Shown here: positions 1-35,610 of the stretch, one piece after another | Layout of the letters: each line of letters starts with the position of its first letter | How positions within the stretch are numbered: position 1 is the stretch's first letter | Virus record (IMG/VR): IMGVR_UViG_3300009684_000086 | Span: 1 to 35,610 of that record | From: a virus | Strand: one strand, 5' to 3' | DNA: 35,610 nucleotides | Notes under the pieces: model-generated | Told to the model about the DNA's origin: nothing | Seen by the model: the letters and a program-made list of their open reading frames with translations, nothing else | The model's database searches: none | Program-made: the position numbers and the translations under genes

Positions 1-1
1 T

Positions 2-1012
2 AAAATTTCTTTAGGTGAACAATTTGATGACGAAATGGGTATGGAAGATGACGAATTCGGAATGTCTGATGACATGAGCATGGATATGGGTAGTATGTCA
101 GATGAAGAAGACGAAGAGGATTGGGAAGAAATTTCTCCGGTTCATGGTATGGAAGACGAAGAAGACGAAGAAGTTATGTTTGAAGTAGAAATGGATGACA
201 CAGACGATGTGGATTCTGAAGATGGAGTTATGTACGAAATTGAAATGGATGACACAGATGATGTGGATTCTGAAGATGAATCTATGGATGAATCTTGGTC
301 TGAAGAAGATGACGAATCAATAGAAGAAGGATTTAAACCTAAAGCTAAAGGAATTGGTAAAGCCAAATTCCAATACAAAAAAGCAAAAGGTGGTTTTAAA
401 GAAACCATGAAACAAGGCACCAAAGGTGTTGGAATGGGAAAACCAAAATTTGAATTTAAAAAAGGAGAGAATATGGGCGGTACTAATAAAGTGGTTAAGA
501 AAACCGAAACCAAAGAAGCTTCTAGAACTTTAGGTGCTGGAAGAAGATTTAGTAGAAACAGCTTACCTAAACCAAAAGCAGCAACAAGACATTTAAATGT
601 TGAGTCCGTTGAAAGAGAAGTTAAATTACTTAGAGAAAAAAATGAAGAGTACAGAAAAGCACTTAACGTTTTCAGAAGTAAACTTAACGAAGTAGCCGTA
701 TTTAACTCAAACTTGGCATATGCCACAAGATTGTTTACTGAACATTCTACAACTAAGCAAGAAAAAATCAACATCTTAAGAAGATTTGATTCGGTAGAAT
801 CCTTAAAAGAGTCAAAATCTCTTTACAAAATTGTTAAAGATGAACTTTCATCTCAAGGCGGTAATAAACTTATGAAAGAATCTATTCAAGATAAAATTGA
901 AAAAACTCCATCATCAGGTTCTGCCGCTAATTTAATTGAGTCAAAAACTTACGAAAATCCTCAATTTATGAGAATGAAAGATTTGATGTCAAAAATGAAC
1001 ATCATAAAATAA
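2..1012 (+). CDS. Prohead core scaffold-like protein (5' partial)
   Basis: The frame is open to the left edge; the first in-frame ATG is at 35, but nothing before it resembles the A-rich leaders of neighbouring genes, so the true start probably lies outside the window. The visible protein has a very acidic Asp/Glu/Met-rich N-terminal third, including two copies of an 18-residue repeat. A Lys/Gly-rich middle (about residues 100-190 from the ATG) follows, then a predicted coiled coil (about 195-235). Near the C-terminus LIE|S matches the (L/I)-x-E cleavage rule of T4 gp21-type prohead proteases. Low complexity, charge segregation and a position just 27 nt before the major capsid gene fit a gp22-type internal scaffold that is degraded on maturation. 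Scaffolds diverge quickly, so this rests on context; a fused protease-scaffold starting upstream is also possible. Confidence 0.55.
   Translation, partial: KISLGEQFDDEMGMEDDEFGMSDDMSMDMGSMSDEEDEEDWEEISPVHGMEDEEDEEVMFEVEMDDTDDVDSEDGVMYEIEMDDTDDVDSEDESMDESWSEEDDESIEEGFKPKAKGIGKAKFQYKKAKGGFKETMKQGTKGVGMGKPKFEFKKGENMGGTNKVVKKTETKEASRTLGAGRRFSRNSLPKPKAATRHLNVESVEREVKLLREKNEEYRKALNVFRSKLNEVAVFNSNLAYATRLFTEHSTTKQEKINILRRFDSVESLKESKSLYKIVKDELSSQGGNKLMKESIQDKIEKTPSSGSAANLIESKTYENPQFMRMKDLMSKMNIIK
173..280 (+). repeat. Tandem 54-nt coding repeat in scaffold-like gene
   Basis: Two adjacent 54-nt units (173-226 and 227-280) encode VMFEVEMDDTDDVDSEDG and VMYEIEMDDTDDVDSEDE. The copies differ at only a few positions, indicating recent duplication of an acidic 18-residue block. 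Confidence 0.9.
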
Positions 1013-1039
1013 ACTAAAAAAAATTAAATAAAAATTAAA

Positions 1040-2845
1040 ATGGGAGCATTATTAGAAAGCGGTCTTGTTGGTAACATTGGTCTTAAGCACCTTAAAGTTA
1101 TCAAAGAAGACACAATCAACAAATGGGACAAATTAGGATTCCTTGAGGGTCTTAGAGGTCACCTTAAAGAGAACGTTGCACAGTTATACGAAAACCAAGC
1201 ATCATTCTTAATCAACGAAGCATCTGCAACAGATTCTTCAGGTTCTTTTGAAACAGTTGTATTTCCAATTGTAAGAAGAGTATTCTCTAAACTTTTGGCA
1301 AACGATATCGTTTCTGTACAAGCTATGAACTTACCAATTGGTAAATTGTTCTACTTCGTACCTAAAATTCAAGGTTACACTGGCGGTTCAGCAAACCAAT
1401 CAGGTACACACTACGCACCAATTGGTTCACCTGGTAACTATCCTGGTAATCAAAATGCGGGTTATACTGGTTCAGGTGCTTACGCTAAAAATCTTTATGA
1501 TTTATTCTATGAAGGTTCTGAGCCTACATTGAATCCTGCGGGTTTATTTGACTATTCAAAAGGTCAATGGTCAGCAATTACCGCGACTACAACTGTAGTA
1601 TCTTGGTCAAACGGTACTTTGGTACCAAATAACTCAATCACAGGAAATCAAAGAAAAATGATTATCCAAATGTGTGGTTTCTATGATAATGGTGTTGGTA
1701 AATTGATGGGACCTGATGGTTCTGAAATTGATACTGAGACTTTCTTATCTGATTTACATATTGTTGCTGGTGCTGGTATATCTGTTTCTGCTGGTTGTGT
1801 TGACACAACTGCGGCTGCTTTACCATTCAGAGTTGTAACACAACAATATGGTAAAGGTATTGTAAGTCCTACTTACACTGCGACTCCAACTACATGGCCA
1901 AATGGTAATGGTGGTACTTATGACAGTATCTGTTCTCAAGATGGTTGTATCATTTTGGAAGTTGATTTACAGTGTCCTGTATGTGCGACTTGTGGAGCTG
2001 ACTCATTAGACGGTTACACAGGTACTACAGTAGTATCGGCATCTTCTGCAACTTCTTTCGTAGCCGTTTTCAGACGTTATGAAGAATTGGAATTTGAAGA
2101 TAAAATTGGTGAAGTTTCTTTTGACCTTGAATCAGTAACAGTTTCTGTAACTGAAAGAAAATTAAGAGCACAATGGTCACCTGAATTGGCACAAGACGTT
2201 GCGGCTTTCCACAACATCGATGCTGAAGCCGAATTAACGGCTTTATTGTCTGAACAAGTTGCTGCCGAAATTGACCGTGAAATCTTACGTGATTTACGTA
2301 AAGGAGCAGCATGGACAATTCGTTGGGACTACAATGGTTGGAAGAGATTATCTCAAACAACTTCTTATACTCAAAAAGATTGGAATCAAACTTTGATTAC
2401 AGCAATCAATCAACTTTCAGCACAAATCCACAAATCAACTTTGAGAGGTGGTGCAAACTGGATAGTTGTTTCTTCTGAAATCAGTGCAATTTTTGATGAT
2501 TTGGAATATTTCCACGTATCAAACGCAGCACCTGAGCAAGACCAATACAACATGGGTATTGAAAGAGTAGGTACTCTTGCAGGACGTTACCAAGTATATC
2601 GTGACCCTTACTTCCCAGCAAATACAGTTTTGATTGGACACAAAGGAACATCATTGTTAGATACTGGTTACATCTACGCACCGTACGTACCGTTACAATT
2701 AACTCCAACTATGTATAATCCGTTCAATTTTACTCCAATTAAAGGTATTATGACGAGATACGCTAAGAAAATGGTTAATAACCGTTTCTATGGTAAAATC
2801 ACAGTTGATGGTGTTAGAACATTTGATTTACAAGAATTGAGATAA
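1040..2845 (+). CDS. Major capsid protein, T4 gp23-like
   Basis: At 601 residues this is somewhat longer than T4 gp23 (521). It forms the shell of the T4-like head. The N-terminal 60 residues look like a removable propeptide ending in LINE|A (cut after E60), matching the (L/I)-x-E|A rule; T4 gp23 is cut at a similar place, residue 65. The mature part begins ASATDSSGSF, followed by a segment (FETVVFPIVRRVF) typical of gp23 relatives. The C-terminal part (YAPYVPLQLTP, then GIMTRYAKKM) resembles the end of gp23. An unusual Cys-rich stretch lies near residues 300-318 (C312, C315, C318). The start has an A-rich leader and no Shine-Dalgarno. The gene follows the scaffold-like gene and ends at a strong terminator, as expected for a highly expressed late gene. 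Confidence 0.9.
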   Translation: MGALLESGLVGNIGLKHLKVIKEDTINKWDKLGFLEGLRGHLKENVAQLYENQASFLINEASATDSSGSFETVVFPIVRRVFSKLLANDIVSVQAMNLPIGKLFYFVPKIQGYTGGSANQSGTHYAPIGSPGNYPGNQNAGYTGSGAYAKNLYDLFYEGSEPTLNPAGLFDYSKGQWSAITATTTVVSWSNGTLVPNNSITGNQRKMIIQMCGFYDNGVGKLMGPDGSEIDTETFLSDLHIVAGAGISVSAGCVDTTAAALPFRVVTQQYGKGIVSPTYTATPTTWPNGNGGTYDSICSQDGCIILEVDLQCPVCATCGADSLDGYTGTTVVSASSATSFVAVFRRYEELEFEDKIGEVSFDLESVTVSVTERKLRAQWSPELAQDVAAFHNIDAEAELTALLSEQVAAEIDREILRDLRKGAAWTIRWDYNGWKRLSQTTSYTQKDWNQTLITAINQLSAQIHKSTLRGGANWIVVSSEISAIFDDLEYFHVSNAAPEQDQYNMGIERVGTLAGRYQVYRDPYFPANTVLIGHKGTSLLDTGYIYAPYVPLQLTPTMYNPFNFTPIKGIMTRYAKKMVNNRFYGKITVDGVRTFDLQELR

Positions 2846-2870
2846 TCATTTCTTTAATGAAAATATAAAA

Positions 2871-2899
2871 GGAGACAAGAAATTGTCTCCTTTTTTTTT
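2871..2899 (+). terminator. Rho-independent terminator after the major capsid gene
   Basis: A perfect 8-bp stem GGAGACAA/TTGTCTCC with a GAAA tetraloop is followed by a run of T. It lies 26 nt after the capsid stop. The facing minus-strand gene ends at 2898, and on that strand the hairpin is followed by TTTTATATTTT, so it may stop transcription in both directions. Confidence 0.9.
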
Positions 2900-3176
2900 A
2901 ATTAGTCGGTGAAGAAACCACTCTAATAGCCTTTGATAATAATTCGGTTTCAGTTATATTATATGCATTTCTTTTGAATGCGGATTGACACGCTTGTAGT
3001 ATACAATATAGTGCTTGTTCTTGATTAAGATTAGATATAAATCTATCTAAATCTTCATTTTTGTAATAATTCATTGTGTCAAACAAAATACCGATTGGTT
3101 CTCCAAGAGTTGGTTCTTCTACTTTATTTTCTTCAACTATAGGTTCTTCTGTTTTAACTTCTTTTTCTTTTGCCAT
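2898..3176 (-). CDS. Small acidic protein of unknown function
   Basis: This 92-residue protein is not recognised. The N-terminal 25 residues are Lys/Glu/Pro-rich and probably disordered; the rest looks helical (around NYYKNEDLDRFISNL and ALYCILQACQSAFKR) with two cysteines. The ATG follows an A-rich leader with no Shine-Dalgarno. An exact T4-type late box, TATAAATA, reads toward it 20 nt upstream. It converges on the major capsid gene and shares its terminator. Late expression next to head genes suggests a virion or assembly role, but no motif shows this. Confidence 0.75.
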   Translation of the reverse strand: MAKEKEVKTEEPIVEENKVEEPTLGEPIGILFDTMNYYKNEDLDRFISNLNQEQALYCILQACQSAFKRNAYNITETELLSKAIRVVSSPTN

Positions 3177-3196
3177 GTTATTTATTTTTTTAGTGA

Positions 3197-3204
3197 TATT
3201 TATA
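3197..3204 (-). promoter_or_regulatory. Candidate T4-type late promoter (TATAAATA)
   Basis: The plus strand reads TATTTATA, which is TATAAATA on the minus strand. By T4 spacing, transcription would start near 3191, giving a leader of about 15 nt before the ATG at 3176. The box is in the 50-bp divergent gap and a gp55-like sigma gene is in the same window. In DNA this AT-rich the octamer also occurs by chance. A one-mismatch box, TATAAAAA at 3207-3214, faces the plus-strand gene. Confidence 0.5.
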
Positions 3205-3226
3205 ATTATAAAAAATTTTTTTATTA

Positions 3227-3946
3227 ATGTCCATCAAAAAATTAAATAGAGAGTTATTAGAATGGTATAAAGAGGACAAATTGTTAACTGAGGCCACAGG
3301 AACAAGTGGTTCAGGTTCTTTTAAGGTCCCTTTAAGTCCTGGAACTAAATTGTGGGATAAAACAACATTAGACCCATTTAATATTCAAGTTTCAAAATAT
3401 GATGATTCTCAATTGGCTTATGATAGTTATGACGGTTCTTTAGATGTCTCAAAAAAAACAGCAAAAAAATTGGAGTCAAAAGCTCGCAAAATTGAAAAAT
3501 TTGAAAAAAAACACCCTAATAATAGTGATGATGATGGTGATAACTTAAATGGTGGTAATGGTCCTGGAGCACCCGTAGGTCCATTTAATAAAATAGTTAA
3601 AGAAGATTTAGCTGTTTGGTTTGGAACAAAAAAGAAACCAAAAGGTAGTAAACAACCAAAAGGTCCTTGGGTCAATATTTGTCGTCATAAAGAAGGTGGC
3701 GGTCATCCTCCTTGTGGTAGACCCGACGCTTCTGATAAAGGATATCCTAAATGTAGAGCCGCTGGAGTCGTATCAAGAATGACTGATTCACAAAAAAGAA
3801 GTGCTTGTCAGCAAAAAAGAAAGGCAGAAAAAACCCATAGTAAATCAGGAACAGGAAACGCCCCAAAAATGACTCATTACGAACCAAAAAAAGAATCAGT
3901 AAGAGATAACATTTTAAGTGTTATTAAAGAGTATCTCTCAAGATAA
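3227..3946 (+). CDS. Cys-containing phage protein with PCGR...YPKCR motif (DUF5872-like)
   Basis: This 239-residue protein has an N-terminal helix ending in LLTE|A at residue 22. That resembles the T4 capsid-targeting peptide, which is cut after (L/I)-x-E. The middle (80-120) is charged and Gly/Asn/Pro-rich, probably a linker. The C-terminal half holds a conserved-looking module: a KKKPKGSKQPKGPWVNIC segment (136-152), PPCGR (161-165), YPKCR (173-177), SRMTDSQK (183-190) and C194. It resembles a domain of unknown function common in large phages and giant viruses (I believe DUF5872; recalled, not searched). C152, C163, C176 and C194 could bind zinc. The final helix resembles the ends of other proteins in this phage. 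It overlaps the convergent gene at 3938-4342 by 9 nt. Confidence 0.7.
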   Translation: MSIKKLNRELLEWYKEDKLLTEATGTSGSGSFKVPLSPGTKLWDKTTLDPFNIQVSKYDDSQLAYDSYDGSLDVSKKTAKKLESKARKIEKFEKKHPNNSDDDGDNLNGGNGPGAPVGPFNKIVKEDLAVWFGTKKKPKGSKQPKGPWVNICRHKEGGGHPPCGRPDASDKGYPKCRAAGVVSRMTDSQKRSACQQKRKAEKTHSKSGTGNAPKMTHYEPKKESVRDNILSVIKEYLSR

Positions 3947-4342
3947 ACTTTCCAATATTTTTTTTAGGGAATGTTGAATATTTGATTTTATCTCAACTTC
4001 TAATTGTAATCTTTTTTCCTCAACTTCGTTATCAAACATTTTTACTAGTTCTTGATAATGCTCATCAAATTCACAATAAATACTATAACTATATACGTGA
4101 TTAATCAACATAATAGTACCATTTGAAATAACAATAAACATACTACTATCGTCATTTTTTATATATCTTTTGTTTGATAAAGGAGCTATTGTTAACTTTG
4201 AATTTGGATTATTAATTAATTTAATACATATATCATGACAAAATTTTTCCTCCTCACTTATTTGTCTTGGAGGATTAAACTTGTTCTTTAAGTGGAGATA
4301 ATATCGGTATAAAATGTTTTTAGGGTTAATTACGTCTTTCAT
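3938..4342 (-). CDS. Hypothetical protein, 134 residues
   Basis: Not recognised. It is a soluble, charged protein with a beta-rich middle (KLTIAPLSNKRYIK, SSMFIVISNGTIMLINHVYS) and a C-terminal amphipathic helix (about 90-134). No membrane segment or catalytic motif is visible. It is tail-to-tail with the preceding plus-strand gene, overlapping by 9 nt, and divergent from the FKBP gene. No ribosome binding site is seen. Codon use resembles the neighbours. Confidence 0.65.
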   Translation of the reverse strand: MKDVINPKNILYRYYLHLKNKFNPPRQISEEEKFCHDICIKLINNPNSKLTIAPLSNKRYIKNDDSSMFIVISNGTIMLINHVYSYSIYCEFDEHYQELVKMFDNEVEEKRLQLEVEIKSNIQHSLKKILESLS

Positions 4343-4424
4343 GATACAAATATAAAACTATTTTCTGAATAAAATAAAGTTGATTATTTAATATAATTAA
4401 CTTATCTTTCTTAAAATAAATATT

Positions 4425-4850
4425 ATGAAAAAAATTAAAAACGGAGATACCGTAAATGTGAATTACACAGGAAAATTGGAAGATGGTACTATTTTTGATT
4501 CTTCTTTGATTGAAGGAAGAACACCATTAAAAGTTACATTGGGTCAAAATCAATTAATTAAAGGATTTGAAAATGGTTTAATTGATATGTTAGAGGGAGA
4601 CAAAAAAACAATAGAAATTGAACCAACCGAAGCTTATGGCGACCATAATCCTGAAATGATTATTGAAATCCCATCAACTAATGTTCCACCTGATGTTCAA
4701 GTAGGACAAATGTTACAAGGAAATTCTCCTCAAGGGCCTGTTAATGTTAAAGTTCTTGAAATTAAAGAAGATGTTGTCGTTCTTGACGGTAATCATCCTT
4801 TAGCGGGAAAAAAATTAATCTTTGACTTGGAAGTCGTTGGAATTGACTAA
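4425..4850 (+). CDS. FKBP-type peptidyl-prolyl isomerase, SlyD-like
   Basis: This 141-residue protein would catalyse cis-trans isomerisation of prolyl bonds and assist folding. FKBP hallmarks are NVNYTGKLEDG (residues 11-21), FDSS (24-27) and the GQNQLIKGFENGL loop (40-52). An insert-in-flap chaperone region occupies about 70-120. The SlyD signature DGNHPLAGKKLIFDLEVV (121-138) follows. The His/Cys-rich metal-binding tail of Escherichia coli SlyD is absent. It is a single gene flanked by minus-strand genes, with its own strong terminator, which suggests acquisition from a bacterium. It could help fold abundant phage structural proteins; that role is inferred. Confidence 0.93.
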   Translation: MKKIKNGDTVNVNYTGKLEDGTIFDSSLIEGRTPLKVTLGQNQLIKGFENGLIDMLEGDKKTIEIEPTEAYGDHNPEMIIEIPSTNVPPDVQVGQMLQGNSPQGPVNVKVLEIKEDVVVLDGNHPLAGKKLIFDLEVVGID

Positions 4851-4857
4851 AAAAACT

Positions 4858-4880
4858 AACCCCTCTTTTGAGGGGTTTTT
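4858..4880 (+). terminator. Rho-independent terminator after the FKBP gene
   Basis: AACCCCTC/GAGGGGTT form a stem around a TTTT loop, followed by TTT. On the minus strand the hairpin is followed by a T-rich stretch too, so it may also end the minus-strand operon whose last gene stops at 4886. Confidence 0.9.
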
Positions 4881-4885
4881 AATTA

Positions 4886-5353
4886 TTAACAATATGGAGG
4901 AGAACAATGTTTTTTACCGTCTACTCCCGGCATTTTACCTTTACAAACTTGGACTCCGTAACCATTTCCATAAGCACTAGGGTAAACTTTATACTTAGAT
5001 TTTGCAGCTGCTTTACCACGAGCACATAATTTAGTACCCGTTTTTTTTCTACCCTCTTCCATCATACCCATATCTTGTGACATATCAGAATCACCTTTTT
5101 TTGTTTCATTCATTAAGAAATCAAATACTTGGTCCATATTATTTTTTGCTTCGGCAATGTGGTCTTGAGCCCAATCGTGACCATTGGATAAAATTTCTTC
5201 AATTTTATTTTCATCCATATCTAATAACATTTCACATTGTCTTTTCATTTGTTCTAAATTACTAAAGAACATATATCTTTCATTTTCTTGTTCAGATAGA
5301 ACTTTTTTTATTAATTTCTGAATATCTGATTCAGTTAGTTTTACAATTTTCAT
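4886..5353 (-). CDS. Phage protein with KLCARGKAAAK-type Cys domain and targeting-like N-terminus
   Basis: This 155-residue protein opens with an amphipathic helix (MKIVKLTESDIQKLIKKVLS) containing LTE|S at residue 8 and LSE|Q at 21. These are potential prohead protease sites like T4 capsid-targeting sequences. A helical middle (25-85) follows. The C-terminal module runs KKTGTKLCARGKAAAKSKYK (103-122), YPSAYGNGYGVQVCKGK (124-140) and a CSPPYC end; C110, C137, C150 and C155 are candidate metal or disulfide residues. I recall similar modules in many large marine phages, without an assigned function. It starts 1 nt after the stop of the 499-residue structural gene, so it is in the same operon, and ends just before a bidirectional terminator. 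Confidence 0.75.
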   Translation of the reverse strand: MKIVKLTESDIQKLIKKVLSEQENERYMFFSNLEQMKRQCEMLLDMDENKIEEILSNGHDWAQDHIAEAKNNMDQVFDFLMNETKKGDSDMSQDMGMMEEGRKKTGTKLCARGKAAAKSKYKVYPSAYGNGYGVQVCKGKMPGVDGKKHCSPPYC

Positions 5354-5354
5354 T

Positions 5355-6854
5355 TTATTTTTTATTTACAATTTGGAATTTTATTGTTCTTTTATAAGTA
5401 TCTACTTCCCCTGAAGTAATTACCCTTATATCTATATAATATTCATTTGGTAATTTATCTTTTGTGTCAAACATAAAATAATATTCATTTGTTGCTCTAT
5501 TTAATTTTTCCCAATCCTGTACCTGAACCTCAGTGTTGCCCTCTCTTACGTATATTCTGTATGACGCATCAACATTTTGTAAAAGTTGTTTTGTGGTGTA
5601 AGCTTTCTTAATTGTAACACCAATTTTTCTTAAATCAGTATTAAGTATTTTTTCATCCTGTTTAATACCATAAAAATCAAATCCGTATATTTCAGGTTCC
5701 CTTGATTGTGAACCTATTGTAATTCTATTCTTATATGGTTGTAAAACAAATTCGTTTTCAATATTAGATAAGTTATTACCATCATATTGTATATCACCCC
5801 AAACATCATTGAATACGCAAGGAGTTTTATAACCAATTATAGGGGGTATTACAACCTCATAAACACCTTTTGTTCTTGGACATGACGTAAGTCCTGTTAA
5901 AGTGGGTATTAGGTCACCATTGGGGTCTAAAATAGACACAGTTGGGTTAACATCCAATGTTGTTAAGTTCCCATCAATATAAACATACAGATAAAGTTTA
6001 TTTGTTTTATTTTCTACAAATAAATTTCTATCATCTTGAACTAAATCATTATATGTTGATAATAGATAAGGTTCGTAAAATGTTTGGGTAAATCTACTGA
6101 AAAATGAAACACAATAATTGTTAGTTAATCCCGTTACTTTTTCAAATTCTGGTCTGTAAGCAATCCCCCATCCTGAAACATCGGTAATAGTTCCGTTTAA
6201 GATACCATTTATTTCGTTAGTCATGTTAAAGTTAATATCTTCGTCACCTCTATCAAAATGTTGTGAATCAACAATGATTAATTGGTCATAATTTACTCCT
6301 GATATAGAACTATTAGTATTAGAATAAACTCCATATTCAGACCAAGTATTTAAATTATTTCGTTGGAACCAATTTGAAGGTCTATCAGAGTAGGATTTAT
6401 CTCCTATTAATTTTTTGGCAATTAATTCTCCGTTATATGCGTTTAATTGGTCACTTGAATAATCATATCCCACACCCTCATCCCAATCTTGTATTGTTCC
6501 AGTATCTCCTGAAGTTAAAGGGATTCTGAATAAAATTAAATCAAATGAACTCGCTCTCCGTCTACTATCGGAATTTAATGAGTTTAATAAATCCGCATCA
6601 AAACGAATTGTATTTGACATTGTTAATGTATGAGTTAAAGTATTCGTACATTCTGTCGTTATTATTCCTGATGAAATTTTATCAAGTAGTTCTGATAAAT
6701 CTATATTGAATAAAAATCGGCTAAATCCTGTTGGGGATATAGACATATCATTACTACCAAAATATAAATCAGTTATTGGATTTCTACCCGTATTGGCTAA
6801 TGTGTTAGAAACTAACGTATTGTTTTTACTAAAATATGACCTGTGAGTTGACAT
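5355..6854 (-). CDS. Putative virion/tail structural protein, 499 residues
   Basis: No specific family is recognised. The sequence is rich in beta-strand patterns, Asn, Ser and Thr, with no signal peptide, membrane segment or enzyme motif. These are typical features of baseplate or tail-appendage proteins. The last third (about 380-499) looks like one or two Ig-like beta-sandwich domains (IGVTIKKAYTTKQLL, YRIYVREGNTEVQVQDW, YYIDIRVITSGEVDTYKR). The gene lies 29 nt after the gp5-like baseplate gene on the same strand and abuts the next gene, so it is probably co-transcribed with baseplate genes. Function beyond structural is unknown. Confidence 0.7.
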   Translation of the reverse strand: MSTHRSYFSKNNTLVSNTLANTGRNPITDLYFGSNDMSISPTGFSRFLFNIDLSELLDKISSGIITTECTNTLTHTLTMSNTIRFDADLLNSLNSDSRRRASSFDLILFRIPLTSGDTGTIQDWDEGVGYDYSSDQLNAYNGELIAKKLIGDKSYSDRPSNWFQRNNLNTWSEYGVYSNTNSSISGVNYDQLIIVDSQHFDRGDEDINFNMTNEINGILNGTITDVSGWGIAYRPEFEKVTGLTNNYCVSFFSRFTQTFYEPYLLSTYNDLVQDDRNLFVENKTNKLYLYVYIDGNLTTLDVNPTVSILDPNGDLIPTLTGLTSCPRTKGVYEVVIPPIIGYKTPCVFNDVWGDIQYDGNNLSNIENEFVLQPYKNRITIGSQSREPEIYGFDFYGIKQDEKILNTDLRKIGVTIKKAYTTKQLLQNVDASYRIYVREGNTEVQVQDWEKLNRATNEYYFMFDTKDKLPNEYYIDIRVITSGEVDTYKRTIKFQIVNKK

Positions 6855-6883
6855 TAATTGCGTTTAACAATAAATATCTATAA

Positions 6884-8452
6884 TTAGTTAATTCTAATGT
6901 ATTGATTAAGAATTGTATTAGATGCGTTTTGAAGTTGTTGTAATAAATCATCTACCTTAACCCCTCCACCAACAGGAACCGGTGGTGTCGGTGCTAATGG
7001 ATGCGTATGGGCAATTAAAAATTGAACAATTAAATTTAAAAATTTCATTAATTCGTCACCCCTAACCATAGGGTCCGTATTTGGTAATATATTTCTAACA
7101 ATATAATCTTGGTCAATGCCACCCACAGTTGTACTATCTAAATTAATCGCTTGCTTACTAGGTATTTTAGATTCGTGAGACAACATTAATAATTTATCAG
7201 CTCCCATAATATTATAAGTCGTAGATAATAACTGATAATCAATTTTTTTAAGTTCTTTTGTTCTAATTAAGGGTTGTTGTCCTGGGGTATCTTTGTCAAA
7301 GATTAATCCAAATCCACCATCTCCCTCTGTTTTAAATTTAATTTTTTCTTTTACTTCTTTTACTTTGAGATATTCTGATGTACCAGTAGAAGTACTTACT
7401 TTAACCCATTTATAGGTTGAACTATCGGGTCTAAAAACTAATGGAAATTGATTACTTAAATCAATGATAGGAAACGTAGGTATATTGATTTGACCGTCAT
7501 TAGCCTGTTTAATAAACGTATTAATTGTGTCAATTAAAGTGTCGGTAGATATATTATTTAAGGATATAGTATATATTAATGATTTATCTATTGATAAAAC
7601 GTCCGTATCTATTTTTAGATTTTTTGTAGTATACTCTTGTTTTTGGGGTAATCCGTATAATGAAATAACTAAAGAAAACTGTTGATACTGATTTTCCGGA
7701 TTTACTATTTTCCACTCAACTAAAGTATTAACATATTTTATATTTTCATCCAATTTAATCGCCGATTCTGTGCCTAAATCAGTAATCCTAACATCAAAAT
7801 CTGACAATTGAGTAAAACTTCGTGTTTTTTTAACCGATATTTGTTGAAATGGATTATCGGGTTTTGTAGTACTTTTACCCGCCCTTAATAACACATCATT
7901 ATTTTTAACAATTATATCACAAGTACCCCTTCCGATTAATGCAACATCATCAGGCTCGGGAAAAACACCTTTAGTACTTTCAAAAAAATACCTAAAGTTT
8001 TCTTTATTTTTTAATAATGGTGATTCAATAATTCTATCTCTAGTTGCAAATAATCTTGAAGCTTCTGAATTTTCGTTAAATATTGTTAGTGATGATGAAA
8101 AAGTTCCTTGAATATAATATTGTTCTTGAAATTTGTATTCAGGATTTGGCCATAAAATATTAACCGATTCCCCAATCTTAGGGGTTATTTTAATAAAAAT
8201 AGGTAATAACGGTAAAAAACAAAAAGGGTCTATTTTAGACCATTTAAATTCGGGTAATAAATCAGTATTATCATCGTTTTTTGTTGATTTGTTATTGTAT
8301 TTATCCGGTACTGAATCTAATATTGATTGTACATTTATACTATCCAAAGGTGAATCAAAACGTACTCTAACCCTATTAAGCATTAGAGGGTCTTCATTTT
8401 CTTTAACAACCGCCGTCCATATGTATTTTCTATTATATTGATTTATTGCCAT
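6884..8452 (-). CDS. Baseplate protein with gp5-like OB-fold
   Basis: The N-terminus (AVVKENEDPLMLNRVRVR, residues 14-31) resembles the start of T4 gp5 and related central-spike proteins (VVEDRMDPLKLGRVRVR), where an OB-fold joins hub to spike. CFLPLLPIFIKITPKIGE, a little after residue 75, fits the same fold. A beta-rich middle follows. Near the end HTHPLAPTPPVP (482-493) is a motif common in phage baseplate/spike proteins, followed by a short coiled helix. No tail lysozyme domain like that of T4 gp5 is visible, and no long triple-helix repeats are seen, so the lytic activity and needle may be in other genes. It overlaps the preceding small gene by 20 nt, suggesting translational coupling within the baseplate operon. 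Confidence 0.7.
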   Translation of the reverse strand: MAINQYNRKYIWTAVVKENEDPLMLNRVRVRFDSPLDSINVQSILDSVPDKYNNKSTKNDDNTDLLPEFKWSKIDPFCFLPLLPIFIKITPKIGESVNILWPNPEYKFQEQYYIQGTFSSSLTIFNENSEASRLFATRDRIIESPLLKNKENFRYFFESTKGVFPEPDDVALIGRGTCDIIVKNNDVLLRAGKSTTKPDNPFQQISVKKTRSFTQLSDFDVRITDLGTESAIKLDENIKYVNTLVEWKIVNPENQYQQFSLVISLYGLPQKQEYTTKNLKIDTDVLSIDKSLIYTISLNNISTDTLIDTINTFIKQANDGQINIPTFPIIDLSNQFPLVFRPDSSTYKWVKVSTSTGTSEYLKVKEVKEKIKFKTEGDGGFGLIFDKDTPGQQPLIRTKELKKIDYQLLSTTYNIMGADKLLMLSHESKIPSKQAINLDSTTVGGIDQDYIVRNILPNTDPMVRGDELMKFLNLIVQFLIAHTHPLAPTPPVPVGGGVKVDDLLQQLQNASNTILNQYIRIN

Positions 8453-8648
8453 TTGTTCGTTTTTCGTATTCCTTTAGTATTTTATTATATAATAACTCTG
8501 TTTTATCTAAATGATAAGTTAATTTAATGATAGCATTCTTAGTTTGTTCAAAATCAGAACTCAAATATTCTAAAGAATAAATTAATTCTTTATTTGAACT
8601 CTCTTTTAAATTTTTAATGACATTATTTACATTTTCTCTATTATCCAT
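8433..8648 (-). CDS. Small coiled-coil protein in baseplate operon
   Basis: The preferred start is the ATG at 8648 (MDNRENVNNV...), giving 71 residues and following the upstream stop by 1 nt; a longer version starting at 8675 would overlap the upstream gene. The protein is highly charged and almost entirely helical, with a heptad-like pattern (YSLEYLSSDFEQTKNAIIKL), consistent with a small coiled coil. Its end overlaps the start of the gp5-like gene by 20 nt. It may be a chaperone or minor baseplate component; no family is recognised. Confidence 0.65.
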   Translation of the reverse strand: MDNRENVNNVIKNLKESSNKELIYSLEYLSSDFEQTKNAIIKLTYHLDKTELLYNKILKEYEKRTNGNKSI

Positions 8649-8649
8649 A

Positions 8650-10545
8650 TTAATAAGACATTCCAAATATATCACCTGAAGGTAATGTAATTCCTGCGGG
8701 TGTCATCGTTAATGGGCCAACAAAAACCTGAGTTTTTCTATTAGTATTTTCATCTTCATTACCATTTATGGTTGCAAAGATGGCTTGCAAAAATAAATTT
8801 GGTGAACCATCTTCTAAAGGACCTGTTGGTAATCCTAATTTTTGAAGTTCATCAATAACATTAATAAATGCTCTTGATTTAGAATATCCATCCAAGAATC
8901 TAGACGCTGCTAAAAGGTAAGAAGGTATTTTATTGCCTAAAGACCCTGCCGCTAAGTTTAGTAGTGCAAGTATTTCATCCACAACACTTTTACATTTTCT
9001 CCAATCATCAACAAATCTGGCAATAATTAAAACTAATTCAACCAATTTTAATATTATTATATATTTCTTTTTTGCTTTTTCTTTTACAATATCAGATAAT
9101 ATATCACTTACAAGTGATTTAATATCTTTCTTTATAATATCAAATAATTCTTTTACAAATAGTCCACCAATTTTTGACATTAAATTAATTACATATTTTT
9201 TGAATTTTTTAATAAAATCATTTAAAGATTCTATTGAATCACCAATAGTTTGTCCTATGGCTTTAGCCATAATTAATATTGGTAAAATAACTTTAGGCGA
9301 TATTAACGCCATCATTATTGCTTTAGGTAAATTAGTTAAAAAACTTAAATCCGCAGTAAGTTTAATATCAACAGATGTTGGGATTAATAATTTCCATTTT
9401 TTATTTTCAGTAAGTAAATTTATTAAATTTTCAGCAATTTTTTGCTCCTCCTCAATTTTAGTTGCCGAATTAAATTTCAATAAACCATCAATAATTGTTT
9501 TATTATCTACCGGTAATAGTACATTTTGACAATCCTCAAATTCAATAACTCCGTTTTTAATGTTAGAGGTTGACTGGTCAATATCCCTTAAGTCAATATC
9601 GGTAAATTCAAAAAAAGATTCGTCAATACCATCTAATTCCGCAACTTTAGCATTACCACTAACATCAATTTCTTTTTTACCATCAAAACATAATCCAAGT
9701 ATTCTTTGTAATAAAAGTAAGAATTTATTTTTATCGTCTAATTCACCAGTTCCAATATTAGCTTCAAATGAGATTGAACCACAAATCATATCCATAAGAT
9801 GTTGAAATAAATTATTCGTATCTATAATTTGTATTGATTTATAATAATCTGTTAAGAAATTAGAAATACTATTAACCGAATTAATTTTTGGTGATAAAAC
9901 AATTTTAAAAAAATCTCCAGTTATAGAACCATTTGTTTGTACGTAAGATATTTCAAATAATTTTTGTCCTGATGCTCCAAAATAATCAACAGGAACATTT
10001 AAATGTTGTAGTCTGTCCCACATTTCTCTATTCATACTGTAAGGTATTGAATGTGGAGTTGGTGCCGTTTTTTCGTAAGCGACTGCTGAAGTATCTTCGG
10101 TAGGGTCTCTTTTTAATAGGTTTAAAAAATCAGTACTTTTAACCTTAATGTATATTGGCTGAGCAGTTTCGTAAGATTGTTGATGAGAACATCCTAAAGC
10201 TGAAATACCTTCATTTAAGATGACATCAAATATTTTTGGAGAAATTCGTAAGGCAGATTCAATAAACTTACTTTTAATATACCTCATTGTTGAGGAACCT
10301 GACCCTGAATTAAACTGAACCATTGATAATAGTTCGTCTAATTGAGTTTTAATTTGTCTTTGGTATCTTTTTTTTTTGGTTTTTAGGTTCTCAACAGTTG
10401 TTGTTACTTTTTTTTTGTCTTTTTCTAAATTATCTTTGATTTGCTTTTTAAGTTTTTTGGCATCTTTTTTTACTTCAAGGTAAGTTCTACTTGCCTTGAT
10501 TTTTTGTTCAACCAAATTGTACGAATCCGATAAATCAATTGACAT
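8650..10545 (-). CDS. Large putative baseplate/tail structural protein, 631 residues
   Basis: The family is not recognised. The first 80 residues form a strongly basic, Lys-rich coiled coil (KKDAKKLKKQIKDNLEKDKK). A mixed region (100-380) follows. Then comes a long stretch of alternating hydrophobic and Lys-rich amphipathic helices (about 400-560: IMMALISPKVILPILIMAKA, then KKYIIILKLVELVLIIARFV), which could be buried helical bundles or membrane-active segments. The C-terminus ends GPLTMTPAGITLPSGDIFGM, a Gly/Pro-containing tail of the kind seen in tail proteins. It lies between a small coiled-coil gene and the gp5-like gene, with 1-nt junctions on both sides. The hydrophobic helices might matter at membrane contact; that is speculative. 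Confidence 0.65.
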   Translation of the reverse strand: MSIDLSDSYNLVEQKIKASRTYLEVKKDAKKLKKQIKDNLEKDKKKVTTTVENLKTKKKRYQRQIKTQLDELLSMVQFNSGSGSSTMRYIKSKFIESALRISPKIFDVILNEGISALGCSHQQSYETAQPIYIKVKSTDFLNLLKRDPTEDTSAVAYEKTAPTPHSIPYSMNREMWDRLQHLNVPVDYFGASGQKLFEISYVQTNGSITGDFFKIVLSPKINSVNSISNFLTDYYKSIQIIDTNNLFQHLMDMICGSISFEANIGTGELDDKNKFLLLLQRILGLCFDGKKEIDVSGNAKVAELDGIDESFFEFTDIDLRDIDQSTSNIKNGVIEFEDCQNVLLPVDNKTIIDGLLKFNSATKIEEEQKIAENLINLLTENKKWKLLIPTSVDIKLTADLSFLTNLPKAIMMALISPKVILPILIMAKAIGQTIGDSIESLNDFIKKFKKYVINLMSKIGGLFVKELFDIIKKDIKSLVSDILSDIVKEKAKKKYIIILKLVELVLIIARFVDDWRKCKSVVDEILALLNLAAGSLGNKIPSYLLAASRFLDGYSKSRAFINVIDELQKLGLPTGPLEDGSPNLFLQAIFATINGNEDENTNRKTQVFVGPLTMTPAGITLPSGDIFGMSY

Positions 10546-10913
10546 TACTTACTTAGTTTGTATTGTTGGCCTGCGTTTTCAACATCTCTATTAATAATAG
10601 ATTGAACTAAGTCATCATCTAAATCACTCAAAGTGAAATCTTCTTTTTCTGTGTTAGATTTCTCCCATATAGATGATTGTAATTTAGATAATGATAACTT
10701 TTTTTCAACACAGTCATTTATTATTTTTTGTTGTTCTTTAATAACAGGTCCTATGGTTTGCATATCCTCAGAGTCCTTCATCATTGCCAACATCTTATTT
10801 TGTATTCTTATTGCAGTGTTTCTTTGTTCAACAATTTCATTATATACTTCTTGTAATACCGAAAGTATTGAATCTTTAGTGAATTTAATTTCTTTTTTCT
10901 TTGGTCTGCTCAT
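10545..10913 (-). CDS. Small helical protein, first gene of baseplate operon
   Basis: This 122-residue protein is not recognised. A basic N-terminus (MSRPKKKEIKF) is followed by long helices with coiled-coil character (residues 15-85) and an acidic region (FTLSDLDDDLVQSI). Its stop codon overlaps the next start as TAATG, a classic reinitiation junction, so its product is probably needed in step with the 631-residue protein. It follows the sigma factor gene by 25 nt. Possible roles include a baseplate assembly chaperone or a tail-tube-associated factor. Confidence 0.65.
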   Translation of the reverse strand: MSRPKKKEIKFTKDSILSVLQEVYNEIVEQRNTAIRIQNKMLAMMKDSEDMQTIGPVIKEQQKIINDCVEKKLSLSKLQSSIWEKSNTEKEDFTLSDLDDDLVQSIINRDVENAGQQYKLSK

Positions 10914-10938
10914 AATACTATAAATATAGGTTTGATAA

Positions 10939-11697
10939 TTATTTTAACGTATTACCCAAAATGAATGAATATAGTTTTTTATATTTTTTCATTGAATTTC
11001 TAATTTCTTTTGTCGTTAAATTAGTCATTTCTCTTAAAGATAACAAAATTACATTTTTATTAAATTTGTTATTGTCAGCACTCATAAATATTGTTTCATA
11101 ATTGTCAAATAACTCTAATAATGCAATCCCGAGTTTTCTTTCATTATCATTCATTGGTTGTTCGTCAATATATAATTTTAATTCTAGCTTAAACTTATTT
11201 ATTATTGTTTCAGAATCAACAGTATCAATATCAATTGAATATGAAAATTTTATATTTTCTTCTAGTGATGAAGATATATCTTCATACGATACTTTTCTAT
11301 TTAATTCTTTTTGGTCTTTAATAATTTGACCCATTAAATAGTTTTTACATATAGTACCAAAATAAGAGTAAGCCTTCTTTTCTTTAGCCGGTTTAAACTT
11401 GTCTATTTTAGTCATTAAAAATGAATGAGTATCAACATGAATTTCTTGGAAATCCATATCTTTACGATATAATTTATATCTTCTAATAATAGAAGATATC
11501 ATTTTATCTAATGGGTCTCTGAGATATTGATTATAAATTTTGTTTCTTTCATCGGCAGAGGACTCAACTAAAAATAACCTAACAGCATTTTCTTCTCTAA
11601 CGTCAAAGTAATTTTCTTGTTTTGCCTTTCTACCTCTTTTTTTAATATCAATACCTTCATTTTCCGTAACACCTGTTGTTGAATTTAATACTTCCAT
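10939..11697 (-). CDS. Late-transcription sigma factor, T4 gp55-like
   Basis: This 252-residue protein has a short basic N-terminal tail (KKRGRKAKQ). A sigma region 2-like core spans about 50-130, with IYNQYLRDPLDKMISSIIRR, the helix around MDFQEIHVDTHSFL, and FKPAKEKKAYSYFGTICKNYLMGQI; the aromatic YSYFGTICKNYLMG segment is typical of gp55-like factors. Such factors direct host RNA polymerase to TATAAATA late promoters. The C-terminal part (200-252) is helical. The start overlaps the end of the glycosyltransferase gene by one base. Candidate target boxes are at 3197-3204 and 27108-27123. A host-derived alternative sigma factor is less likely, because a region 4 helix-turn-helix is not obvious. 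Confidence 0.8.
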   Translation of the reverse strand: MEVLNSTTGVTENEGIDIKKRGRKAKQENYFDVREENAVRLFLVESSADERNKIYNQYLRDPLDKMISSIIRRYKLYRKDMDFQEIHVDTHSFLMTKIDKFKPAKEKKAYSYFGTICKNYLMGQIIKDQKELNRKVSYEDISSSLEENIKFSYSIDIDTVDSETIINKFKLELKLYIDEQPMNDNERKLGIALLELFDNYETIFMSADNNKFNKNVILLSLREMTNLTTKEIRNSMKKYKKLYSFILGNTLK

Positions 11698-12500
11698 TAA
11701 AGGGATGGTTCATAGTTTAGTTTTCTTTCGTCTTTAAAAAAATATTCTTTCTTAGCGGATTCAACCCAAAATTTAACCTCATTTTCAGTTAAAACATCTG
11801 AACCATTTTTATAGTTCCAAAAAATAGAACCATCTCTTAAATTAACGTGTTTATAACCTATCTTAGGGATAGTCATCATTCTTACAGAATTAAATGTTAG
11901 TCTTAATAAAAATTCATATACAAATGTTAATTTAAAATTTGGTTTGATTCCGCCAAATTCTTCTATTGTTTCTTTCTTAATCACCATTCCTGATGTTTGA
12001 AAGTTTTGATATTCATGTAAAATATCATTAGTTAAAAATCCAACTTCTTGTGCGAAATTAGTTGCAAAAGTGGCTTCGTTTGTAAATCCGGCAAAAACAC
12101 CTTTATCGTCAACATCAATAACTATAGGTAAAAATGCATTAACGTCTTTATAAACCTCAGAGTATTTTTTAACGTTGTTAAACCAAATTGAAGCATATTC
12201 ATCATCAAATTCTAAAATAGACACCCATTTAGATGTTGATTTTTCAATTCCAAAATTTACTTGATTAGCAAAACTAGGTTCATCTTTCCATTCTAGTTTT
12301 TTAATAGTTAATTCACCAAAATCAAATTCTTCTAAGAACTTAACAAGAATTTCTTCATCAGTGTGAACAATAACTAACTCATTTATTTGTGCTTTTTGTA
12401 ATTTCAAAGATTCAATTGCTTTAGTAAAATATTCACTAAAATCTTTTGCGGTTGCGGTTTTAATAGGTAAAATTACCGATACATCAAATTTATTTTCCAT
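11697..12500 (-). CDS. Glycosyltransferase, GT2-like (GT-A fold)
   Basis: The N-terminus (VSVILPIKTATAKDFSEYF) is the opening strand-loop of GT-A enzymes. A second signature, WVSILEFDDEYAS with FDDE at 98-101, matches the Asp-rich metal/nucleotide-sugar site. A later motif (NFQTSGMVIKKETIEEFGG) fits the acceptor-side region of GT2 proteins. It would transfer a sugar from a nucleotide-sugar donor in the cytoplasm; no membrane segment is seen. It sits between the sigma gene and a GT-B enzyme, part of a cassette of glycan genes on this strand. Donor and acceptor cannot be told from sequence. Confidence 0.82.
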   Translation of the reverse strand: MENKFDVSVILPIKTATAKDFSEYFTKAIESLKLQKAQINELVIVHTDEEILVKFLEEFDFGELTIKKLEWKDEPSFANQVNFGIEKSTSKWVSILEFDDEYASIWFNNVKKYSEVYKDVNAFLPIVIDVDDKGVFAGFTNEATFATNFAQEVGFLTNDILHEYQNFQTSGMVIKKETIEEFGGIKPNFKLTFVYEFLLRLTFNSVRMMTIPKIGYKHVNLRDGSIFWNYKNGSDVLTENEVKFWVESAKKEYFFKDERKLNYEPSL

Positions 12501-12507
12501 ATTAATA

Positions 12508-13563
12508 TTAATTTTTTAATTTGTTTAATTGTTCTGTAAATGATTGCTCTCTTGATTCCAAATACCAAGAAAATAATTCATCAACTTTATCAGTAAAATT
12601 ATTTTCTGTGTATATCTCACTTACCGTTTTATCCATATCATCATACAATTCAGGTTTTATATTATCTTCTAACCAATTTTGTATAAAATCTGCTGTAAAA
12701 TCAATAATTTTATTTTCCTCTGAAACCCAAATACCATTGGTTTCGTTAAGCCAAGAAGGTACTAAATTAGGTAATTTTCCAATTACAGGAACTCCACATT
12801 TCATTGATTCTAATGGGAAAGTACCATATCCACTTGTTTCATCTATCCACACACTTAAAAAACAATCTTTTAAAAATGATGAAAAATCAGATTCTGATAA
12901 TCCTCTCATATCTCTAAATGTTATCCATCTATATTGAGGATATTTTAGATAAAAAGTTTTAATAAAATTTAATGTTTTTCTTGCGTCTCTAGAATGAACC
13001 GCGATAACAGGCTTTTGAGGATATTTTGACTTTTCAAAAGACTCTGGAAGATATGGTGGTAATACATCAATAGAAATACTTCTCATAATTGTTGAAATGT
13101 ATTCTTTTTGAAATTCAGAAGTTGTAATACATTTGAAGAACCCGTAATTACCCCAACTAAACCCCGGCTTAAGTGTTTCCATCATATGGTCATATGCTTG
13201 ACATAAAACTATTTTACCACAAGGTAAGTCCTTTATTTGTTCCATTACAAACCCAAATATTTCAGGTATAATAATTAAATCTTCAGGTGAAACCTCTAAG
13301 TTTTGTCCCTCAATTGCTCTGTGAGGTAATTGAGTCATATATTCCTCACTTAACCACTGTGCAACACCTGAATAATCAGGTTTTTCATGTAAAATAATTG
13401 GATTATATCCTTTATTTTTAAGTGCCATACCTATTTGATAGGTGTATCTAATTCCAGCTTTAGGATTACCTTTAGTATCCTGTGTGAATAAATAAATTCT
13501 AGCTTTTTTTGATTTTATATTCTCAATAGAATTTTCTAATTTTAATATTGTATCCTGTTCCAT
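12508..13563 (-). CDS. Glycosyltransferase, GT-B fold (GT4-like)
   Basis: This 351-residue protein has two Rossmann-like halves. The first contains GNPKAGIRYTYQIGMALKNK (32-51), a Gly-rich donor-domain start of GT4 enzymes, and DLIIIPEIFG (95-104). The second holds KPVIAVHSRDARKTLNFI (184-201) and the donor-binding segment GTFPLESMKCGVPVIG (247-262). That segment corresponds to the conserved E-x7-E region, with its Glu at 252. It is 7 nt upstream of the GT2-like gene and 3 nt downstream of a small hypothetical gene, so it is in the same transcription unit. It probably acts with the neighbouring glycosyltransferases; the substrate is unknown. Confidence 0.82.
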   Translation of the reverse strand: MEQDTILKLENSIENIKSKKARIYLFTQDTKGNPKAGIRYTYQIGMALKNKGYNPIILHEKPDYSGVAQWLSEEYMTQLPHRAIEGQNLEVSPEDLIIIPEIFGFVMEQIKDLPCGKIVLCQAYDHMMETLKPGFSWGNYGFFKCITTSEFQKEYISTIMRSISIDVLPPYLPESFEKSKYPQKPVIAVHSRDARKTLNFIKTFYLKYPQYRWITFRDMRGLSESDFSSFLKDCFLSVWIDETSGYGTFPLESMKCGVPVIGKLPNLVPSWLNETNGIWVSEENKIIDFTADFIQNWLEDNIKPELYDDMDKTVSEIYTENNFTDKVDELFSWYLESREQSFTEQLNKLKN

Positions 13564-13566
13564 ATT

Positions 13567-13851
13567 TTAAAATGATTTTAATAGTTTTTTACTCATTAAT
13601 GTGTTAAATGCTAATTTGAATGGTATTGACAAATGATTAGCCGCTTTTCCACCTAAAACATCATCAACCTCTTCGTGTTCATCCATTAGAACTTCTAACA
13701 TTAATTTTATTGTTTCATATTTCACTACGCTAATATGATATTCATTTGTTTCTCCACTAGTCAATAACGGAGAATCTGATTTAATCTGGATGTAGTTATC
13801 TATTTCATCTAAATCCAAGAAATAGTGCTCGTTCATTATTTTTAACATCAT
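13567..13851 (-). CDS. Hypothetical protein, 94 residues
   Basis: Not recognised. It is acidic in the first two thirds, with DLDEIDNYIQIKSD and ISVVKYETIKLMLEVLMDEH, and has a helical C-terminus. The second Met (MLKIMNEH) is an alternative start. It begins within the last codon of the HAD-like gene (1-nt overlap) and ends 3 nt before the GT-B gene, so translation is probably coupled. No catalytic motif is visible. Confidence 0.6.
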   Translation of the reverse strand: MMLKIMNEHYFLDLDEIDNYIQIKSDSPLLTSGETNEYHISVVKYETIKLMLEVLMDEHEEVDDVLGGKAANHLSIPFKLAFNTLMSKKLLKSF

Positions 13852-14453
13852 TAGTATTTTGTTATTTGGTTTATTATATCTTTAAGTTCTTTTATTGAAC
13901 TGATTTCAAACTCACTTTTAATTTCTTTATTATATTCTGTGTTATACTTTATAATAATTTTATTATTAGGGTAATTTAATAATAAGTCAGGATTTGACGT
14001 AAGTAAAACATCTATTTCATCCCACATAGAATTTATTGTAGAATTACTATAAAATTTTACCTTTTCAACCAAACATCCAAATTTTGATAAAAAAAATAAA
14101 GAAGCAGGTTTAGATTTTCCAATTTCATCTGACACTACTAAAATGTCATGTAAATCTCTCAATTGAGTATAAAAATCGTTCAAATCATTAAATGTAGAAT
14201 ATTCTGATGATTGAGCGTGACCAAAAATTTCCATAGGAAATTCTTCATATAAAAACGAAAATAAGTCATTATCGGTATCAAACTTAAAATGTTCTTGTAT
14301 TTTTAAACTTGTAACAGGTAAATTCATTTCATACTTAAACCCATTTTCCTCCTCAATTCCATCAGTCTTATCTATCAAAAATTTTTGGTATGTCTTTTCA
14401 ATTTTATCTATAGTATTTCTAAGAACACCATTTATTTCTATACCAATTCTCAT
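13851..14453 (-). CDS. HAD-like protein with degenerate active site
   Basis: This 200-residue protein starts MRIGIEINGVLRNTIDKI, which lines up with the DxDGVLxD nucleophile loop of HAD phosphatases and phage deoxyribonucleotidases. Here the two aspartates are replaced by E6 and N8. ILVVSDE (104-110) matches motif II with its Ser at 108. DVLLTSNPDLL (148-158) matches the acidic motif IV (DxLIDDNP) but lacks the two aspartates. The fold therefore seems kept while catalysis is probably lost. It overlaps the PhoH gene by 4 nt (ATGA) and precedes a small gene. It may bind a nucleotide or protein partner. Divergence from the HAD family is strong, so the family call is moderate. Confidence 0.6.
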   Translation of the reverse strand: MRIGIEINGVLRNTIDKIEKTYQKFLIDKTDGIEEENGFKYEMNLPVTSLKIQEHFKFDTDNDLFSFLYEEFPMEIFGHAQSSEYSTFNDLNDFYTQLRDLHDILVVSDEIGKSKPASLFFLSKFGCLVEKVKFYSNSTINSMWDEIDVLLTSNPDLLLNYPNNKIIIKYNTEYNKEIKSEFEISSIKELKDIINQITKY

Positions 14454-15193
14454 TCTTCGTATTTTTTTAATAATTTAGTTATTAAAGGATTACGGACAAT
14501 ATCGGAATCCTTAAACTCAAAGATACCAACATCATTCATATTAGTAAATCTTTTAATTGCATCCCATAATCCTGTTTGAGTTTTATCTCTATGTCTATCA
14601 AATTGTTCTAAGTCACCTGAGATAAAAAATTTACTATTATAACCTATTCTTGTTAGTAATAGTTTCATTTGATTTGGAGTCGAATTTTGCGCTTCTTCAA
14701 ACACTAATATGGAATTATCGATATTCATACCTCTCATGTACGCAAGAGCAAATATTTCAATTACATCCATATCTTTAAGTTTCTCTCTTGCTTCTTTTCC
14801 AATTATTTTATTCATTAGATAGTATGATGGGAATATGTATGGGTCAAGTTTTTCCTCAACATTTCCGGGTAAAGAACCCAATTTTTCTTCAGCCTCAACC
14901 GCAGGTCTAACAATTATTATTTTTTCATAAGAATTAGTAGGGTCAGCTAAAAGGTCCATTGCCGCTTTCATGGCGATATAACTTTTACCAACACCCGCAG
15001 GACCAGAACAAATTGTTATTTGATTTGAAATTAAAGTTTCATGATATATTCTTTGACTTTCCGATAAAAACTTTTCTTTAGGTTTTTTCTTAATAACCTG
15101 AAGTATTTGTTCTTTCTTAGTTAAATTTGGTTTATACTCGGTTTCTTTATCTTTTAGTGGTTGAGATGAACCTCTTTTTCTTCTTTCTGTCAT
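14450..15193 (-). CDS. phoH: PhoH-like ATPase
   Basis: This 247-residue protein has the PhoH ATPase core. The Walker A motif is GPAGVGKS (64-71) and the Walker B region is ILVFEEAQNSTPNQMKLLLT (162-181). In Walker B the usual DEAQN is EEAQN, the first acidic residue being conservatively changed. Then come RIG and the sensor-like ISGDLEQFDR (191-200). IIIVRPAVEAEEKLGSLPGN (92-111) is also diagnostic. A basic N-terminal tail of about 40 residues precedes the core. PhoH is very common in T4-like marine phages; in bacteria it is linked to RNA metabolism and phosphate stress, but its phage role is unsettled. TATAAATC lies about 18 nt upstream, one mismatch from a late box. Confidence 0.93.
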   Translation of the reverse strand: MTERRKRGSSQPLKDKETEYKPNLTKKEQILQVIKKKPKEKFLSESQRIYHETLISNQITICSGPAGVGKSYIAMKAAMDLLADPTNSYEKIIIVRPAVEAEEKLGSLPGNVEEKLDPYIFPSYYLMNKIIGKEAREKLKDMDVIEIFALAYMRGMNIDNSILVFEEAQNSTPNQMKLLLTRIGYNSKFFISGDLEQFDRHRDKTQTGLWDAIKRFTNMNDVGIFEFKDSDIVRNPLITKLLKKYEE

Positions 15194-15206
15194 TTTTTTT
15201 TTAATT

Positions 15207-15647
15207 TTAAGATTTATAATTTTTAATAAAATCTGAACATATACCTACACAATTATCGACATTATCATTAAATAATTCCGGCATCACGGCAATGCTGTTT
15301 TTGACTGGTTGTTTACCAGGAAACACCCAAATGTATTTATGTGATGTTAATGTTAACGTATCTTCCTGATGCCAGAAGTAATTGTAGTTATACGATTCTG
15401 TTGAAAATAATTCAACAGACTCTATATTTTTACAATGAATCCAAAGTTTGGTTATCCTGTCTCTAAACCACCTAAATTCAACGTTATAATCGGCCTTATC
15501 GTGACCTAACCATAACATACCATTCCTATACCAAACATCAACTTCAACATCAAACCCTTCAGATATTGCTTTATCAATGTAGTCAGGTTTATTTTCAAAT
15601 AATTCCAAACGACCCTGTGTATTTCCTCTGTGAGATATTAAAATCAT
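15207..15647 (-). CDS. Glycerophosphodiester phosphodiesterase-like protein (short)
   Basis: This 146-residue protein has the GDPD active-site set. HRGN starts at H6, EVDV supplies E35 and D37, and WLGHD contains H49; HxNG-like and metal-binding positions match the family. IHCKN (about 90) and the final CSDFI, comparable to TDxP-like ends of GDPD barrels, also fit. It is much shorter than typical GDPDs (about 240 residues), but similarly short members occur in sugar-phosphate and cell-surface gene clusters. It may hydrolyse phosphodiesters on surface glycans or release a glycerophosphate group. It follows the GT-like gene by 6 nt in the glycan cassette. Confidence 0.75.
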   Translation of the reverse strand: MILISHRGNTQGRLELFENKPDYIDKAISEGFDVEVDVWYRNGMLWLGHDKADYNVEFRWFRDRITKLWIHCKNIESVELFSTESYNYNYFWHQEDTLTLTSHKYIWVFPGKQPVKNSIAVMPELFNDNVDNCVGICSDFIKNYKS

Positions 15648-15653
15648 TTAATT

Positions 15654-16391
15654 TTATCTGTAATTATGTAATACATTATTTAATATGGTATCATTACCAA
15701 TGACTCTCATATGTTCTTGGTCTTTACCCGCAATAATACTATCCTCAGATAATTCGCATTTTATTATGTTCAAAACATAATTTTTTATCCAATTATGAAA
15801 CAAATGTTTATTATTGTATATTTTAACAGAATCATACAAATATTTAAATTTATTTGAATTTTCATTTGACATAACAAAGTGAAAGTCGGCATTTTTACTC
15901 CCGTCCCACCCATTTACGTAAATGTATCTGCCAGTATTATAGTTATCTAATAACATATCAACCCATAGTAAAACGTCATATCGGTAAATAATTACTAAAT
16001 CGTATTCTATTTTAGATTCTATCTCGTAAATATGTTTTAATTCTATCGATTTTTTTGTTGATAACCCCCCACTAACACCTCCAAAATCATTTGGATTACT
16101 GATTATTGAACTAATAACTTCATTATATAATGAATTATCCTCAAACAAAAATTTTTTTGGATTATATAGTTCTATTAAGTTATCCTTTAAATCAAGATTC
16201 CAAGAATGTAAGAAAAAATCAAAGGTATAATCTTTATTCGGTTCTACTATATGTTTATATATTGATTTCGCAACTGCGAAATAATCAATATAATCACCGG
16301 TCCTATATAAATCATTTTTATTATAAAATCTATCATGAGAACCACCTATTTTACTTACCGCCCCTTTGAGGCATATAGCAACTCTTTTCAT
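15654..16391 (-). CDS. Putative glycosyltransferase (cassette protein, GT-A-like)
   Basis: The protein opens with MKRVAICLKGAVSKIGG and then has DYTFDFFLHSWN (54-65), DNLIELYNPKKFLFED (70-85) and LVIIYRYDVLLWVDM (132-146). This pattern (CLKGxV, HSWN, YxPxxxxxE, YRYDV) occurs in a poorly described family of GT-like proteins from phages, giant viruses and capsule clusters (recalled, not searched). YRYD could be the metal-binding equivalent of the DxD motif. ADFHFVMSNENSNKF matches a later acceptor-side motif. It is 1 nt from the methyltransferase gene and 6 nt from the GDPD gene. Enzyme class is inferred from motif layout and neighbours. Confidence 0.68.
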   Translation of the reverse strand: MKRVAICLKGAVSKIGGSHDRFYNKNDLYRTGDYIDYFAVAKSIYKHIVEPNKDYTFDFFLHSWNLDLKDNLIELYNPKKFLFEDNSLYNEVISSIISNPNDFGGVSGGLSTKKSIELKHIYEIESKIEYDLVIIYRYDVLLWVDMLLDNYNTGRYIYVNGWDGSKNADFHFVMSNENSNKFKYLYDSVKIYNNKHLFHNWIKNYVLNIIKCELSEDSIIAGKDQEHMRVIGNDTILNNVLHNYR

Positions 16392-16392
16392 A

Positions 16393-17091
16393 TTAGTTTT
16401 TTTTAATGTATGCTGTCGGACAAAAATAATTTAAACCCATAATTTTTAAATTATTTTCTTCGATGAATTTATCAACTCCTTTAGATTCACTCCATTTATG
16501 ATAACCATATTCATCAAACACCACAATACCTCCTTTACTTATATTACCCCATAAATTATTTAACGTATCATATGTAGGTTTTTCTAAATCTAAATCCATG
16601 TATAATAATGAAATTTTTAAACCCGGATTTTCATCTGAAAAATTTTTACTTGTTTTAGAAATATCCCCTTGAACTAATAAAAAATCATCTTTTGAAAACC
16701 CGCAAGATAGTATATTATCTTCTAAAAAAAGTTTATATGATTCGTCATGTTCAAAATTTCTGCCGTTAAATAGTGCTGACATTGATTCTTTGTCATTATT
16801 TAACTCTAGTGTTTGTAATAATTCTGAAGTGTCAAAAAAATCAAATCCAATTACTTTCTTTGAGCTATTAGGGTTGAATATGTTTTTTAGCTTTAAAAAA
16901 GTAAACATACCCGACCCTTTAAATACCCCACATTCAACAATGTCTCCAGGTATATCTTTTATTTCGTTATATAATAAAGTTCTTGCGATAAGTTTATTGA
17001 ATACTCTTTTATCCGAACTCATTATAAATTCATTAAAATTATCAAATAAACTTTGTTTAATTTCAGTAATTTCTAAATTTTTAATATCCAT
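16393..17091 (-). CDS. TylF/MycF-type O-methyltransferase
   Basis: This 232-residue protein shows the TylF/MycF pattern. DIPGDIVECGVFKGSG (46-61) is the SAM-binding loop, with VIGFDFFD (80-87) as the second strand. MDLDLEKPTYDTLNNL (165-180) and GGIVVFDEYGYHKW (187-200) carry the metal-binding acidic residues. SKGVDKFIEEN follows. Family members methylate sugar hydroxyls, mostly on nucleotide-linked or glycosidic sugars. It overlaps the HAD-nucleotidyltransferase gene by 11 nt, so the two are likely translated together. In this cassette it would methylate a sugar, capping or masking the glycan; the exact target is unknown. Confidence 0.85.
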   Translation of the reverse strand: MDIKNLEITEIKQSLFDNFNEFIMSSDKRVFNKLIARTLLYNEIKDIPGDIVECGVFKGSGMFTFLKLKNIFNPNSSKKVIGFDFFDTSELLQTLELNNDKESMSALFNGRNFEHDESYKLFLEDNILSCGFSKDDFLLVQGDISKTSKNFSDENPGLKISLLYMDLDLEKPTYDTLNNLWGNISKGGIVVFDEYGYHKWSESKGVDKFIEENNLKIMGLNYFCPTAYIKKN

Positions 17092-18454
17092 AGTTATAGT
17101 TTTTTAAAAAATTATTCAAATCTTCAGGAGTGCCCAACCCATGCATTTTATCTATTTGGTGTGTTATTATTTTTTTACCGTCTTCAATAGCTTGATTAAA
17201 AACAGGACAAACATAAAATTCATTATTAATTCTTATATTTTTTTCAATCATTTTTTCTGCGTATTTTATATAATCTGACCCTTTTTTCCAATAATAAATT
17301 CCCACAGTTGCAACATCTGATATTGGGTTTTTTTCCGCAACTTCTGTAACAAATCCATTTTCGTCTAATTTAACAAAAGACCATTTTGGATGAGTAGAAT
17401 TAAAAGTTACGATTCCTCCATCACAATTATTTTCATTCATTTTATAAATAAATTCATTCGAATCCCACTCAACAAATTGGTCAGAATTTGCCATAATTAA
17501 TGGATTATCATTATCTATTAAAGTTTTAGCGAGTAACGTGGTACATGCAGCACCTTCAGTAACCTCATCGACCTCAATAATATGACATTTATGGGATATT
17601 AAATTTAATAACGTATCTAAATTATACATTTCCCTGTGTTTTTTCTGAACAATATAAATAAAATTTGCATTAATATTTAAATTTTCTGTAACTACTTTAA
17701 TCATTGGTTCTCCATTAATATCAATTAATGGTTTAGGAAAAGAATACCCCGCCTTTTCAAAACGTGAACCAGCACCTGCCATAGGTATTAATACATTTAA
17801 AGACTCATCAGTCCATTTTGGTTTTTTCATATTATAATTAATTTCATTTATTTTATTTATTTTATTTTTTATTTTAACGTATGTAATATCAGAAGGAGAA
17901 GTAACTCTCATAACTAAAGAATTACTTCTAAATGCCGATAATAATCCAGTTGGAGAATCCTCAATAATTAAAGTTTCTTCGGGCAAAACTTTCATATTTG
18001 ATATTGACCTCCAATAAATTTCAGGATGAGGTTTAGAATTAGTAACATCTTCATTGGATAATATTAAATCAAAAAATTGAATAATACCTAACTTAGATAG
18101 AACTGTATTTATAGTTTTACGTATGCTATTTGAACAGCAGGCGATTTTAAATCCATCTTTTGATAATTGGCCAATACATTCTATGAGTTCCTTAGATTGT
18201 CTTAAGTTTTGTAATTTATTCAGGGTTATTATTTGTTTTTTTTCCCAAATACTTGTATGTTTTTCTTTTTCCAAACCCTTATATTTAGTTAACATATCGA
18301 GTTTCTGATTTGTTTTTAACCCATCATATTTACTAATATGCTCATCCCAATTTATCCTGTATTTTTCTGGAAGAGATTCGTTTAATGCTTCGTAGTGAAT
18401 ATTTTTAGCATCGACTAAAACACCATCAAGGTCAAATATTATTAATTTTATCAT
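17081..18454 (-). CDS. Fused HAD phosphatase and sugar nucleotidyltransferase
   Basis: This 457-residue protein joins two enzymes. Residues 1-215 are a HAD-IA (beta-phosphoglucomutase-like) phosphatase: nucleophile loop FDLDGVLVD (D8, D10), motif II CCSNS (S108), motif III Lys in NSKPHP (K141), and motif IV IIEDSPTG (E165, D166). Residues 218-457 are a nucleotidyltransferase of the sugar-1-phosphate NTP-transferase family: LIPMAGAGSRFEKAG (222-236), SFPKPLIDINGEPM with K241, and MANSDQFVEWD with D325. Together they would prepare an activated nucleotide sugar for the surrounding glycosyltransferases. The HAD part could remove or choose a phosphate before or after activation. Catalytic residues look intact in both parts. 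The linker near 195-215 is Lys/Asn-rich. Confidence 0.88.
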   Translation of the reverse strand: MIKLIIFDLDGVLVDAKNIHYEALNESLPEKYRINWDEHISKYDGLKTNQKLDMLTKYKGLEKEKHTSIWEKKQIITLNKLQNLRQSKELIECIGQLSKDGFKIACCSNSIRKTINTVLSKLGIIQFFDLILSNEDVTNSKPHPEIYWRSISNMKVLPEETLIIEDSPTGLLSAFRSNSLVMRVTSPSDITYVKIKNKINKINEINYNMKKPKWTDESLNVLIPMAGAGSRFEKAGYSFPKPLIDINGEPMIKVVTENLNINANFIYIVQKKHREMYNLDTLLNLISHKCHIIEVDEVTEGAACTTLLAKTLIDNDNPLIMANSDQFVEWDSNEFIYKMNENNCDGGIVTFNSTHPKWSFVKLDENGFVTEVAEKNPISDVATVGIYYWKKGSDYIKYAEKMIEKNIRINNEFYVCPVFNQAIEDGKKIITHQIDKMHGLGTPEDLNNFLKNYNYGY

Positions 18455-18457
18455 TTT

Positions 18458-19123
18458 TTAAATTCTATTTGGGAATTCTTTATTTAAGTATTTATATCCG
18501 TTTGTTCCAAACAAAGTATTATTATGTTTTTCATCCAAAAATTCAATTTGAATATTTTTACTTTTAAAAAGTGCCGACCAACATCTTTCCATTGCGCATT
18601 GTTCATTTTTATTTGACGGAAAATAATTCAAATCTTGAATTATTTTATTTACATCATTTTTAGTTATTGCAAACATTGGTCCAAATATACCTAAATCAAA
18701 ATCTTTAACACCAAATTTACTAATACAAAAATTAATTTGTTCTTCATTATCATAAAAGTTTGAATCAAAATAAATAAAACCAACAACTGTATTATCCTTC
18801 AATTTTTTATCAATATCATCAAAAAAATATTTGTTTTTTATAGAAATTGAATCTTGTATAAAATAATATTTATCTGAATTTATATTCTTCATTGCGTAAA
18901 TATAAGCCCCACTATCGTATCCATGATAGGGTGTTTTTAAAATTTGTATTGACAATTTAGAAAAAATTTCTTTATTTTTAATTTTATCTAAAAATTTTAA
19001 GCTCTCTTCATTAGTGCTACCGGTATCAATTAAACAAATTTGTTTGTCAATAAAAAAATTTTCGAAGTCAGTTAAAATCCTCCCAAGGTACGGATAACCG
19101 TTATTTGTTGCTATTATAACCAT
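18458..19123 (-). CDS. Glycosyltransferase-like protein, GT-A fold
   Basis: This 221-residue protein has GT-A elements. ICLIDTGSTNEES (29-41) is the GT2 nucleotide-binding loop, TPYHGYDSGAYIYAMKNI (64-81) is the helix leading to the active site, and KYYFIQDSISI (85-95) takes the DxD place with Q90 D91 S92. GIFGPMFAITKNDVNKI is the later acceptor-region motif. It follows the 502-residue double GT by 3 nt and precedes the fusion gene by 3 nt. It is smaller than most GT2 enzymes but has all main landmarks. A chance TATAAATA lies inside its 3' end, upstream of the fusion gene. Confidence 0.75.
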   Translation of the reverse strand: MVIIATNNGYPYLGRILTDFENFFIDKQICLIDTGSTNEESLKFLDKIKNKEIFSKLSIQILKTPYHGYDSGAYIYAMKNINSDKYYFIQDSISIKNKYFFDDIDKKLKDNTVVGFIYFDSNFYDNEEQINFCISKFGVKDFDLGIFGPMFAITKNDVNKIIQDLNYFPSNKNEQCAMERCWSALFKSKNIQIEFLDEKHNNTLFGTNGYKYLNKEFPNRI

Positions 19124-19126
19124 ATT

Positions 19127-20635
19127 TTATTTTATAAATAAAATTTTATCTTTTATTTTTTCATAATTATTTTTAACGAATGGAAATAAGTTATTTACAT
19201 AATCATTATTTAATTTTTTTATGTCATCTGAGTCATCCTTCCTTGTTTGAGATTCGTAATGATATGCAACTGATTTACCTGAGTAATAATTTGTTAACCC
19301 TAAAATAACACATTTTAAATTTAATTCAACATCTTCAAAACATGATTTATAATTTTCATTAAACATTTCACACTTTATAAAAATATTTTTCCTTATCATT
19401 AGTAGTGCCGCCGTATTTCCTATAACATCTCTAACATATGTCCCATATCTATAATAAGACCTAAGATTTTCATGTGTGACTTCTAATTTCTTATCTTTAA
19501 TAAACATAATAATACCGTCATGTTGAGTTGTATTGTCCTCAAAATGAAGTCTAGCCCCGACGGTACCAACATTTTTGTTGTTTTTAAATAATGTTAACAT
19601 GTCGTAAATAACATTATTCATTAATTTAATATCGTTATTACAAAATAATATAAATTCAAAATCATCTGTTATATGATTTTTTACAACATCGTTATTTATT
19701 TTTGCAAAGTTATAAAAATTATATTCTATTAATTTTATATTACCTAAATTAAGTATGTTTGATTTAATCCATTCTTTTTCTAAATCATTAGAACCTGTAT
19801 CAGCAATAAAAATATCAAAAAGTTCCGAATTACAATGTTGATAAAAAGAATTAACACAATTAAATAACATTTCAACCTTACCTTTTGTTGGTATAACAAT
19901 TGCAACTTTTTTTATATTCTTTATTGGACTTTCTTTTATCTTCTCAACAAAAATTTCGGATGGTTTTAAGTCTAAAGGTAATTTACTACCCCACTTATCA
20001 ATAAATTTTTCCTTACTTTCCCAAAATTCTTTGTTAGGTTGCCCAACTGATTCGTGAGTTATCTCAAAAGATGTTGTAACACCAATTTTAACATTATCCA
20101 AATAATTAGGTAGACAAAATAAATGGTCGTAAAAATGGAATCTTCCTATAGATTCGTCAAATGTATGTTTTATTTTAGTTTTATCAAACGATATGAATAA
20201 TCCGTCAATTGTTACTACAGGTATTAAAAATGGTAATTTTGCGGAATATTTACTCAACCACTTTTTTTGACCTTCGGGATGATGGTAAACTTGACCAACC
20301 ATTGTTTGATTCATTTTTTCCCAGTATATTCCAGATTCAGGAAAATAACAAGAACCCGCTTTACCAATGATACCATAATCAGGATTTTCTTCAAAATCTT
20401 TTAATAGTTTTTTACCCCAACCATTTTCTAATTTGATATCATTATGACAACATACAATAATATCAAATATTGATTCTTTAATACCTTTATTATAAACTTC
20501 AGCCAAACTATATTGGTTCATATTAACATACTCCAATATTTGGAAATCTTTTACACCAATTGTTTTAGATATTTTATTTTTAAAATTTTTATTGTACTCT
20601 TGGTCTTTATGAGTTGAATATATAACTGTTATCAT
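19127..20635 (-). CDS. Double-domain glycosyltransferase (two GT-A domains)
   Basis: This 502-residue protein carries two GT-A domains in tandem. Domain 1 (about 1-225) has ITVIYSTHKDQEYN, SLAEVYNKGI (43-52), and IIVCCHNDIKLENGW (59-73) with the acidic motif H64-N65-D66. Domain 2 (about 242-470) has VAIVIPTKGKVEMLFNCVNS (244-263), IFIADTGSNDLEKEW (275-289) and FILFCNNDIKLMN (328-340), then NVGTVGARLHFEDNT and FEDVELNLKCVILG. Both acidic motifs appear intact, so it may transfer two sugars in sequence, like chain-extending enzymes. It lies between single-domain GT genes with 1-3 nt gaps. Confidence 0.85.
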   Translation of the reverse strand: MITVIYSTHKDQEYNKNFKNKISKTIGVKDFQILEYVNMNQYSLAEVYNKGIKESIFDIIVCCHNDIKLENGWGKKLLKDFEENPDYGIIGKAGSCYFPESGIYWEKMNQTMVGQVYHHPEGQKKWLSKYSAKLPFLIPVVTIDGLFISFDKTKIKHTFDESIGRFHFYDHLFCLPNYLDNVKIGVTTSFEITHESVGQPNKEFWESKEKFIDKWGSKLPLDLKPSEIFVEKIKESPIKNIKKVAIVIPTKGKVEMLFNCVNSFYQHCNSELFDIFIADTGSNDLEKEWIKSNILNLGNIKLIEYNFYNFAKINNDVVKNHITDDFEFILFCNNDIKLMNNVIYDMLTLFKNNKNVGTVGARLHFEDNTTQHDGIIMFIKDKKLEVTHENLRSYYRYGTYVRDVIGNTAALLMIRKNIFIKCEMFNENYKSCFEDVELNLKCVILGLTNYYSGKSVAYHYESQTRKDDSDDIKKLNNDYVNNLFPFVKNNYEKIKDKILFIK

Positions 20636-21469
20636 TTATTTAAAATTATTTTCGTAATATTTTTTAGCGTTTTCCTCAGCAATTTTATAAATATCCTGAT
20701 TTAATTGTGTTGGATATCCCCCATCTAATGGGGACCAATACGAGTGTTTGAAGTTTTCTCGATAGTCTGTGAATTTATAACCTTTTAAATGTAGACTTTT
20801 AAACCAACGGTCACCTAAATCTAATCCATAAACACCAAAAAATGGTGTATTATTATTAGGAAATGTTTCTTTATTATTTATTTCTCTGTTAATTAAACAC
20901 GCCCATTCATTAAGTCTACATTCAGGCATTGGTTTTGGGTTTTCTCTATCAATATTATGTAACCCTGTTCTTATATGAGGAAGTTTTAAAGTTAATACTT
21001 CGTCAATTGTTGGGTTCCAATCGTAAAATTTTTCACCACTACAGAGTCCTTCTTGTTTAGCAGGACAATTCCAACATTGTCCTATTTCTCCAATTCCTGC
21101 AGAGTCTTTAACATTTACTAACATGTTACCAATAATATCCCCAGTATACAATACATCATTATGTGTGATGAATATAAATTTTTTATCACTCTTTTCAATA
21201 CCATATTGATATCTCACAGAATGTCTATCAGATTCATCAAAATTATTTGTGTGAAACTTAGTGAACTTATAATTATTTGGTGTGTGTATTATTAAATTAT
21301 CAAAGTAATCAAAAATCCAATCAATATTTTCATTATATGGTTGTTCTTTTTCCTTAATAAGAAAAATTTTATCGATTAAATGACCACTATGTTTCATTAA
21401 ACTTTTTAATGTACATAAAGTTTGCCACGGTTTACCAAAAACATTTATACAAACATCAATTTTTTCCAT
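20636..21469 (-). CDS. Putative glycosyltransferase, GT-A-like
   Basis: This 277-residue protein starts EKIDVCINVFGKPWQTLCTL, as in GT2 relatives. KFIFITHNDVLYTGDII (97-113) contains the HNDV acidic motif seen also in the double GT. A small Cys cluster (CWNCPAKQEGLC) follows and could bind metal. GVYGLDLGDRWFKSLHLKGY and HSYWSPLDGG fit the acceptor side. It begins 3 nt after the FkbM gene and is followed at once by the double GT. Probable enzyme of the same glycan pathway; donor and acceptor are unknown. Confidence 0.72.
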   Translation of the reverse strand: MEKIDVCINVFGKPWQTLCTLKSLMKHSGHLIDKIFLIKEKEQPYNENIDWIFDYFDNLIIHTPNNYKFTKFHTNNFDESDRHSVRYQYGIEKSDKKFIFITHNDVLYTGDIIGNMLVNVKDSAGIGEIGQCWNCPAKQEGLCSGEKFYDWNPTIDEVLTLKLPHIRTGLHNIDRENPKPMPECRLNEWACLINREINNKETFPNNNTPFFGVYGLDLGDRWFKSLHLKGYKFTDYRENFKHSYWSPLDGGYPTQLNQDIYKIAEENAKKYYENNFK

Positions 21470-21472
21470 ATG

Positions 21473-22018
21473 TTACATCCAATTATTATTAACTATTATA
21501 TCTAATTTAGATAATTCGTGTTTAAGTTGACTCGAATTTTTATTAAAAAATCCATCGTGCCATTCAATATAAATCTCATTTATTTTATTTATCGCACCTG
21601 ACGATAATAAATCACTAACAACATTATATTCCGCACCTTCAATGTCTAATTTAACTATAATATAGTCATCATCTGAAAACTGATTTAAAAAATCTGAAAA
21701 TCTAATAGTTTTTACTTGTTTAGGATTATCTAAATCTAATTTTTCTATTTTTGTTGGGTCTAAGGTACATCCTAAATCACCCCATTTATCAACGGATATA
21801 TAAAAGTTCATTGTATCTTCCTTATCCCACAAAGCCTCAGTTCTAATTATAAAATTATAATTCTTATTAGTTTCTTTAATATTATTTAAAGTATCGTAAT
21901 GACTATCATTACATTCAAAAAAATAAACATCACACCCTTTTAAATCTTCTCTTGGGTCTAAAATAATTTCAACTGTTTCACCAATTCTGGCACCACCATC
22001 AATAAAAATTTTTTTCAT
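21473..22018 (-). CDS. FkbM family methyltransferase
   Basis: This 181-residue protein has the FkbM SAM-dependent methyltransferase core. KKIFIDGGARIGETV (2-16) is the SAM loop, VYFFECNDSHYDTL (31-44) is the end of the second strand, and IIVKLDIEGAEYNVVSDLL (120-138) is the signature. IYIEWHDG follows. FkbM enzymes methylate hydroxyls of sugars and other small groups and are frequent in phage and bacterial glycan clusters. It is shorter than many members at the C-terminus but contains the full core. It is 12 nt downstream of the dUTPase gene and directly precedes a glycosyltransferase gene. With the TylF-like enzyme, the cassette has two separate methylating activities. Confidence 0.87.
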   Translation of the reverse strand: MKKIFIDGGARIGETVEIILDPREDLKGCDVYFFECNDSHYDTLNNIKETNKNYNFIIRTEALWDKEDTMNFYISVDKWGDLGCTLDPTKIEKLDLDNPKQVKTIRFSDFLNQFSDDDYIIVKLDIEGAEYNVVSDLLSSGAINKINEIYIEWHDGFFNKNSSQLKHELSKLDIIVNNNWM

Positions 22019-22030
22019 AATTTAGTTATT

Positions 22031-22597
22031 TTATATTCCTGTTGAGCCAAATCCATTATCTCCCCTCTCTTTATCTTCTACTGAATCAACTTTAACCAAA
22101 TCAACCCATTTTCCGTTAATTACGGGACATAAAACAGCTTGAGCGATTTTCATTCCTTTAATGATTGATACGGGTAAATTACTTGAGTTAAAAATAATAA
22201 CTTTAATTTCCCCATTATATCCTGAATCTACAGTTCCTGGTGTATTTAGAACTGTCAATCCTTGTTTTAGTGCTAACCCACTCTTAGGTCTTACTTGTAT
22301 TTCAGTACCATCAGGAATATCAAATCTAAGACCTGTTGGTACTAATACTCTATCAAATGGTTTTAATTCAAAATCCTCTGTTGAATAAAGGTCAAATCCT
22401 GAATCAGATGGGTAATTATATTCTGGGTCGGATACTTCGTCAGTTAATTTTTCGTATCTTAACTCTCTTTTTGGTGTATAATTATCAAATTCTTCATCTA
22501 ACCCATCTAAATCAATTCCCATATCAGATAATAGTTCTTTCATTTTAGTTAATTCCCCATCATCTTTTAATAAATAATCAAATTCATCTGTCATCAT
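22031..22597 (-). CDS. dut: dUTPase with acidic N-terminal extension
   Basis: All five trimeric-dUTPase motifs are present: I DSGFDLY (65-71), II RPKSGLA (103-109), III GTVDSGYNGEI (121-131), IV GMKIAQAV (148-155), V RGDNGFGSTG (178-187). The enzyme converts dUTP to dUMP, keeping uracil out of DNA and supplying dTTP synthesis. About 45 acidic residues precede the core (MMTDEFDYLLKDDGELTKM), longer than usual, perhaps a protein-interaction or regulatory tail. The start overlaps the exonuclease stop by 4 nt (ATGA); a second ATG follows immediately. The gene is a nucleotide-metabolism gene embedded between glycan genes. Confidence 0.95.
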   Translation of the reverse strand: MMTDEFDYLLKDDGELTKMKELLSDMGIDLDGLDEEFDNYTPKRELRYEKLTDEVSDPEYNYPSDSGFDLYSTEDFELKPFDRVLVPTGLRFDIPDGTEIQVRPKSGLALKQGLTVLNTPGTVDSGYNGEIKVIIFNSSNLPVSIIKGMKIAQAVLCPVINGKWVDLVKVDSVEDKERGDNGFGSTGI

Positions 22598-23298
22598 ATT
22601 TCTAACTCTTTTAATTTTTTAATAATATCAATTAATACTTTAACGTCACGTTCACAGTATTCTGTTATTTCTTTTAATTTATTTTCATCCCAATATGCAG
22701 AATGTACTTTATCTCCAGTTACTTCACCATCTTTAGGTGTTGGTATATCCATAGTACTACAAAGTAAATCTAATGAACCTATTGATGTGTAAGCACCGTA
22801 CTGCCAAATTTCTTTAGTATCTATTGCTTTAATTTCCCAAGGTTTTGTATCATAACTTGGAAGTATTGACGGTGGCATAAGTCCGTTGATAATCATTCTT
22901 TTTGCAAGCATCGGTATATCAAAGTTTTTTAAGTTGTGTCCACATAAGAAGAAATCCAACTTACCACATCTATCTAAAAGTTTTTGACAATCTTTTAATA
23001 ATTGTTTCTCATCATCACCTGAAAAAGTTTGAGTTTTAACTTCATTTTTATCAGTAACAAACGCAACGCTAACACAAACTATTTTTGCAAATTCAGGAAC
23101 AAGTGCCGCTCTTTTAATAAAAATCTCATCTAAAGATAGTTGAGAATCCTCAGGAAATCTTTTTACAAACCAATCAATATATTTAACATATTGTTTAGCG
23201 ACATTTGGATTAGTGGTTTTACACGATTCATAATTTTTACAACCGCCAACAGTTTCAATGTCAAGAAATAAAATTTTTGTTATAGGAATTTTTATCAT
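22594..23298 (-). CDS. 3'-5' exonuclease, DEDD/DnaQ-like
   Basis: This 234-residue protein has the DEDD exonuclease motifs: Exo I FLDIET (11-16; D13, E15), Exo II GHNLKNFDIP (120-129; D127), and Exo III YCERDV (214-219; Y214, D218). The Exo III spacing marks the DEDDy subgroup. The layout resembles stand-alone PolB-type exonuclease domains often found in phages and Bacteroidota. It could proofread for the phage polymerase or process DNA or RNA ends. A Cys pair (C20, C26) is near the active site. It precedes dUTPase with a 4-nt overlap, so the two DNA-metabolism genes are coupled. It starts 4 nt after the GT-B gene ends. Confidence 0.88.
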   Translation of the reverse strand: MIKIPITKILFLDIETVGGCKNYESCKTTNPNVAKQYVKYIDWFVKRFPEDSQLSLDEIFIKRAALVPEFAKIVCVSVAFVTDKNEVKTQTFSGDDEKQLLKDCQKLLDRCGKLDFFLCGHNLKNFDIPMLAKRMIINGLMPPSILPSYDTKPWEIKAIDTKEIWQYGAYTSIGSLDLLCSTMDIPTPKDGEVTGDKVHSAYWDENKLKEITEYCERDVKVLIDIIKKLKELEI

Positions 23299-23302
23299 AA
23301 AA

Positions 23303-24520
23303 TTATTTTATAAGTGATTTGTACCATTCAGCTCTTGCCTTTGTTACCACATTCAAATCATATGTGTCTTTAACTGTTTCGTATAATCTTTCACCCAAAT
23401 CTACAACTAAATTTCTATTATCGTTCAATTTTTTTATAAATTTATACCAATCACTGTGATTTCTATTTTCATCCACCAATAACGCATTGCCATCAGAAGT
23501 AAAATTACCATTATTTAATGCGTGTTTTAAGTCAACAGTGTAAGGACCAACATTAGATGCTATGATTGCTTTTTTGTAGAATCCCGCCTCAATTACTTTA
23601 AGTTGTGATTTAACTCTATTGAAAATATGATTTTTAATCGGAGCTAATGACACATCAAATTTTGAGTAGTTTTTAGCATATGCGGTTACAGGTCTTGTCC
23701 AAACTCTTCTATATAATTCATTTGCTTCGTTAGGATATTCCTCTTCTTTATACATTTTTAGATGTTTTACATACTCATCAGATAATCCATAATATTTGTC
23801 AGTAACAATTTCTTCATATTTAGCCCACACCGTTTCTTCAGGTTTAATTGGCCTTTGTTTTTGTTCTCCTGTTTGTTGATTAATTTCAGTAATTGTACCT
23901 CTTGTATCAAATCCACATAAAACAAATTGAAGGTCTTCTCTTTCTGAATTTAATTTGGACATGGATTGTTCCATTAACATCAAATCATGCAAATGTGATG
24001 AACCACCTAACCATCCAATTCTTAATTTATCACTTGGTAATGTTGGTTCCTTAAACTGACCTTCATTTGGATTAATTGCGTTAGGGAAAATAACAACATT
24101 TTTATTTAATAGTTTTATTTCGTCAGCAAAAATAGATGTTGTTGTAGTAACATACTCTGCCGCTCTTAAATTGGCAGTAATTTTTTCATTCAATTTGTTA
24201 ACTCTAATTATTTCGTAGATAGGGTGTTCTTTTGTTGGTAACCAATAATCATCAATATCAACAATAGTAATAATTCCCATTGATTTTAATCCTTGTAATA
24301 AATTTGGAGTTTGTTCGTAATTTTGTCCTATATTTCTATGGATATGAACAATCTGATATTTTTTCCAATAGTTAATATCGTTAATCTGTGGTGAATAATC
24401 TATATCCACATGAAAATCATCGGGATACATATTTTGTAAGAACACGTGCGGGTCAACTGAACGAAATTTACCTACGCCGGTTTTATCTGATGGGAGAACT
24501 AGTACATTAATTTTTGACAT
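23303..24520 (-). CDS. Glycosyltransferase, GT-B fold (GT4-like)
   Basis: This 405-residue protein begins with INVLVLPSDKTGVGKFRSVD (4-23), a Gly-containing first strand-loop. VHIHRNIGQN (58-67) and TIVDIDDYW (85-93) belong to the N-terminal Rossmann domain. The C-terminal domain opens with LRIGWLGGSSHLHDL (166-180) and has the GT4 donor motif SQLKVIEAGFYKKAIIASNV (305-324). An insert (about 205-265: GTITEINQQTGEQKQRPI) is unusual. The 51-nt gap upstream is the longest within the minus-strand block and could hold a promoter; no exact TATAAATA was found in it. The gene begins the glycan/DNA-metabolism run. Confidence 0.85.
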   Translation of the reverse strand: MSKINVLVLPSDKTGVGKFRSVDPHVFLQNMYPDDFHVDIDYSPQINDINYWKKYQIVHIHRNIGQNYEQTPNLLQGLKSMGIITIVDIDDYWLPTKEHPIYEIIRVNKLNEKITANLRAAEYVTTTTSIFADEIKLLNKNVVIFPNAINPNEGQFKEPTLPSDKLRIGWLGGSSHLHDLMLMEQSMSKLNSEREDLQFVLCGFDTRGTITEINQQTGEQKQRPIKPEETVWAKYEEIVTDKYYGLSDEYVKHLKMYKEEEYPNEANELYRRVWTRPVTAYAKNYSKFDVSLAPIKNHIFNRVKSQLKVIEAGFYKKAIIASNVGPYTVDLKHALNNGNFTSDGNALLVDENRNHSDWYKFIKKLNDNRNLVVDLGERLYETVKDTYDLNVVTKARAEWYKSLIK

Positions 24521-24571
24521 TCTTTATAATTTTAATAAAGGATAACCAAAAAAAGGTAATAAAGAAAGAAA

Positions 24572-25144
24572 TTACTTAGTTTTTTTTATTCGTGAGATTT
24601 TACCTTCAAAGATATGTTGACCAACTCTAATTGTCATTGTTTCATCAGTTTTTGTAGATGATTCAATAATTAGTCCATTTTCCGCTAAAACTTCTTCAAC
24701 AACTTCTTTCATCATTCTTTTTAATTCAGAATTTGACGGTAATTTTGTTGACGTTGTTTTATTTTCTGAAATAGGTTCAGGTCTTTTTGTTCCCATTAAC
24801 TTAGATGCTTTTTCAATTAATTCATCTGATAAAACTGAATTTGATGGGGACATCGGATTAGATACAACAATAGGATTTTCAATCATTAATTTTTTGATTT
24901 CGTCGGGAAGCTTAGAATTTAAAATTCTATCTTTAGTTACAGGTTGTGGATTTGGATTAATCGGTCTACTCTCCGACATTAATTCTTGAGGTATATTGTA
25001 TTTTGCGGTTGGGGCCTCATAATCTTCTAATTCAGGTTGGGGTATATTAATAGTTTGGGATGGGGCATTACCTCTACCCATTTGACTATGTTTGTCCATT
25101 ATGGCTTTAGATATTGCCAATTTTTCCATTAAATTACTACTCAT
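24572..25144 (-). CDS. Putative head-associated protein, 190 residues
   Basis: The family is not recognised. The first 130 residues are Pro/Ser/Asn-rich and probably disordered (SQTINIPQPELEDY, VSNPMSPSNSVLSD). The end is structured: an amphipathic helix (LKRMMKEVVEEVLAENGL) followed by a small beta unit (TMTIRVGQHIFEGKISRIKK) that looks like a compact binding module. I recall similar C-termini in uncharacterised proteins of T4-like marine phages. It follows the WYL gene by 1 nt, within the run of small genes starting at 27100. No enzyme motif is seen. Head or assembly association is inferred from the cluster only. Confidence 0.65.
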   Translation of the reverse strand: MSSNLMEKLAISKAIMDKHSQMGRGNAPSQTINIPQPELEDYEAPTAKYNIPQELMSESRPINPNPQPVTKDRILNSKLPDEIKKLMIENPIVVSNPMSPSNSVLSDELIEKASKLMGTKRPEPISENKTTSTKLPSNSELKRMMKEVVEEVLAENGLIIESSTKTDETMTIRVGQHIFEGKISRIKKTK

Positions 25145-25145
25145 A

Positions 25146-25553
25146 TTATGCTACGTTTTGTAAGGGAGTATTATCAAATTTCGCGTTAATGATAACATTA
25201 ACCATACTTTTATCTCCATTAAAATTATAACCATCTCTTGGCTCATTGTAAACTTCACCAGTTGGTTTTAACATTAATATTTTATCTAACCTAAATAACC
25301 TCCATCCTGGTAATGGTTGTTCACCATTATATGCGGTATAAGAAGACCCTTCCATATCCCAAGCTCTTAATACTCGGTTACCTGCTTTGCTAACACCAAA
25401 ACAAACAGGTTCTATTTCACGTAATCCACGACCTCCAGGCTCGTCACCATCGTAGTAGATGACGAGTTTCTGTCGGTTCTTAATTGCGTGAGTAATACCC
25501 TCAATCGTTGCCGATTCGGTAAGTACTTGTTTGAAGGTATTTATCAATTTCAT
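25146..25553 (-). CDS. WYL-domain protein with capsid-targeting-like N-terminus
   Basis: This 135-residue protein opens with MKLINTFKQVLTE|S. That resembles the T4 capsid-targeting sequence (MKTYQEFIAE), with LTE at 11-13 fitting the (L/I)-x-E protease rule. Residues 20-110 look like a WYL-type domain: AIKNRQKLVIYYDGDEPGG (23-41), REIEPVCFGVSKAGNRVLRA (45-64), WDMEGSSYTAY, and WRLFRLDKI (84-92). WYL domains bind nucleic acids or nucleotide ligands and often regulate DNA-related activities in bacteria. If the targeting peptide is real, the domain would be packaged in the head and injected with the genome. It overlaps its upstream neighbour by one base. Confidence 0.75.
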   Translation of the reverse strand: MKLINTFKQVLTESATIEGITHAIKNRQKLVIYYDGDEPGGRGLREIEPVCFGVSKAGNRVLRAWDMEGSSYTAYNGEQPLPGWRLFRLDKILMLKPTGEVYNEPRDGYNFNGDKSMVNVIINAKFDNTPLQNVA

Positions 25554-25843
25554 TAGAAATCAGGATATGTCGTATTTGAGTTGTAATGATTAATTGCAAC
25601 TTCAATATTTCTTTCTCTAACGTCAAATCCAGCACCTGCGGCTTGATTAAATACGTCTAAATCACCACCTGTACCTTTACCTTGGTCATCACCTGTTGCT
25701 AATGCATCGGGGCTAACTGCTGAGTATTCGTTTGCGATGTTATAATCGTTTCTCGGAAATAAAATATTTCTTTGAGATTCTGCAATTTGTGATAATGAGT
25801 TTCTCTCATTTTGAGAAATGTCAATTGGTTCTAAAACTGGCAT
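25553..25843 (-). CDS. Small protein of head-gene cluster, 96 residues
   Basis: Not recognised. It contains IAE|S at residues 20-23, a possible prohead protease site, then a Gly/Asp-rich flexible middle (ATGDDQGKGTGGDLD) and a polar end (EVAINHYNSNTTYPDF). It overlaps the WYL gene by one base and follows another small gene by 2 nt. It could be a minor head or decoration protein. Confidence 0.6.
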   Translation of the reverse strand: MPVLEPIDISQNERNSLSQIAESQRNILFPRNDYNIANEYSAVSPDALATGDDQGKGTGGDLDVFNQAAGAGFDVRERNIEVAINHYNSNTTYPDF

Positions 25844-25845
25844 AA

Positions 25846-26259
25846 TTAAATTATTTTTTGGATTATTTGGTTTATTCTTTTTAATGCTTCGGTTATTTTT
25901 ATATCCGAATTTATTTTATCATGACTTTTACTTGGTCTGTTTAAGTCATTGACTTTATTTTTAGTATGTGGTCTGATATAAGCGTTTGGCATACCACTTT
26001 GAGCTTTTGCTTCTTTTCCCGCCTCAATAGAACTTCTATCAGAGTTTAATGTATGGTTAACCCATCCTAACATGTGGTCACCACCTAAACTATCCTTCTC
26101 CCCATTTTCCATTCTGTGTTTTAATTTCTTTAACAATGAATATGACACATTACCTGTTGATAATAAGTTACCAACAGTTTCGTTTGTCTCAAACTTTTTT
26201 AGGTGTTTCAAAGTAGAGTCCGGAATTTTATATTGTTTACCGTATAAATCTTTATTCAC
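25846..26259 (-). CDS. Conserved phage protein with GGDHMLGWVN motif
   Basis: This 137-residue protein has a central unit SYSLLKKLKHRMENGEKDSL (39-58) followed by GGDHMLGWVNHTL (59-71). The same pattern (helix, acidic loop, GGDxMxxWVN) occurs in small uncharacterised proteins of many large marine phages, as far as I recall; no function is known to me. The end (SDIKITEALKRINQIIQKII) is an amphipathic helix with ITE|A. It overlaps the upstream gene by 8 nt. Its position among motif-bearing small proteins suggests a head or morphogenesis role. Confidence 0.65.
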   Translation of the reverse strand: MNKDLYGKQYKIPDSTLKHLKKFETNETVGNLLSTGNVSYSLLKKLKHRMENGEKDSLGGDHMLGWVNHTLNSDRSSIEAGKEAKAQSGMPNAYIRPHTKNKVNDLNRPSKSHDKINSDIKITEALKRINQIIQKII

Positions 26260-27100
26260 TTTTTAACATTTTAATTAGTTCATTAATTGTTAAACCTTCC
26301 TTATCAGCCATTTTTTTAAGTGCTTCAACATTTTTCTTAATAACTTTAGAAACTTTACTTTCTTTTTCACTAATTTCGGTTCCTTTATTTCTCTTATTAA
26401 GTAAAATTTCTTCAACCACTTTAATCATTTTAGCCCTTTCAATTTCAGACAAGGTCATTCTATCAATAAATCCTTTCTTATGTCTGATACTTTTAGGTGC
26501 GTTATTAGTTCTTTTTCCGTATGGGTCTTTACCAAACTGTTGGGTTCTTTCTTTTGCCTCATCAGGATTCATACCCATCTTAGTACATAAATATTTATAA
26601 GTTTGTTTTCCATCCATATCTTTTGTTTCTTCGTATCCAAAAGCTTCTGAATAATCAACTTCATTAACAACATCTTCATCATCAACTGATTCACCATAAT
26701 ATTTTCTATAACCTCTTAATAATGGGTTATTTGGCATTCTTGCCATTGTCACTGTTTGGTCAGTTGTTTTACGAGGTGTCATTCCCATATCTAAGATAGG
26801 AATACTAGAATTAGCTAAAGAACCATCTTTATCAATAAACTCACCTATTTCATCTTTACTAATTGGCTCAAAATATTTTTTAATTTGGTCTTTTGTTTTT
26901 AATTTTTTTCCTTTAATAACAGACGAAACACCTTTTTTAACTTTCTCACTATCTTTTTTGTCAAAATCTAATTTATCGTCTTTTTTTCTTGATTCCGTTA
27001 ATGTTTCTGCAATAGAATAGTATAACGATATTTTATCGGTTTTTTCTGTTAAATAAAAGTAATAAGGTCTTATAAAATATTCCTTGTTAAATTCAATCAT
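26252..27100 (-). CDS. Putative head/structural protein, 282 residues
   Basis: The family is not recognised. The N-terminus has repeated (L/I)-x-E sites (LTE at 17-19, IAE at 30-32, LTE|S at 34-37), as in pro-peptides cut by prohead protease. A Lys-rich middle follows, then a segment resembling a structural-protein arm (SIPILDMGMTPRKTTDQTVT, PLLRGYRKYYGE). The C-terminal third is helical (RMTLSEIERAKMIKVVEEIL). It is the first gene of the 27100-24572 minus-strand run and faces the candidate divergent late promoter. By T4 spacing its transcript would begin only about 2 nt before the ATG, so it may be leaderless or use a later start. Confidence 0.65.
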   Translation of the reverse strand: MIEFNKEYFIRPYYFYLTEKTDKISLYYSIAETLTESRKKDDKLDFDKKDSEKVKKGVSSVIKGKKLKTKDQIKKYFEPISKDEIGEFIDKDGSLANSSIPILDMGMTPRKTTDQTVTMARMPNNPLLRGYRKYYGESVDDEDVVNEVDYSEAFGYEETKDMDGKQTYKYLCTKMGMNPDEAKERTQQFGKDPYGKRTNNAPKSIRHKKGFIDRMTLSEIERAKMIKVVEEILLNKRNKGTEISEKESKVSKVIKKNVEALKKMADKEGLTINELIKMLKSE

Positions 27101-27107
27101 CTCAAAT

Positions 27108-27123
27108 TATTTATATATAAATA
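27108..27123. promoter_or_regulatory. Candidate divergent late promoter (16-bp palindrome)
   Basis: TATTTATATATAAATA is a perfect palindrome made of two back-to-back T4 late boxes (TATAAATA), one per strand. The plus box (27116-27123) would start transcription near 27129, giving a 25-nt leader to the tail gene at 27154. The minus box (27115-27108) would start near 27102, almost at the ATG of the gene at 27100. It lies in a true divergent gap. Confidence 0.6.
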
Positions 27124-27153
27124 CTGCGATTCAAGTATTTATCTAAAGTAATT

Positions 27154-30100
27154 ATGTCGTATCAAAATATAAATCAGTATAATTTTAATAAGTGGTACCT
27201 TATAGATAGGTCTGATATTCAGGATTTTTGCTTGGCATCAGATGAAAAGGACTACAAATTTGAGGTTATTTTCTCAAATACACTTATTGGTGCCGATGAC
27301 GGTAATAAACTTCCTATCAGTTTTGATTTGGATTATAGTGGTAACACAGAATTTTATGTGTTAAATTATAATGAATATAATCCATTTAATAACTTAGTTT
27401 CATCCAATTATTATAACCCAAAAAATGAGGATTTAACTTGTTTTACAGCGAACACTGCCTGTGATATTGGACTTACAGGAACCGATAACGGACTTGTAGA
27501 ACAGATGACAGGTGAAACAATTACATTTACTCAAGGATTATTTGATAATTCGTTAAAGTTTGAGAGATTATATTTTGATAGAAGATTAAAACTTCACCAA
27601 GTAACAGGATATACCCAATCACCAAACATACAATTTTCAGGGCTACCTGATACCATGTTATTTAATGTAGTATCAAAATTGGAAGATAAGGTCGGTGTTT
27701 ATCATGAATTATATGGTGGGTTTTATCAAGGGTTTTATAAGTTACATGGATACGATTACGAAATTTTTCCTGAAAGAGTAAATAAGGGATGGACTGTAGA
27801 GATGTTATTAAAACCAAGATTGGTTGATGAATACATATTAAATCCCGGTGAAACAACTCTTAATACTTTCTATCCTGATAATAAAAATATATTTTTCTTT
27901 TTTGGAACTAGAGCAGAGAACAAATATTATCACCATGCTAGCGGAAGTCCTGTTTCAGATACGGGATATACGAGGGTAACATCTTTATTAAGTTCTATTG
28001 AAACTTGTGCATGTTGTGATTCAGGCGTGACTACTTCAAGATGTATTTACGTTTATCCTCCCCAACACGACCCAGCAATTACCGCAACCACTTGTGGATG
28101 GGAGGGACAAAAACACGCTTGTTCTGCGGTTACAACTACAACAACTGTACAATGTGCCCCTTGTGAACCTTGTTTAACAGGATGTGATGGTACAACACCA
28201 CAAACATACGAATATACTTGTGAAACCGACCCATTATTTGATTCAATGTCAAATGCCATCGCACTTAAATTATGTGGTGACCCAAAGAATCCTCAGATTG
28301 GTGTTAGAATGTTAAGATTTACGGGGACATCATTTGCCGATGGTAATTGTATCACGGGTTCTTGTTCTACAACAGGAGTTAGTGTTACGACAGGTTATAC
28401 AATAGAAACATTATGTACTCCAAAAGGGATATATGACGATTGTTTATTAATTAGTACCGAAATCTTAAACAAAGAACGTTGGATTCAGATTGATGCGGTT
28501 TGGGAAAGAAATACATATCTTGAAAATTGTGATTTGTGGTATAAAGGAGGCTTGGGACTAATAACAAAAACGGAATATCTTGCGAGTTTATCAAACAACT
28601 CAATTTCATTGGTAACACCAACTAATTGTTCTCCAGATGAAAAAATAACCTTATCTCAATTAAATCAAGCTTGGTTAAATGAGAAAGATTTTAGAAAAGG
28701 TAAATTAAAAATATATGTTAATGGTAGGTCATTCTATACTTTTGAGAATGTAGAAGAAATCATACCTAGGTCATTATATGCCGACAAAGAAAAACAACTT
28801 GGGGTTCCGTTTAGTATATCATGGGGTGGCGGAACGCAAGGATTACATAATAATTTAGTATTCACGGGAGCTCCTGATTCATTAACAGGTTTAATCTATC
28901 AACAAGACCCCGAATTATTCCCAAATAATATTTTAAGTGGTACAACTTTATCAGGTTTAACAACTAATATTTTATTAGAACAAAATTTTGGTGGAACATT
29001 TGATGGGGGTATTTCACAGTTTAGAATGTATAGCGAACCTTTAAGTGCGGATGAAGTTAAACATAACTACAAACTCCTTAAAGATAAATTTTCGTTATTT
29101 GATTATGATTGTCCTAATTGTTGCTTACCAAACGATATTATCGGTAATATTAGTGTATGTGATATTAGTTATGAGGTGTTATCAGCAAATACAATAACCG
29201 TAAGAGCGGTTTATTCTGCGGGTTCAATATCTTCAACATATATTGCAGAATCTCAATTTCCTTTAGATGATAATATTGATTTTACATTCACTAATACATT
29301 GGGTGTATATGTTGGAGACCCAATAATTATTGATGTTTCAATAACGATTGAATCTGGTTATAGTTCAGGGACAACAACAATCGTAATAGATTCCGATTTT
29401 AATAATTTGGACTTAACAAGTAGTTTTTCAGGGTTTAATACGACATTTACAGGAACTACACAATTTGGGTTTAGAGCGATATATGATTATAACTTTATAA
29501 TTCCTCCGAGCCCAACACCAACACCAACACCAACTCCTACACCAACTCAAACTCCTGACCAAGTATTAATTGACCCAATTATTACTGATAATGGTGAGTT
29601 TATTTCAGTTGGTGAAAACGAATATTTACAATTTGTTGACCCAGAACAAAATATTTTTGATGCGGTTTTAACTACTATCGGTGAATACATATCGGTTGGA
29701 TTTGACCAATTTTTAAGGTTTATAAATCCATTCCCAAGTCCTACACCCACGATGGGTTCACCATTTCAGTTAGGTAGAAAACATGTTAAAGATGAAAGAG
29801 ATAACAATTACTTAATTTCTAATTTTTACGATTGGTTAGTTAGTGTTAAAACCAAACCAACGGTTGTTCCAACGCCAACACCGACAAAAACAAAATTACC
29901 AATAACACCAACACCGACAAAAACAAAATTACCAATAACACCAACAAAAACACCAACCCCAAGTATAACACCAAGCAAATCAATAACAACGAAATATTGG
30001 GATGATAATGTATGGTGGGGTAATCAATTAAATACCCCAATGTGTGTTGGATATGCATGGTCTCATTGGATTTCAGATGGTCCTATAGTTCATACTGGAA

Positions 30101-30546
30101 CTCAACCTGTGGTTTCTCCTAGTTTAATATACTATGAAGCACAAAAAGTTGATGAATGGGTTGGTGAAAATTATGACGGAACATCAGTTAGAGGTGCCGC
30201 CAAATACTTAAAAACTACAGGTAAAATAACATCGTACTATTGGGCATTTGATGTTAACACTTTAGTTAATACCGTATTAAATATAGGCCCAGTTGTTGTC
30301 GGCACCAATTGGTATTACAATATGTTTTACCCCGTAAATGGTGTTATAAGTGTAGGAGGTTATTATGCTGGTGGTCACGCTTACGTAATAAATGGGGTTG
30401 ATACAGTAAAAAAACAATTTAGAATAAAAAATAGTTGGGGTCAAACTTGGGGTATTAATGGACATGCTTATATCTCATTTACGGATATGGCAAGATTAAT
30501 TTCTGAAAGTGGTGAAATATGTTTGGCGGTAGAAAACAATTTTTAA
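27154..30546 (+). CDS. Large tail protein with LamG-like region and C-terminal papain-like protease
   Basis: This 1130-residue protein has an N-terminal beta-rich region (1-210). A LamG/concanavalin-like region (about 214-645) begins WTVEMLLKPRLVDEY and ends GGISQFRMYSEPLSADEVKH, interrupted by a Cys/Thr-rich insert (C334, C337, C340, C344). Ig-like sandwiches follow, then two Pro-Thr-rich linkers (about 784-801 and 905-944) around a duplicated FISVG module. The last 180 residues are a C1A (papain) peptidase domain. Oxyanion-hole Q958 lies six residues before catalytic C964 (MCVGYAWSHW), with H1075 (GGHAYVINGVD) and N1093 (KNSWGQTWG), the full papain set in order. It is probably a virion appendage binding and cutting host surface protein, or processing itself. 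There is no signal peptide. It is preceded by the candidate late promoter. Confidence 0.82.
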   Translation: MSYQNINQYNFNKWYLIDRSDIQDFCLASDEKDYKFEVIFSNTLIGADDGNKLPISFDLDYSGNTEFYVLNYNEYNPFNNLVSSNYYNPKNEDLTCFTANTACDIGLTGTDNGLVEQMTGETITFTQGLFDNSLKFERLYFDRRLKLHQVTGYTQSPNIQFSGLPDTMLFNVVSKLEDKVGVYHELYGGFYQGFYKLHGYDYEIFPERVNKGWTVEMLLKPRLVDEYILNPGETTLNTFYPDNKNIFFFFGTRAENKYYHHASGSPVSDTGYTRVTSLLSSIETCACCDSGVTTSRCIYVYPPQHDPAITATTCGWEGQKHACSAVTTTTTVQCAPCEPCLTGCDGTTPQTYEYTCETDPLFDSMSNAIALKLCGDPKNPQIGVRMLRFTGTSFADGNCITGSCSTTGVSVTTGYTIETLCTPKGIYDDCLLISTEILNKERWIQIDAVWERNTYLENCDLWYKGGLGLITKTEYLASLSNNSISLVTPTNCSPDEKITLSQLNQAWLNEKDFRKGKLKIYVNGRSFYTFENVEEIIPRSLYADKEKQLGVPFSISWGGGTQGLHNNLVFTGAPDSLTGLIYQQDPELFPNNILSGTTLSGLTTNILLEQNFGGTFDGGISQFRMYSEPLSADEVKHNYKLLKDKFSLFDYDCPNCCLPNDIIGNISVCDISYEVLSANTITVRAVYSAGSISSTYIAESQFPLDDNIDFTFTNTLGVYVGDPIIIDVSITIESGYSSGTTTIVIDSDFNNLDLTSSFSGFNTTFTGTTQFGFRAIYDYNFIIPPSPTPTPTPTPTPTQTPDQVLIDPIITDNGEFISVGENEYLQFVDPEQNIFDAVLTTIGEYISVGFDQFLRFINPFPSPTPTMGSPFQLGRKHVKDERDNNYLISNFYDWLVSVKTKPTVVPTPTPTKTKLPITPTPTKTKLPITPTKTPTPSITPSKSITTKYWDDNVWWGNQLNTPMCVGYAWSHWISDGPIVHTGTQPVVSPSLIYYEAQKVDEWVGENYDGTSVRGAAKYLKTTGKITSYYWAFDVNTLVNTVLNIGPVVVGTNWYYNMFYPVNGVISVGGYYAGGHAYVINGVDTVKKQFRIKNSWGQTWGINGHAYISFTDMARLISESGEICLAVENNF
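29503..29558 (+). repeat. Pro-Thr linker 1 (ACACCA-type repeats)
   Basis: Repeated ccaaca-type hexamers encode a Pro-Ser/Thr-Pro linker (PPSPTPTPTPTP...). Such linkers are extended and flexible and separate domains of adhesins and tail proteins. Confidence 0.85.
29875..29940 (+). repeat. Tandem 33-nt repeat in Pro-Thr linker 2
   Basis: Two identical 33-nt units (29875-29907, 29908-29940) encode PTPTKTKLPIT twice, followed by a partial degenerate third copy. Perfect identity points to recent duplication and likely length variation among relatives. Confidence 0.9.
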
Positions 30547-30589
30547 TTAATTAAATGATAAAAGATATTTATAATAAAATAGAAAAATT

Positions 30590-33067
30590 ATGTTAACAGG
30601 AAAAACCATAGGACAATTAACTTATTTGGAAACACCGACACCGGATACTTTAATACCCGTAGAATTAAGCGGAGCCACATATCATATTGACTTCTCGGCA
30701 ATCACAGCAGGAGAACTTATTGAAGTAACTTATTCAGAACTTGTAGATAAAATAACGGGTGAAACATTAACAAAAGGTATTCATTATATCATAACAGATT
30801 TTAGAACTTGTTATGATGTTCCCGAATATTATTATAATGGTAATCCAAAAGATAATGGTGTGATTGATTATATGCAAGGTAATGTTGAACCAATTATTGT
30901 TTTATCAACAAGCTCAAATACAATTAGTTCAACCGCATATCAACAAGCATATCCAAATGATAGAATCCAATATGATTGGACTTTTAGTGCAACTGAAATA
31001 ACTCAAGGTGTTGCGTATGGTAGAATTTCTGAAAGAATTGATGAATATAACAATAGAACCGATTATGACCACAGAAATATCTATTTTAGTAGATTTCAAT
31101 CATATAATAAGGGTTCTCAATTAACAGGAACTATTGGTAGTTATAATAGCTCAACAGGTATAATATCAGGTAATGGCACATTATTTTTATCAGAAGTTTC
31201 AATTGGTGATATATTATTTTTTGAATATCAGGGTTATATGGTTGGTGTTAGAGTTTATAGTGCTAGTACTAATACTTTAATATATGTTATTGTTGACCCA
31301 TCATTTGGAAGTCAAGTAAACTTTACAGGAGGACTTATTCCTTTATACCACGCAACATCAACAGGTGATTATAACGAATATAAAGAAGTTTATATTGGGC
31401 AAAAAATTGAAGAAGATTTTCAAAGATTCCTAACTTTTAACTTTGATGGAAGTACTTTACATAACTACGTAGGTGATTATTCTAAATTTTATCTTAAAGA
31501 GATTGGGGGTAACTCTGGATTTTTATTGGCAAATAATGTGTTTTATGGAATTTATACTTACTCAAACACAATAGGTGATTTTTCTTATAATAATACCACA
31601 ACACATTCCTTTTCAAATAATAAAATATCCAATCAATTTTATAATAATACAATTCATCAGAATGGTTTTTATAACAATAATATTGGTCTATTATTTAACA
31701 ATAATATTGTTTATGGTGAATTATGGAGTAATACAATTAAAGAAAACTTTTATTCTAACATAATTTATAATAATTTTGATAATAATCAAATTGGTAATGA
31801 TTTTACTGAAAATGCAATTTATTCTCAATTTTCTGATAATCAAATTGGTAATGGGTTTGGCAGCAATACAATTGCTGATTATTTTCGCAATAATGAAATC
31901 GGAAATTATTTTTATAGTAACGAATTAAGTGGCGAAACATATAACAATATAATTGGTGAACAATTTGAATACAATACAATATATGGTGATTTTTATGATA
32001 ATCAAATTTTCAATCAATTTAAGAGTAATATAATATATCAAAGATTTGATACTAATAAAACAGATTGGGGTTTTGGGTCAAATCAAATTAGTGGGTATTG
32101 TTCAGCTAACTCGTTTGGACCCGCTATTGCTGATAACGACTTTTTGGGTAATGTTATTGCAAATACATTTAAAGGTAGTGTTTTAGGAAATACTATTGGT
32201 AATAATTTTTCCTCTAACAATATCGGTTTTGGTTTTATTAATAACACAATAGGTGAAAATTTTGGCACCGATGGTTTATCACCACAAGGAAATAATATAG
32301 GAAATAATTTTATTTATAATACAATAGGCGAATACTTCTACAATAACTCTATTCCTGATAATTTTAGTGGTAATACAATTGATAAATATTTCCAATGGAA
32401 TATTATTAATACAGCGGTTAGTGGTGTTTGTTTAAGTACTGGCGTGTTATATCATAATACAACAGTTAATGTATTTAAAAATAAAAATGGTGATAATAGA
32501 TTATCATATTATGATGAATCTGATGTTCTAACAGTAGAAACATTAACTGAAGCACCTTGTTTAAGTGGATTAAATGCGTTAGATATACCAGAAAATGATT
32601 TGAATTTTGGATTGATGCTTAGTCCTACATTTACAATAACATCCTCTGATTTTGCAACTGGTAATCCGTATTACCAAGATACAATTGCTTTGGGTGGTTA
32701 TGGAACTGATGGTTTTACCAATACGGCATCTCAAGGAGACTTAACCCAAGGTTATATTGGAGGTGGGTTACACGGTAATTCATTATCAGGATTAACCACA
32801 GCATATAATGCTTTAGGATTTAGTTTAAGTAATTACACAGGGCACTTGTGGTATGTAACTTGGGGTTCTGGTAGTTCAATAAATAAAGGAATTGTAAAAT
32901 TTGGAAGTAATGTTAATGGGGCGTCTTTTGATATTCAAACAATTGATACAACTGACCCAAATTATTTATTACCAAATGGTCAAGGTACAAGTTTATTTGG
33001 GACATTTTTATTTCCAGCAACATTTACAATTTATTATCCATTAACAAATAAATCAGATTGGTGTTAA
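30590..33067 (+). CDS. Tail fibre with nine-residue solenoid repeats
   Basis: This 825-residue protein has an N-terminal region (1-320) containing TYSELVDKITGETLTKGIHY and IITDFRTCYDVPEY, a motif set I recall from phage fibre/adhesin N-termini. Residues 327-604 are about 31 units of nine residues with consensus x-I-x-x-x-F-x-x-N, for example QIGNDFTEN, AIYSQFSDN, QIGNGFGSN, TIADYFRNN and EIGNYFYSN. The regular Ile/Phe/Asn ladder suggests a parallel beta-solenoid, probably two units per 18-residue turn. The C-terminal part (605-825) looks like a receptor-binding or trimerising head (LWYVTWGSGSSINKG). It follows the protease-bearing protein by 43 nt and precedes the pirin gene by 1 nt. It likely mediates adsorption. 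Confidence 0.8.
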   Translation: MLTGKTIGQLTYLETPTPDTLIPVELSGATYHIDFSAITAGELIEVTYSELVDKITGETLTKGIHYIITDFRTCYDVPEYYYNGNPKDNGVIDYMQGNVEPIIVLSTSSNTISSTAYQQAYPNDRIQYDWTFSATEITQGVAYGRISERIDEYNNRTDYDHRNIYFSRFQSYNKGSQLTGTIGSYNSSTGIISGNGTLFLSEVSIGDILFFEYQGYMVGVRVYSASTNTLIYVIVDPSFGSQVNFTGGLIPLYHATSTGDYNEYKEVYIGQKIEEDFQRFLTFNFDGSTLHNYVGDYSKFYLKEIGGNSGFLLANNVFYGIYTYSNTIGDFSYNNTTTHSFSNNKISNQFYNNTIHQNGFYNNNIGLLFNNNIVYGELWSNTIKENFYSNIIYNNFDNNQIGNDFTENAIYSQFSDNQIGNGFGSNTIADYFRNNEIGNYFYSNELSGETYNNIIGEQFEYNTIYGDFYDNQIFNQFKSNIIYQRFDTNKTDWGFGSNQISGYCSANSFGPAIADNDFLGNVIANTFKGSVLGNTIGNNFSSNNIGFGFINNTIGENFGTDGLSPQGNNIGNNFIYNTIGEYFYNNSIPDNFSGNTIDKYFQWNIINTAVSGVCLSTGVLYHNTTVNVFKNKNGDNRLSYYDESDVLTVETLTEAPCLSGLNALDIPENDLNFGLMLSPTFTITSSDFATGNPYYQDTIALGGYGTDGFTNTASQGDLTQGYIGGGLHGNSLSGLTTAYNALGFSLSNYTGHLWYVTWGSGSSINKGIVKFGSNVNGASFDIQTIDTTDPNYLLPNGQGTSLFGTFLFPATFTIYYPLTNKSDWC
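31568..32401 (+). repeat. 27-nt-period coding repeat array (about 31 units)
   Basis: The DNA has a 27-nt period produced by the nine-residue repeat, with recurring aatacaatt and attggtaat blocks. Divergence is high at third positions and in the outward-facing residues. It is coding and not a CRISPR array. Confidence 0.85.
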
Positions 33068-33068
33068 C

Positions 33069-33740
33069 ATGATAACAAAAAGACCATATAATACAAGAGG
33101 TAATCCAAGAGCCGACTGGATTAATTCATACAGGACATTTAGTTTTCCGGGTTATTTTGACCCAAATCATATGAATTTCGGTGATTTACAAACCATTAAT
33201 GATGATAGGGTTCAATCTGGAGGACACGTACCAATACACGAGCACAAAAATATGGAAATATTTGGTTATGTGGTAGAAGGTGTTTGTAGACATACTGATA
33301 GTCACGGAAAGGTATTAGACATACCAGCAGGTGCGGTACAAAGAATGAGTACAGGACGAGGAATAAAACATACGGAAGGTAATGCTTCGGACACACCAAA
33401 TCGTTATCTCCAACTATGGATTAAACCAAATGTGTTAGATACTGAACCAATACACGAATGGCATCAGTTTACAAGGGAAGATAAGTTAAACAAATTTTGT
33501 GATATAACCGAAAAACTACCAATTAAACAAGATGCTAAATTATTATCAGGAATATTTACCGAAGATTTTACATTTGAACTTAATGACATACGTAGATATT
33601 ATCTATATGTTGTTTCAGGCGAAATAAATGTAAATAATTATTCATTAATTGAGGGTGATGGTTTAAGTTTTATAAATGAAAATAAAATTGAGATTCAATC
33701 AACAACTGAATCTGAAATAATACTATTTGATTTACAATAA
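33069..33740 (+). CDS. Pirin family protein
   Basis: This 223-residue protein is a bicupin of the pirin/YhhW family. All four metal ligands of pirin are present: H57 and H59 (PIHEHKNMEIFGYVVEG), and H101 and E103 (GRGIKHTEG). N-terminal landmarks include SFPGYFDPNHMNFGDLQTIN (25-44). Bacterial members can act as quercetin dioxygenases, and human pirin is a transcription cofactor; the phage role is unknown. The metal site looks competent. It starts 1 nt after the fibre stop, so the two are translationally linked. Phage pirins are unusual, and placement inside a tail locus is odder still. It could be an auxiliary metabolic gene or a virion enzyme. Confidence 0.9.
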   Translation: MITKRPYNTRGNPRADWINSYRTFSFPGYFDPNHMNFGDLQTINDDRVQSGGHVPIHEHKNMEIFGYVVEGVCRHTDSHGKVLDIPAGAVQRMSTGRGIKHTEGNASDTPNRYLQLWIKPNVLDTEPIHEWHQFTREDKLNKFCDITEKLPIKQDAKLLSGIFTEDFTFELNDIRRYYLYVVSGEINVNNYSLIEGDGLSFINENKIEIQSTTESEIILFDLQ

Positions 33741-33764
33741 ATAAAAAATAAAAAATAAAAAAAA

Positions 33765-34841
33765 ATGATACAAGGAATTAGAATAACAAGTACAAATTTA
33801 TCGGGTGCTACCGCCGATGTAACTTTTTATCCAACAACAGGTGGTTCAACTTCTTTAGGTACTCAAACAATACCTTTTAATAACATTAGTGATTATCCTT
33901 ACGGTACCTATGATTTATCGGTTGCCGAATACGATAGAACTTATGAAATAATTGTACCAGCGCCATTAACAGGACAGAGCGGTTATACTGATACGGTAAG
34001 AAATGTTACTGTTGATGATGGTGCTCAACCATTCTCAGGTGCGGTATTATCTGAAGTGTGGGGAACATATACTACTGAATATATTACAAATGAAGGTGTC
34101 CCATCTACAAGTATCGTTTTAGCGGAAGGTATTTGTTCTGACGATGTTGATGCATCAAAAGTACCCGCAAATATTGGTGGATGGCCAAACAGTATTAATT
34201 CTTTTTTAGGACCATTTCAATCAGGTGGTTTAGCGGGTTATCCGTTTGTAGGTAGTGTTGGTTTTGGAGCATTTGCAAGTCACGTAGCAACAACTCTTGG
34301 TGGAACCTTGTTTGTTACAAGTATGCCACATATTGGTGTTACTGAAGATGGCCGTTCAGGTAGAATGTTAAGAAGAGGTAAAGGGGATAGTTTAACCGAT
34401 AATACTTGTGGTGCTGTATGGGGTGCAATTAACCAAGTTGTAAATGTGTTAAGTGCACCTCCAAGTCAAAATGATGCACCGTTTGATAATGGTAATTATT
34501 CTTTTTGGAAATTAACTGACATTTTATGGCCATATAAAAATGTATTATCAGGTTTTACAGGTACATCAGAAGAAATATATAATAAACAAATGGTATTCGC
34601 AACGGAAACTATCAGGGATTCTGCATATGATTATATTATTGCAAATTTACCTGCAGCAACAACCGCAAATACAGAAAATGATGTATATTTTTTAAGTGGT
34701 ATTTTTATTAATAGTGATGTTAGTACGGGTACGACACAATTTGAATCATATGTTGTTGTTGATAAAGTTATGAAATACGTATTTAATGACCAATGGTATG
34801 ATATAACGGATGATTATAAGGCAGGATTACCAATTGACTAA
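33765..34841 (+). CDS. LCIB-like (carbonic anhydrase-related) domain protein with fibre-like N-terminus
   Basis: This 358-residue protein has an N-terminal beta-sandwich-like domain (about 1-95; Thr/Gly-rich, like fibre proteins). A domain resembling the low-CO2-inducible LCIB/C family, relatives of beta-type carbonic anhydrases, follows. Landmarks in order are EGICSDDVDAS (121-131; C124, D126/D127), GGLAGYPFVGSVGFGAFASH (154-173), MPHIGVTEDGRSGRMLRRGK (187-206; H189, R203/R204) and TCGAVWG (214-220; C215). C124, H189 and C215 would be the zinc ligands in this family. The rest (230-358) is helical. It lies 24 nt after the pirin gene with a very A-rich leader. CO2 hydration is possible; it may instead be a binding fold. 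The family call is from remembered patterns and needs a profile search. Confidence 0.68.
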   Translation: MIQGIRITSTNLSGATADVTFYPTTGGSTSLGTQTIPFNNISDYPYGTYDLSVAEYDRTYEIIVPAPLTGQSGYTDTVRNVTVDDGAQPFSGAVLSEVWGTYTTEYITNEGVPSTSIVLAEGICSDDVDASKVPANIGGWPNSINSFLGPFQSGGLAGYPFVGSVGFGAFASHVATTLGGTLFVTSMPHIGVTEDGRSGRMLRRGKGDSLTDNTCGAVWGAINQVVNVLSAPPSQNDAPFDNGNYSFWKLTDILWPYKNVLSGFTGTSEEIYNKQMVFATETIRDSAYDYIIANLPAATTANTENDVYFLSGIFINSDVSTGTTQFESYVVVDKVMKYVFNDQWYDITDDYKAGLPID

Positions 34842-34859
34842 AATTAAAAAATAACAATT

Positions 34860-35126
34860 ATGAGAATTTGTATATTATGTGAAGAATCCAAGGTTCTTCA
34901 AGCGAGAGAAAAAATGAAAAATGATAATATTTTAAAAATAGATTTATCACCAACAGGAGAATTGCCCGCAACACATAAATTATGTGTAATGGCGGTAACC
35001 GAAGAAAAAGCTAAACAACTCATGGATTCTGCCGAATTAACAATAATTGAAGCGATGAATCCAAGTGAATTTTTGGCAAAACATAATCTAAAAAAAATTG
35101 GTAAATACGGATTTGGAAACTTATAA
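34860..35126 (+). CDS. Small conserved phage protein, 88 residues
   Basis: The sequence begins MRICILCEESKVLQAREKMK, with LSPTGELPATHKLCVMAVTE (29-48) and an alpha/beta layout. I recall similar small proteins (CILCEE, LSPTGxLPATH) in other large phages, commonly near tail or lysis genes, with no assigned function. It has 3 Cys but no clear metal site. It follows the LCIB-like gene by 18 nt, and its last codons overlap the probable start of the oxygenase gene. Confidence 0.7.
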   Translation: MRICILCEESKVLQAREKMKNDNILKIDLSPTGELPATHKLCVMAVTEEKAKQLMDSAELTIIEAMNPSEFLAKHNLKKIGKYGFGNL

Positions 35127-35610
35127 GATAAAAAAAAATTTCATCACACAAGATGAGGCAAACCAAATAGTAAATTGGTTAGATTCTGTTAATCATACGG
35201 GTAGTGATAGTAATTACCACCTCACAGAATTATCCAAAGTATTAAAAGGTAAATCTTGTATTTTTAATATTTCAAACACACCTTTAACAAATTATATTAC
35301 AAAATTCCAATCAATATCTGATGTATCAAAAGAGGGTTTGCCCTCTTTTATTTTTAACATAATAGATAGAATATCTGAAGAATTTAATTTTCCAAAAGAT
35401 AATGTTTTTCTTCAAGCTGTTGATATGAATAAGGGAGGGAAAATAAATCCTCATTATGACGCATCAATAGATGGATATGTTAATTACAAATGTAACATCA
35501 GTGTATTGTCAGAAGATTATGATTTTTATGTGGATAAAGAGTCCGTTAAAATACAAGGAACTGATTTATACGGATTTGAGGCGTCTCTATATAAACATTG
35601 GACAAACGAA
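35113..35610 (+). CDS. 2OG-Fe(II) oxygenase (3' partial, TTG start)
   Basis: The frame is open from 35092 to the right edge and is missing from simple ATG-based calls because it has no upstream ATG. The TTG at 35113 gives (M)ETYKIKKNFITQDEANQIVN, a plausible N-terminus overlapping the previous gene by 14 nt; TTG at 35098 is an alternative. The visible protein has a helix-rich start, then the iron-binding H-x-D motif in PHYDASIDGYVNYKC and a downstream EASLYKHWTNE, probably the distal His. The 2OG-binding Arg lies beyond the window. Such enzymes hydroxylate protein or DNA substrates and are common in T4-like marine phages. A terminator-like hairpin lies inside the coding region. Confidence 0.78.
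   Translation, partial: METYKIKKNFITQDEANQIVNWLDSVNHTGSDSNYHLTELSKVLKGKSCIFNISNTPLTNYITKFQSISDVSKEGLPSFIFNIIDRISEEFNFPKDNVFLQAVDMNKGGKINPHYDASIDGYVNYKCNISVLSEDYDFYVDKESVKIQGTDLYGFEASLYKHWTNE
35328..35349 (+). other. Terminator-like hairpin inside the oxygenase gene
   Basis: AAAAGAGGG/CCCTCTTTT form a perfect 9-bp stem around a TTTG loop, followed by ATTTTT. It is in frame and encodes SKEGLPSF, so the reading frame is unbroken. Confidence 0.7.

Follow-up and report, generated by a model that had tools for sequence, protein, structure and literature searches.

What is a carbonic anhydrase-type domain doing in a phage gene, and would it act on the virus particle or inside the infected cell? The question arises from a 358-aa open reading frame encoded at positions 33765-34841 (+) of a 35.6-kb viral record from IMG/VR (35,610 nucleotides, analysed at full length and referred to here as the window). 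A preliminary description of this DNA had proposed that the frame joins a fibre-like domain to a carbonic anhydrase fold of the LCIB type, which is known from algal CO2 concentration. The window carries a T4-type major head protein (phrog_138) and a PhoH protein, and it also shows weak similarity to a late sigma factor and to a baseplate hub. The nearest phage records to the head protein belong to an uncultured phage, a Microcystis phage and Flavobacterium phage immuto, each about 42% identical.

By every feature tested, the domain belongs to the LCIB family. The four ordered motifs on which the preliminary description relied, beginning with EGICSDD and ending with TCGAVWG, are all present in the translation in the order claimed, and the coordinates of the frame are also as claimed. 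A Pfam search places PF18599 (LCIB_C_CA) on residues 104-333 at E=8e-29, with a score of 100.9 bits where the cut-off is 25. Among PDB sequences, phmmer with the 358-aa protein as query finds 6kfs (9.3e-14) and PtLCIB4 (5b5y; 5e-10), and a profile built from phage and cellular rows of the family matches 6kfs at 6e-56. The PF18599 cut-off is passed by 14 of 14 phage records and by 0 of 14 control genomes. As judged by sequence comparison, the LCIB match of this protein is far beyond chance, and the relationship to the LCIB_C_CA profile suggested earlier proves highly significant.

An AlphaFold2 model of the 358-aa protein, built on a 39-row alignment, has a mean pLDDT of 79.6, with values mostly above 80 from about residue 71 and about 40-64 for residues 1-70. 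When the model is used as a Foldseek query, ranks 1-7 are all occupied by LCIB-family structures. VIA-align superposes model residues 71-352 on 6kfs with a Z of 26.4 and an rmsd of 2.3 A over 243 residues, so that the predicted fold fits an LCIB crystal structure as the preliminary description had anticipated. PtLCIB4 aligns with a Z of 26.2 and the Chlamydomonas proteins LCIB and LCIC with a Z of about 20, whereas ordinary beta-carbonic anhydrases reach at most 12.4. Because the structural match spans residues 71-352, the putative catalytic module starts at residue 71; the LCIB domain itself was thus correctly recognised, but its proposed start at residue 110 was not. Similarly, the N-terminal part does contain modelled strands, at the low confidence given above, but the fibre-like label is not supported; the segment is a reusable module that also occurs on other phage proteins. 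A search of BFVD for a viral relative of the fold gave no match at E<=0.001. The features of the locus are collected in Table 1.

Table 1. Coordinates of the features of the LCIB-type gene and of two further genes in the window
Feature	Position	Strand	Basis
499-aa protein beside the baseplate-hub-like gene, without insertion; the loop that receives the insertion in L078/L079 corresponds to about 6489-6521	5355..6854	-	
825-aa upstream neighbour, cluster c5, putative fibre-type by sequence appearance only	30590..33067	+	no Pfam/PHROG match
N-terminal module, residues 1-70, probably the attachment part	33765..33974	+	module sharing with other proteins; low-confidence modelled strands
LCIB-type beta-carbonic anhydrase domain, residues 71-352	33975..34820	+	PF18599, profile against PDB, VIA-align to 6kfs
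C124, candidate first zinc ligand, CSDD motif	34134..34136	+	invariant in viral and cellular rows
D126, putative active-site Asp beside the zinc ligand	34140..34142	+	invariant
H173, aligned with PtLCIB4 H88	34281..34283	+	invariant
H189, candidate second zinc ligand, PHIGV motif	34329..34331	+	invariant
R203, sole invariant Arg	34371..34373	+	invariant
C215, candidate third zinc ligand, TCGA motif	34407..34409	+	invariant

The putative active-site residues are kept throughout the alignments. C124, H189 and C215, which the preliminary description had named as possible zinc ligands, all fall on the LCIB ligand columns; this assignment derives from sequence and profile alignment to LCIB structures and not from distances in the model. 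The translation contains no cysteines other than C124 and C215. Together with D126, H173 and R203, the three candidate ligands are retained in all viral rows that cover them (92-94 rows, from a set of 94 distinct open reading frames plus that of the window), and the same six residues are invariant in the aligned cellular relatives and in the two structures. Of the 288 columns in the 25-row phage alignment, 40 are invariant; six named positions would all fall among these by chance with a probability of 5e-6. R203 may serve as the partner of D126. The correspondence of H173 to PtLCIB4 H88 was counted via the chain numbering, and H88A is one of the PtLCIB4 mutants among the deposited structures (5b5z), another being S47R (5b60); at position 125, the S47 column, the viral rows have Ser 85 times, Ala 7 times and never Arg. 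Over the whole gene, dN/dS against close relatives is 0.15-0.20. The alignment also contains a phage-specific insertion ahead of the FxSGGLAG motif.

Catalysis is favoured by the retention of D126 and H173 in every sequence, since neither is a ligand. However, recombinant Chlamydomonas LCIB and LCIC are without carbonic anhydrase activity although the site is present (PMC8825250), and intact residues are therefore no guarantee of activity. The phage domain is a predicted zinc-binding domain that is probably enzymatically active.

Domains of this kind recur in uncultured viruses. Three scans of IMG/VR gave 38, 67 and 146 matching places in overlapping sets (for the third, the best 80 of the 146 places were listed). 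The contigs of uncultured viruses thus code for the domain at more than a hundred sites, and at least 94 distinct viral LCIB open reading frames were extracted from these loci. Four diverged queries drew no match at all from 50,697 phage records, and no cultured carrier is known among these. The cellular relatives come mainly from Bacteroidota and Balneolota and are plain enzymes of about 230-255 aa. In a tree with long branches, built from 25 phage domains and 29 cellular ones, all phage rows group together in a single clade at 100/100 support, parted from all cellular rows by a branch of 1.63. The tree places the phage domains in a lineage of their own that is old and far from cellular LCIBs. 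This single clade and its branch, among the 25 phage sequences, exclude recent capture from a host as an auxiliary metabolic gene as the origin of the domain. An assembly chimera is also excluded, given that dozens of contigs show this fusion.

In these viruses, the LCIB domain is an exchangeable cassette that has moved between structural proteins. The N-terminal segments of the LCIB open reading frames cluster in 12 groups, the largest being that of the window's module with 36 members, followed by groups of 14, 11, 5, 4, 3, 2, 2 and 2 and by three singles. The window's N-terminal module also occurs elsewhere in related phages, either standing alone or heading other proteins, among them DUF285-repeat proteins matched with E-values down to 5e-185. 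Two such proteins are encoded at L177:1492-3201 and L179:1474-3192 (8e-118 and 5e-185, respectively), and in L173, L181 and L036 the module heads PT-rich stalks. A comparable arrangement is seen at L206:3072-8525 and L260:5809-11076, where several neighbouring proteins share a short N-terminal motif, VPDFRDL..RFSFKNVI, and differ in their C-terminal parts, LCIB being one of these.

The cassette has also been inserted into a larger protein. In the contigs L078 and L079 it lies inside a 776-aa protein that is a homologue of the window's 499-aa protein, and in L078 the flanks are 53-57% identical to the latter. The gene order round the 776-aa gene is that of the window: a sigma-type gene, genes for proteins of 121 aa and 693 aa, a hub-like gene of 516 aa and the 776-aa protein. 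The insertion site is empty in the window and in five relatives, one of which (L185) reads through as RIP-NAQ-YWDEG. In a model of the L078 chimera the insert, residues 121-380, forms a complete LCIB fold (Z 26.6), and the C-terminal part of the 499-aa-type scaffold resembles Ig/macroglobulin-like sandwiches with a Z of about 11 in a chimera model that is weak overall (pLDDT 65.6). The window's 499-aa protein gave no Pfam match above cut-off and no PHROG or phage-record match.

The placement of LCIB genes in virion modules is conserved across lineages. In L081, L083, L089, L096 and L100 the LCIB gene is flanked on one side by a head-tail adaptor (phrog_211) and the genes that follow it, and on the other by the tail sheath and tube, the sheath matching phrog_23 at 1.7e-74. 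The cultured Flavobacterium phage immuto (Immutovirus) has the same genes in the same order, and its tail module resembles those of L089 and L100 in head completion, gp214 homologue, gp229 homologue, sheath, tube and hub, but the interval that holds the LCIB gene in the uncultured phages is filled in immuto by structural proteins of the tail-fibre and LamG-like kinds. Elsewhere the LCIB gene comes directly after the portal gene (phrog_213), in L209 and L215, or directly after that for the major head protein (phrog_138), in L219 and L227. In L222, L246 and their kin, a major head protein like that of crAss and Cellulophaga phage phi17:2 is followed by one further gene, the LCIB gene and a homologue of phi17:2 gp064, a structural protein. 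The lineages that bear LCIB genes therefore differ in head-gene family and include T4-like and crAss/Cellulophaga-like phages. A fibre-like protein of cluster c36, used as a query, gave 8 loci, most of them on contigs already in the set.

Loci with a tandem pair of LCIB genes are the exceptions: in L103, L105, L243 and L251 no recognised virion gene is a direct neighbour. Tandem genes occur at L103:4527-6593 and L105:4569-6624 and also in L205, L243, L249, L251 and L257; the second copy of a pair is almost without N-terminal addition, and the two products might form a heteromer. Late-operon position alone is no proof of incorporation into the particle. Nevertheless, the earlier proposal of a possible virion protein beside tail fibres has been strengthened by the insertion in a structural-module protein and by the neck, sheath, portal and capsid neighbours found elsewhere.

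Several other genes of the window and of the related loci deserve mention in their own right. Directly upstream of the LCIB gene, positions 33069-33740 (+) encode a pirin/quercetinase-type cupin protein (Pfam Pirin 2.6e-24, Pirin_C_2 1.8e-16); since no more than 3 of the clustered loci contain it, it is excluded as a fixed partner. At 27154-30546 (+) lies the gene for a 1130-aa putative virion protein with PT-rich linkers and a papain-like peptidase domain at its end (phrog_16701 at 1.6e-44; Pfam Peptidase_C1 at cut-off); it is the window's second case of an enzyme joined to a protein of structural type. A run of glycosyltransferase-like, nucleotidyltransferase-like and methyltransferase genes at 11697-24520 (-), with a TylF-type methyltransferase at 16393-17091, possibly serves glycan decoration, and a 135-aa protein at 25146-25553 (-) has a weak WYL-domain match (8.9e-4) just under the Pfam cut-off. 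In another locus, L016:11494-12582 (-) encodes a 362-aa phage protein that has Fe/Mn superoxide dismutase domains at its end (Sod_Fe_C 1.8e-39); it adjoins a head-tail adaptor gene and has relatives of cluster c21 in L012, L025 and L093.

Taken together, the 358-aa protein is probably a catalytically competent carbonic anhydrase of the LCIB type displayed on the virion. The link to the virion is drawn from the cassette inside a structural-module protein homologue, the roughly 12 N-terminal segments and the positions in virion modules. The short exchangeable N-terminal segment, or the protein hosting the insertion, would fix the domain to the particle, and the C-terminal LCIB-type domain, with an intact Cys-His-Cys zinc site, would be exposed there. 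The displayed domain would interconvert CO2 and bicarbonate, with a proton released or taken up, on the surface of the particle close to the host envelope, or alternatively after delivery with the particle. The protein's presence in the particle would then bring the phage a benefit, which we can only guess to be a change of pH or bicarbonate around the particle while it adsorbs and enters.

The chief competing account is a binding module without catalysis: a virion adhesin whose LCIB fold recognises a ligand on the host surface and whose zinc has a purely structural role. Vaccinia virus D8 offers a precedent, as a virion adhesion protein with a carbonic anhydrase fold that binds chondroitin sulfate (PMC4256255), and it parallels the phage protein in virion display, although it has an unrelated alpha-CA fold and belongs to an animal virus. 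The cassette moreover occupies the site of fibres and lectin-like LamG proteins in other phages, and its N-terminal module also heads DUF285-repeat proteins. However, in a module that served for binding alone, loss of catalytic residues and variation of the surface would be expected, whereas all six active-site positions are kept in every sequence, including the non-ligands H173 and D126, and we regard the adhesin as unlikely.

The intact active site would also suit an auxiliary metabolic enzyme that supplies or buffers bicarbonate inside the infected cell and is merely sited in late operons, and Bacteroidota and Balneolota chromosomes do encode related LCIBs as plain enzymes. This account is less likely still, because the phage copies, unlike the cellular ones, mostly bear N-terminal additions of a dozen kinds, two contigs have the domain inserted in a structural-module protein, the genes are often sited in virion modules, and the phage clade is old and separate. 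Carbon disulfide hydrolase is an example of other chemistry on the beta-carbonic anhydrase fold, and the long branch between the phage clade and cellular LCIBs and the phage-specific insertion before FxSGGLAG could point to a different zinc chemistry here too; the retention of all residues aligned as invariant in the LCIB family active site makes this very improbable.

Compared with known systems, the catalytically competent, virion-displayed carbonic anhydrase favoured here amounts to a familiar enzyme fold placed in a new context, that of a virion module subject to shuffling. PtLCIB4 and 6kfs, the latter deposited as a 'CCM related protein', share with the phage domain the whole fold (Z 26), the Cys-His-Cys ligands, the Asp and the invariant Arg, and PtLCIB4 also shares the histidine and a Ser at the S47 position. 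However, they belong to cellular CO2-concentrating systems, whereas the phage copies form a separate clade, have extra N-terminal segments or lie inside another protein, and often stand in virion gene modules. Chlamydomonas LCIB and LCIC (5k5w, 5b5x) have the Pfam family and fold in common with the phage domain but are more distant in sequence. The shuffled Ig-like and LamG domains of phage virion proteins are likewise single domains swapped among structural proteins, but the LCIB cassette is, by prediction, an apparently intact metalloenzyme. In the open-access literature searched, which lacks most subscription papers, no phage particle is described as bearing a carbonic anhydrase; a preprint pairing 'carbonic anhydrase' with phage was dismissed, since the protein served there as a size-exclusion standard.

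The dozen carrier segments and the mostly particle-building neighbours suggest that the particles of some viruses bear an enzyme acting on CO2 and bicarbonate. It is conceivable, at somewhat less than an even chance, that phages from two or more unrelated lineages, T4-like and crAss/Cellulophaga-like, bear an active, exchangeable carbonic anhydrase on the particle exterior and use CO2, bicarbonate and proton chemistry at the host surface during infection. If so, an enzyme that changes pH and bicarbonate would join the depolymerases and lysins already known to be borne on phage particles. The LCIB family, whose best-known members are without measurable activity, gains over 90 naturally occurring new variants, borne on carriers that can be separated from them, which open activity, zinc binding and particle display to direct tests.
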